A model generated the notes under the pieces. That model worked only from the letters and a program-made list of their open reading frames with translations, searched no databases and had not been told where the DNA came from. The position numbers and the translations under genes were made by a program. Source: Arenicola marina (lineage: Eukaryota > Annelida > Polychaeta > Arenicolidae). From it: a stretch of 64,000 nt of DNA. This document shows, piece by piece, positions 1-64,000 of the stretch. Each line of letters begins with the position of its first letter. Position 1 is the stretch's first letter. The DNA is taken from the NCBI GenBank assembly GCA_964019135.1, contig OZ025260.1, forward strand, positions 34,714,254 through 34,778,253. Reading direction: 5' to 3'.

Positions 1-144
1 CTGGTCAAATTGCTTCTGCGCAAAGGCGCTGACGTCAACGCCGCCAACAACGACCGCATGACGGCGCTGCGGCTGGCGGTTAAGAACAGACATGACGTCA
101 TAGCTGAGGAACTCGTGGCCGCAGGAGCAGATACTAAAGCCTGA
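1..144 (+). CDS. Ankyrin-repeat protein, C-terminal end (partial)
   Basis: Frame 1 is open from the window edge to a TGA at 142-144 and gives 47 residues. It holds about one and a half ankyrin repeats: LLLRKGADVNA is the end of one repeat, TALRLAV with the following helix is the next, and VAAGADTKA closes the protein. Ankyrin repeats are protein-binding scaffolds, so no specific function can be given. The 5' part lies outside the window. It converges on the SLC6 gene A, which is on the opposite strand. Confidence 0.8.
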   Translation: MVKLLLRKGADVNAANNDRMTALRLAVKNRHDVIAEELVAAGADTKA

Positions 145-243
145 GGGACGTGGTTGCGCTCCCGGCTCCTCTTCATATCCGGTTATTCAATATTTACACT
201 CAAGATGGACGCGTTCACCCTCTAGAGAGCGCCTGCACACCAT

Positions 244-249
244 AATAAA
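244..249 (+). promoter_or_regulatory. Poly(A) signal AATAAA of the ankyrin gene
   Basis: A canonical AATAAA lies 100 bases after the ankyrin stop codon and is followed by a T/G-rich stretch. It fits the 3' end of that transcript. Confidence 0.6.
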
Positions 250-290
250 TGGACACAAACAATAGTCACATAGTCTTGCTTTGTTTATGT

Positions 291-296
291 TCCTTT
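291..296 (-). promoter_or_regulatory. Possible poly(A) signal for SLC6 gene A
   Basis: TTTATT on the plus strand reads AATAAA on the minus strand, about 1 kb past the gene A stop codon. A nearer alternative is 607-612. Which one is used cannot be told from sequence. If the far one is used, the palindromic 20-bp array at 691-910 lies in the 3' UTR. Confidence 0.3.
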
Positions 297-690
297 ATTT
301 AATCTGGCATCCTTAGATTACACAGGTTGTTGATTACACTGGGTCACAGCCACTTCTTCTTCTTTGAAATATTGGTCATGTTACCGAATTGTTCCTTTCC
401 TATCTGGTCCATCCATTGACCTGATAGCAATAACCAGCATGATATAAAACGTCTTTCTCTTCCGTTTTCTCCAAGCGGCATTCGCACTCTCCCAACACGT
501 GTCGTACGTGTCAATGACACAATACTGCTGCATATTACAGAAATAAAAGCATAAAAGTGAATTTTAATTAGCACAGATTAGTACGTTTACTTTCAATTGG
601 TCAATGTTTATTTTGACTGTTACTACACTGCTAATATTTGACTATATCTGCACATAATTCCGCATAACAATTACGACGCGCAGTATAGAA

Positions 691-910
691 GGTATACCTG
701 TTATATAGCAGGTATACCTGTAATATAGCAGGTATACCTGTAATGTAACAGGTATACCTGTAATATAGCAGGTATACCTGTAATATAGCAGGTATACCTG
801 TAATGTAGCAGGTATACCTGTAATATAGCAGGTATACCTGTAATGTAGCAGGTATACCTGTAATGTAGCTGGTATACCTGTAATATAGCAGGTATACCTG
901 TAATGTATGC
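691..910. repeat. Minisatellite, 20-bp unit x 11
   Basis: Eleven units in exact 20-base register each begin with GGTATACCTG followed by a variable half (taatatagca, taatgtagca and similar). Every unit contains the palindrome AGGTATACCT or a one-base variant. It lies 3' of gene A. Confidence 0.95.
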
Positions 911-1292
911 ATTCGGTTTACCGTGTGGATATACTCGGGCTCCCAAACAAAAGGACCCATTGGAATTTAATAGAAATAGCGCGTTTCTGCATTGAAACAC
1001 ATGTTATTGTTAACGACGTAAGTATATCAACCATTACAATAGAGTACAAATAGGCGCAGTTTTGCAGTTTCCGGTAACCCCTATTACAGTCAAAACTATT
1101 GCGACACCACAAATGTCTACAAGACAAGGCCGCTCTTCCTGATCACCCGGAAAGTCACCCAGAGTAAGTAAGTTATATGTACGTTACATGTCTCAGCGGC
1201 AGCTTGCTCCGACCAACACAATATGAGCCGTGAACGACAATAGAAAACCACGTGCAGTCCATGCCATCAAAAAGAGTAGTTGCGTACGCGGT

Positions 1293-1565
1293 CTACAGCC
1301 TCGTCGAAGCCTCATATTCTGGCGGAGGTTCATTTCTGTAGTCGTACGCGTCATACTTGCCAAGGTCGCCGTTAGAGGGCGACCCGTAGCCTCCGTCCTC
1401 AATCTCGCCCTTAGACGGCGCCCCGTAGTCGCCATTTCTGGCGTATGGGCCGCCATCGTCAGTGACAAAGCCGGGATTGTCAGCCCCCTGGGAGTAGCGC
1501 CCCGTGCGGTACTCCGGGACAACTGGACCCCAGTCTGGTAGCGGTCGGAACATCTGCTTCCAAGT
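1293..1565 (-). CDS. Gene A exon e14: C-terminal tail and stop
   Basis: 273 nt including the stop, encoding [21 protein letters not shown], a Gly/Asp/Tyr-rich tail, PPPEY and a final STRL. PPEY fits the PPxY ligand of WW domains and TRL fits a class I PDZ ligand. Confidence 0.93.
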   Translation of the reverse strand, partial: TWKQMFRPLPDWGPVVPEYRTGRYSQGADNPGFVTDDGGPYARNGDYGAPSKGEIEDGGYGSPSNGDLGKYDAYDYRNEPPPEYEASTRL

Positions 1566-4500
1566 CTGAAAGCAAGAGAGGTTGAATCAGGTTAGTCATG
1601 GAGACAAAGCTCGGCGCTCACTTTAGACGGTGGGCCAGGGGCTTATCGATGGTCCTTTGCTCTTGCGATGTCTTCCACCCATGGAGGTGAAGGAGAGAAG
1701 AATATATTCCAAGACGGCGAAGGCTGAACATGTATTCTTGCGCCAAATCTACTCAAATAAGCGTTTTCGGGGCACAGGACGAATCAAACGGTATGTAACA
1801 TATATAAAAATTAATTTGTGTGCGTTTTAATGGTATTGATGGCGTAAATAGCGGCATTATATCCAGCTTAGGATCATATAGGTTTACTTACGTCTGGCGA
1901 TAATATGTGGATTCGGAGTTTTAGCATGTGACCATATCATTTATTGTTGCTCTCGTCTAACTCGCCATAATAGTGAACGTGAAGGTGACTCTTTGACCTG
2001 TTTTTCCCCGTTTCGACTGAACACAACCGGTGTGGCACGATATAGCCAGCCAGACTGAAATCGCCTTTTAATCAAATCAAATCTAACGTGAAGCGGTGTT
2101 TTCTTTGCTCATAGTCAGTATTGTTCGATAAACTGTTCTCGCCCTGAAAGAGTTAATCGATTATGCCTGAATACCGCCATTCCCATTCGGTAGACATCGG
2201 TGCTGTGAGGGGGGTTGGTAGGTCGACCCCACACCCCTTCCTTCACCTTGAGCCTTTGGTCTTGGTGCACAATGCACATCCTCGTGAACCAATATTCGTC
2301 TCCGATAACAAAAGACTGCGACAAACTTGTCTACGGCATCATGCGTTGTTCAAGAGTACAGGCTCCTATCGGGTTCATGATTAGCGTGAATCTGGCCTTG
2401 CCACTATCACGCACCTACCCTCCGGGGTTCAGAAATAGCGTATGAGACAGAACCACTGCTGTTTTAGTCTGGCCCGGAACTACGATAACGTGAGGGCTTA
2501 TCGCGGTCACTCTGCACTGGAGTGGCGGCAGTATTGTAACCACCGGTCAATTCTGACACGTATCTTTGACGAGATCTTGCACCGGTCAATTCTGACACGT
2601 ATCTTTGACGAGATCTTGCACCGGTCAATTCTGACACGTATCTTTGACGAGATCTTGCACCGGTCAATTTCGACGCTTAGTGTTTGGCAAGGTCTTGTAG
2701 CTATAACTTGAGCGACATGGTCAAGGAGCGGGGGAATTGCAAACCTTTTGAAGGCACAAAGAGCAAACTTTATAGTAAAACAAAACAGCCGCGTCGCCGC
2801 TTTACGTTGAAGATAACCAGCCGTATTTATCATATCCTCATAGACTACGCAATGGAATTTCGCACTTTCATTTTTATTGTCATACACATGGCATCTTTGA
2901 CTGAGAGGCTCTTCTATATCCTTTCCTGGCCTCGCTGCCGAGAAGCAATAGATGTCGCATTACTTTTTTAGATTAAGCATCATGGGACTATTTATCACTT
3001 AGGACGATGCTCTGGCCTTACGTCTGGCCTTATCTCCTACACTCACCATGATGTAACCACGTGGTCTGCAGTACTCGATGATGGCGGCCACGGGGATGCA
3101 GACAGTGGCCAGAGCCACCATCAGCCACCCCATGCCATCCGCCCACGCTGGGTACTCATACTTCCCGTCATACACCGCGGGGGAGTAGGATATACACATG
3201 TATATGAAGATAAACTGCCGAACAAAACAGAAACTAATATTCAAGAAAAAAACACCTAAATACTTGTTATTGTGCATGTCATTCAACTGCTGGTTGGGGC
3301 AAAACAAGAATGAAGAAAAAAAAAGCAGCTATGCCATAGTTTCCTCAGACGACTGCATCCAGTGTTTTAGATTATGATTGGGTCAATTAAAACATGTTAT
3401 TAAAAGGTCAATTGTAATCTGGGAAAGAAATGTGACATGACCCATAACTCTCATCAGTAATGAAATGACGTTAGATTCCATCAGCGGTATATACTGTTCC
3501 GAAGATTGAATATTACCATAACAGTGTGGGATGCAATGACATCACACGTCACCATTTTACGAGGGATAATACGACACATAATGTGTAAATTAATTAATCT
3601 ATTACCATCAATATCGGCATTTGAGTGACATGTAACATCATATTGAAGTACCTACCGCGAGCATTCCGGGGGTTATGACAACCCAGGTGGGGAACCAGTA
3701 GTAGTAAAAGCTAGCATTTATCCAACATCCCGTTCCAACCATCATCTGGACATCCTCCTTCATTTGGCGGAAGTCTGAAACAAGCATCTGCTTCATTCTC
3801 TCTCTCTCTCTCCCTCTTTCTCTCTTTCTCTATCTCTCACTATGAGGACGCAATAAAAATGATAAAAAAGGTAGTGTGCATACTTCGTCATGCATCATAT
3901 TGCATGATCATACATCATCAAATATTATCAACATTATCATATATTATCTTACATCATAATACATTATCATATATCATTATATATCCCCCATACATTATGC
4001 AATACATCGTCATGCATCATGGCAGATTATCATTATTAAGAATGACGAATGTACGCTTGGCATGTTAAATACTTTGGTGTGATTAGTTACCCAACCAATA
4101 AAGTTCCATGTTGCCATGTTCTATTTATATCATTTTAAATATAAGATGCCAAGTTGTACGCATCTGCACAAACGGTATCCATGGGATGAAGATTTTGGTT
4201 AGTAAAGAAACATGTCAAAGAGAGATGAAGCTGCAGCTCTGTACCGCTTATATTAATATATTTATTTACGAATATTGACATTACATTACTTATTTTATAT
4301 TTACATATTTTTACATATTGCCCCTGATCGATTAACTAATGTTTCATTCTAACAGAATGATTTTTTTGTTACAAAACATTTCCTATTTTCTGATCTTGTT
4401 ATTGCATCAATTATTGATTTTTTACATTAATTTACCTAATTTACTACTTAACAATACGTTACCGTAGATCCACGACAGTGCGATGACCTCACAAAGAGAG

Positions 4501-7500
4501 ACGATAATAAGGGAATATCCGGCCGAGTACCAGTCGAATAAATTCATCACATACACGCCCGCCTGCAAAACAACACGGCATTCTTAAAGCAAGCGTTTCA
4601 CCATATAACGCATACATTAAACATATCCAAGCAGATTGTAATTTAAATACTGAAAAAAACATTGACTTATTACCGAGTTTGTTACTAAGTAAACTGTAAA
4701 ATAACTCGAGTTTGCACTTTATTTAAAATAAATATCATGATACTGACCCTGGTGCATTGTGGGAGTCCAAGCAGGAAGAGTACAATGCAGAGGACGAGAG
4801 TGAGAATCGTCTTTGCATGTTTGTGTTTCTTGTGGAGGCCGAACGCGTCCGCCAGAGAAGTAATCACCGTCTCCATCATGGCAAACTGGGAGAGACGAAG
4901 TCAATGGCGACCATTAATGGTATGCAAAGCGAATCACAAATTATCTCCAAAAAATTAGGTTCTGGGTATGACACGTCAGTAGCGAATTAATAGGACTCTG
5001 AAAAAGGTTTAATCAAGTATATCCGCATTGTGTCTGCGCATATGATTCAGTATTTAAGTTATGGGGAAAAATATGGACATCAAGTTTACATATTTATGTT
5101 CATATTTGCTGATGTTGGCTACGTTGCATCAAACCATTTCAATAGCGTAGACGTTAATGTGAGTACCTGCTCATGCCAGTTAATTAGGGGCGTCATGTCC
5201 CAAAAACACCGTACAAATATTTGTTTACGCTTTTGTCTTATTATCCTGTGATATTATCGCTATGCAGGACTCAATAATCTAAGATTTGTTTAACAGTTTA
5301 CTAATATATTATGAATGCAGATTTGAATTAAGATGTGTGGCTCTTTACTAAATCCATTGGAGAATGATATGGTTTCGGTTATAGTGACATCCTTACCTGA
5401 CTGTCCAGACCCAGCGTGAGGATCATCAGGAAGAAGAGGATCGCCCATAAAGGCGCCACCGGCATGGTCGCAATGCCTTCTGGGTAAGCCACAAACGCCA
5501 AACCGGGTCCTATAACATTCATGATAAACACTTTGTCAGAAATTGAAAAACAACAGATTGAAAGACGCTTCTCATATACAGGGTCTCACTTTTAAATTAC
5601 TTCTAAATACCAAACGAATAGTGGATTAGAGGGGAGATGTTAGAATGCCACAATACTAAGAGCTGTCCTTACCGCTCTGGGCGACCTTGTCCACGTCCAA
5701 TCCGGTTATCTCTGACATGTATCCAATGACGGAGAAAATAACAAAGCCAGCAAAAATGCTTGTTCCGCAGTTAATAATGGCTACTAGAAGAGCGTCTCTG
5801 AAACATTTGAAAAATTAGATTTAAGCACTAAACTTCAAATCATTTTTTTATGTCGTATTCATTTAGTTCTATGGTCTAGATAGCAAATCATATCAGTTTC
5901 ATAAATTTTGCGATATGGCCTTGTGTGCAGTTTATACTACCTGTATTTCTTGACGGTTTCTAAATACTTAACGTTACCTTCTTGGCTACAATGTATAGAT
6001 TTAGCAAGACTACCTGTAGATGTTGTTGTGGAATCTGTTGTAACTGGCCATGGTCTGAAGGCCCCCGAACGCGATACCCAAAGAGTAGAATATTTGTATG
6101 GCGGCCGAGTACCAAACCTGAAAGATGGACAAACTCACTGGAACCGAGATAACTGACCATCTAGCAGGTTAATGACATACACCAATTTTATCGGGAGGAG
6201 GGTTTCGCGCGCGCGGAGGGTGGCGTTTCGGTTATTGGAACAGCTACTGTCTCGTCATCCATAATTGTTTCACTTTCCGTCAGTTGCTTCCAGGCGTAAA
6301 TTTGGTTTCAACTTGTTGTTTATTCTTGCGTCTCTCTCTTGCTCTCTGCTTTGTTATGCGCTTCCTATGTGCCCCTCGTACTATCACTCGCCATGTGGAT
6401 ATTGCCTGGTTCCTGACCAATCAGCACAACCCATATAGACCAGAGTAGTTCCAGTCCACATATGGTAGCGCCCTCCGGCGGGAGATTGTGCGCATTATTA
6501 ATGTGGCGGCCAGGGTTGACAACCGGGGGGATACACCCCGGCCAGGGGTGACAACTGGGGGGATACACCCCGGCCAAGGGTGACAACCAGTGGGATACAC
6601 CTCGGCCAGGGGTGACAACCGGGTTGATACACCCCGGCCATGGGTGACAACTGGGCGGACACACCCCGGCCAGGGGTGACAACCGGGCGGATACACCCCG
6701 GCCAGGGGTGACCACCGGGGGGATACACCCCGGCCAGGGGTGACAACCAGGGGGATACACCCCGGCCATGGGTGACAACTGGGGGGATACACCCCGGCCA
6801 GGGGTGACAACCGGGAGGATACACCCCGGCCATGGGTGACAACTGGGGGGATACACCCCGGCCAGGGGTGACAACTGGGGGGATACACCCCGGTCAGGGG
6901 TGACAACCGGGTTGATACACCCCCGCCAGGGGTGACAACCAGTGGGATACACCCCGGCCAGGAGTGATAACCAGTGGGATACACCCCGGCCAGGGGTGAC
7001 AACCGGGTTGATACACCCCGGCCAGCGGTGACAACCGGGGGGATACACCTCGGCCAGGGGTGACAACTGGTGGAATACACCCCGGCCAGGGGTGACAACT
7101 GGGGGGATACACCCCGGCCAGGGGTGACAACCAGTGGGATACACCCCGGCCAGGGGTGACAACCGGGGGGATACACCCCGGCCAGGGGTGACAACCAGTG
7201 GGATACACCCCGGCCAGGGGTGACAACCAGTGGGATACACCCCGGCCAGGGGTGACAACCAGTGGGATACACCCCGGCCAGGGGTGACAACCAGTGGGAT
7301 ACACCCCGGCCAGGGGTGACAAGGGGGGGGATACACCCCGGCCAGGGGTGACAACCGGGGGGATACACCCCGGCCAGGGGTGACAAGGGGGGGGATACAC
7401 CCCGGCCAGGGGTGACAAGGGGGGGGGGGGGATACACCCCGGCCAGGGGTGCCAGTCGGTGGTAGATATTGTTATTTACCGAGGGGTCCACCAGCTTGGC

Positions 7501-10500
7501 GACATCTGGCTTGACGTAGAAGAGGATTCCCTTGAGTGCCCCATCCAGAAAAGCGTTCCGGATACATAGTATGATGAGGACGGCGTAGGGGAACAGGGCC
7601 GTGAAGTAGACCACCTAGAGCAGACCAGCGGTCATACTAAGCAATCTGGATTCCCCGGCACGGGGACGTCATATAGCTATACGGGCGGCTTTTGACCCGA
7701 CATACAGGGCAAATTGTAATAATTGCATAAAAGTTAGCAAATAATATAAATAGATAAATAACCTTAATATATACATAAATATATACATATATACATATAA
7801 TTATATATATTTAAATATTTGTAGTTAAATAACCCTGTTATATATATATATATAATTAACTTTATGTATGTACAGTAGGTTATATCCAGTAGATATATCC
7901 AGTAGATAGTATATTTAGAGTAGATAGTATATTTACAGTAGATAGAATTCCAACCGACTATCTACTTTAAAGTTTATACTAAATATTAAAAACAAATCAA
8001 TAGTTATCTCCCATGCGACACGCGACGTCACAACTGTTTGATATATTGCAAGGTCACATATGGTGAGTGACTGGATTACCTTTCCAGATGACTTGACACC
8101 CTTGCACATACAGAAGAAGACGATGATCCAGGCCCCCAGCAAGGCCAGCACCAGCTTCCAGTTAAATTCAGTGTCCCCATCGTCTATGCCCTCCGAAATA
8201 TCGAGCACCTCCTCTCTGAAATATACATCCATGTAGATACATGTATGTGCTGTTGTACAAACGGTAAATTGGTAGCATATTTCATCAATGTTGCAGATAA
8301 CGGTCCACGCCATTGTTTAATGTGTTATTTCTGTCCCAGCAGACTTCTCAAATTTGGTACATCGAATAATTGCATTATGTTGAGTTTAGGAAATAAAGGA
8401 CAATTATATACAACATTTTCTTATAAAGGCATTAGTCATGCGTCATAGCACTTTAGGTTAAGCACGGATATATTTTTGCGCTAAAATAGGAGTAAGATAA
8501 CACCGAGTCGCATAATTTTCCGCTGAACTTTAATACAAACTTTTTCTTTTAAATCGACAAAAAGTAGTTCGATCGTGCAATGATGACCGATAATCGACTA
8601 GCCCCCATAAATTGGTTTTACCATTGCAAAGCCCTCTTTGCTTGAACCAAAAAGTATGCCCCCATTGCCACCCCTTTGGGATCAAAAGGCCAATCCCTTA
8701 ATAACATTGTGTAGGCTAATTACTGACGGCCGCTTGACTTATAAATGCATCTTTTTCATTGTCTTACATTAAGAGCCGTAAATAAGAACGTACTAGAAAT
8801 AATAATCGAAATACGAATCATGAATAAAGAAACTAAGTGCCGAACTTTTTCTGTGTTACTCACTCCCAGTACATGTGGGCTGATGTCATGGGGGTGGCAG
8901 TACAGTTGTAGAGGTATTCCAGGGTATTCGTCGGACCAGTGTCTCTCGTCATGTTGCACCACACCTCTGACCGAAGAAGTTATAAGTTATTCTAACCGTC
9001 AAAGAAGTGTCGCCTTCTATGCTGGGACAACCTACGTATACAACGCGATCACAATATTGAATATACAGTTATATCCACCAGTGCTCGCCTCCGTTGTCCA
9101 TAATCAGTACTGTGCCCGTCAGTACAGGGCGGTCACAGTAGAGTTCGAAAGGGGGGGGGCAAAGGGTATAAGCGTTCCTCGGGCTTAATTGGGCCTTTCA
9201 TTCCACCGTGAACTGGGACTGAGGAAAATAATTCTGCGTGAACTGGGAATGGAGTATTAGCCGACCGCCGTGATCAAGGATTTTCATTATTCGTGAACTG
9301 GGAATTTTGATATTAAATAACAGTGAATCAGGAATTATCAATTTAGTATCGTGTATCCGCCCTTCTATTGCATGCGGAGAGTTCTGCTTTTAATTCATCG
9401 TGACCTGGGAATAAAGAAATCTATTCTTCGTGATCCGGGAACACGAACCCCTCTTGCCCCCCCCCCCCCTACGGAGGTGATCGTGGTTATATCCAACGAT
9501 TCCGAGGGTGTTTCTTCTTAAAATGTAACAGTTGGCCACAGATCTTGACTCGAAAACGCTTGATTTATTTTTTCACCATTACATTAAATTGTAGACACGA
9601 ATTTATAATGAAAGATATGAAGACAACTGAAAGTAACTAAAACCACAATCCATAAGGGCTGTTTGTAAGTATGAATAATCAATACAATATCGATGACGGG
9701 AAGAGAATTGTATATCATGTAGTAGTCGGCTACTAAAGGGCTAACCTTTGGCTGTGAGTATCATGGAGTTCTTGGCTACTAAAGGGCTAACCTTTGGCTG
9801 TGAGTATCATGGAGTTCTTGGCTACTAAAGGGCTAACCGTTGGCCGTGTGCATGATGGAGTAGTTGGCTACTAAAGGGCTGACCTTTGGCTGTGAGTATT
9901 ATGGAGTAGTTGGCTAGTAAAGGCTAACCTTTGGCTGTGAGAATCATGGAGTAGTTGGCTAGTAAAGACTAACCTTTGGCCGTGAGTATCATCGAGTTCT
10001 TGGCTACTAAAGGGCAACCCTTTGGCAATAAGAATCATGGAGTAGTTGGCTATTAAAGGTCTAACCTTTGGCCGTAAGAATCACGGAGTCGTTGGCTAGT
10101 AAAGTCTAACGTTTGGTCGTGAGTATCATGGAGTTCTCGGCTACTAAAGGGCTGACCTTTGGCCGTGAGTATTATGAAGTAGTTGTCTAGTAAAGGCTAA
10201 CCTTTGGCCGTAAGTATCATGGAGTAATTGGCTAGTAAACACTAACCTTTGGCCGTGCGTATTATGGAGTAGTTTGCTACTAAAAGGCTAACCTTTGGCC
10301 GTAACAATTATGCAGTAGTTGGCTAGTAAAGACTAACCTTTGGCCGTGAGTATCATCGAGTTCTTGGCTACTAAAGGGCAACCCTTTGGCAATAAGAATC
10401 ATGGAGTAGTTGACTAGTATAGACTGATCTTGGGCCGTGAGTATCATCGAGTTCTTGGCTACTAAAGGGCTAACCTTTGGCCGTGAGTATCACCGAGTAG

Positions 10501-12853
10501 TTGGCTACTAAAGGGCTAACCTTTGGCCGTGAGTATCACCGAGTAGTTGGCTACTAAAGGGCTAACATTTGGCCTTGAGTATCATGGAGTTCTTGGCTAC
10601 TAAAGGGCTAACCTTTGGCTGTGAGCATCATGGAGTAGTTGACTACAAAAGGGCTAACCTTTGGCATTGAGTATCATCGAGTTCTTGGCTACTAAAGGGC
10701 TAACCTTTGGCCGTGAGTATCATGAAGTTTTTGGCTGCAAAAAGGCTAAACTTTGGCCGTGAGTATCAGAGAGTGATTGGCTACTAAAGGGCTAACATTT
10801 GGCCTTGAGTATCATGGAGTTCTTGGCTACTAAAGGGCTAACCTTTGGCTGTGAGCATCATGGAGTAGTTGACTACAAAAGGGCTAACCTTTGGCCATGA
10901 GTGTCATGGAGTTCTTGGCTACTAAAGGGCTAACCTTTGGCCGTGAGTATCATCGAGTTCTTGGCTACTAAAGGGCTAATCTTTAGCCGTGAGTATCATG
11001 GAGTTCTTGGCTACTAAAGGGCTAACTTTTGGCCGTGGGTATCATGGAGTAGTTGGCTACAAAAGGGCTAACCTTTTGCCGTGAGTATCATAGAGTTCTT
11101 GGCTACTAAAGGGCTAACCTTTGGCCGTGAGTGTCATGGAGTTCTTGGCTACTAAAGGGCAAACCTTTGGCCGTGAGTATCATGGAGTAGTTGGCTAATA
11201 AAGGGCTAACCTTTTTGCCGCGAGTATCATGGAGTTCTTGCCTGCTAAAGGGCTAACTTTGGCCGTTAAAATCATGGAGTAGTAGGTTACTAAAGGGCTA
11301 ACCTTTAGCCGTGAGTATTATGGAGTTCTTGGCTAGTAAAGGCTAACCTTTGGCCGTACGTATCATGGAGTAGTTGGCGTTTCTCTCGATGCACGTGTAG
11401 AGAGAGCCGGTCCGGTTGACCCGCAGCCATCCCTCCCAGCAGTGCTGCCATGGCACCTCCTTATTCATGGAGGCGAACAGGTAGTAAAGGGTGTAGGCGA
11501 TGATCATGTTGTAGTAGATGCAAACCAGGGCCGAGATAATAGCCATGGCCCACCCCAGACCTGCGGGCGAACGACGTGAGATATGAGGCAGAGCCGGGAC
11601 GGATCCATGTGAACGGGTGGGTAGTGCGATGGGGGAGGATCCCCAAATCATCAAAAATATTCGAGATTACAATTACATTAGCAATGTAGTCGATAACTAT
11701 TATGATTGCATTCCTTTTAAAGCCAAGGTAATCGATTACGATTATGATTACTGTGAAAATGTACTTGACTACGATTACTTGGAAAATGTAATCGATTACA
11801 ATCGATCACAATTACAATCGATTATAAATACAATCGATTACGATTACTTATTATGATTAACCGATGTTTGGGAGAGATACGGGCGTTGCGTTAACGATCA
11901 ACCTTCTTTTTATTGACTGATAAGTAAGGTGATCTATTTTTTTAAGAAAACCAATCTTACCTTTAAAAAATGGCATAGCTTTCCATAGTGTGATGGGTCC
12001 TTCGGAGCCGAACTGCCCAAAGGAGAGCTCCAGGAAGAACATGGGAAGTCCGGCCGTAATCAGGAAGACGATGTAGGGCACTAGGAAGGAGGCTGTGACC
12101 AGGAAGCGAAAGTACGTCCCCAGCGCGTCATCCACACGTAATCAGCACGTCATCAACACGTCATCATCGCGTCATCGACACGTCATCAACACGTCATCAA
12201 CACGTCATCAACACGTCATCAACGCGTCATTGACACGTCATCAATACGTCATCATCGCGTCATCGACACGTCATCAACACGTCATCATCGCGTCATTACC
12301 TTAGTCATGTCATTGATACGTCTACAACGCGTCATCAACACGTCATCATCGCGTCAACACCTGCGTCCTGTCGTTGACACGTCATCAACATATTAATGAC
12401 ACGTCATTAAAATGTAAATACACACTACACCCATGCGTCATCAACATCTGAGCAATGCGTCTTGGACACGTCAGCAATGCGCAACGAACACGTTATCAAA
12501 TATCATTACAAGAAAGTAAAGGAGGAGAAAGACGTTGGAAGTTTAATTTCGTTCTGAAGAAAAATCTCTGAACAAAAGCAGGCAACAATAATCGATAATC
12601 ATGTGATAAAACATATATCATAATATGAAATAGAGATCCTAATTAAGCTTATCAAGCAATATTGCACAGTTTTCTTCTGAACACGTTACATACCTCCTCC
12701 ATTTGAGTAGGCTTTGAATGGGAACCTCCAGATGTTGCCCAGACCCACGGCGAAACCAATGGTGGACAGCAGGAAGTCCGCCTTGCCGGTCCAATTGCCT
12801 CGTTCCTTGTTCTCATCCTCACCATAGGCCAAGGTACCAGCCTTCTGACCACG
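1293..12853 (-). CDS. SLC6 family Na+/Cl- amino-acid transporter, gene A (14 coding exons, first exon missing)
   Basis: This is a 12-TM plasma-membrane symporter of the neurotransmitter:sodium symporter family, with motifs closest to the glycine/proline group; the substrate itself is inferred. Exons run 12853-12694, 12092-11961, 11560-11348, 8966-8864, 8215-8080, 7614-7480, 6117-6014, 5797-5673, 5509-5397, 4885-4748, 4562-4463, 3774-3656, 3214-3047 and 1565-1293. All junctions are GT-AG and phases chain through 2019 nt (672 codons plus stop). Visible landmarks are GNIWRFPF in TM1, FLVPY in TM2, QIFYSLG in TM6 and NCGTSIFAG in TM7, whose Tyr, Gln, Ser and Asn positions correspond to the chloride site of the family. 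EL2 has several N-glycosylation sequons (NRT, NYS, NMT, NCT). The C-tail has PPEY and ends in STRL, a class I PDZ-ligand pattern. No initiator exon was recognised. The frame stays open to an ATG at 12928, but its residues do not look like an SLC6 N-terminus. Gene B is the tandem paralogue. Confidence 0.93.
1566..3046. other. Gene A intron e13-e14
   Basis: The only ordered structure seen is the 39-bp repeat at 2541-2696. The remainder is ordinary AT-rich intron. The ORFs inside are short and unlike any known protein. Confidence 0.6.
2541..2696. repeat. Tandem repeat, 39-bp unit x 4
   Basis: Units start at 2541, 2580, 2619 and 2658 with CACCGGTCAATTCTGACACG; the last copy has diverged. 39 is a multiple of 3, so the minus strand stays open through it ([13 protein letters not shown] per unit). 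That is a by-product, not a gene. Confidence 0.9.
3047..3214 (-). CDS. Gene A exon e13: TM11 end and TM12
   Basis: 168 nt, phase 0, encoding [26 protein letters not shown] and [10 protein letters not shown]. The acceptor is GTTCGGCAG and the donor GTGAGT. Confidence 0.9.
3656..3774 (-). CDS. Gene A exon e12: TM11
   Basis: 119 nt encoding [13 protein letters not shown], then [17 protein letters not shown]. It is 18 nt (6 codons) longer than gene B e12, which has [13 protein letters not shown] at this position. Confidence 0.88.
3796..3838. repeat. CT-rich simple repeat
   Basis: A run of (TC)n with a few CCC/TTT interruptions, in the intron just upstream of gene A e12. An ATCAT/ATTATC-rich tract follows at about 3885-4030. 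Confidence 0.85.
4463..4562 (-). CDS. Gene A exon e11: TM10
   Basis: 100 nt encoding [20 protein letters not shown] and [10 protein letters not shown]. Same length and phase as gene B e11. Confidence 0.93.
4748..4885 (-). CDS. Gene A exon e10: TM8 end and TM9
   Basis: 138 nt encoding [15 protein letters not shown], then TM9 ([15 protein letters not shown]). The METVITS stretch resembles glycine transporters. Confidence 0.93.
5397..5509 (-). CDS. Gene A exon e9: EL4 to TM8
   Basis: 113 nt encoding [20 protein letters not shown], then [17 protein letters not shown], the TM8 signature of the family. Confidence 0.93.
5673..5797 (-). CDS. Gene A exon e8: TM7
   Basis: 125 nt encoding [20 protein letters not shown], then [21 protein letters not shown]. 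The acceptor is TGTTTCAG and the donor GTAAGG. Confidence 0.93.
6014..6117 (-). CDS. Gene A exon e7: TM6
   Basis: 104 nt encoding [20 protein letters not shown] and [10 protein letters not shown]. The unwound TM6 centre reads YSLGIAFG; the Gln and Ser here match the chloride-site positions of the family. Confidence 0.93.
6505..7452. repeat. Minisatellite, 32-bp unit, about 29 copies (gene A intron e6-e7)
   Basis: The unit begins GATACACCCCGGCCAGGGGT and is followed by GACAACC plus a variable AGTGG/GGGGG end. Spacing measured at 7203 and 7235 is 32 bases. The minus strand is open in all three frames over most of the array, giving long spurious ORFs (up to 397 aa) with period 32 aa (for example PLAGVYP, HPWPGCI, VTPGRGV). 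It starts about 30 bases from the e6 donor. Confidence 0.95.
7480..7614 (-). CDS. Gene A exon e6: TM5
   Basis: 135 nt, phase 0 at both ends, the same as gene B e6. Encodes [20 protein letters not shown] to [11 protein letters not shown]. The donor GTAAAT is followed about 30 bases later by the 32-bp minisatellite. Confidence 0.93.
7740..7960. repeat. AT-rich low-complexity tract with a TAGATAGTATATTT repeat
   Basis: ATATACATATA-type simple sequence, then several copies of a motif around AGTAGATAGTATATTTA at about 7880-7940, in gene A intron e5-e6. Confidence 0.7.
8080..8215 (-). CDS. Gene A exon e5: TM4
   Basis: 136 nt, the same as gene B e5. Encodes [10 protein letters not shown], then TM4 ([14 protein letters not shown]) ending at KGVKSSGK. 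The donor is GTAATC. Confidence 0.93.
8864..8966 (-). CDS. Gene A exon e4: end of EL2
   Basis: 103 nt, the same as gene B e4. Encodes [10 protein letters not shown] to [14 protein letters not shown] with NMT and NCT glycosylation sequons. The donor is GTGAGT. Confidence 0.88.
9200..9460. repeat. Degenerate dispersed motif CGTGAACTGGGAAT
   Basis: At least five loose copies of CGTGAAC/CTGGGAAT-like sequence, irregularly spaced, just before the 46-bp array in intron e3-e4. It looks like an eroded tandem array. Confidence 0.5.
9721..11379. repeat. Minisatellite, 46-bp unit, about 36 copies, containing gene A exon e3's 3' end and donor
   Basis: The unit on the plus strand begins GGCTACTAAAGGGCTAACCT, then TTGGCCGTGAGTATCATGGA and GT(A/T)(G/C)TT; register at 9730 and 9776 is 46 bases. 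On the minus strand each unit contains a near-copy of the last 31 coding bases of e3 (ACTCCATGATAC, CGGCCAAAG) followed by GTTAGCC, the e3 splice donor. The last unit is the real exon-intron junction at 11348-11379. Confidence 0.93.
11348..11560 (-). CDS. Gene A exon e3: TM3 and start of EL2
   Basis: 213 nt encoding [20 protein letters not shown], the VPWQHC cysteine and sequons NRT and NYS. The chosen donor is AAAG/GTTAGC. An alternative ATAC/GTACGG 10 bases earlier would keep the phase but is a poor match to the donor consensus. The last 31 coding bases belong to the 46-bp minisatellite unit that fills the next intron. Confidence 0.88.
11655..11860. repeat. Imperfect AATCGATTAC-rich tract
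   Basis: Irregular copies of AATCGATTAC, GATTACGATTA and related words, many centred on the palindrome ATCGAT, in gene A intron e2-e3. Confidence 0.65.
11961..12092 (-). CDS. Gene A exon e2: TM2
   Basis: 132 nt, the same length as gene B e2. Encodes [10 protein letters not shown] through [12 protein letters not shown] to KAMPFFK. The acceptor is GGTCACAG and the donor GTAAGA. A CGTCATC-rich array begins about 30 bases upstream of the acceptor. Confidence 0.93.
12122..12490. repeat. Short tandem repeat of CGTCATC(A/G)ACA, mixed 11-12 bp units
   Basis: Roughly 25 variants of ACACGTCATCA and GCGTCATCG. The array starts about 30 bases upstream of the gene A e2 acceptor, in intron e1-e2, and decays toward 12490. 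Confidence 0.85.
12694..12853 (-). CDS. Gene A exon e1: N-tail and TM1
   Basis: Starts in phase 0 after a GCGCAG acceptor, encodes [14 protein letters not shown], then [11 protein letters not shown] and the TM1 signature GNIWRFPF with SNGGG. The donor is GTATGT and one base carries over. This is the first SLC6-like exon found; the start codon must lie upstream. Confidence 0.9.
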
Positions 12854-13080
12854 CTGCGCATGGAAGAGCAGCCAGAATGACATATTCGCGCAGCTTTGAA
12901 TGGACTGTTCCCAGCTGTATCTGATCATATGTAATCGGTAATGATCATACCGTCAATACTGTAGCTTACTTTCTATTATTAAAGGGGCTTCTTCATGTTT
13001 TGTTACGTTTTGTTCCGGTGAATATTTATAAAACTTTATAAAAGCTTCTACACATTACTTAAAGGGGAAAGCTAGGACCC

Positions 13081-16000
13081 GCGAATGAGACCCGTGTCCT
13101 GTGGTGCCTATAGGTTGGCGAATGAGACCCGTGTTCTGTGGTGCCTACAGGTTGGCGAATGAGACCCGTGTCCTGTGGTGCCCATAGGTTGGCGAATGAG
13201 ACCCGGGTCATGTGGTGCCTATAGGTTGGCGAATGAGACCCGTGTCCTGTGGTGCCTATAGGTTGGCGAATGAGAGCCGTGTCTTGTGGTGCCTACAGGT
13301 TGGCGAATGAGACCCGTGTCCTGTGGTGCCTATAGGTTGGCGAATGAGACCCGGGTCATGTGGTGCCTATAGGTTGGCGAATGAGACCCGTGTCCTGTGG
13401 TGCCTATAGGTTGGCGAATGAGACCCGTGTCCTGTGGTGCCTACAGGTTGGCGAATGAGACCCGTGTCCTGTGGTGCCTATAGGTTGGCGAATGAGACCC
13501 GTGTCCTGTGGTGCCTATAGGTTGGCGAATGAGACCCGTGTCCTGTGGTGCCTATAGGTTGGCGAATGAGACCCGTGTCCTGTGGTGCCTATAGGTTGGC
13601 GAATGAGACCCGTGTCCTGTGGTGCCTATAGGTTGGCGAATGAGACCCGGGTCCTGTGGTGCCTATAGTTTGGCGAATGAGACCCGGGTCCTGCGGTGCC
13701 TATAGGTTGGCGAATGAGACCCGTGTCCTGTGGTGCCTACAGGTTGGCGAATGAGACCCGTGTCCTGTGGTGCCTACAGGTTGGCGAATGAGACCCGTGT
13801 CCTGTGGTGCCTATAGGTTGGCGAATGAGACCCGTGTCCTGTGGTGCCTATAGGTTGGCGAATGAGACCCGTGTCCTGTGGTGCCTATAGGTTGGCGAAT
13901 GAGACCCGTGTCCTGTGGTGCCTATAGGTTGGCGAATGAGACCCGGGTCCTGTGGTGCCTACAGTTTGGCGAATGAGACCCGTGTTCTGTGGTGCCTATA
14001 GGTTGGCGAATGAGACCCGTGTCCTGTGGTGCCTATAGGTTGGCGAATGAGACCCGTGTCCTGTGGTGCCTATAGGTTGGCGAATGAGACCCGTGTCCTG
14101 TGGTGCCTATAGGTTGGCGAATGAGACCCGTGTCCTGTGGTGCCTATAGGTTGGCGAATGAGACCCGTGTCCTGTGGTGCCATTAGGTTGGCGAATGAGA
14201 CCCGGGTCCTGTGGTGCCTATAGTTTGGCGAATGAGACCCGGATCCTGTGGTGCCTATAGGCTGGCGAATGAGACCCGTGTCCTGTGGTGCCTACAGGTT
14301 GGCGAATGAGACCCGTGTCCTGTGGTGCCTACAGGTTGGCGAATGAGACCCGTGTCCTGTGGTGCCTATAGGTTGGCGAATGAGACCCGTGTCCTGTGGT
14401 GCCTATAGGTTGGCGAATGAGACCCGTGTCCTGTGGTGCCTATAGGTTGGCGAATGAGACCCGTGTCCTGTGGTGCCTATAGGTTGGCGAATGAGACCCG
14501 TGTCCTGTGGTGCCTACAGTTTGGCGAATGAGACCCGTGTTCTGTGGTGCCTATAGGTTGGCGAATGAGACCCGTGTCCTGTGGTGCCTATAGGTTGGCG
14601 AATGAGACCCGTGTCCTGTGGTGCCTATAGGTTGGCGAATGAGACCCGTGTCCTGTGGTGCCTACAGTTTGGCGAATGAGACCCGTGTCCTGTGGTGCCT
14701 ATAGGTTGGCAAGTGAGACCCGTGTCCTGTGGTGCCTACTGGCTGGTGAATGAGACCCGTGTCCTGTGGTGCCTATAGGTTGGCGAATGAGACCCGGGTC
14801 CTGTGGTGCCTATAGGTTGGCGAATGAGACCCGTGTCCTGTGGTGCCTATAGGTTGGCGAATAAGACCCGGGTCCTGTGGTGCCTATAGGTTGGCGAATG
14901 AGACCCGTGTCCTGTGGTGCCTACAGGTTGGCGAATGAGACCCGTGTCCTGTGGTGCCTATAGGTTGGCGAATGAGACCCGTGTCCTGTGGTGCCTATAG
15001 GTTGGCGAATGAGACCCGTGTCCTGTGGTGCCTACAGGTTGGCGAATGAGACCCGTGTCCTGTGGTGCCTATAGGTTGGCGAATGAGACCCGGGTCATGT
15101 GGTGCCTATAGGTTGGCGAATGAGACCCGTGTCCTGTGGTGCCTATAGGTTGGCGAATGAGACCCGTGTCTTGTGGTGCCTATAGGTTGGCGAATGAGAC
15201 CCGTGTCCTGTGGTGCCTATAGGTTGGCGAATGAGACCCGGGTCATGTGGTGCCTATAGGTTGGCGAATGAGACCCGGGTCCTGTGGTGCCTATAGGTTG
15301 GCGAATGAGACCCGTGTCCTGTGGTGCCTACAGGTTGGCGAATGAGACCCGTGTCCTGTGGTGCCTATAGGTTGGCGAATGAGACCCGTGTCCTGTGGTG
15401 CCTATAGGTCGGCGAATGAGACCCGTGTCCTGTGGTGCCTATAGGTTGGCGAATGAGACCCGTGTCCTGTGGTGCCTATAGGTTGGCGAATGAGACCCGT
15501 GTCCTGTGGTGCCTATAGGTTGGCGAATGAGACCCGGGTCCTGTGGTGCCTATAGGTTGGCGAATGAGACCCGTGTCCTGTGGTGCCTATAGGTTGGCGA
15601 ATGAGACCCGTGTCCTGTGGTGCCTATAGGTTGGCGAATGAGACCCGTGTCCTGTGGTGCCTACTGGCTGGTGAATGAGACCCGTGTCCTGTGGTGCCTA
15701 TAGGTTGGCGAATGAGACCCGGGTCCTGTGGTGCCTATAGTTTGGCAAATGAGACCCGTGTCCTGTGGTGCTTATAGGTTGGCGAATGAGACCCGTGTCC
15801 TGTGGTGCCTATAGGTTGGCGAATGAGACCCGTGTCCTGTGGTGCCTATAGGTTGGCGAATGAGACCCGTGTCCTGTGGTGCCTATAGGTTGGCGAATGA
15901 GACCCGTGTCCTGTGGTGCCTATAGGTTGGCGAATGAGACCCGTGTCCTGTGGTGCCTATAGGTTGGCGAATGAGACCCGTGTCCTGTGGTGCCTATAGG

Positions 16001-19000
16001 TTGGCGAATGAGACCCGTGTCCTGTGGTGCCTATAGGTTGGCGAATGAGACCCGTGTCCTGTGGTGCCTATAGGTTGGCGAATGAGACCCGGGTCCTGTG
16101 GTGCCTATAGGTTGACGAATGAGACCCGTGTCCTGTGGTGCCTACAGGTTGGCGAATGAGACCCGGGTCCTGTGGTGCCTACAGTTTGGCAAATGAGACC
16201 AGTGTCCTGTGGTGCCTATAGGTTGACGAATAAGACCCGTGTCCTGTGGTGCCTACAGGTTGGCGAATGAGACCCGTGTCCTGTGGTGCCTATAGGTTGG
16301 CGAATGAGACCCGTGTCCTGTGGTGCCTATAGGTTGGCGAATGAGACCCGTGTCCTGTGGTGCCTATAGGTTGGCGAATGAGACCCGGGTCATGTGGTGC
16401 CTATAGGTTGGCGAATGAGACCCGTGTCCTGTGGTGCCTATAGGTTGGCGAATGAGACCCGTGTCCTGTGGTGCCTATAGGTTGGCGAATGAGACCCGTG
16501 TCCTGTGGTGCCTATAGGTTGGCGAATGAGACCCGTGTCCTGTGGTGCCTACTGGCTGGTGAATGAGACCCGTGTCCTGTGGTGCCTATAGGTTGGCGAA
16601 TGAGACCCGGGTCCTGTGGTGCCTATAGTTTGGCAAATGAGACCCGTGTCCTGTGGTGCTTATAGGTTGGGGAATGAGACCCGTGTCCTGTGGTGCCTAT
16701 AGGTTGGCGAATGAGACCCGTGTCCTGTGGTGCCTATAGGTTGGCGAATGAGACCCGTGTCCTGTGGTGCCTATAGGTTGGCGAATGAGACCCGTGTCCT
16801 GTGGTGCCTATATGTTGGCGAATGAGACCCGTGTCCTGTGGTGCCTATAGGTTGGCGAATGAGACCCGTGTCCTGTGGTGCCTATAGGTTGGCGAATGAG
16901 ACCCGGGTCCTGTGGTGCCTATAGGTTGACGAATGAGACCCGTGTCCTGTGGTGCCTATAGGTTGGCGAATGAGACCCGTGTCCTGTGGTGCCTATAGGT
17001 TGGCGAATGAGACCCGGGTCCTGTGGTGCCTACAGTTTGGCAAATGAGACCAGTGTCCTGTGGTGCCTATAGGTTGACGAATGAGACCCGTGTCCTGTGG
17101 TGCCTACAGGTTGGCGAATGAGACCCGTGTCCTGTGGTGCCTATAGGTTGGCGAATGAGACCCGGGTCCTGTGGTGCCTATAGGTTGGCGAATGAGACCC
17201 GTGTCCTGTGGTGCCTATAGGTTGGCGAATGAGACCCGGGTCCTGTGGTGCCTATAGGTTGACGAATGAGACCCGTGTCCTGTGGTGCCTACAGGTTGGC
17301 GAATGAGACCCGGGTCCTGTGGTGCCTACAGTTTGGCAAATGAGACCAGTGTCCTGTGGTGCCTATAGGTTGACGAATAAGACCCGTGTCCTGTGGTGCC
17401 TACAGGTTGGCGAATGAGACCCGTGTCCTGTGGTGCCTATAGGTTGGCGAATGAGACCCGTGTCCTGTGGTGCCTATAGGTTGGCGAATGAGACCCGTGT
17501 CCTGTGGTGCCTATAGGTTGGCGAATGAGACCCGGGTCATGTGGTGCCTATAGGTTGGCGAATGAGACCCGTGTCCTGTGGTGCCTATAGGTTGGCGAAT
17601 GAGACCCGTGTCCTGTGGTGCCTATAGGTTGGCGAATGAGACCCGTGTCCTGTGGTGCCTATAGGTTGGCGAATGAGACCCGTGTCCTGTGGTGCCTACT
17701 GGCTGGTGAATGAGACCCGTGTCCTGTGGTGCCTATAGGTTGGCGAATGAGACCCGGGTCCTGTGGTGCCTATAGTTTGGCAAATGAGACCCGTGTCCTG
17801 TGGTGCTTATAGGTTGGGGAATGAGACCCGTGTCCTGTGGTGCCTATAGGTTGGCGAATGAGACCCGTGTCCTGTGGTGCCTATAGGTTGGCGAATGAGA
17901 CCCGTGTCCTGTGGTGCCTATAGGTTGGCGAATGAGACCCGTGTCCTGTGGTGCCTATAGGTTGGCGAATGAGACCCGTGTCCTGTGGTGCCTATAGGTT
18001 GGCGAATGAGACCCGTGTCCTGTGGTGCCTATAGGTTGGCGAATGAGACCCGGGTCCTGTGGTGCCTATAGGTTGACGAATGAGACCCGTGTCCTGTGGT
18101 GCCTATAGGTTGGCGAATGAGACCCGTGTCCTGTGGTGCCTATAGGTTGGCGAATGAGACCCGGGTCCTGTGGTGCCTACAGTTTGGCAAATGAGACCAG
18201 TGTCCTGTGGTGCCTATAGGTTGACGAATGAGACCCGTGTCCTGTGGTGCCTACAGGTTGGCGAATGAGACCCGTGTCCTGTGGTGCCTATAGGTTGGCG
18301 AATGAGACCCGGGTCCTGTGGTGCCTATAGGTTGGCGAATGAGACCCGTGTCCTGTGGTGCCTATAGGTTGACGAATGAGACCCGTGTCCTGTGGTGCCT
18401 ACAGGTTGGCGAATGAGACCCGTGTCCTGTTGTGCCTATAGGTTGGCGAATGAGACCCGTGTCCTGTGGTGCCTATACGTTGGCGAATGAGACCCGTGTC
18501 CTGTGGTGCCTACAGGTTGGCGAATGAGACCCGTGTCCTGTGGTGCCTATAGGTTGGCGAATGAGACCCGGGTCCTGTGGTGCCTATAGGTTGGAGAATG
18601 AGACCCGTGTCCTGTGGTGCCTATAGGTTGGCGAATGAGACCCGTGTCTTGTGGTGCCTACAGGTTGGCGAATGAGACCCGTGTCCTGTGGTGCCTATAG
18701 GTTGGCGAATGAGACTCGTGTCCTGTGGTGCCTATAGGTTGACGAATGAGACCCGTGTCCTGTGGTGCCTATAGGTTGGCGAATGAGACCCGGGTCCTGT
18801 GGTGCCTATAGGTTGGCGAATGAGACCCGTGTCCTGTGGTGCCTATAGGTTGGCGAATGAGACCCGTGTCCTGTGGTGCCTATAGGTTGACGAATGAGAC
18901 CCGTGTCCTGTGGTGCCTACAGGTTGGCGAATGAGACCCGTGTCCTGTTGTGCCTATAGGTTGGCGAATGAGACCCGGGTCCTGTGGTGCCTATAGGTTG

Positions 19001-21909
19001 GCGAATGAGACCCGTGTCCTGTGGTGCCTATATGTTGGCGAATGAGACCCGTGTCCTGTGGTGCCTACAGGTTGGCGAATGAGACCCGTGTCCTGTGGTG
19101 CCTATAGGTTGGCGAATGAGACCCGGGTCATGTGGTGCCTATAGGTTGGCGAATGAGACCCGTGTCCTGTGGTGCCTATAGGTTGGCGAATGAGACCCGT
19201 GTCCTGTGGTGCCTACAGGTTGGCGAATGAGACCCGTGTCCTGTGGTGCCTATAGGTTGGCGAATGAGACCCGTGTCCTGTGGTGCCTATAGGTTGGCGA
19301 ATGAGACCCGTGTCCTGTGGTGCCTATAGGTTGGCGAATGAGACCCGGGTCCTGTGGTGCCTATAGGTTGGCGAATGAGACCCGGGTCCTGTGGTGCCTA
19401 TAGGTTGGAGAATGAGACCCGGGTCATGTGGTGCCTATAGTTTGGCGAATGAGACCCGGGTCCTGTGGTGCCTATAGGTTGGCGAATGAGACCCGTGTCC
19501 TGTGGTGCCTATAGTTTGGCGAATGAGACCCGGGTCCTGTGGTGCCTATAGGTTGGCGAATGAGACCCGTGTCCTGTGGTGCCTATAGGTTGGCGAATGA
19601 GACCCGTGTCCTGTGGTGCCTATAGTTTGGCGAATGAGACCCGGGTCCTGTGGTGCCTATAGGTTGGCGAATGAGACCCGTGTCCTGTGGTGCCTATAGG
19701 TTGGCGAATGAGACCCGGGTCCTGTGGTGCCTATAGGTTGGCGAATGAGACCCGTGTCCTGTGGTGCCTATAGGTTGACGAATGAGACCCGTGTCCTGTG
19801 GTGCCTACAGGTTGGCGAATGAGACCCGTGTCCTGTTGTGCCTATAGGTTGGCGAATGAGACCCGTGTCCTGTGGTGCCTATAGGTTGGCGAATGAGACC
19901 CGTGTCCTGTGGTGCCTACTGGCTGGTGAATGAGACCCGTGTCCTGTGGTGCCTATAGGTTGGCGAATGAGACCCGTGTCCTGTGGTGCCTATAGGCTGG
20001 CGAATGAGACCCGGGTCCTGTGGTGCCTATAGGTTGGAGAATGAGACCCGTGTCCTGTGGTGCCTATAGGTTGGCGAATGAGACCCGTGTCTTGTGGTGC
20101 CTACAGGTTGGAATGGAATGGAATGTTGGTGTTTTAGGCCACTTTTGTGCACATACAGGCTAAATTGGGCCAAGGAACCTCCCGAGACGATGAAGGATGA
20201 AGGAATGAAACATGCCCCAGATTAGGTGCCCGAGCCCGGATTCGAACCCAGGACCTATTGATCTGCGGTCTAGTGCGCTAACCACTACACCAGGGAGGCC
20301 CCCTCCTACAGGTTGGCGAATGAGACCCGTGTCCTGTGGTGCCTATAGGTTGGCGAATGAGACCCGTGTCCTGTGGTGCCTATAGGTTGACGAATGAGAC
20401 CCGTGTCCTGTGGTGCCTATAGGTTGGCGAATGAGACCCGGGTCCTGTGGTGCCTATAGGTTGGCGAATGAGACCCGTGTCCTGTGGTGCCTATAGGTTG
20501 GCGAATGAGACCCGTGTCCTGTGGTGCCTATAGGTTGACGAATGAGACCCGTGTCCTGTGGTGCCTACAGGTTGGCGAATGAGACCCGTGTCCTGTTGTG
20601 CCTATAGGTTGGCGAATGAGACCCGGGTCCTGTGGTGCCTATAGGTTGGCGAATGAGACCCGTGTCCTGTGGTGCCTATATGTTGGCGAATGAGACCCGT
20701 GTCCTGTGGTGCCTACAGGTTGGCGAATGAGACCCGTGTCCTGTGGTGCCTATAGGTTGGCGAATGAGACCCGGGTCATGTGGTGCCTATAGGTTGGCGA
20801 ATGAGACCCGTGTCCTGTGGTGCCTATAGGTTGGCGAATGAGACCCGTGTCCTGTGGTGCCTACAGGTTGGCGAATGAGACCCGTGTCCTGTGGTGCCTA
20901 TAGGTTGGCGAATGAGACCCGTGTCCTGTGGTGCCTATAGGTTGGCGAATGAGACCCGTGTCCTGTGGTGCCTATAGGTTGGCGAATGAGACCCGGGTCC
21001 TGTGGTGCCTATAGGTTGGAGAATGAGACCCGGGTCATGTGGTGCCTATAGTTTGGCGAATGAGACCCGGGTCCTGTGGTGCCTATAGGTTGGCGAATGA
21101 GACCCGTGTCCTGTGGTGCCTATAGTTTGGCGAATGAGACCCGGGTCCTGTGGTGCCTATAGGTTGGCGAATGAGACCCGTGTCCTGTGGTGCCTATAGG
21201 TTGGCGAATGAGACCCGTGTCCTGTGGTGCCTATAGTTTGGCGAATGAGACCCGGGTCCTGTGGTGCCTATAGGTTGGCGAATGAGACCCGTGTCCTGTG
21301 GTGCCTATAGGTTGGCGAATGAGACCCGTGTCCTGTGGTGCCTATAGGTTGGCGAATGAGACCCGTGTCCTGTGGTGCCTATAGGTTGGCGAATGAGACC
21401 CGTGTCCTGTGGTGCCTATAGGTTGGCGAATGAGACCCGTGTCCTGTGGTGCCTATAGGTTGGCGAATGAGACCCGTGTCCTGTGGTGCCTATAGGTTGG
21501 CGAATGAGACCCGTGTCCTGTGGTGCCTATAGGTTGGCGAATGAGACCCGTGTCCTGTGGTGCCTACTGGCTGGTGAATGAGACCCGTGTCCTGTGGTGC
21601 CTATAGGTTGGCGAATGAGACCCGGGTCCTGTGGTGCCTATAGTTTGGCAAATGAGACCCGTGTCCTGTGGTGCTTATAGGTTGGCGAATGAGACCCGTG
21701 TCCTGTGGTGCCTATAGGTTGGCGAATGAGACCCGTGTCCTGTGGTGCCTATAGGTTGGCGAATGAGACCCGTGTCCTGTGGTGCCTATAGGTTTGCGAA
21801 TGAGACCCGTGTCCTGTGGTGCCTATAGGTTGGCGAATGAGACCCGTGTCCTGTGGTGCCTATAGGTTGACGAATGAGACCTGTGTCATGTGGTGCCTAT
21901 AGGTTGGCG
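13081..21909. repeat. Giant minisatellite, 37-bp unit, about 233 copies
   Basis: The unit begins GGTTGGCGAATGAGACCCGT and ends GTCCTGTGGTGCCTATA, with only a few recurring variants (GGGTCATG, CTACTGGCTGGTG, AGTTTGGCAAATGAGACCAG). Distinct variants recur at exact multiples of 37: CTACTGGCTGG at 14738, 15663, 16551 and 17698 (25, 24 and 31 units apart), showing block duplication. One SINE interrupts it. The tract lies upstream of gene A e1, probably in gene A's first intron or in intergenic DNA. Confidence 0.97.
20112..20304 (-). mobile_element. tRNA-derived SINE with 12-bp target-site duplication
   Basis: On the minus strand it begins with a tRNA-like head: A box TGGTGTAGTGG (20282-20292) and B box GGTTCGAATCC (20238-20248). 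An unrelated body follows with a GGAATGGAATGGAATG tail. CCTACAGGTTGG flanks it at 20100-20111 and 20305-20316 as a perfect direct repeat of the target satellite. Related fragments lie at 31716-31805, 38345-38510 and 49336-49445. Confidence 0.92.
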
Positions 21910-23368
21910 GTATGTTCAGGACCCTTTAACCAAATCTGGCCATATCGCGCAAATGACAGTTTAAGGCCAGGGCCGTAAACCTGTTTATGACGACGACTGG
22001 GGGAGCGTGTCATAACGGTGCCGTGTATACATGGTATCATAAGGCAGCCGTGTATGCTATGATAATTGTTGGGAGACTGAGCTTATTTGTGTTATCGGCA
22101 TTTAGGTGCGTAACTCCGCATCCGGTTTCCTTACTTGGCTAATCTAATCAGGAGCGAGAAAACGGACGCGGAGTGGGCCAGATCCAGATGCTCCGGTAGC
22201 CATTTTGTGACGCAGATCGAAAGAAAAAGGTTTGACGAATTTCAGTCTTAACTGTGAGATTCAGTCCGAAAAAGCGGTATACAGTCGCTCGAACGTGTTT
22301 CATGGCGTCTTGTGCGTTTTTTGGTCACTCTTTTGTTCGGCGTGCGAGCGACTACGCTCGCCTACGAGCTCGTCACTCGGACTCTTACGGCATTTTGATT
22401 ATGGTCGTCATTTAGCCTTATGCGCCATCGTTTACCTCACAGCACCACATGTACAAGACTCACAGACAATTCCACCGATGTTGCAGAAATGTATTGGCAT
22501 GTGCTTACATGTATAGTGGAAGTAACCCCTCCTCAACTATGACACCCCGACCTTGTGCCCCATTGGGTGATCAGGGCTCACACTTAGGTGGAATGAAATG
22601 TCAGCGCCCGCCAAAAGCCCACTTATCGGCGTTTCTAACTTTGAATAATTTGTTTCATGCAGGTCCTTTTTCATAATTTTGTCTTTTGTGGAAAATTATC
22701 CTTAGAATTTAGTACTTGAATTGTATTAATGCCGACTCACTGGCGTTGATTAAACCAACATATACTTGTCACCAACATGCTCCAAGTCCTCACTTCTTGT
22801 AAACACGGAAAACGCACTATAGACTATCACTGTTTGGATGGGGTGATACTTTATAGGGATATCAGACTAGGTTGTTTTACAAGGTGTTACAAGGCCTTTT
22901 GTATATCTTACAAAAATGTTGAAGGTGTCATCAACGATCGAGGTTAGACGTTCATATATCAAATGCTGCCAGAGCCGGGCGCCTTCAAGCTCTGTCGACC
23001 TTCCGTGACGACCAGAGAGGCACACATATCATCACGGTTCACATGAGGCCACGGGCCAGGGGGGGACAAGGTCAGTGTAGCGCAAGGTCAGTGTAGCGCA
23101 AGGTCCCCACAGACTGGTTGGGTTATCATGATCATTGGTCCATAGTACTCTTTGCTTTGACAAAAAAAGTACGTCATAAGGGTAGGTATACCAGCCACCG
23201 TCTCGATCTCTAGCTTGATACCATCTCTCGGCTACAGGACGGGAACGGAACGGTTTAATACACACTGGAGCACGTCGGGCAAAGGTCAAGGTTGTGAAAT
23301 CTTCCCCCTTCTCACGCCCCATCCACATTGTGTAATCTAGTAATCTGTTTCTTTTGGATTCAAATTGG
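21910..23368. other. Non-repetitive intergenic or intronic DNA, no gene recognised
   Basis: Contains short ORFs only. About 21905-21973 resembles 29780-29835 (shared GGTATGTTCAG, AACCAA and AAGGCCAGG in order), so part may be another dispersed repeat. Confidence 0.5.
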
Positions 23369-23755
23369 TTAAAGCAATATATATTCCGTATTTTTTTGTA
23401 TTACCAACCTCTTCCCCATGTCAAATAAGTACATTCTGTCTTGAATTTCAATCCTGAAAGCCTGTGGGCTATCCGGAGAGAAGCAATTTGGTCACCGGAG
23501 CAGAAGTTGGTGGCCGGCTTTATATTCCTGCGAGCCTGTTCGCTGCTCGGTATTTTGTGTGTGATGTCGACCGCGTCTTGCTATCACGTCCGCGCGATAA
23601 AAATTATCCGCGCAGTTCTATGTTGAAATGTTTGTTTTACAGACTCAAAGAGATAAAAGAGATAAAACCTATGCATCATACTTTTTGAGATAATTTTAGT
23701 CTTGATTCTAAAATGTAAAAAATCTAAGATGGCGGATGTAAGTATATTGCTTTAA
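23369..23755. mobile_element. MITE-like element with TTAA target sites, copy 1
   Basis: Ends are TTAAAGCAATATATA and TATATTGCTTTAA, an inverted repeat inside TTAA. There is no coding capacity. A shorter inverted copy lies at 52729-52984 and a right-half fragment at about 32833-32893. TTAA duplications are typical of piggyBac-type transposition; that family assignment is inference. Confidence 0.82.
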
Positions 23756-24181
23756 GGGATTAGAGCGCGGGCGCCCACATTTCGCCCATCCCAACCATTT
23801 CTTTGACCCTACCGCAAAATATGGGACACGATTTTTTTCAGCTGTTTGGTCACGCCTTCATTCTCAACCAACCCGCTCACAGTCACAAATGCAAATTAGG
23901 TACTCAGGGGATGTTTTGAAGGCCATCATTCACTCTCCGGTCCTCTGGTCCGACACCTTAGCCACTTGGTGGCGCTCGTAGCACGCGTCCCTGCGTTGAC
24001 CTATATTCGAGCCACGTACCCTGATATTTAGTAGGAAAACAAAACGAACAAGCCACACTCGTCGCTTTTGTGTCAGCTCTGGGTTGAATATCATGTGAAT
24101 ATAGGGTTTATATACATATGGTTTAATATATCTTCGATACATCTGGGTCCCAGATGTCAATACTGTTCATATAAATTTGGG
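23756..24181. other. Unassigned sequence between MITE and 34-bp array
   Basis: No gene or strong motif seen. The last 100 bases contain degenerate words of the following array (GATACATCTGGGTC). Confidence 0.5.
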
Positions 24182-27100
24182 TTAGAGGTTTAATAGATCG
24201 GGACAATGATCAATATAGGGTCGACAGATCTGGGTCAATAGGATATATAGAGGGTCGATACATCCGGGTCAATAAGATATATGGAGGGTCAATAGATCCG
24301 GGTCAATAAGATATATAGAGGGTCGATACATCCGGGTCAATAGGATATATAGAGGGTCGATACACCTGGGTCAATAGGATATATAGAGGGTCATTACATC
24401 CGGGTCAATAGGATATATAGAGGGTCGATACATCCGGGTCAATAGGATATATAGAGGGTCAATAGATCTGGGTCAATAGGATATATAGAGGGTCATTACA
24501 TCCGGGTCAATAGGATATATAGAGGGTCGATACACCCGGGTCAATAGGATATATAGAGGGTCGATACATCTGGGTTAATAGGATATATAGAGGGTCAATA
24601 GATCTGGGCCAATATGATATATAGAGGGTCATTACATCCGTGTCAATAGGATATATAGAGGGTCGATACATTTGGGTCAATACGATATATAGAGAGTCGA
24701 TACATTTAGGTCAATACGATACATAGAGGGTCGATACATCCGGGTCAATAGGATAGATAGAGTGCCAATACATTCGGGTCAATAGGATATATAGAGGGTC
24801 GATACATCTGGGTTAATAAGATATATAGAGGGTCGATACATCCGGGTCAATAGGATATATAGAGGGTCGATACATCCGGGTCAATAGGATATATAGAGGG
24901 TCGATACATCCGGGTCAATAGGATATATAGAGGGTCGATACATCCGGGTCAATAAGATATATAGAGGGTCATTACATCCGGGCCAATAGGATATATAGAG
25001 GGTCATTACATCCGGGTCAATAGGATATATAGATGGTCGATACATCCGGGTCAATAGGATATATAGAGGGTTATTACATCCGGGCCAATAGGATATATAG
25101 AGGGTCATTACATCCGGGTCAATAGGATATATAGAGGGTCGATACATCCGGGTCAATAGGATATATATAGGGTCGATACATCTGGGCTAATAGGATATAT
25201 AGAGGGTCAATAGATCTGGGCCAATAGGATATATAGAGGGTCATTACATCCGGGTCAATAGGATATATATAGGGTCGATACATCCGGGTCAATAGGATAT
25301 ATAGAGGGTCGATACATCTGGGTCAATAGGATATATAGAGGGTCAATAGATCTGGGTCAATAGGATATATAGAGGGTCATTACATCGGGGTCAATAGGAT
25401 ATATAGAGGGTCGATACATCTGGGTTAATAGGATATATAGAGGGTCAATAGATCTGGGCCAATATGATATATAGAGGGTCATTACATGCGTGTCAATAGG
25501 ATATATAGAGGGTCGATACATTTGGGTCAATACGATATATAGAGGGTCGATACATCCGGGTCAATAGGATATATAGAGTGCCAATACATCCGGGTCAATA
25601 GGATATATAGAGGGTCGATACATCCGGGTCAATAGGACATATGGAAGACCGATACATCCGGGTCAATACGATATATAGAGGGTCGATACATCTGGGTCAA
25701 TAGGATATATAGAGGGTCGATACATCCGGGTCAATAGGATATATAGAGGGTCGATACATCCGGGTCAATAGGATATATAGAGTGTCAATACATCCGGGTC
25801 AATAGGATATATAGAGGGTCGATACATCCGGGTCAATAGGATATATAGAGGGTCGATACATCCGGGTCAATAGGATATATAGAGGGTCAATAGATCTGGG
25901 TCATATAGGATATATAGAGGGTCGATACATCCGGGTCAATAAGATATATAGAGGGGCAATAGATCCGGGTCAATAGGATATATAGAGGGTCTATACATCC
26001 GGGTCAATAGGATATATAGAGGGTCGATACATCCGGGTCAATAGGATATATAGAGGGTCGATACATCCGGGTCAATAGGATATATAGAGGGTCGATACAT
26101 CCGGGTCAATAAGATATATAGAGGGTCATTACATCCGGGCCAATAGGATATATAGAGGGTCATTACATCCGGGTCAATAGGATATATAGAGGGTCGATAC
26201 ATCCGGGTCAATAGGATATATAGAGGGTCGATACATCCGGGTCAATAAGATATATAGAGGGTTATTACATCCGGGCCAATAGGATATATAGAGGGTCATT
26301 ACATCCGGGTCAATAGGATATATAGAGGGTCGATACATCCGGGTCAATAGGATATATATAGGGTCGATACATCTGGGTTAATAGGATATATAGAGGGTCA
26401 ATAGATCTGGGCCAATAGGATATATAGAGGGTCATTACATCCGGGTCAATAGGATATATATAGGGTCGATACATCCGGGTCAATAGGATATATAGAGGGT
26501 CGATACATCTGGGTCAATAGGATATATAGAGGGTCAATAGATCTGGGTCAATAGGATATATAGAGGGTCATTACATCGGGGTCAATAGGATATATAGAGG
26601 GTCGATACATCTGGGTTAATAGGATATATAGAGGGTCAATAGATCTGGGCCAATATGATATATAGAGGGTCATTACATGCGTGTCAATAGGATATATAGA
26701 GGGTCGATACATTTGGGTCAATACGATATATAGAGGGTCGATACATCCGGGTCAATAGGATATATAGAGTGCCAATACATCCGGGTCAATAGGATATATA
26801 GAGGGTCGATACATCCGGGTCAATAGGACATATAGAGGGCCGATACATCCGGGTCAATACGATATATAGAGGGTCGATACATCTGGGTCAATAGGATATA
26901 TAGAGGGTCGATACATCCGGGTCAATAGGATATATAGAGGGTCGATACATCCGGGTCAATAGGATATATAGAGTGTCAATACATCCGGGTCAATAGGATA
27001 TATAGAGGGTCGATACATCCGGGTCAATAGGATATATAGAGGGTCGATACATCCGGGTCAATAGGATATATAGAGGGTCAATAGATCTGGGTCATATAGG

Positions 27101-29306
27101 ATATATAGAGGGTCGATACATCCGGGTCAATAAGATATATAGAGGGGCAATAGATCCGGGTCAATAGGATATATAGAGGGTCTATACATCCGGGTCAATA
27201 GGATATAAAGAGGGTCGATACATCCGGGTCAATAGGATATATAGAGGGTCGATACATCCGGGTCAATAGGATATATAGAGGGTCAATAGATCTGGGTCAA
27301 TAGGATATATAGAGGGTCGATACATCCGGGTCAATAGGATATATAGAAGGTCGACACATCCAGGTCAATAAGATATATAGAGGGTCAATAGATCCGGGTC
27401 AATAGGATGTATAGAGGGTCGATACATCCGGGTCAATAGGATATATAGAGAGTCAATACATCCGGGTCAATAGGATATATAGAGGGTCTATACATCCGGG
27501 TCATGAGGATATATAGAGGGTCGATACATCCGGGTCGATAGGATATATAGAGGGTCGATACATCCGGGTCAATAGGATATATAGAGGGTCGATACATCCG
27601 GGTCAATAGGATATATAGAGGGTCAATAGATCTGGGTCAATAGGATATATAGAGGGTCGATACATCCGGGTCAATAGGATATATAGAAGGTCGATACATC
27701 CGGGTCATGAGGATATATAGAGGGTCGATACATCCGGGTCGATAGGATATTTAGAGGGTCGATACATCCGGGTCAATAGGATATATAGAGGGTCGATACA
27801 TCCGGGTCAATAGGATATATAGAGGGTCGATACATCCGGGTCAATAGGATATATAGAGGGTCAATAGATCTGGGTCAATAGGATATATAGAGGGTCGATA
27901 CATCCGGGTCAATAGGATATATAGAGGGTCGATACGTCCGGGTCAATAAGATATATAGAAGGTCGATACATCCGGGTCAATAGGATATATAGAGGGTCGA
28001 TACGTCCGGGTCAATAAGATATATAGAGGGTCAATAGATCCGGGTCAATAGATGTATAGAGGGTCGATACATCAGGGTCAATAGGATATATAGAGAGTCA
28101 ATACATCCGGGTCAATAGGATATATAGAGGGTCTATACATCCGGGTCAATAGGATATATAGTGGGTCGATACATCCGGGTCAATAGGATATATAGAGGGT
28201 CGATACATCCGGGTCAATAGGATATATAGAGGGTCGATACATCCGGGTCAATAGGATATATAGAGGGTCGATAGATCTGGGTCAATAGGATATATAGGGG
28301 GTCGATACATCCGGGTCAATAGGATATATAGAAGGTCGATACATCCGGGTCAATAAGATATATAGAAGGTCGATACATCCGGGTCAATAGGATATATAGA
28401 GGGTCGATACATCCGGGTCAATAAGATATATAGAGGGTCAATAGATCCGGGTCAATAGGATATATAGAGGGTCGATACATCCGGGTCAATAAGATATCTA
28501 GAGGGTCAATAGATCCGGGTCAATAGGATATATAGAGGGTCAATAGATCCGGGTCAATAGGATGTATAGAAGGTCGATACATCCGGGTCAGTAGGATGTA
28601 TAGAGGGTCGATACATCCGGGTCAATAGATGTATAGAGGGTCGATACATCCGGGTCAATAGGACATATAGAGAGTCAATACATCCGGGTCAATAGGATAT
28701 ATAGAGGGTCTATACATCCGGGTCAATAGGATATATAGAGGGTCGATACATCCGGGTCAATAGGATATATAAAGGGTCGATACATCCGGGTCAATAGGAT
28801 ATATAGAGTGTCGATACATCCGGGTCAATAGGATATATAGAGGGTCGATAGATCTGGGTCAATAGGATGTATAGGGGGTCGATACATCCGGGTCAATAGG
28901 ATATATAGAAGGTCGATACATCCGGGTCAATAAGATATATAGAAGGTCGATACGTCCGGGTCAATAGGATATATAGAGGGTCGATGCATCCGGATCAATA
29001 AGATATATAGAGGGTCAATAGATCCGGGTCAATAGGATATATAGAGGGTCGATACATCCGGGTCAATAAGATATATAGAGGGTCAATAGATCCGGGTCAA
29101 TAGGATATATAGAGGGTCAATACATCCGGGTCAATAGGATGTATAGAGGGTCGATACATCCGGGTCAATAGGATGTATAGAGGGTCGATACATCCGGGTC
29201 AATAGGATATATAGAGGGTCGATACATCCGGGTCAATAGGATGTATAGAGGGTCGATACATCCGGGTCAATAGGATGTATAGAGGGTCGATACATCCCGA
29301 TCAATA
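24182..29306. repeat. Giant minisatellite, 34-bp unit, about 150 copies
   Basis: The unit begins GGGTCGATACATCCGGGTCA and ends ATAGGATATATAGA; register checked at 26041 and 26075. Rare variants recur as a block: ATTACATGCGTG at 25481 and 26672, and GGTTATTACATCC at about 25071 and 26262, both 1191 bases apart (35 units plus 1). This shows duplication of a roughly 1.2-kb segment. No coding role is seen. Confidence 0.97.
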
Positions 29307-29838
29307 ACCCTGATACAGACAGTGAATAACTCGTGACTGCGATGTGCTAATGAGCCTTTCCCACACTGTGACCGGTTAGTGATAATACACCGTGGACCTT
29401 GATGGCGTATGCAGACACTCAAGCTCCCTTTTGTCGTTCACACAGGCGTTCAAACAATGCAGTGCAAACTCCCTGTCAAACTCACGAGTCAGGTTTACCG
29501 GGCGAGATCCCGGTCTTATAGCCAATGTGACTTACTTCGCTCGGGGTTTGTAACACACACAATGGTGGGCGTCCCTTCTTAGTGACAGTTTACGCTGCTG
29601 GTAAGGCAACCAATATAGGTAAATACATAACAATTACCTGCTTTTCTTTGCCACCCATGATGGATATTAAATGCTTTCAAACTTCATAGAGAGCAATGCT
29701 TCTTTGTGGTATTCCTGTTCAATAGTAACTTTCTGACTTTGGTTGCTAGAATCCACCTCGGTGGATGTGTGGTCGCCACCGGTATGTTCAGTGGACCATG
29801 TTCAACCAAGTCCCTAACGAGCAGTTTCAAGGCCAGGT
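29307..29838. other. Unassigned spacer
   Basis: No gene recognised. Its last part (about 29780-29835) resembles 21905-21973. Confidence 0.5.
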
Positions 29839-31715
29839 CTATGGCGGGCCATCCTAACATTTATTCCCTAATTCTTGATATCAAGAAATCAATTCTTTGA
29901 AATTGCGCGGGTGTAGGTGGAAACCGCGCGCGTGTGTGTTGAAACTGCGCGAGTGTGTTGGAACTGCGCGAGTGGAGATTGGAAGTACTAGGGGGTCGGC
30001 ACATGTTGTAGATCTATATATAAAACTGGTCCCAGGTGAAACAGCTCACGTGTAACTTTCCCCGTCCGGATAGCGCTGGATGGACAGACATGTGGCCACA
30101 GCGGGGTGCCACGACTTCAAAGCCATATAGTGCCTTTCATCCATTAAGCTCCTGATTGTCACATACAGAACCCCCATTGTCTGCCAGCTCTGTTCCCAGG
30201 CTGGAAAAGGGTGGCATAGTCCGCAGCAGACTAATCAAGATCCACGGGTTCAGTCACCTATTTCCGGACCCTCCTTCTGAATTCAGGATGACCACTCAGC
30301 CTTTTGCCGGCAGCAGCGACGCCTCTCCCCCCTCACTCACCTGCCTCTTGTTTCACACGCAGCGTTTTTGAGAGTTGGTCTTTAGTTCGCTTACAATAGT
30401 TTTCTTTTTGTTTAGTTACTTTAGTTAGTATAGGGAGGTACGGTGTACTTTATGTAATATGTATTGTGTAGCCGGCGTGTAGTAATCGTAATCATGGTAA
30501 TCCTGATTACTTTGCAATGCTCACTCGGTGTCCCCTACCCCTCTCCCTGCACCCCTCCCCCCCCCCCCCGTCCCTGCACTGATCAAATGCCTGTGCTCTG
30601 GCTGTAAAGTCTCCTTCCTATGCCCCCGGTATCATATACGAAAACTCGACACTGCAGTCTTATTGTAGAGAACCCTCCCCCTCTCAACCACCCCAACCTA
30701 CACTTCCGGTTCTTCGTGCCCCACCCTGAGACATCGCAAATTAAGCCGGCTGGGTAATCAGTTGTGTGCCATCTTTTAATCCCATAATTATCTTGTTTGA
30801 ATTTGATAGCTAGGAATAAACCAGAGCAACCTGTATGTAGAAGCTGTGGTGCGATTGTTGTAGATGCTTGTGTTATTGAGCAAGATTAATTGGAATAGGC
30901 GTTGTTATAAAACGAACTCGACTGGATTCAGGAGTGGGGTGCGCCAACCTTTGGTATGGATATCCCCGTGTCATATAGTATTGTAGCTTCCCTTTTTATC
31001 TGCCATTGCACAAAGAGGACATAAGTGTCGCTTACCCACCACACCTCTCTCTCTGGTAGAAAGATTACAATAAATACAGCGTATTTGTATTAGAAAAGTA
31101 TGTTGTGTCTTTCATATTGAAGTTACTAACGTTATTATAAAATATCGAAGAGTTTTCAACCTGAATAGTTGTTGCAACCATTAGTACATGCAATACAACT
31201 TTGCCCCATTGAACGCACAACCATACGATCAGAAATCCATTTTCCCGATTAAGTTGCCCAGACTTCATACAGACTGCTGGTATTTGAATCGCCTGCTTCT
31301 AAACTCATGAAACCTTTCTCGCCATATTTGTAAGGCCCTGCTCTTCCAATGTTTCCTTTGTTTTGAAACAGTTACTTTAAGGTTTCACTGAGGCTGTAAC
31401 TTTATAGTGTTATTTGTGTTGCGTAATTGTGCAATTGTGTAACATTGTGTAATTGAATTGCGCATATGTGATGCCATGTCATTACGTTCGAATAAACGGC
31501 CCAGTTTATGCCAGAGGTATATATTGTCACTACTTATCCCGAAAAGTTCAAGCTGTACAGATACAACTGTAGAGGAAAGCAGTGTTTTATAATGAACATT
31601 AATATGTGCGCGTAAATTCTGTTTCGTGATGGCATATGTGTCTGGTATGGCGTATCTGTATGTATGTATGTATGTGTCAAGGGAAGGTCAGATTTGGTGC
31701 TCTAAGCAATTCGTT

Positions 31716-31805
31716 TGTGCACACCGGGGCTAAACTGTACAACAGAACCTCAAGTTCGTAATATGAATAGATAAAACATGCCCCAGATTAAGTGCCCAAG
31801 TCGGC
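31716..31805 (-). mobile_element. Worn fragment of the tRNA-derived SINE
   Basis: Shares GCACAC..GGGCTAAA and AAACATGCCCCAGATTA with the SINE at 20112-20304. The tRNA-like head is not recognisable. Confidence 0.55.
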
Positions 31806-32072
31806 ATACTAGTTGCACGGGGATGGGGACACTACATACAGTTAGGCTGTATGTGCTGCCCTGCTTTCCTCGCATTTTCTTTTCTTCCCCGGGCCCGCTG
31901 AATTAGGAAGCCTTGTTTAGAACGACTACTGTAGTAAGGTGGTTGTAGTACGGTAATGCCTCCCCCCCCCCCCCCCCACCCGGCACTAATTGCGACAGAA
32001 GTTAGGACAGATGTCGCTGTCACCTACTTAACACATTCCAGACTGCTCTCCAGGCGTCGCTCTGATCCATTC

Positions 32073-32433
32073 AGCACACTCGCGCAATTTCAACACACTC
32101 GCGCAGTTTCAACACACTCGCGCCGTTTCAACACACTCGCGCAGTTTCAACACACTCGCGCAATTTCAACACACTCACGCAGTTTCAATACACTCGCGCA
32201 ATTTCAACACACTCGCGCAGTTTCAACACACTAGCGCCGTTTCAACCTACACGCGCGCAGTTTCAACCTACCCCCCCGTAGTTTCAACCTACACCCGCGC
32301 AGTTTCAACCTACACCCGCGCAGTTCCAACCTACACCCGCGCAGTTTCAACCTACACCCGCGCAGTTTCAACCCACACCCGCGCAGTTCCAACCTACACC
32401 CGCGCAGTTCCAACTTACACCCGCGCAGTTCCA
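32073..32433. repeat. Tandem repeat of GCGCAGTTTCAAC: 19-bp units grading into 21-bp units
   Basis: About eight AACACACTCGCGCAGTTTC units (19 bp) are followed by about eight AACCTACACCCGCGCAGTTT-type units (21 bp). Part of the right inverted arm; the reverse complement occurs three times at 29895-29975. Confidence 0.9.
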
Positions 32434-32540
32434 AGCTGTTGTTTCTGTTCCATATACCTTTTGACAGCTACGGCGCCTCATAGTATGGCCCGCCATACAA
32501 GGGAGTCTTCGTTTTTTCATCAAGGCCGTGTGCACTCATG

Positions 32541-32795
32541 CGAATTCTTGATATCAAGAAGTCAGCTGAATTCTTGATATCAAGATATCAAAAATTGAAT
32601 TGTTGATATCAAGAATTGAATTGTTGATATCAAGAATTAAATTGTTGATATCAAGAATTGATTTCTTGATATCAAGAATTGTATTGTTGATATCAAGAAA
32701 TGACACTCTTTATTCTTCATATCAAGAATTGAATTGTTGATATCAAGAATTGAATTGTTGATATCAAGAATTGATTTCTTGATATCAAGAAATAG
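32541..32795. repeat. Tandem repeat built on the palindrome CTTGATATCAAG, about 21 bp x 11
   Basis: Repeated AATTGTTGATATCAAGAATT-like units each carry the palindrome TTGATATCAA. Right arm of the foldback element; one copy is in the left arm at about 29870-29885. Confidence 0.88.
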
Positions 32796-32832
32796 AGAAT
32801 AACTGTTAGGATGGCCCGCCATAAATACGTTT

Positions 32833-32893
32833 AGTCTTGATTCTAAAATGTAAACAAATTTAAGATGATGCATGTGAGTAGGCTGCGTTAAGG
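32833..32893 (+). mobile_element. Right-end fragment of the TTAA MITE
   Basis: TTTAGTCTTGATTCTAAAATG and TAAGATG..GATG.TGAGTA match the right part of the 23369-23755 element, ending at a degenerate GCGTTAAGG. The left half is absent; the foldback element ends 11 bases before it. Confidence 0.65.
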
Positions 32894-33717
32894 TCAGAGC
32901 GTTGAAAGGGTGGCTATGGCGGCGTCATTCATACTGCGGCCAGCGGTCTGCGTCCGGTGGCCGCAGTCACGACAGGGGGACAATTGGTCGCATTCCAGGA
33001 AGACAACAACCGTGACATATGAATAACATGCCAACAAAAAGGCCTGGCCTCAGCAAAGTGTCTGTAAGTGTCCATAGGCGACACCGTTCACAGCTAAAAT
33101 TCTCACAGCTGTGATTCCTCCCCCAGCACCCCAACACCTACTTCGCCGCTACGGAATGAAGTTGGAGTACAATGTGGACGTTTAATTCGACATCTTTTAG
33201 CAGTAGGGCGAGGCAGATAAACATCCGCATAAGTGCACTCGCCATTCCCATAACGAAGTGAAGGCAAAGGCGAGACAGAACAACTTCACCTACGTCGTTT
33301 TGTTCAGCCCTTGATAGATCCAGCGAAGAGAAAGCAAATCGCCTGGTCAAGAAGTGATTTATTCGATCAGTATACATTTTGACAACACGGCAGAGGCAAT
33401 TTGCCATTTCCGTCATTGTATATTTGTCTTGGTAACACGTAGTATACCCTTCATATAGCAAGGCAGACATGGTGGTGTGCAAACCGTGCCGATACAAATA
33501 AGTGCTGGTCTATATTAGTTGCCACGCTGAGAAGAAAGTGCGTCCCATACCGATACATTTTACATATCTGAAAATCATAAAACGGTTGTCTCTACACCAT
33601 GACTCACTGCTGTAATAGTTTCCCGAATATTATACCAATGATTTAACGTACATATATATATATATAGGTTGCCTGTCTCAAAATATACACTTGCCAAAAG
33701 TTGTTGCCTTACAATGC
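32894..33717. other. Unassigned sequence
   Basis: Holds a 119-aa minus-strand ORF (33138-33497) with no recognisable domain and no convincing splice sites. It is not called as a gene. Confidence 0.4.
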
Positions 33718-33882
33718 GCATCACCTAATGTCCAGTAAAGTGATCACCTAATGTCCAGTAAAGTGATCACCTAATGTCCAGTAAAGTGATCACCTAATGT
33801 CCAGTAAAGTGATCACCTAATGTCCAGTAAAGTGATCACCTAATGTCCAGTAAAGTGATCACCTAATGTCCAGTAAAGTGAA
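33718..33882. repeat. Tandem repeat, 23-bp unit x 7
   Basis: Seven near-perfect copies of TCACCTAATGTCCAGTAAAG plus TGA, spaced 23 bases. Confidence 0.95.
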
Positions 33883-35150
33883 AGACAAAACACTTCTGAT
33901 ACAGAAGATCCGGCTGAACGGCGATGATTCGGTAACCTTGGTGATAAACTACACACAAGCTTACTGTTCAACTCCACATGCGTATTTTACGATGCACTTT
34001 ACCGTAATGCGCCCATGTGCGCTACGATACTACATAAAACAAATGCCCACCCTGCCCCCCTAAGTAAAGGATACCCCCAAAAATATGTGAAATATATGGT
34101 AACTAAATAACTTTGCGCGATTCACACCACTCGTAGGTCCCATTATATCGTATTTTGCTTATGTAATTATATCACTTGTGTAATGTCAACGAGAACTTCC
34201 CCGAAAGCCTACATTTTCAAATATGATCCCGGGACTATATTGTAGCTGAAGAGGCCATGTATATTAAACAGGCGCATGATAGGGACGGTTGTATACGCTC
34301 TCGGCTATGAGAGCGTGAGGTTCGTACACCAGTACCGCAGCAGGGGCGACACGTCCGCCATCACCTGTCACTGTACAATAACACGTATCGTGGCCTTTTG
34401 TCCCATGCGAAATCTCATAGCACACTGCATGAAGTCGCTCTGAACACATCATATCACATAGTCAAAGCGTTGGGCTCAATTTGAAAGATACGAGATTCAA
34501 GAAACCGTAATAAAACATGACATGTCAACGGTATTGGTGTAATACAAAAACACATTTAGGTTACACGATTTGATAGGGTAAAGATGCTATACCTCTGATG
34601 CTATGCCATGTAATTTAAAACTCAGACACTAAGGCGTTTGCGATTCTTTCAATGCAGTCGCTGATGAATTCTGCAGCTTCTGGCTCTCACGGGAATCTCG
34701 TAGAATGGCTGTGGATGCAGCTTGTCGCCCTGATTGCCACCGATCATTATATACAATAACAATGTATTTACAATATAACATAATTGTAAGTTCTCCGACG
34801 CATTGCCTCCCTACAGTTTTTGCGCGTCGTAAAGAATTTCCAGCCCTTTCATATTATATAAGATCAAAAATATCAGCGGATATATGTCCTAAATTTGTCA
34901 ACTTTTTCTTGATCAAAATAACATAATTAAAGTCCCCGCGGATAATAATTCCTCTTCTCGTGAACATGCGAGTCGTAAACGTGTCCACTTTCTCCAGATA
35001 CAAATAACACACAATTAAAATACCCGCGGATAATATATTCTCTTTACAGCGATAGGAGTCGTAAACGTTCCCAATGTCTCTTCATAAAAGTAACACAATT
35101 AAGATCTGCGAGTGTGATCATTCCTCTTCCAAGCGATATGTGATACATAT
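33883..35150. other. 3' flank of gene B
   Basis: No gene recognised. AT-rich with paired CCGCGGATAATA words near 34937 and 35022. It probably includes the gene B 3' UTR, but no AATAAA on the minus strand is obvious in the first kilobase. Confidence 0.45.
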
Positions 35151-35384
35151 TTACAGCCTGTCGGCGTAGACGCTGTCGGTCGTGACGCCCGAGATGGTGG
35201 CCAGGTCTCCATTCGTGGCGTTGTATCGATACTTGATCCCGTCCTCCATTTCCATGGCAGCGTTGTCGTACTCCGGGGGTGGCGTACTATCCTCGCTGTT
35301 GCCCAGAGGGGCGTACCTCCCGGTTCGGTATTTATCCGCCAGGGGTCCCCAGTCGTACGCAGGCTTGAACAACTTCTTCAGTTC
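35151..35384 (-). CDS. Gene B exon e14: C-terminal tail and stop
   Basis: 234 nt including the stop, encoding [31 protein letters not shown], an acidic stretch and a final ADRL. The PPEY motif is shared with gene A although the rest of the tail has diverged. Confidence 0.93.
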   Translation of the reverse strand, partial: ELKKLFKPAYDWGPLADKYRTGRYAPLGNSEDSTPPPEYDNAAMEMEDGIKYRYNATNGDLATISGVTTDSVYADRL

Positions 35385-38300
35385 CTGTCGACAGAGATAA
35401 AAGCCAATGACTAGGGTGTACTTATGAAGGGTTGGGGTGGGGGGGTGGTTGTTAAAAGCTTCAGACAGAAGAATCTCCATGAATGGGTAAACCGAAAAGA
35501 TACCTGGAACTTGTTGCTTTCGTCTAAAGCAACGAGTCATTGCCGCACTAAATGTTTTTCTCATCGAATCCTTCAAACTAATGGGACCAAATTTACGCAA
35601 CCATTTACGTAACCAGAAAGTATTGTAGTATTGATGAATCGTTTAGCTATCAAATTCATACAAACAATGCAACACACTTATCGCTTATCTGTTCGTACAA
35701 GACGTTTTACGGACAATCTACTAGCAAAACGGTCGCCATATTTGTTTTCGCGCATGCTGGTGCCTCTGAATGCAATTTGGTTTGCATACTTTCGCTCGCA
35801 CGTGACTGCGATATTTCCACGTTAGAGGGCGCTGATCGTTGCGTACTTTGAGGCGAAAGAACGACAACAGCGCCCTCTGCCTACATGCGCTTAATACTAA
35901 ACACGGCACCCGGTTTACTCGTTGGGGGTCCGTAAGTGGGCTGTGACGTCATTCATACAGGAAGTGACGTCAAGACTCACATATCGTAATGTTCTTTCCA
36001 TTGCTCTACCATCTTTCTGATTTATATCGCACTTGTTAACAGATAATGCATCATAATAATAATAACAATAATAATAATATATGGCATACGAGTATTTACC
36101 TTGATCATTCCCGAGGCCTGGCAGTACTCGTACACAGCGAGGACGGGGATGAAGATGAGGGCGGCGAACACCATGCCCCAGCCCAGGCCATCAGCCCAAG
36201 GCGGGTAGGCATACGACCCGTAGGTCACCGGCGAGTACTGCACTATGGCGAACACCAGGATCGTCTGCAAGACAAGGAGTCAGTGCACAACGTTAAACAT
36301 CATATATATATAAACATTTCGGAAACATTTTTGTTATTTCTGAAGAAAAAAAAACGGGTATTTATGAGGTTTGCTTTGTTGTCTTGCCCCCTCCTCACGC
36401 CGCGAGTTATCATTCAGTTACGTACTTACTAGCTTACTTACTTGGTTACTGAATTGTTAATTCAGTAACTGAATGAGCGATAATATGGAGTAACCAGGTT
36501 GAATACTCACAGCCATGAGGATGGGTGTGACGCCCACCCAGCAGACTTTCCAGTACCAGTTGGGCTCGTGGCCAATCATCATCTTAATATCCAGCGAGAA
36601 TCGCTTGAAGCCTGCAGAGATAAACATATCAAATTAGGATTTGTAAAGTTAATATTATTCTAAGCCTCTATAAAGGTTCAAGCCATTACACATCAGATTC
36701 TGTATAACGACACCATGAAACTTTGGCACTAAAAGAGCTTATACAAGCTATAGAAAAAATATGGATGGGTGCTACCTTTGCGAGCGCATCTTTATTAATT
36801 CAGCTATTCCGTGGAGATACATCTAGATTAATATTTAAAATAAATCCCACTTCGGCTTGCCGTAATGCATATCTTTGACGTGCTTGTGGCAAATCATTCG
36901 GTTGCTTAGTAACTCCCATTGTCACTTCATTTTTATAACATGTTGACATCACAACTACTCGGAATTCCGTTTTAAAACGTCAAGTTTTTTTGTTTTGTTG
37001 ATAAATTATAGAACATAAAACGAGAGGCAATTTTGTTTGAAGTCGGCAAGTTTCATTCATATATACATATATGTCTTACAGTAATCAATCTTCGACAAAA
37101 CAAAAACCCACGCATGCATACATGCGATCTTTTCCGCTTTACTAAGCGGAAGTCGACTTCCGGTGGATTTCACCAGCTCATAGAGTCAGATATAGATTTT
37201 GTCATTTGTTTACGTGTGTGTCATCTACAGAGCTCGCTACGCTCGCTACAAATAAAACTTTCTATGATATAAACAAATTCTAAACAATTTATGTGTAGCA
37301 AAATGTCATGCACCCAAAATGTTTCTTTCGGGATGGCCCTGTCCACCATGATTTCATGTTAGTTTTGACCTACCGTAGATCCATGCCACGACGCAGACTT
37401 CCAACAGAGACACAACCATGAGGGAGAAGCCAGCGCAATACCAGTCGAACAAGTTCATCACATAGATGCCAGCCTAAAATGTGAAAATAATTGATGTACC
37501 ATTCACGCATGAAACAACATTCAAATTAAAGTTGAATCAATACATTTATAGCGCCATATATAATCATATATGCGCATAACACCTCCTCTTCATTCCTCAC
37601 ATTACATTTTTAGTAAAAATTACGTCAGTGCTCTATAAAATGTTATAAAATATAAACATTATTATTTCATTTCTTTTAAATAATATTATTTTCTTTAAAT
37701 CTTACTGATATCATGTCATTGAAATCTTATTATTATCCTGTTTTATTTAAATCTAATTACTGTTTTATTTTATTTAAACCTAATTATTATTATATTTTAT
37801 TAAATCTGATTATCATTATATTTTATTAAATCTGATTATAATAATATTTTAGTTAAATATAATTGTTGTCACATTTTACTCAAATATCAATATTATCATA
37901 CTTGCTTTTGAGAAATATATAACTGTTGTTTAGGTGATGATTCTATTCAGCCAATATTATTCCTAAGACAGGCAAACGCGGTTAGATCCGACGTCTGGGG
38001 ACACTGGGGCGGGTGTCTTACCCTGGAGCACTGCGGCAATCCGATGAGGAACATGGCCGTGCAGAGACTGCCAATAAAGGCACATCGATGCCAGATGGTC
38101 TTTCTCAGGAGAGGGAACTCGTCAGTCATGCTGGTTATAACGGTCTCCATCATGCCAAACTGAAAGAAACATGTCAGACAAGATCAGTCAAGGTCGACAG
38201 TTATTAACGTGCCCACATATCAATATTAACATATCAATAAACTATTTTGCAACAGTGTGGCTTTGCAACTTCGTGTCGCGTTATGACCTTGTTTTGGTAA

Positions 38301-41300
38301 GGTCAGGCGTAGTATAGTATACTGATTTCTACTTCGGTAATAACGGTGTTTGCGCAAATGTAATGAATGGGTGTTTTAGAAACATGGCGGTATGACGAAG
38401 CATGAATGGATGAAAGATGCTCCATGGTCGGTGCCCGGGCTCGGATTCCGAACCCAGGACCTGTTGATATGAGGTCTAGTGAGTTGACCACTACAGCAGA
38501 GAGACCCCCCAAGCCCCTGCCCCACCCGTCAACACCCCCCCCCCGCCCCCCCCCAAATCCCCCCACCCCGGTAGTCCCGACCCACGGTGACCACCAAGTG
38601 TATATGATCAATGCCTTCTCTCTAGTGATCTCAGTGTGTCATGCCGAAATATCCTCCCAAGTGCAGTACGGTGCCGCCGTGATAGATATAGTGGGAGGGG
38701 GGGGGGGGGGCATTTCCATCTCCGCATGGGGACGGGGTGGGGGGGTGCGCAATCCCACATACCACGCCGGTTTACTGACCTGACTGTCCAGACCGAGGGT
38801 GAAGAGCATGCAGAAGAAGAGAATGGCCCATAAAGGAGCAATGGGCATCATGGCAATACCTTCTGGGTAGGCCACGAAGGCCAGTCCCGGACCTGCAATG
38901 AAATAACCATATCAACGATAAACAAGCCAGCAATCCACAACGTGCACGCACTATATAAGCAAGTAATAACCCATCACAACGCTCTGTGTAAATCAACATA
39001 TAACTAGCAATATAATTACATACAGACATTATTCATGCCCGCGTTCTATAACAAACAATGTACTGTGAATGTCCTGTCCTCCATATAGCAAGTACTGACA
39101 GAGAGTCGATATTAGATAGCGATGTCCAATAGACAATGTGTGTCAACGTTCGATATAATCAAACCTTGTGTACGCTCTGTACAAACGAACGATTAGAACA
39201 TAACGTAAATACCAATGTTGACGCTGCAATGAAATGAATTACTGTTTCATACCGCGTTTGCCCACACAAGAACTTAACTGGGCCATCGCGCTCTGGATAA
39301 GCCCTATATAACAGCACTGCCGAAAATACATTGTATGCAGATAAAATGAGCTTCCAATACCGAGAGGATTGCTTCAGGTTGGTCAGGCTTAACACAGTTT
39401 AAAATCTCTGGCGATAATACGTGAAACTCGCAAAGCACGTGAGTGTGACGTAGACCCACCAGCATCTGCAACGTCCTGAATGTCGACCCCAGTGGTGTAG
39501 GCCATGTGGCCAATCACAGAGAAGATGACAAATCCGGCAAAGATACTGGTACCGCAATTCAAGATGGCCACCACTACCGCATCCCTGCGATGAAGAATCA
39601 ATGAAATATTGTAAACTGTAAGCATGTGGGTTTTGTTGACACCAAGAACATTTAAAAATTAAACCGGGTTTGAAATAAAGCACAAAGGTTCAAATCCATA
39701 TAACTCAAAAGTGAAATTTGAAGCGGATCGATATCCCGGAACCAAACAAAATGACGTCATCGGCATCTGAATCAAGGCGTTATTCTAAACACACATATCT
39801 GTTAACAAACTGTTACACTGAGAGTACATGTAGACCTCGTTGGCTTTGCTATTCGACTGTCATATTAAGAAATTCCCAGCCATGAAAATGTGTTTATAAT
39901 CTCGGCATAGTTTAAGGACAGATCATGGCATCCTGAAAGTCAGTTAAGCATGCGAGCACGTGGGTGCTCACTGACCTGTAGCAGTTATTGTGGAACTTGT
40001 TGTAACTCGTCATGGCTCCCAGAGCACCGAAAGCCACACCAAGCGAGTAGAAGATCTGTACAGCCGCACTGTACCACACCTACAGATAAAAACAACAATT
40101 TCATTCCGTGCTACATAAGTAGTAATAAAATATATACATTGACAATAGAACAGAACAGACGCTATACTGTGACTGTAAAGCAGTGCCTGTGCCTGTGCCT
40201 GTGACGCAGAGCATGTCGCCCTCACCTCGTAGGATGCTAGCTTGCTCCACTCCGGAATGATGTAGAACTCGATGCCGAGGCTAGCGCCTGGTAGCGTGGC
40301 ATTGCGGCACAACAGGATGAAGAGCACGATGTACGGGAACGTGGCTGTGAAGTAAACGACCTGTGGGAGAACAGAGTGGGCGTCTGGTCAGAATGACAAC
40401 TTCCTGGCAAAGTAGGGACCGTCAAGTTGTTGCAGTGCAAGAACGTCTGCATTTTTAAATATGCAGATATGCGCCAAAAAAAAATTATCGTACTTCGTTA
40501 TCTTTATCATCAACATACGTGTCATTGTCCACATCATCGGAGTTATAAGTATATGATCCACCCTTGTTATTATTATTATTATTATATTACAATTATAACA
40601 TTACTACATTACTATTATGGTATTTCTATACTATTATATCGCTATTGCGATAATATTAAATATTAAATTTATCATCATATTATAATATCTCTATTATTAG
40701 ATTATTAAATTATAATAAATTATAATGTCATTATACTATAGTATTATTGTTATCTTACTATAATAATACCATCATATTATTATTGTCATTTATTGTTATT
40801 GCTGCTGTTGTTGTGACGCACCTTGCCGGAGGACTTGATTCCCTTGATGAGGCAGAAGAAGACGACGATCCAGGCGAGCAGCAGGCAGAGGACCAGTTGC
40901 CAGCGCATCTCGTACGTGCCCACGTCAATCCCCTCAGACATGTCGAGCACCTCACGCCTGTCACAAACCACAGATCCTTTAGTACCTTACATAATATCTG
41001 CACAAACTCAAACATTATGCTTCACAGCTCAAATAATTCGCGAACAAAGTACGGAGACCTGCTAGTCAGTGTTGTATTAAGAAAAAAAACTTAAACTTTT
41101 GTGATGAATTGCTATTCAGTGTTGTATTGAAAACAAAAGAATCTAAACTTTTATGATTAATTGCTATTCAGTGTTGTATTGAAAAAATAATCTGAACTTC
41201 AGTGATTAATTTTTTTTTTAGGTTAGTGGATCTAAATGAAGTGCGGCATAATGTGTGTATTAATTATGGCAAGGGTATTTAGCGAATAGTTCCATGTTAC

Positions 41301-44300
41301 ACTTAGCATGATATTTTTGTTATTGATGAGTATTTATAACATGCAAGGCACAACTAAAACCAACAATAGGGACTATTAATAAAATGAAAGTGTCAACGTA
41401 CTCCCAGTAGATTTGACTCGGGGATTTAGGACGCATGGTGCAGTTGCCTATGAAGCCTGCTACATCCGTGGTGTTCATTTCTTTCATTTCGTTGCACCAT
41501 GTTGCTGAAAAAATGCATCACAGATATATATCTACTAAATTTACTTTGTCTTAGAAACAACATATACACATTTTTATCCAAATGACGTTGGTTTGTCTTC
41601 AAGCTATACATATCCAGCAAACAAACAACTATGCACAACAGCAGAAGCCGAAGCTTATATACTAAAATCAAGTGCAACATAACAACTGTGAAGAGACTGC
41701 GTATCCACCCATTATATACAGACACACAAAGAGACAAATATTCTTTACCATTGCAAGTTCGAAAATGAATTGAACTACACAAACCTGTTTGGTTACGAAC
41801 GGTCTTGTTGAGCATCTCCCTCTCGACGCAGCCGTACTGGGCCCACTCGGGTCGACAGTTCTGCCAGGGCACCTCCGAGGTGAAGGACGCAAAAGTGTAG
41901 TACAGGGTGTAGGCGATGATCATGTTGTAGTAGATACAGGTCAGGAAGGAGATGACGGCCATGGCCCAGCCGATGCCTGCGAGGACACAAAGTCGCGTGG
42001 TCGTCAGACACCCAAAGCCACGTGGTCGCCAGATACCCACAGCCACGTGGTCGTCATACACAGAAAAAGGCACGTGGTCGTCATACACAGAAAGCCACGG
42101 GATCGCCATACATAGGAAAAAGGCACGTGGTCGTTAGACACAGAAAGCCACGTGGTCGTCACCAAGAAGCGGATCCGCTGCGGAATAATTCAATATTATA
42201 ACAGTAGGTCACATTTCATCCAATAGTGAAATAAATGATGAATGGTTTTTGCACAGAAGAAGTCTAAACTGAGCCAGGACGAATCCCGGTGTCACATGCG
42301 GAAATGCCCCCCTTATATATAATACATCATGGGTGACCAAAAGCGCTACCCACTGGGCCACTGGGTGACCAAAAGTGCTACCCACTGGACCACTGGGTGA
42401 CCAAAAGCACTACCCACTGGGCCACTAGGTGACCAAAAGCGCTACCCACTGGGCCACTAGGTGACCAAAAGCGCTACCCACTGGACCACTGGATGACAAA
42501 AGCGCTACCCACTGGGCCACTAGGTGACCAAAAGCGCTACCCACTGGGCCACTGGGTGACCAAAAGCGCTACCCACTGGGCCACTGGGTGACCAAAACCG
42601 CTACCCACTGGGCCACTGGGTGACCAAAAGCAATACCCACTGGACCACTGGGTGACCAAAGCGCTACTCACTGGGCCACTGGGTGACCAAAAGCGCTATC
42701 CACTGGACCACTGGGTGACCAAAAGCGCTACCCACTGGACCAGTGGGTGACCAAAAGCGCTATACCCACTGGACCAGTGGGTGACCAAAAGCGCTACCCA
42801 CTGGACCACTGGGTGACCAAAAGCGCTACCCACTGGACCACTGGGTGACCAAAAGCGCTACCCACTGGACCACTGTGTGACCAAAAGCGCTACCCACTGG
42901 GCCACTAGGTGACCAAAAGCGCTACCCACTGGACCACTGTGTGACCAAAAGCGCTACCCACATGGCCACTAGGTGACCAAAAGCGCTACCCACTGGGCCA
43001 CTAGGTGACCAAAAGCGCTACCCACTGGGTCACTGGGTGACCAAAAGCGCTACCCACTGGACCACTGGGTGACCAAAAGCGCTACCCACTGGGCCACTAG
43101 GTGACCAAAAGCGCTACCCACTGGACCACTGGGTGACCAAAAGCGCTACCCACTGGGCCACTGGGTGACCAAAAGCGCTACCCACATGGCCACTAGGTGA
43201 CCAAAAGCGCTACCCACTGGGTCACTGGGTGACCAAAAGCGCTACCCACTGGGTCACTGGGTGACCAAAAGCGCTACCCACTGGGTCACTGGGTGACCAA
43301 AAGCGCTACCCACTGGGTCACTGGGTGACCAAAAGCGCTACCCACTGAGCCATTAGGTGACCCCGCGTTCGTGATACTTACCCTTGAAGAAGGGCACAGC
43401 TTTCCACACGGATATGGGTCCCTGGGATGAGAACTGACCGAGCGCCATCTCGAGGAAGAAGAGTGGCAGTCCAGCCAGAAGCAGAGTGATGATATAAGGG
43501 ATGAGGAACGAAGCTGAAAATACGAAACATGAGTCATGAAGCATGACAAAATGGCGGTAACGATTACTTGGGGATAAAATGTGTGCACACATGCGCATGG
43601 GCTGCATTGGAGCTGGTAATTTTATTGTTTTCGTCTGTTCAGGCGTCGTCAGCCGGTTGGAGCCGGTTAGGTTGTCGGTGCCTCGTGGTTTTGATTCTGT
43701 CTAGGGTGATGCCTTCCTCGCATGTGTATCGAATTTCGTAGCATAGACTAAAATAATGAGTTGTCTTATTTACCAACATTTAGGTACTCATATTTGCAGT
43801 AAGATTAGTTAATAGTAAGCCCAGGTCAGTTTAAGGAATGAACCAATGGTTGTCTCCCTATAGGTTTGAGTTTAAGGGTTTTAAAAGTACACGACGAGAG
43901 TTCGAGATGAATGCTATAGACGCTGATGTCATCCTCTATATATAAATGGGGGTCCTTTTATATGCAATACGCTGATCTGAAAACAATAACAGGGATAAGT
44001 GACATGATGATTTTCGTTCCAATAAAGACATATATGAAGCTTACCTCCGCCATTGCTGTAGGCTCGGCATGAGATGACTTCGCAAATCATAGCTACGTAA
44101 CTCAGAGAGGTAAGTTAGACAAGCTCATTAATTTAATTAAAGCACATAAAAATATATCCAGAACTCTATTGCGCCAGTCCAACCTTTTCGAAGACGGCGA
44201 ATTTTTTACGAATCATGCATTCTTGTAGGCTCGTGTGGAAAGCTTACCTCCGCCACTGCTGTATGCTCGGTAGGGGAAGCTTACCTCCGCCACTGCCGTA

Positions 44301-45440
44301 TGCTCGGTAGGGGAAGCTTACCTCCGTCATTGCTGTAGGCTCGGTAGGGGAAGCTTACCTCCGCCACTGCCGTATGCTCGGTAGGGGAAGCTTACCTCCG
44401 TCATTGCTGTATGCTCGATAGGGGAAGCTTACCTCCGCCATTGCTGTAGGCTCGGTAGGGGAAGCTTACCTCCGCCACTGCCGTATGCTCGGTAGGGGAA
44501 GCTTACCTCCGCCACTGCCGTATGCTCGGTAGGGGAAGCTTACCTCCGTCATTGCTGTATGCTCGGTAGGGGAAGCTTACCTCCGCCACTGCCGTATGCT
44601 CGGTAGGGGAAGCTTACCTCCGCCATTGCTGTAGGCTCGGTAGGGGAAGCTTACCTCCGCCACTGCCGTATGCTCGGTAGGGGAAGCTTACCTCCGCCAC
44701 TGCCGTATGCTCGGTAGGGGAAGCTTACATCCGTCATTGCTGTAGGCTCGGTAGGGGAAGCTTACCTCCATCATTGCTGTATGCTCGGGAGGGGAAGCTT
44801 ACCTCCGCCATTGCTGTAGGCTCGGTAGGGGAAGCTTACCTCCGCCATTGCTGTAGGCTCGGTAGGGGAAGCTTACCTCCGCCACTGCCGTATGCTCGGT
44901 AGGGGAAGCTTACCTCCGCCATTGCTGTAGGCTCGGTAGGGAAAGCTTACCTCCGCCACTGCTGTATGCTCGGTAGGGGAAGCTTACCTCCGCCACTGCC
45001 GTATGCTCGGTAGGGAAAGCTTACCTCCGCCACTGCTGTATGCTCGGTAGGGGAAGCTTACCTCCGCCACTGCCGTATGCTCGGTAGGGGAAGCTTACCT
45101 CCGCCATTGCTGTAGGCTCGGTAGGGGAAGCTTACCTCCGCCACTGCCGTATGCTCGGTAGGGGAAGCTTACCTCCGCCATTGCTGTAGGCTCGGTAGGG
45201 GAAGCTTACCTCCGCCATTGCTGTAGGCTCGGTAGGGGAAACTTACCTCCGCCATTGCTGTAGGCTCGGTAGGGAAAGCTTACCTCCGCCATTGCTGTAG
45301 GCTCGGTAGGGGAACCGCCATACGTTTCCCAGTCCCACGGCATATCCGACCGCGGACAGGAAGAAGTCACATTTCCCGGACCAGTTCCCACGCGCAGTCT
45401 CGTCTCCCTCCGCGATGTCAAGCGACTCCGCCGCTGCCCT
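35151..45440 (-). CDS. SLC6 family Na+/Cl- amino-acid transporter, gene B (14 coding exons, first exon missing)
   Basis: Paralogue of gene A with the same exon plan. Exons run 45440-45284, 43513-43382, 41976-41785, 41504-41402, 40957-40822, 40360-40226, 40079-39976, 39584-39460, 38892-38780, 38159-38022, 37473-37374, 36611-36511, 36264-36100 and 35384-35151. All are GT-AG and sum to 1935 nt (644 codons plus stop). Landmarks are GNVWRFPY in TM1, FLIPY in TM2, QIFYSLG in TM6, NCGTS in TM7, [10 protein letters not shown] and GLDSQ in TM8. TM11 and its preceding loop ([20 protein letters not shown], then [10 protein letters not shown]) resemble glycine transporters more closely than in gene A, so Na+/Cl- dependent glycine-like uptake is the best guess; the substrate is not proven. 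The C-tail carries PPEY and ends ADRL. The start codon exon lies upstream of 45440 and was not found. Confidence 0.93.
36100..36264 (-). CDS. Gene B exon e13: TM11 end and TM12
   Basis: 165 nt, phase 0, encoding [31 protein letters not shown] and [10 protein letters not shown]. The donor is GTAAAT. Confidence 0.93.
36511..36611 (-). CDS. Gene B exon e12: TM11
   Basis: 101 nt encoding [20 protein letters not shown], then [13 protein letters not shown]. The donor is GTGAGT. Confidence 0.93.
37374..37473 (-). CDS. Gene B exon e11: TM10
   Basis: 100 nt encoding [20 protein letters not shown], then [10 protein letters not shown]. The donor is GTAGGT. Confidence 0.93.
37550..37930. other. AT-rich intron segment, gene B e10-e11
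   Basis: Degenerate repeats of TTTTATTTAAATCT and AATTATTAT words. No other signal seen. Confidence 0.6.
38022..38159 (-). CDS. Gene B exon e10: TM8 end and TM9
   Basis: 138 nt encoding [20 protein letters not shown], then [19 protein letters not shown]. The TDEFP run is typical of glycine transporters. Confidence 0.93.
38345..38510 (-). mobile_element. tRNA-derived SINE, degenerate copy in gene B intron e9-e10
   Basis: Shares GGTGCCCGGGCTCGGATTC, AACCCAGGACCT and the CCACTACA A-box complement with the SINE at 20112-20304. The B box has one inserted base (GATTCCGAACC). A C-rich tract (38511-38580) follows. Confidence 0.8.
38780..38892 (-). CDS. Gene B exon e9: EL4 to TM8
   Basis: 113 nt encoding [20 protein letters not shown], then [17 protein letters not shown]. 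The donor is GTCAGT. Confidence 0.93.
39460..39584 (-). CDS. Gene B exon e8: TM7
   Basis: 125 nt encoding [20 protein letters not shown], then [21 protein letters not shown]. The donor is GTGGGT. Confidence 0.93.
39976..40079 (-). CDS. Gene B exon e7: TM6
   Basis: 104 nt encoding [20 protein letters not shown] and [10 protein letters not shown]. The donor is GTCAGT. Confidence 0.93.
40226..40360 (-). CDS. Gene B exon e6: TM5
   Basis: 135 nt encoding [20 protein letters not shown], then a linker ending [10 protein letters not shown]. The donor is GTGAGG. Confidence 0.93.
40565..40800. repeat. ATT/TTA-rich simple repeat, gene B intron e5-e6
   Basis: Long run of (ATT)n, (TAT)n and near-palindromic AT words close to the e5 donor. 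Confidence 0.8.
40822..40957 (-). CDS. Gene B exon e5: TM4
   Basis: 136 nt encoding [11 protein letters not shown], then [14 protein letters not shown] and KGIKSSGK. The donor is GTGCGT. Confidence 0.93.
41402..41504 (-). CDS. Gene B exon e4: end of EL2
   Basis: 103 nt encoding [14 protein letters not shown] to [14 protein letters not shown] with sequons NTT and NCT. The donor is GTACGT. Confidence 0.9.
41785..41976 (-). CDS. Gene B exon e3: TM3 and start of EL2
   Basis: 192 nt encoding [26 protein letters not shown] and sequons NKT and NQT; the donor is GTTTGT. It is 21 nt shorter than gene A e3, the difference falling in EL2. Confidence 0.92.
41987..42165. repeat. Tandem repeat, about 27-bp unit x 7, at the gene B e3 acceptor
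   Basis: Units of CACGTGGTCGTCATACACAG plus AAAGC with variants, starting about 10 bases upstream of the e3 acceptor. Each unit carries an E-box CACGTG. Confidence 0.88.
42330..43362. repeat. Minisatellite, 32-bp unit, about 32 copies (gene B intron e2-e3)
   Basis: The unit begins CACTGGGTGACCAAAAGCGC and ends TACCCACTGG(A/G)C. Copies are highly similar. The array stops about 18 bases inside the intron from the e2 donor. Confidence 0.95.
43382..43513 (-). CDS. Gene B exon e2: TM2
   Basis: 132 nt encoding [29 protein letters not shown] and KAVPFFK. The donor GTAAGT is followed about 15 bases later by the 32-bp array. Confidence 0.93.
43607..44036. other. Intron e1-e2 of gene B, non-repetitive part
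   Basis: No gene or clear motif. It lies between exon e2 and the first stray junction unit. Confidence 0.5.
44037..44070. repeat. Isolated copy of the e1-junction unit
   Basis: AAGCTTACCTCCGCCATTGC and TGTAGGCTCGG match the array unit exactly, but the copy is separated from the array by about 150 bases of unrelated DNA. Confidence 0.85.
44224..45315. repeat. Minisatellite, 37-bp unit x 29, made of gene B exon e1's 3' end plus donor
   Basis: Register at 44281 and 44318 is 37 bases. On the minus strand each unit reads CCCCTACCGAGC, then (C/A)TAC(A/G)GCA(A/G)TGGCGGAG, then GTAAGCTT. That is the last 29 coding bases of e1 (PYRAYSNGG) plus 8 intron bases. The final unit (45284-45312) is the real exon end. 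Reading through the first donor meets a stop in the next unit. Confidence 0.96.
45284..45440 (-). CDS. Gene B exon e1: N-tail and TM1
   Basis: Phase-0 start after a strong TTTTTTTCAG acceptor. Encodes [24 protein letters not shown] and [15 protein letters not shown]; the donor is GTAAGC. The last 29 coding bases plus 8 intron bases are the unit of the 37-bp array that follows. Confidence 0.92.
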
Positions 45441-45599
45441 CTGAAAAAAACGATATGAAATGTGACTCTAATCGCGTGTTGCACACGGAGGTATTAGGGT
45501 TGGACGTTCTAATACAACCTGTGTAGGTCATATCACGATAACAGACAGGGCCAACGTCTACAGTGGCCATATCTCCTAGAGTAAACCTATTCTCTTTAC

Positions 45600-45700
45600 C
45601 AAGCCAGACATGGGATCTTTATCCTACATACATCACGGTATTTACACCGGTGGGGCTCGAATCACGCACCCGCCGCTTTGGCTGGCCTGGCGGAGCACAT
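45600..45700 (-). mobile_element. Fragment of a second tRNA-derived SINE family
   Basis: Shares ACATGGGATC, TTATCCT, ATTTACAC, TCGAA.CACGCAC and CTGGCGGAG in order with 58500-58640. The B box is degenerate and the A-box end is missing. Confidence 0.65.
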
Positions 45701-48700
45701 CCTGCAGGATTGTTAGTGGATGAATACGAGGTGAATAAACCTGAACAATAGCTTTGCAGCAGAAAACGGTATGTAGACGGGGGGGGGGTACCTCCTGTGA
45801 ATCGTGAATACCCAAGAACTAGAGAGAGTAATGTCGAATCTCCTAGGTGAGGACTGCTCAAGACTGGGCGCGAATATACGACTTGTTATCGACTTTCAGT
45901 CACACTCGTTAGATAAAATTTAATACCTAGAAACATCTTGCTGGTTAGATATATTTGGACAATGATAGTTCTGTAATTTCGAGCTCTGTGACATGACAAG
46001 TGCTATAAATTTATCTGTATGTGGTAGTCTTGGCTTATGCCACCGATGTGAAGCAAGCAGTCAGCCCCACAACTTGTTTTGATTGTTTTTACGTCCGCCT
46101 TAAAACTTGACGTCACGCCAAGCTGCCCCCCTACAAAGGCCAGGTGCTGGCCCAGATTGTTATGTATTCAGATATTCTTCATTGAAAGAGTTCCCAGATA
46201 CTTGCACATAGCATAAGTGTGAAGAGAAATGCGAGACCTCCACACTTATCGGGCTGAGTCAACATTGTTAGACATTTCGGTCGACCCAGGGTGGGAGTGC
46301 CGGTGAGCGGGGGAGGGTGGATGCAGGGGAGGTGGCCGCTAGTTGTGTTTCGGAACGCGAGCTGCAGCCTCAAACTGTTCAAATACATTAGGCACTTTAA
46401 ACCGAAGGAACTTTACAACAGAAGGGTTTGCCAATGTGATGGTACAATGTAGACCAATGTAGATCAAGGTCATGGTCAAGGTCAGAGCCATCATGTTTAC
46501 TCGTCAAGACGCTGGCATACGTACGGAGCAGTCACGCCGTGCTTCCAGCACGCCAAGATGCCGCCATTGCTGTTCTTGCCCTTGTGCCCGCGTTTTCTTA
46601 TGATTTATCTACCAGGCATATATTAGATGAATTGATTTGATGGGAGATATATGACGAATGAAAATATTAAACAGATCATTAAACTATGGGCATTGGTGAA
46701 GCTTTTTGCCACTTAAATTCAATATAGATATAAGAAAGCATCCATTAAATGGTTAAGACTGAAGCAAATCAAACAAAACATGCGTCCAGGTCATTTCCGG
46801 AACAATCAGAAATTCGTTTTTCAGAAAGAAAATTATTGTATGAGTAACTTTAACACGTTGTGGTTCCAATTACTACCGCCGCGAGGGGGAGAGCATGCGA
46901 TGACCAACAATTTTCCGTGCGTAAATGAAAGACCACGCGTGATATTTAAGTAAATGTTGGCGCCTTAGAAACAGAAATCAGAAACTTCACTTGCCGAGTG
47001 AATATTTTACATTTTAGACCCGACCAACCATGGTCAAATTTTTTGCTTTGCGTTAAAAAGATGTGCGAAGGGTTTCTTGCATAAATCGGGACCATATTAG
47101 TCAACACCATGCAAATTAGACGAGAGGGGTGAAGTATGCGAGGTGTATTACACGTTAATACATGTGAACTCAATGCATTACGAGGACCAAACTTAGGGGC
47201 GCACCATTTCATATCTGGAGGGGGGGGGGGGCCTAGAAAATAAATTACCACGCAATTTTTTTATTTTTCACAAATTTATTCACATTTTTTTTTGGTATCT
47301 TTGTCTTCAAATTATTTATTTCTTTAGACACCCACAAGGAAATTTTACGAGGCACTTTTTTGAATTATGAAAAGCAAGTTATTTTTTTTTGTAGCATCTG
47401 AAAAGCAAACATGTTTTCCCCCCAAATAGTCACAAACTATTTTTTTCAAATATTTTCTACGCCCCCCCTCCCTGATATGCAATGGTGCGCCCCTTAGGTC
47501 AGTACAAGGTGGGTCCAGCATTCTGAAATCCCTGGGGGGGCGCATGAGGGGTACACTTTAGGGTTAGTAATTTCCGCGGAAAAGGGGGTCGCACGCAAGT
47601 TTGAGCGAATTCACAACTACATTGGCAGCTCAACAGGGTGAGACATTCGAACCCCCTGGACCCCCCCCCCCCCCTACACACACCGCCCCCACCCCTCCCT
47701 ACCCCCTAGCCACACACACCCTTTGGATCTGCCTGTTATTCGATATCCCAGAGAGCTACTGACGTCATAGGGTGCAACGTACACTTCGGTCAAAACACAT
47801 TGCCGATATGCTTGAGATCTTCAGGTGTGACCCAAACCACTTCCCAGACAGCCGTGAATGGTAAACAACTATCCGGACTAAACACGGCAAACATATAGCT
47901 TCTGAAATTCGGAATTTACATCACCTCACAATGGCGGGAATTCACCAGGGTTATAGTTAGGTGACATCAAAACAATTTTGTTTGTGCGAGAAAGGAGCAA
48001 ACCTATCATATAGTGGCTCTCAGACCTCAAGGAATATGGAACAGGCCACCGTTAGGCACATATTGGCTACAGTGGGCCACTACACCTGCCGGGAATGGCT
48101 TTGAAACAGGTCGATGCATACTCTTACAAATGCAATCAGTTGCACTTAATTGTGATCCCACTCTTAGGCTATTTGAACTTCGTGGGGATATTTGAATACA
48201 ACTTGACGCATGATAGAAGACGGCGTCATGTATGGTGCATCTTGTCTTGCACAGCCAAAGGTCAAACAAGATAGGATTGCAGTTATGACATCGTCTAAAT
48301 TTTCCTCCATCCGCACGACCTTGACCTAAACATGATCTCGACAAACGCTGCCCTTGAATGGTTTAAACAATATATGTGTCTCGGTTTGGCATCGTTAACC
48401 CTTGAATGTCTTCTGGTCATTGAGGTAAGACACGCCCTCGGAGACAGAAGTAAAGTCCACATTTCAGTATTTTTAGATCCTAATAAATATTTTTATATTT
48501 GAGTAATTATTTCTATATTCCAGCAAACCTGTCAATATTTTAGCATTTTGCTAGTGTTCTATCATTTTTTTCGCAATGACTTAGCAGTTTCGAGGCAGGG
48601 ACCAAACTGCTGTGGGGCATTCGTCGAATAAGGTCCTAAAGTTCCACTTCAACTGATTTAAAAACGTTGGCTGGTGAGATAATTGGCCGCTGTGTAGGGC

Positions 48701-49335
48701 GCGCCCTTGGGTTCCGCGTCACGCATACTGCACACGCTTTGTTTAACTGGCCTTAGCTGACACCACTGTCCAATGGGACGGGGTGGCGGCAGGGGCGGGG
48801 TGCCGCTTGCATACATGGCTCTGCTCCCTCCACCTACACAACTGGCACTGGAAATACATGCTCGAGTACGCCAAAGCCAAACATGTGGTGTAGGGGGTAG
48901 GGATGGAATGTAGTAGGGGCTGGGGTACAAGGGACACCCCCTCCCCTCCCCTCCCCTCCCCGCCCAACCCCGCCCCAGGCCAGACTTGTTGATCCTGCAT
49001 GCAACGCGTGATTAAATAATGCGTCAGTCTATTTCCCTTGAATTCTCGACCCTGGTCGTTTCGGTAAAACTAAGTCATCTGAATTAAATTTGGGTTAGCG
49101 CCGACACAGTGAAACCCCCACCTCCGCAGATACCTTGATGCTCAGAGCCGGGGTGCGCGTCCCCTCTTTCACCCGCCGCCGAATGGCGACTACACCGAGG
49201 CACGCCTCTCCCATCCATTATAACGGTAAACATGCACGAATTGTTTATAGGAAAAACCGAAGGCGCGGGGGGGGGGGGGGGGAGTTAAAGGGTACATAAG
49301 AAATATTCGCAAACAACTCCCTTACCTGACAGAGT
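45701..49335. other. Upstream region of gene B, no gene recognised
   Basis: Contains G- and C-runs (about 47221, 47663, 48940) and short unsupported ORFs. The initiator exon of gene B should be in or beyond this stretch, but nothing here could be recognised as an SLC6 N-terminus. Confidence 0.45.
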
Positions 49336-49445
49336 GTTGATGTCCGTTGGGTGTTTTAGGCCGCTTTTGAACACATGAATGATATGAAGTATGCCAGGAA
49401 ACCTCCCGTGGCAATGAGATGCACGAAACATGCCCCAGACGCAGA
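49336..49445 (-). mobile_element. tRNA-derived SINE fragment (body only)
   Basis: GTGTTTTAGGCCGCTTTTG, AACCTCCCG, AATGA and CGAAACATGCCCCAGA match the body of the 20112-20304 SINE. The tRNA-like head is absent. Confidence 0.75.
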
Positions 49446-49494
49446 TGTTGCCGGGGCGCAAAGCTCATTGTATCGCGATGATGAGAAAAACAAA

Positions 49495-49893
49495 TGTCGG
49501 CGTTTTAGGCCGCTTTTGTGCACACAGGTATCTTGACACCTCCCGGACAATGGGATAGGGTGTTGACACCTCCCGGACAATGGGATAGGGTGTTGACACC
49601 TCCCGGACAATGGGATAGGGTGTTGACACCTCCCGGACGATGGGATAGGGTGTTGACTCCTCCCGGACAATGGGATAGGGTGTTGATACCTCCCGGACAA
49701 TGGGATAGGGTGTTTACACCTCCCGGACAATGGGATAGGGTGTTGACACCTCCCGGACAATGGGATAGGGTGTTGACACCTCCCCGACAATGGGATAGGG
49801 TGTTGACACCTCCCGGACAATGGGATAGGGTGTTGACACTTCCCGGACAATGGGATAGGGTGTTGACACCTCCCGGAAAATGGGATAGGGTGT
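49495..49893. repeat. SINE-seeded minisatellite, 30-bp unit x 12
   Basis: Starts with the SINE body end (CGTTTTAGGCCGCTTTTGTG, CACACAGG), then runs into perfect 30-base units TGTTGACACCTCCCGGACAA plus TGGGATAGGG. The word CCTCCCG-GA-AATG also occurs in the SINE body. Because 30 is divisible by 3, both strands stay open (TPPGQWDRVL or GRCQHPIPLS per unit). Confidence 0.9.
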
Positions 49894-50058
49894 TAGCGTC
49901 CCAATTACGATCAGCTATCAAGCAGGGCAGATCTTTTCGGTCATATTGGCCATTATCTTTTAAAGAAAAAGTTACGGATGGGTTAAATGTAAACGCTATT
50001 CTTTATTTTAGCTCACTAAACATATTTGGTCTATATCATGTCCGTATAATGGTGAGCC

Positions 50059-50256
50059 ACATTTTATTTTTTGATCAAAGTAGACTCCTTAAGAAAAGGT
50101 TTGAAAATCGGTGATAACATTATCACATTTTATTTTTTGATCAAAGTAGACTCCTTAAGAAAAGGTTTGAAAATCGGTGATAACATTATCACATTTTATT
50201 TTTTTATCAAAGTAGACTCCTTAAGAAAAGGTTCGAAAATCGGTGATAACATTATG
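50059..50256. repeat. Tandem repeat, 66-bp unit x 3
   Basis: Three near-identical copies starting around ATTTTATTTTTTGATCAAAG with GTAGACTCCTTAAGAAAAGG inside. 66 is a multiple of 3, so a plus-strand ORF runs through (IKVDSLRKGLKIGDN). No protein family is recognised. Confidence 0.9.
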
Positions 50257-52728
50257 TACTTTATACCTGTTGTGAATCACTTGACATGTACGCCAGGTTT
50301 TCCGGAACTGAAGTGAGTTAGTCTCTAGCATATTGTATATTCCGCATCCGACAGTCTTCCTTCACACGCGTTATCTTACCTTATCTTTCTTCCCCATGAG
50401 CGCGACTTCAATAACGTTAGACAAAAGAATAAGTTGGTTCAATCCACAACTTCCTCTGTAAGCATCAGTTTGTAAGTGCGTCTTCCACCACTTGGGTTGG
50501 CGTTCCTGGGCTATTCTCTCAGGTAAATTCCGGTGTGCTGCGTACGCTTCCGAGCTACCTGAATGGCCTACTCTCAGAACTAGTCATGCAACTTATTATG
50601 CCAGCGTAACTGAAGCGTGACGGCGGCTCGCCACAGGTTTCAGACAAATCAACATACTGCAGTTGCGTCCACAACTGTTAGGCGGCCTAAAGTATCTCTG
50701 CGCGCGCACACATCGCTTGTGACAACAGAGCTGAATAAACAATGATTTATAATGGCAAGAGACTGAGCGCAAGATGCTGCGACTCAGCATGTGGAATAAA
50801 TATATGTGAATCTGAAATTCTGAAAACAAATTTGATATTAATCCCAATTTTCCTCCTTGATGGTATAAGATATATTACTCATCCGCATCTGCTGCCGCAT
50901 TTAGTCTCCCGTCTCACATTTCCTATTGTGGTAATAGATCAGTTGACGTTTATAGTATCACACGAATATGCAATGGCAACTATTCATTTTGACAAGGTTT
51001 TTCGTTTTTCAATGTTTAGTTTTTGTTTCAGTGTAGCTCGCGTGTTACTCCCATATTACAATATTGACAATCGACGGACAAGATACCAGTTAGAATATGT
51101 CTTTCACAAAATGTGGACAGGGCAACAGTGTTTGTGTTAAGCGCTGAAGCCAATGAAGGTATCACTAATCTCTGAACGCACAATGGTGCAGACAGTTTTG
51201 AAGGCCACCACTTCTGCCCTTCACATTCATCTTTGCCCAAGCAGCCTCTTCTCCAGTCAACACACTGTGCTTTCACAAATAAAAACATGTTTTTAATGTA
51301 TACATATGCAGATAATGTTAGAACCCATGAAATGAATATGTACATACTAAATGGTCGGCGAGAGAAATGCGTGAGTTATGTTGTAAACATGCGTCACCCT
51401 TACATGGAAGAACGACCGATAAAAGTGACTTGATAGCATTTTGTGACGCATCACGACTGCCGACAAGTTAAGCATAACAGAGAGAGGTTCGACAAGGCCG
51501 GTAAATTCGAAATGGCCGGGAGCGAATATCATGCCCTCCCTCAATAGAAGCTGGGCGACATGTTCAGTCCGGGCCTTTCAGGTGGACGACGAGAGGCGCT
51601 GCGTAGTGTACTTGACCCAGACACGCAGGTGGACATGTATGTATGCCTTCACGGAGGATGCGAGACTCGGTCCAATAGTGTGCCCTTCTATGACCCCCCT
51701 CCCCCCCCCCCACTATTGCCCCCGCTATGTCCCCCCTCTATGGCCTTCTATGCTTAACATGTCATGTCGGTTTTATGGAATTTGTATGTACACTAAACTT
51801 AAACATAGAGAGATGGTCGCCAAGGCCCGTAAGTTCATTTGGGTAAAATGTGAACCGTCCTTTCTGTTGGGAGTGGTATCGTAAAATCTTTGTTTGAAAG
51901 GTTATTTAAAACGTTTGTTTCATCGCCGACTGCAATACTTGTATCATCGTAGTATCCAACAGGTAAACGTTAACAGCATGTTTTATCAACATACCTTCAT
52001 GAGTCCTCTAAGGGATGTTAAAAGGCCGCGCTTTCATCCAAAAACATGCAAGTTGGGAGGTGGGTGGAGGGGGAGAATGGGGAGGTTGGTATTCAATGGA
52101 ATGGCTTTTCATCGCCACGGGATATTTTTCATAATTGGATACTTGCTTGGGTGACAATTTTTTATTGACTGTTCATGTTTTATTGTGGACACATCAACCA
52201 CGGTGTGCTAGCTCTTTCCTTGCAGAAGAACTAGTATGACGTACATAGCATTTCGCTGGGCGATTGCCAACCAAATGGTGTGGATGTTTTAGCAGGCTTT
52301 TCCTAATGTCCGTCGTGCATCTTCAAAAATAGACATTTATATGAGTTTAGTTATTCATTTATTTAAGTGAATAAGGTCCAGTGACTACACATGTATATAG
52401 CTGTATTTAACCTGTTCGTTGCCAAGACGCCACGACCGGCGACCATGCATACGTCCCATCGGTAGTACTGTGGAATTAGTGCTGTAGTGCTGCACCACTA
52501 AATGCTATCAATAAAACGTGGGCACTTACATCAAGAGGATGAAAAACAAATGAATGTAAAAACTTGACTCAAGTGTTACCCTATTTAGCCAGGATCGTTG
52601 ATGTTAGGGCACATGTATTTTATTACAGTGGTAAAGGCATCTCGGCGCGACTATTATGTGACCTAATGAGACACCGTTCGCTCTAACATAACAGAACGAC
52701 CACAGAACGCTGACTTTGTCGGTGACCG
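50257..52728. other. Gene-poor stretch
   Basis: Only short ORFs and a C-run near 51696. No family or structure recognised. Confidence 0.45.
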
Positions 52729-52984
52729 TTAAAGCAATATGCTTACATGCGCCATCTTAGATTTTTTACATTTTAGAATCAGGACTAAAAGTATCTCAAA
52801 ATTTATGATGCATATGTTTTATATCTCTTTCAGTCTGTAAAACAAACATTTCAACAGAAAACTGCGCGGTTTATTTATATCGCGCGGACGTCCTAGCGAG
52901 TCGAGGTCGACATCGCACAGAATACCGAACAGCGAACGGTATGGAGAAGATTAATACAAAAAATTACGGAATATATTGCTTTAA
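52729..52984. mobile_element. MITE-like element with TTAA target sites, copy 2 (inverted)
   Basis: Ends TTAAAGCAATATG and ATATATTGCTTTAA, with TTAA on both sides. The interior is the reverse complement of copy 1 (shared ATCTTAGATTTTTTACATTT, CATTTCAACA.A.AACTGCGCGG), but about 130 bases shorter. Confidence 0.85.
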
Positions 52985-53133
52985 TGCCATACTGTGCCAC
53001 ACTAAACTTGCGAATGTTACTTTACAATAAGAGAATTGAATTTACTTCATGCGGCGATAATAACTTTACGCCAAGGTGAGTTGATTTCACGTTAAACGAA
53101 AACAAATTTAAGAAGAAAAATTACGCCTCGCGT

Positions 53134-53290
53134 AAATACTATGTTATGTCACGTAAATACAATGTCGCGCCAATACTATGTTATGTCTCGTAAAAATACA
53201 ATGTCGCGCAAATACTATGTTATGTCACGTAAACACAATTTCGCGCAAATACTGTTATGTCACGTGAACACAATGTCGCGTCAATACTAT
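53134..53290. repeat. Tandem repeat, about 37-bp unit, left part
   Basis: About four units of AATACTATGTTATGTCACGT plus AAATACAATGTCGCGCC. Split from its right part (54008-54150) by an LTR insertion. Confidence 0.85.
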
Positions 53291-54007
53291 TGTTACGCGT
53301 GCAATCACGCACTGATTCAACTAAGCCAACCCCGGTGTCATCACACACAATAAGCCGCACATAAACACTAAGACCGTGCAACAATACAGCGGTTGGCAGA
53401 TCACCTGCAACCGCTAAACACCACAACAGATAACAAAGTGTCACATGTAGTTATAGTGAAAACAGTCTAATAACACACGGATTACCGCATGACACTTGCC
53501 AACACAAGTCTACGCCAAAATACAATTCACACATGTTAATTCCCGGCCGCTGGTACCCGCGGCCAAACAACTACCACGAGGGTAGAAATAACATGTTGGC
53601 ACTAACCGCCCGAACCCATCATGGGCCACACTGGGCGGCGATTGACCAATAACAGCAACGGCATTTGCTATTGGTCAATCGTCGGGAAATAAGTTAGTAT
53701 AAATAAATGTGGAAGGCGAGCCTCGGAGGAGCTCAAGCCGACCACGGACACCCCAACTACAACAGTGCACATCTCTCAGCTTAGTACAAGGTTGGTTACA
53801 CTTTTTATGTCAACATTATATTTGTATATTGTACTTGTCCACATCCGCTATTGTTATTATTATCACCATTAAAACCCATCAATATTATTATTATACACGG
53901 TCGTTAGAGTTGGTTTATAGAATCCGCACAGGTCGAATCGGTATCCTCCTGCCAAGCGTGTTCCCCCTACATTAGTCTCAAGATAAGCGAGAAGAGCAAG
54001 TTTAACA
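53291..54007 (+). mobile_element. Solo LTR of a retrotransposon (717 bp)
   Basis: Begins TGTTACGCG and ends GTTTAACA; the TGTTA/TAACA ends are inverted and match the TG...CA rule. It is flanked by CTAT on both sides (53287-53290 and 54008-54011) and sits inside a tandem array. It has a TATAAATA box at 53698-53705 preceded by two CCAAT boxes in an inverted pair (GATTGACCAAT and ATTGGTCAATC, 53640-53680). No internal retrotransposon genes remain. A Gypsy-type origin is inference from the 4-base duplication and ends. Confidence 0.8.
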
Positions 54008-54150
54008 CTATGTTATGTAACGTAAATGCAATGTCGCGCAAATACTGTTATGTCACGTGAACACAATGTCGCGTCAATACTATGTTATGTAACGTAAATG
54101 CAATGTCGCGCAAATACTGTTATGTCACGTGAACACAATGTGGCGTCACA
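54008..54150. repeat. Tandem repeat, about 37-bp unit, right part
   Basis: Continues the 53134-53290 array after the LTR, with units CTATGTTATGTAACGTAAAT and GCAATGTCGCGCAAATACTG. Confidence 0.85.
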
Positions 54151-54689
54151 TAAATACAATGTATACATAGGTGCGGCTGTAATCCTATTGTCTTGGATTG
54201 CAATTAGTTTAGATCAGGTTTCAAGTTTACAGATGTTGTTGTTAGCTGAGGGTCAGGGCTTGAAGACTTGAATAGTAGTAAATGTAATAATAGTAGGTTT
54301 ATTTCATCTAAGAAACATGTAATTACATTTTCATGTGTATATATATACAGTATATATATAAAATTAAACAGATTTGTTTTCATGCTTATGCCGTACACAA
54401 AACAACTGTTTAATCACAAATTCTTAGGCTACGAATTGTATGCAAGTTATAATTACAATCTCAAATGCTATGTCTCAATTATCAATAATTTCTTTTAACA
54501 ACATACTTTTTCCCGTTCTCTTAAAAACATGTATAGAGCATAGAAAGTTAAGCATGGTGAACCACTTATTAAATACACGCGTTCCCATATTTCTAACTGA
54601 CATCTTCATACAATTATTTCTATATTTTGTCGCTCGTAAGTTATTGGACGATCTTCTTACATACTTATGAACATCTTGGTTTCGGACAT

Positions 54690-55670
54690 TTTCTTTACAA
54701 TTTATGGATGTATCTCATGGTATTTCCTATACATAAATATTAACATCTTATATTCAAAAAGGGAGGCTAAGGGTAGAAAAATATTAGAGACAAAAATTGG
54801 TTTAATATGATCAAGTTTAGGAGCACCATATAAGAGTCTGATAGCTCTTTTCTGCAGAATATTCAATGGCTTAACATAGGATTCAAATGCAGATCCCCAT
54901 AATTCGATAAAATACGAAAGATATGGAAATATAAAACTATAGTATAACATACGTAAGGTTTCACTTTTAAACACCTTCCTGGCATTTGTAAGGATTTCTA
55001 ACCCCCTAGCTATTTTGCCCTTTATCTAGTGTACATGGTCTTTCCAAAGTAAACCAGAGTCAAGTTGTACTCCAAGGAATTTTATAGTATTTACTTGAGT
55101 AATGATTTCTCCTGCCATCACGATTTCGCTCTGCATCGTAATTTTGTTACAAGGAGATTTAAATATCATGAACTTCGTCTTCCCAAGGTTGAGAGTGAGT
55201 TTGTTTAATTGCAGACAGTATCTAATTTTTCCAGTTCAGAATCCAGGGTAGAAGTCACATCGGCAATATCTTTACCCGATATAAAGAAGTTAGAGTCATC
55301 AGCAAATAAAATACTGAATAGTTTCGCACCTGGGCAATATCATTAATATAAATTAAACAGGCACCTCACAGTTGATTTTTGACCTTGATGATTTAGTGTG
55401 GTTATATTCCACATACTGGTACCTTGAATCTAAATAACTGTTAAGCCATTTTAGAGCTACTCCGCGAATCCCATTTCCGTTCGGATTCCAATAAAAGAAT
55501 TTCGTGATTAACCGTGTCGAATGCTTTTGAGAAGTATAAAAATACCCCTAATGTGAACTCTCCCCTATCTATTGCTGAGGCGATTCGATTTGTTAAAAGC
55601 ACTGGCGCCAATGTGGTGGAGTGGTTAGCTCGAAAGCCAAATTGATTCTCATGAAGCAAATTATACTAGT
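54690..55670 (-). mobile_element. Broken non-LTR retrotransposon (LINE) reverse transcriptase
   Basis: Reading on the minus strand, HENQFGFRANHSTT is near 55650, SKAFDTVNHEILL near 55510, a remnant LIYINDIAQV near 55345, the catalytic FADD at 55306-55295 followed by SNFFISGKDIADV, and the thumb region YLSYFIELWGSA with LQKRAIRLLYG at about 54840-54900. Frames change several times and the usual Gly-Val-Pro-Gln-Gly block is deleted, so it is a dead copy. The domain order is that of CR1/L2-like LINE reverse transcriptases. Confidence 0.85.
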
Positions 55671-56565
55671 ACCAGTACTCTCCAGAATATAATGGGTATA
55701 TCGCCTCCCCCCAATTGTAAGTCACTGATCCCACTTCAATCTATTACGCGCTCCCTAAAAACTTCAATGAGCTAATCAGAGCTTTGACCCGGGAAGGTGA
55801 CAGCACCCGCCGATCCAGAACTGAGGGCAAGGCCATTTCAGGATGAATGCAATCCGGATTTGTTAATCTCGACAGTGCTGTTATCAACGGACGCAGGGGG
55901 TTCCTCTCTTAAATCCTACCCCGACAGTGTCAAATGCCTTGGTGAGCTCATATCCACCTGACGTGCGTTATGTCACCGATCGATGCTCCAGACATGACAC
56001 CATATTGTGTTTTGGGGTAGATGATCTCTCGGCGATTCTTTGTATTCCCTTCATTAATTGAATGTGACTTAAGTTGGAGGCTTTAACCCCTGTAGGTCAT
56101 CTCACGACAGTGGGAATGGTCAAGTTAGAGTAGAGCCATGTCTTCGGGGGTAACCCCCTAGCCTTTGTAAAAAAAGCTATAGGGCTGTACAGTTCTCGCG
56201 GGTTCTATTTCCGGTTTAGGTATTTTGGGGCCCCACAAAAAAACACGTGCTCTTAGAACGAGTGCGCATCACGCTGGTGCGTTGCTGGAGCTGCGTGACG
56301 CGCCCTCATTGTAGTCAACGTTTGAGTGTTGGGAACCGGCCGGCTGCGCGGTTTGTGCGTGAAGAGTCGAGTGGGTGTGGAACTATTTTTGTTTGCTTTG
56401 GTCCATGCATTGCTAACTATAAAATCATAACATAGTTAAAGATAAAGACATTTATCTCTCCATAATGCATGTGGTCCGTTCGACGAGACTGTTGGAAAGG
56501 TTGTATTTTGAGGCAAATCATCGATATATACATTTCTGCGACAATCTGAGCACCATGTATACCTA
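55671..56565. other. Unassigned sequence downstream of the LINE
   Basis: May include more LINE-derived DNA (DPSSIPLK-like words are not convincing). Nothing else seen. Confidence 0.4.
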
Positions 56566-56955
56566 TTCGCCTGGTCTGTCCATATAAGGTATGTAAGTGA
56601 CGTCACAGACAACGCGCGCTCACCTCTAGAAACAACCATTCTGGGTACAACGAGTCAGCGGGTCCCTATACTTTACTATGGGCGTCAAACTAGACTCGGT
56701 GATGTTTTGGATATGAATGCACTGTTAGAGTTGAAAACCATGTGGAGTAAATGTTTGGGGCTGTACCTCCATACCATACTAGTTTTAAATCGAACGACGC
56801 TGGTTTTTTTGTGCGTTTCACGCAATTACAAAGAGCTCCCCGTGTTATGTATATGGGGCGGTGAAGTGTCATGTACCCAAAACCGGATTCGCTGGAGGTG
56901 AACGCGCGCTGTCTGTGACGTCACTTACAGACCTTATATGGACAGACCAGGCGAA
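56566..56955. mobile_element. Short foldback element with 61-bp inverted arms
   Basis: Arms at 56566-56626 and 56895-56955 are reverse complements with about 3 mismatches in 61. Each carries the palindrome TGACGTCA, CCATATAAGG and GCGCGC. The 268-bp middle has no gene. Target duplication was not identified. Confidence 0.75.
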
Positions 56956-57467
56956 GGAGCATTGTTCCGTGACCATAGATACCGCGCGCAGACATGCGAG
57001 TCATCATAATTATTACGTCATACGACATGGAAACCCCCGCGCAGCCCATCAGAACGCCTGACACTGACAGTCACTCATGAGACAACCGCATTCTGGTTTA
57101 TCAATTGTCTAACCGCTCATATATTACATACATCTACTCGGATGGCTATAGTTCTGATATGCACAAAACTTCAGTGGTTAGTTGTGCATCCAAGGACAAC
57201 TGAAGCCGAGTTTGTGTGTGAAGCGAGTGAAGGCGAACAACCGAAAAGTAGGCAGCACGTACAGGCCGTTGTTGATACGCATTGACGTACAGCATAAGTA
57301 TACCTATCTCGTAGGGTCTCGATAAGATCCCGTAGTGACTGTACAGCCCTATGGGACCTTAATCGTACAAACACTTACTTTATTTTACTTGTGCAAAACC
57401 TGTGCCATGGGTTTGGGACAGGTTGGATGCGAACCACGCCACAGCTAGGGCCCCTGAGGGGGGGTAG

Positions 57468-57655
57468 CCATGTCGCGTGTCGATTTTAAGAAAAGGTCCA
57501 TGTCGCGTTTCGATTTTAAAAAAAGGTCCATGTCGCGTGTCGATTTTAAGAAAAGTTCCATGTCGCGTGTCGCTAAGTCTTATGTCGCATGTCGATTCTA
57601 AGGCAACCCCAATGTCTCGTTGTCGATTTTAAAAATCGCCGTGTCGCCGTGTCGA
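57468..57655. repeat. Tandem repeat, 30-bp unit, about 5-6 copies
   Basis: Units of CCATGTCGCGTGTCGATTTT plus AAGAAAAGGT, decaying to the right. Confidence 0.88.
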
Positions 57656-58499
57656 AAAAGCTCCTCTGGGGCCCTACAGCTGCTTGGGCTGGCCTAACAC
57701 ATTCAGCAATAGGACTACCTTGAGGACCTGTAGCCGAGAGCCCTTTCCATCCTGGCTAACACAGCACGTAGACAACATATTTCAAAACATTTTTACGTCG
57801 TTGTTGAGTAAACCATCAGACTTTGCTCCGAAACCACACGTTGGTGATAAAAAATTTACTCTTGAATCTAGCTATAGCGCTCAAACAGGCGGTGTCTAGT
57901 ACGAACTTTAACCAACGTTGTAATTGTGTCAAGTAAATCGGCAAAGAGCGATGGCCAGCCCCGACCCATGCGTCCTTCCTGAGAATCGCAAATGACCGCC
58001 TATTTACAACTGTTTGGGACCTCTCTACCAAGGAGTCGTAAACACGGTCTGCGCTGGGCGTGTGCGCTTATTGTGGAAGCAAGACAAATGGGGCGATTCC
58101 ACGTCAATAAAAACTGTAAATTACCTTTACGATTTATGATCCATACATCCTTCGGTGGGAGGTAAAAAACAATAGTTGTCGATCCGTTGTCAGGACCAGT
58201 CCTATCCGAGGCTACAAGTTACACATGCTTTCGCGACAAACTCATCCCGATTAATGATCCATATGACCAACCCGGGCTTTCTGACCGACTCAGCAATCGC
58301 AATACGCTTTGAGGTTTGTGTTGTACGCTAAGGTGTCTTAGGTGGTCTAGCATAACTGATCACATGTTACTAAGACCAAGGCAATAACTGCTTGGTTGTT
58401 GGGTGTCAGCAGGACGATTTAACCTCTGTATCTTATATCTCCGCGACAATCGGAAGGGGAAGGTCGAGACGAGCCATGCATCCCGCTGTCACCAAACTC

Positions 58500-58640
58500 T
58501 GTGCCAAGAAAGACATGGGATCATTATCCTGCACTAACATAGTCATTTACACAGTTGGGATTCGAACCACGCACCGGCCGCTTGGGCTTGCCTGGCGGAG
58601 TACCGTCGACAATAGCCGAACGCGCTACCCTAATAACAAA
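58500..58640 (-). mobile_element. Second tRNA-derived SINE family, head region
   Basis: On the minus strand the A box TAGCGCGTTCGG is at 58627-58616 and the B box GGTTCGAATCC at 58568-58558, followed by a body ending GATCCCATGTCT. Matches the fragment at 45600-45700. It is not a functional tRNA: the stems do not pair in the usual way as far as can be judged by eye. Confidence 0.75.
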
Positions 58641-61343
58641 AGCAGGATGGCATGTCTGAAATTTGCTTTTATAAAGGCCCTTGACAAATTGTGTGAAAAC
58701 ACTGAAATGTGGGCCGTGAAAGCTACTGGCTTAAACAAATTGTGTTGCGCCTGTCTATTGTCTGGGCCATGTGTTCGTTTATATTCAAGGTCATATAACG
58801 GCAAACATCTTGGGGGAAACATGAGCAGAGGGTATGGGTTGGGGACAGTGAACAGCAGGTTTAGGTCGTGAGCGCTCATGCCAAAACTGTTCGTATGTCA
58901 GGACCCGCAATACGTTATAGTGACGAAAACTGCAGACCACACAGTCTGTGCCATCTAGGAGCTAATGTACAGTTGTCAAACTGTGCCTCGATTGCCGTGT
59001 CTATTGACCGGTGTAAGCTTAGTAAATATATAACTTCAGTTTCAGATATGTAGTGCTTTCATAAATGATGGAATACGGAGCATCGCCCCCACCCCCTCCC
59101 CGGGTCTACTCTTTGAAGGCTTCCACACATAGAAACCTCTGATTTCCTTCTCTTTTCTGGACCTTAATTCGTGCAGTTCGGCCTCCCATGAGGTCACTAG
59201 TCGTTAATCAATCACTTCTTTGGCCCCAAGTGGCCCCACCCCGCGTCTCCTTTAGAAACGTCACGGAGAGGTGTGTGGGCGATAACCGGGATGGTTGAAG
59301 TCCAACTTAAAACTGTATATTGAATGCTTCCAGGATACATGTCATCAGCAGCACAGGACACTTAACAAGGTTTTGCGCATACAATCGAATGAATCTAATC
59401 GATTTATTCGCAGGGCCATGTTACTTTCGAACTATGTTTTTAAGTTCGATCGAGGTCAAAGGCGTGAAGCGCTTTGAAATTTGAACCGGTGCTATTTGGC
59501 TAAGCCAAGCCCATTGTAATAATTCGACAACATATGCACCTTTAATTTACAGTTAAATTCTGCATTGAAAATACCAAATTTAACCTAAACAACCCTCCAA
59601 AACCATTCGTGACCCCACCATCGTTGAGTTCAACCGTGAGATTGGCGGTTACGTGGGGTAGAGGTAAGGAACGAGCTCCCTCTGCAGGCAGAGTGACGTA
59701 GTAAGTAGCTTCCTACATAGCAACAAATGTGAGCCACTTGTCACAAGTATGCACGGGAGTAAAAGTGACCGCTCCCCCCATTCCCATCCCTACACGCGCA
59801 CACTACACATGTTTAAAACACCAATAACTGAGGTGTGACGGATGCTTGGAACTTTGGGGATGCTTAGTTTAGTTTATGATCTTAAAGCAAACGTTTATAT
59901 CGAACACAGGTTCACAAGTACACTCAACTCCATATAAAGTACAAGACCGCATTAAAGCGGGTGTCCAACCTAGTCTAATCGCGATCGGCACCGAAAGTTT
60001 ACACCTTAAAATTAAATTGGCGAGTGTTAACGCTTCGGTTCGGCCGACTGGTGAGGAGAAAAACCTTAAGGCAACCCGCCCCCAGCAATGTCGAGCAGCG
60101 CGCCATTTTGGCGGAGCAAGCGACGCATATTGTGACCCTTCATGTGGCGCCGCCTTACGTTATAACAGGAAGTTATCTCGCCGAGGGAATTCTTCATAGT
60201 ACAGGTACCTTCAGAGAAAATACGTGAGACGAGAGATCAGGGGCGCGATTTACGGATGAATTGCAGCATTTCCAAGCCGCACGGTCTTAGTGTTTCATAG
60301 AAATTGATATCTATCTTGCAACAATTTGCTTCGTAAAAAAACCATGATTGGAGTTAGAATCGCAGCTATCTGTATTAGCAATGATCACGCGCTCTTATTT
60401 TTCTCACACAGTAGGCGTCATTTCCGATGTGAATATAATTAAAGTATCGCCTCCTGATTGGTCAATCGCGGACACACCTCCAAAAAGGGATGCCGCCTGG
60501 TTAAGCGGCGAAATCGTGGCTGGCGGTCACTTCTAAATTGTATTGTCAGCTACAGACAGGACGGCAAATTCTGTAATTTGGAGGATAAACGCTATACATG
60601 TATTATATGAATCGGCCAGCCTGGCGGCTTCCTTCAACGGACATGCCATCCCGTGTGTGTTACCTGGTTACCCGAAGCGTCCGTCGTCAATGTAAAGACC
60701 ACTTGAACTCCCATGGGAGAAGGGTGGGGGGCTTCAGGCGAATGCAAAAAAATATATCATCCCAGTTTTAACTGGGGTTAGTGTTATTTGCATTCCGTGA
60801 AACTCACCAACTCGTAAACTTCTTCAGCTTAGAACTTTGATCATGAGATACATATAATAAGATAAGATCAAACCTGTCACTGTGTTGCGTCTCGCAACAT
60901 ATAACACAGGGGCACTTACTGATGCAAATTTTGTTATGACGTAAAACCACCGTGATGTACAATGTAGTTACTTAAGACAGGTTTAGCCCAAAACGGGAAT
61001 CAGCCTGCCTGCGCGAAACAGACCGCTCGTAACGGGGTATCGTCCATTTGCAAAGGACCATACAACATGCCTTTCTTTTCCTCGCCAAATTAAAAAACAA
61101 ACATGCTGATGTACCCATACCGCACCTCATAACTGTATACGTTCACAAAAGACGGGGTCTGGCCTCAATACCATGGAAATCAAAGAGGAATTTAATTTAA
61201 TAAAACTGATCGTGAGACCATGTATGTGCAGAGAGAAGTATGAACATGCTCAAGCCCGAGTTCACCTCGAGGCGTCAAAGGTTTAGGTTTTTAGTCTTAC
61301 CACGCGTTTTAAACCATCAAGATTAAGTGAAGCAAACACTTAC
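58641..61343. other. Gene-poor stretch
   Basis: Short ORFs only. No repeat arrays, RNA genes or domains recognised. Confidence 0.45.
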
Positions 61344-61739
61344 ATCCGTTTTTTCCATCTGCGTCCACGTCCGTCCTCCGTCCTTTGCAAACCTAAATTT
61401 CAAGGTCGAACCTGTTGTTATACATCTATTCTGGACATTGAGCCCGTGGAGTCCGCCTGACTTGTAGCTTTCAATATGGCAGGAGACATATTTCACAGTG
61501 ACCCTTTCTTCGGACCGGTTACCACATCGTAACGCTTGGATGCATCGTGGCTGGATGGCAGGCTCCGGTGCGAAGAAAACTTTACTGTAACAACATGCGT
61601 CGGTATCGGTTAAAAAGACGACGTTAGGAACAAGCTGCATTCTAGCCCTGGAGTAAATATTATCGCATTTACGCAGGTCATAAACATGACAAGTCTGTCG
61701 GCAGGAGTGAATTACGAGACTTCTGCTTACTCCGCGCAA
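61344..61739 (-). CDS. Candidate internal exon of an unknown gene
   Basis: A 139-codon minus-strand ORF runs, in frame, into a consensus donor (GGAT/GTAAGT at 61343). Its last residues read KFRFAKDGGRTWTQMEKTD; KDGGRTW resembles an Asp-box (S-x-D-x-G-x-T-W). It also has several Cys (ACCYSK, RCIQALRCG, VSCH, NRC). The acceptor was not determined, so the 5' limit is only that of the ORF. It could equally be chance. Confidence 0.25.
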
Positions 61740-62800
61740 TTACTAATATTGCGGGGTGGGGGTCACAATGTGCCTTTATGTGCCACTTGAAGTAAGGCCC
61801 CCAGTCAACCCACACACCATGGAAAACAAACACAGCACTGACACTGATGATGAGATGGGATGCCGCATCCCATGATTTTATTGGCAAACTTTTGCAACTC
61901 AATTCACTTGTTGCGGTAAGTCAGCACAGCACTGGAGCAAGAGTTATAACGGGATCGTACATAATATGATAGTACACATACAATGAAAGATATGGCAATT
62001 ATGACGTCACCATTAAGGAGAATGAGGTGTGCAAAAACAAAGATGACTGCGTGAGGGTATTTCTATTTCCACTTAATGTATTCTAATGTAAATATTGATT
62101 TTTTTAGTTTGATGAGAATACCAAATTGAAATTGAACACAACAGTGTTGCACAAACATCAGATTTTGCCCATGTTGCAAAGCTGCCGTATGCATCGCAAA
62201 CTAATAAAACTGTAAGAACCATCTACACAATTTATCAAAGCATATGAACTACTACGCATATCTATGTAAATGTTCTGAGGAGAATTGTTTTTCAAATGGT
62301 TTAAATCGTCCATCTCCGCTTTTACAGATCTATTTTCCCTGAAGAACGTCCGCGGATACACTCACTCCCTGCCTCCCTGCCTGTTACACACCACGCCCTC
62401 GCTTCCTGGCTGATGAACGAAGGAATAGTTAATGGACGAAGCGAAAATGAATACAAATAACTGACCCAAAAAAAATCTGACAACGATTATACGGAAGATA
62501 AAAACAAAGCTAACAGCTACACGCCCGATGACTTCTGTACCTTCACGAGAACATTGACCGGATGTGACGTCATATCCGACTCGGATGATGGATGGATCGG
62601 TGGTTTTGGCCACTTTGTACACGCATGTGTATTCTAATATGAAATAGTCACCCAGCCATAAATACATATTACCATTTATATTTGGGTACCTGATACTTCT
62701 GGTGTTAACGTCATCAAGGCATTTAGTTAATCATAGTTAGTCAATCCATTATAGACATACATCCTGTAAGTAATCCGTTGTGTTCAGACGATGAGTGTCT
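61740..62800. other. Unassigned sequence
   Basis: No gene recognised. The 101-aa minus ORF at 62362-62667 has no known domain. Confidence 0.4.
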
Positions 62801-62834
62801 GGGTTACAGATCGCCACACCAAACTAGCCACATT

Positions 62835-63175
62835 TAATGGAGGTCTCTGTTAATCATACATGATTTATTGGAGGCCTGTCACTCATAAAAGATTTACTGG
62901 AGATCTGGCAATCATACATGCTTGATTGGAGATCTCTGTCACTCATACGTGAATCATTGGAGGTGTCCGTCAATCATATGCTGAAGATCTGTCAACCATA
63001 CATTGAGTTACTGGAGGTCTCTGTTGGTCGTTATTCTATGTAAATAACCATTATTTCGACACAGCTCACGTAGGACTTACGCCTACTATTTGCTATAATA
63101 ATCCATTTCGTGGGTTCTAACATGGTAGATGGACACCTCAGTCAATCATACATAATTTACTGGAGGTATGTCGAT
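62835..63175. repeat. Degenerate tandem repeat, about 35-40 bp, 6-7 copies
   Basis: Loose copies of TGGAGGTCTCTGT, AATCATACATGATTTA and similar, with one stray copy at 63135-63175. Confidence 0.65.
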
Positions 63176-63441
63176 GATACATTATCACATGTCACATAAA
63201 GGCGAACTCCTATTGGATAACCGTCGTGCCTTGGATGTTATCTAGCACATCGCATCGTGATAAAGACCAAATACGTTCTTTATCGCCCGTGGACAATTTG
63301 TATTTGTTAGCGAAAATACAAAAACAGTTGACGCCTTAAGTATATCGACACCACCAAATTCTTCACATTACAACATTAGCGGATTTTTAAAATAATAATA
63401 CACTACGTACACACATTTTTTTTTTTTAAAAGGAGACGATT

Positions 63442-63740
63442 TCATGTCTTTTTCCCGCGTTTGTTCCCGACTGGAGGGTTCTTAAGCTGAAACGGCTGCG
63501 AGTTGGCGACGGTACCGAAGGCCGGGCTAGCCCCGAACCCCCCCACAGCCGACCCGGCCGAGAGTGACCCCCCGGAGCCCGCCGGCGTCCCGAAACCACC
63601 GGTCTGGCCGAAACCGGAACCAAAACCGGATGTCGTCTGCTGCGTGTGCTGTTGTTGCTGCTGGGGAGTCTGTTGCAGGGAGGAGGTTCCCAGGAAGGAG
63701 GTTGCCGTGTTGCTGCTCCCAATGGCTCCGAACGTGGAAT
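63442..63740 (-). CDS. FG-repeat nucleoporin-like protein, last coding exon
   Basis: After a CTTTCCCGAAG acceptor with a good pyrimidine tract, the exon encodes 98 residues to a TGA. It contains STFGAIGSSNT, a Gln/Thr-rich stretch (QTPQQQQQHTQQTT), FG motifs (GFGSGFGQTGGFGT, GGFGASPAFGT) and a basic end (GNKRGKKT). FG repeats form the nuclear-pore permeability barrier and bind transport receptors. Which nucleoporin this is cannot be decided from one exon; the basic C-terminus is seen in NUP153- and POM121-type proteins. The start of the gene lies beyond the window. Confidence 0.7.
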
Positions 63741-64000
63741 CTTCGGGAAAGACCAAAAAGAGGGATGAGGTTAATTCCGGGACCGCCGCGGTGGCCAAGG
63801 CAGCTATGTATCGGTAAGGAATTAAATGACAATTTTTTTTAAAAAAAACACACCAAAAATAAAAATTGTGGGGTGGTAGACAGGTGAAGAACTAAACAGG
63901 TAATAATGTTTAATTATTTACAAACCTAGCTACATGATTATATGAGCACAGTACAGAGAAAGCGAGGCAACAAAATTCCCTGCAAAAACATCAAGGAATT

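Follow-up and report, generated by a model that had tools for sequence, protein, structure and literature searches.

A 64,000-nucleotide stretch of the Arenicola marina genome (the window, located on contig 13, or C13, of 42.2 Mb, in an assembly of 867 Mb) carries an SLC6 transporter gene in which one exon end, together with the 5′ splice site that follows it, stands in tandem 29 times. Arrays of this kind recur in the window's other SLC6 gene and in SLC6, CCT chaperonin and myosin loci elsewhere in the assembly. Among the loci sampled, arrays beside donors start at the donor far above chance, and acceptors are spanned less often. It is likely, in our assessment, that they are a donor-side form of the amphioxus “mirages”, arising by recurrent tandem duplication at exon ends and tolerated as the exon-side donor is used. 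The original prediction for this DNA survives in part: the observation of the array is upheld, and the proposals that it acts as a sink for U1, as a source of isoforms or as a step of intron gain are not.

A tandem array of splice junctions in gene B

The gene concerned, gene B (35151..45440, minus strand, the 35151 end being approximate), consists of SLC6 coding exons e1 to e14; the start-codon exon was not found. All 14 exons were read as open and in frame through the SNF domain, with exact splice joints verified for e1 to e3 only, and the gene is apparently an intact, glycine-transporter-like member of the family. Its closest solved structures are chains of glycine transporter 2 (best E 5e-190). 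Among the 120 protein matches listed, the closest, P0001, has 92% identity over 100% of the query; identity is 57-59% for the three best annelid hits, 56% for the nemertean Lineus, 55% for Owenia and 51% at most for Branchiostoma. A contig of the assembly carries a mitochondrial COX1 that, read with the invertebrate code, has Pilargis wolfi as its best named hit (91%), ahead of Saccocirridae and other annelid records, including one labelled Phyllodocida, the group to which Pilargis belongs. With the gene B identities, this rejects a lancelet as host, an idea raised by the literature on mirages. Exon e1 (45284..45440, minus strand, 157 nt), assigned by its frame and SLC6 similarity, encodes part of the N-terminus and TM1. 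It is followed by intron 1 (43514..45283, minus strand), which begins within the array, and by exon e2 (43382..43513, minus strand), which is in frame with e1 such that the junction reads NGG|ASFLIPY.

Exon e1 ends with ..AATGGCGGAG|GTAAGC, its last base being 45284. Read on the minus strand, a gapless run of 29 consecutive 37-bp units extends from 45314 to 44242, in agreement with the TRF call on the window (44240-45314, period 37, 29.1 copies, 93% matches, 0% indels). Every unit is an exon-intron junction, as had been proposed. The proposed division of the unit into 29 exon and 8 intron bases describes the same array, but homology to the exon extends to 45314 and makes it 31 exon bases plus 6 intron bases, GTAAGC or a variant. 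Unit 1 (45314-45278) is the genuine end of e1 plus its donor. Among the 28 units that follow, 7 repeat it exactly and 21 depart from it at 1-4 bases. The extra donors are nearly perfect, as stated originally, with GAGGTAAGC present in 27 of the 29 units, GAGGTAAGT in one and GATGTAAGC in one, and with GT retained in all 28 extra copies (29/29 counting unit 1). The units are bounded by AG|GT, and their length is not divisible by three. The limit of 44224 first given for the array holds if a decayed partial 30th copy (44224..44241) is included, whereas the last complete unit stops at 44242.

A solitary, exact 32-bp copy lies about 150 bp beyond the array on its downstream side (44036..44067, minus strand; CCGAGCC..GGAG|GTAAGCTTC). 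The intervening stretch (44068-44223) is flanked on both sides by the 10-bp repeat CGAGCCTACA and may have been inserted into the last unit; the window holds no further copy of it. At the inferred duplication joint, TTC is common to the exon (cggTTCccc) and to the intron (aagcTTCata, as in the solitary copy), which is compatible with microhomology. The window matches a single locus in the one assembly searched. Two more arrays on the minus strand lie near splice sites of gene B, namely a 32-bp array of 32 copies (42330..43362) that starts ∼20 bp past the e2 donor and includes no exon, and a 25-bp array (41985..42161) that ends ∼8 bp before the e3 acceptor.

Coding consequences of donor choice

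The first donor alone is productive, as originally predicted: it is the only one to leave the frame open through e1-e3. Splicing from donor 2 shifts the frame and leads to a stop after 169 codons (read through e1-e3), and each of donors 3-29 (27/27) runs into a stop 65 codons from the start of e1. Read-through also meets the predicted stop in the second unit, the TAA of its GTAAGT, 65 codons from the e1 start. With 27 of the 28 distal donors stopping this early and the remaining one shifting the frame, the idea that the array supplies alternative isoforms loses its footing, and nothing in the reading of e1-e3 suggests a useful one.

In the reading that we favour, the exon-side donor is the one used, probably through exon definition, since donor 1 alone has the remainder of the true exon directly in front of it. 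The other 28 donors would then be decoys, whose frameshifted or early-stopped products are presumably removed by nonsense-mediated decay. Against this, when identical donors stand in tandem, the intron-side one may be favoured in some assays. The joint in P0001 is compatible with use of donor 1, as it reads NGG|ASFLIPY, exactly what this donor would give, although the protein is that of a relative that may lack the array and is intronless because its source contigs (≤2,567 bp) are too short for introns. We take the label of this source, “lgn”, to denote an assembly of read-archive data.

Related arrays in other SLC6 genes

The array is not a single case, which the original prediction missed: the same type occurs in gene A and in other genes. 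In gene A, which also lies in the window and also belongs to SLC6, the end of exon e3 and its donor (..GGCCAAAG|GTTAGCC) make up a 46-bp unit present in 36 copies (9713..11378, minus strand), and these units are also bounded by GT and AG. A further gene A array (6507..7451, minus strand; 32 bp, 29 copies) starts ∼28 bp past the e6 donor.

A profile search for the SNF domain listed 98 matches in the assembly, and the best 30 loci were examined. Several array scans combined yield junction-spanning arrays in 13 of these 30 (L018, L019, L021, L023, L026, L027, L028, L030, L031, L032, L034, L037 and L039). Their dimensions vary, from only 2 copies in L027 to 61 bp in 25 copies in L030, 49 bp in 23 copies in L018, 41 bp in 38 copies in L023, 38 bp in 36 copies in L039 and 45 bp in 14 copies in L037. 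Two additional candidates are not claimed: in L022 the array lies outside the exon, and in L014 the first match overran its exon. Within a single SLC6 gene, L026 (C10 near 10248960) has two acceptor-side arrays, of 44 bp in 13 copies and 45 bp in 4 copies, the second of which reads as an open frame.

Retention of GT in the repeated donors

If the surplus donors are nearly neutral, as the mirage explanation supposes, they should decay freely. In the intronic copies of 11 donor arrays, however, GT departs from the consensus at 23 of 518 positions, compared with 873 of 10537 for the other bases, and GT is less variable than the other positions in 10 of the 11 arrays (one-sided rank test, p=0.027 for 10 arrays, with the four-copy array of L021 excluded). 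This counts against near-neutrality. The signal is nonetheless weak, because copies homogenise and the number of independent mutations is consequently small. The array of L018 (C13 near 2824681) shows the opposite, GT having become AT in 9 of its 22 intronic copies. Across the arrays tested, the decoy donors show no general purge.

These data bear on the possibility that extra donors are useful, either because a higher density of U1 strengthens exon definition or because unproductive splicing tunes output, with array length as a dial. Complete retention of GT in gene B and its lower variability in nearly all arrays are what such a function would produce, and a frameshift or stop from every distal donor (28/28) is what regulated unproductive splicing needs. 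Nevertheless, homogenisation and the loss of GT in L018 weaken the first point, and the genes that bear arrays are unrelated, as are their units. Nor does the RNA around the first units fold in any special way: the first 202 nt fold no better than shuffled sequence (z=0.56), a value that also rules out RNA structure in this segment as a means of concealing the decoys. We consider a useful role of the extra donors unlikely, and the proposed U1 sink is left with weak GT retention as the sole evidence bearing on it.

Distribution of arrays at splice sites in three gene families

Two further families, the CCT chaperonins and the myosins, were chosen before looking for arrays. The sample comprised 100 windows of 401 bp at donors (30 from SLC6, 30 from CCT and 40 from myosin loci) and 80 at acceptors (30, 30 and 20), with the CCT loci being the best 30 of 49 matches and the myosin loci the first 40 of 77 in table order for donors and the first 20 for acceptors. 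A uniform rule defined arrays (period ≥10, ≥2.5 copies, score ≥50). Exon ends were taken from HMM matches that end near a scored GT, so single positions may be a few codons off; for acceptors the match start was used, with no site scored.

An array is present in 31 of the 100 donor windows. Of these, 17 were called as spanning the donor, 8 start at −3 to +40 and 6 lie further out, to +340; one spanning call (MYO_L111) was dropped, there being no GT at the called donor, which leaves 16. Donors are spanned in 7 of 30 SLC6 loci (L037 by 4 bp only), in 3 of 30 CCT loci (L061, L070 and L079, with units of 82, 55 and 29 bp composed of exon end and donor) and in 6 of 40 myosin loci (L094, L101, L114, L115, L117 and L119). 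The CCT locus L060, where the array starts at the donor, was excluded from the spanning count. Thus, in the two preselected families, 9 of 70 donors are spanned, or about one in eight. At acceptors, 15 of 80 windows hold an array, with 2 spanning, 5 within 40 bp and 8 further away. The difference between donors and acceptors (16/100 versus 2/80, p=0.0024) persists when three related TM1 arrays are counted once (14 versus 2, p=0.007) and in CCT and myosin alone (9/70 versus 1/50, p=0.04).

The most ordinary explanation is that minisatellites are abundant in a repeat-rich genome and touch some exons by chance, with splice sites not favoured. Tandem arrays indeed occupy ∼34% of the window; their share is ∼22% in the SLC6 loci and 12% in the CCT loci. 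The window also holds two very long minisatellites, with 238 copies of 37 bp at 13081-21909 and 150 copies of 34 bp at 24213-29306. Random placement, moreover, touches exon edges more often than is seen: arrays shifted randomly across the SLC6 loci and the window overlapped exon edges 53 times on average, versus 16 rows observed, 3 of which are due to mis-set exon limits in L026 and L019. Arrays avoid exon interiors, which is what selection would demand. It follows that a preference for donors rests on where the donor-side arrays begin and not on raw exon overlap.

By this measure the preference is pronounced. Within windows of 400 bp, 24 of 30 first arrays fall within −60 to +40 of the donor (p=4e-10), and the share that spans it (16/30) exceeds the uniform expectation for units of 50 bp (p=6e-7) as well as 80 bp (p=1e-4). 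For CCT and myosin alone, 15 of 19 arrays have their start within a zone of 100 bp about the donor (p=1e-6) and 9 of 19 span it (p=0.0006 for a 50-bp unit). The pattern was unchanged under an earlier, stricter cut (≥3 copies, score ≥100), in which the first downstream array lies less than 60 bp away in 8 of 30 SLC6 and 6 of 30 CCT loci and at a distance of 60-560 bp in 3 SLC6 loci and 1 CCT locus. On the upstream side, the corresponding numbers are 4 SLC6 and 2 CCT loci below 60 bp, and 5 and 3 at 60-560 bp. Genes A and B together hold 7 intronic arrays of ≥5 copies, of which 4 span a donor or sit within 30 bp of it (p=0.0025) and 2 lie within 30 bp of an acceptor (either edge, p=0.0002), values computed with approximate exon ends, some of which later shifted by a few bases, and without gene A exons e4 and e12, such that two introns were taken as too long. 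Together with the excess of spanned donors over spanned acceptors, the clustering makes chance placement of ordinary minisatellites improbable.

The mirage explanation draws further support from the joint in P0001 and from the shared architecture of gene A and the SLC6, CCT and myosin loci. Arrays that cluster beside acceptors without spanning them count against it. Arrays that span acceptors might be fewer owing to stronger harm there, where decoy acceptors would precede the true one. At 10 of the 16 spanned donors the exon ends in AG, which places GT and AG at the borders of whole units, as in genes A and B; the surplus left by a wrong distal donor might then, in principle, be excised in a second round of splicing.

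The intron of gene B is probably older than its array

To place the array relative to its intron, we draw on 23 TM1 exons, both genes of the window included. The TM1 motif was seen in 20 of the 23 copies read and was absent from L041, L046 and L055. A GT donor occupies the same place in all 20 motif-bearing copies, of which 15 have no array and 5 have at least one extra copy (just one in L028). Because this donor position is common to TM1 exons that for the most part lack an array, intron 1 of gene B probably existed before its array. A new intron absent from relatives, the mark of intron gain by tandem duplication, is therefore not what is seen at TM1. In the Rogers model, proposed for amphioxus globins and described for mirages (PMC3087553), an intron is gained when an AG|GT site is duplicated in tandem. 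An intermediate of that process would fit units that are bounded by AG|GT and form a GT..AG stretch in any whole number, but it is highly improbable with the donor in the same place throughout and no intron gained here; as far as the paralogues indicate, this part of the original prediction fails for this intron.

Four of the five array-bearing TM1 exons are neighbours on C13 (L028, L031, L032 and L034). Their arrays have the same unit length as that of gene B (37 bp) but different break points, so there seem to have been at least two array births at the same TM1 junction, and a single ancestral array for all TM1 exons is unlikely. The cluster of SLC6 matches to which they belong (C13:2678942-2861908) holds related 37-bp arrays that differ in length and decay.

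In the donor-side mirage that we favour, a short tandem duplication, perhaps at TTC, would have crossed the end of e1 and the start of a pre-existing intron, with slippage or unequal exchange expanding it to 29 copies. Such births would recur at exon ends in this annelid, mostly at 5′ splice sites, and a sizeable share of introns would open with an array.

Relation to known systems

A minisatellite in a human gene, IFI6, was reportedly described in 1995 as having units that carry splice donors. It shares donor-bearing minisatellite units with gene B, and it concerns a single human gene. Apart from this study, a search of titles, abstract openings and passages in a limited collection revealed no recognisable junction-spanning array outside lancelets.

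Mirages of amphioxus are minisatellite-like tandem duplications of an intron-exon boundary on the donor or acceptor side (PMC3087553, PMC3902484), named in Adh3 and the globins BflGb6 and BflGb9 (PMC3087553) and in PGBD5 and troponin C (PMC3902484). The same sources give units of 10-72 bp for Adh3, many of which keep AG/GT, with regular splicing reported, and haplotypes of 6 and 3 units for BflGb6 (PMC3087553, PMC3902484). The gene B array resembles them in that its tandem units span the boundary, are of minisatellite size and keep AG/GT. It differs in its setting, which is a polychaete annelid rather than the few lancelet genes named there, in copy numbers of up to ∼40 among the arrays found here, and in that about one donor in eight (9 of 70) is affected in families not selected for arrays, with a bias to donors. 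The present arrays thus extend mirages from lancelets to an annelid, and their frequency and bias in the sample call for a cause that acts at splice sites.

Each array sets many near-identical 5′ splice sites in natural competition, and does so even in such fundamental genes as those for CCT and myosin; donor choice and exon definition can therefore be tested directly with ordinary RNA reads. The arrays also bear on how introns lengthen. A more far-reaching proposal, which we put forward tentatively and hold to be possible rather than probable, is that arrays in this particular annelid lineage are born preferentially at 5′ splice sites, that introns in their thousands begin with a series of decoy donors, and that splice-site-directed mutation lengthens introns genome-wide while exon definition keeps splicing accurate.

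Several other repeats within genes share single features with these arrays. Earthworm metallothionein genes, also annelid, have large minisatellite regions in intron 1, whose units are not described there as including exon or splice site (PMC12783039). Human UBC has tandem AG|GT sites that are used as both types of splice site (dual-specific), and 792 human introns lie within 262 tandem repeats (PMC10809524); as in gene B, any stretch of complete units can form a GT..AG intron, but the UBC repeats are coding and their isoforms vary in unit number, whereas the extra repeats of gene B are intronic and have a unit length that is no multiple of three. In potato RdRp, a tandem genomic duplication is said to have created an intron, unlike in gene B, where the intron appears older than the array (PMC4974935). 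A further report concerns internal tandem repeats that alter gene structure in humans (PMC2812944). Among the arrays found here, that of the myosin locus L101 (C7:32813799-32814199) is composed of units that each contain a pyrimidine tract, AG, 12 exon bases and a donor, and with an apparent 3′ and 5′ splice site per unit it looks like a row of micro-exons.
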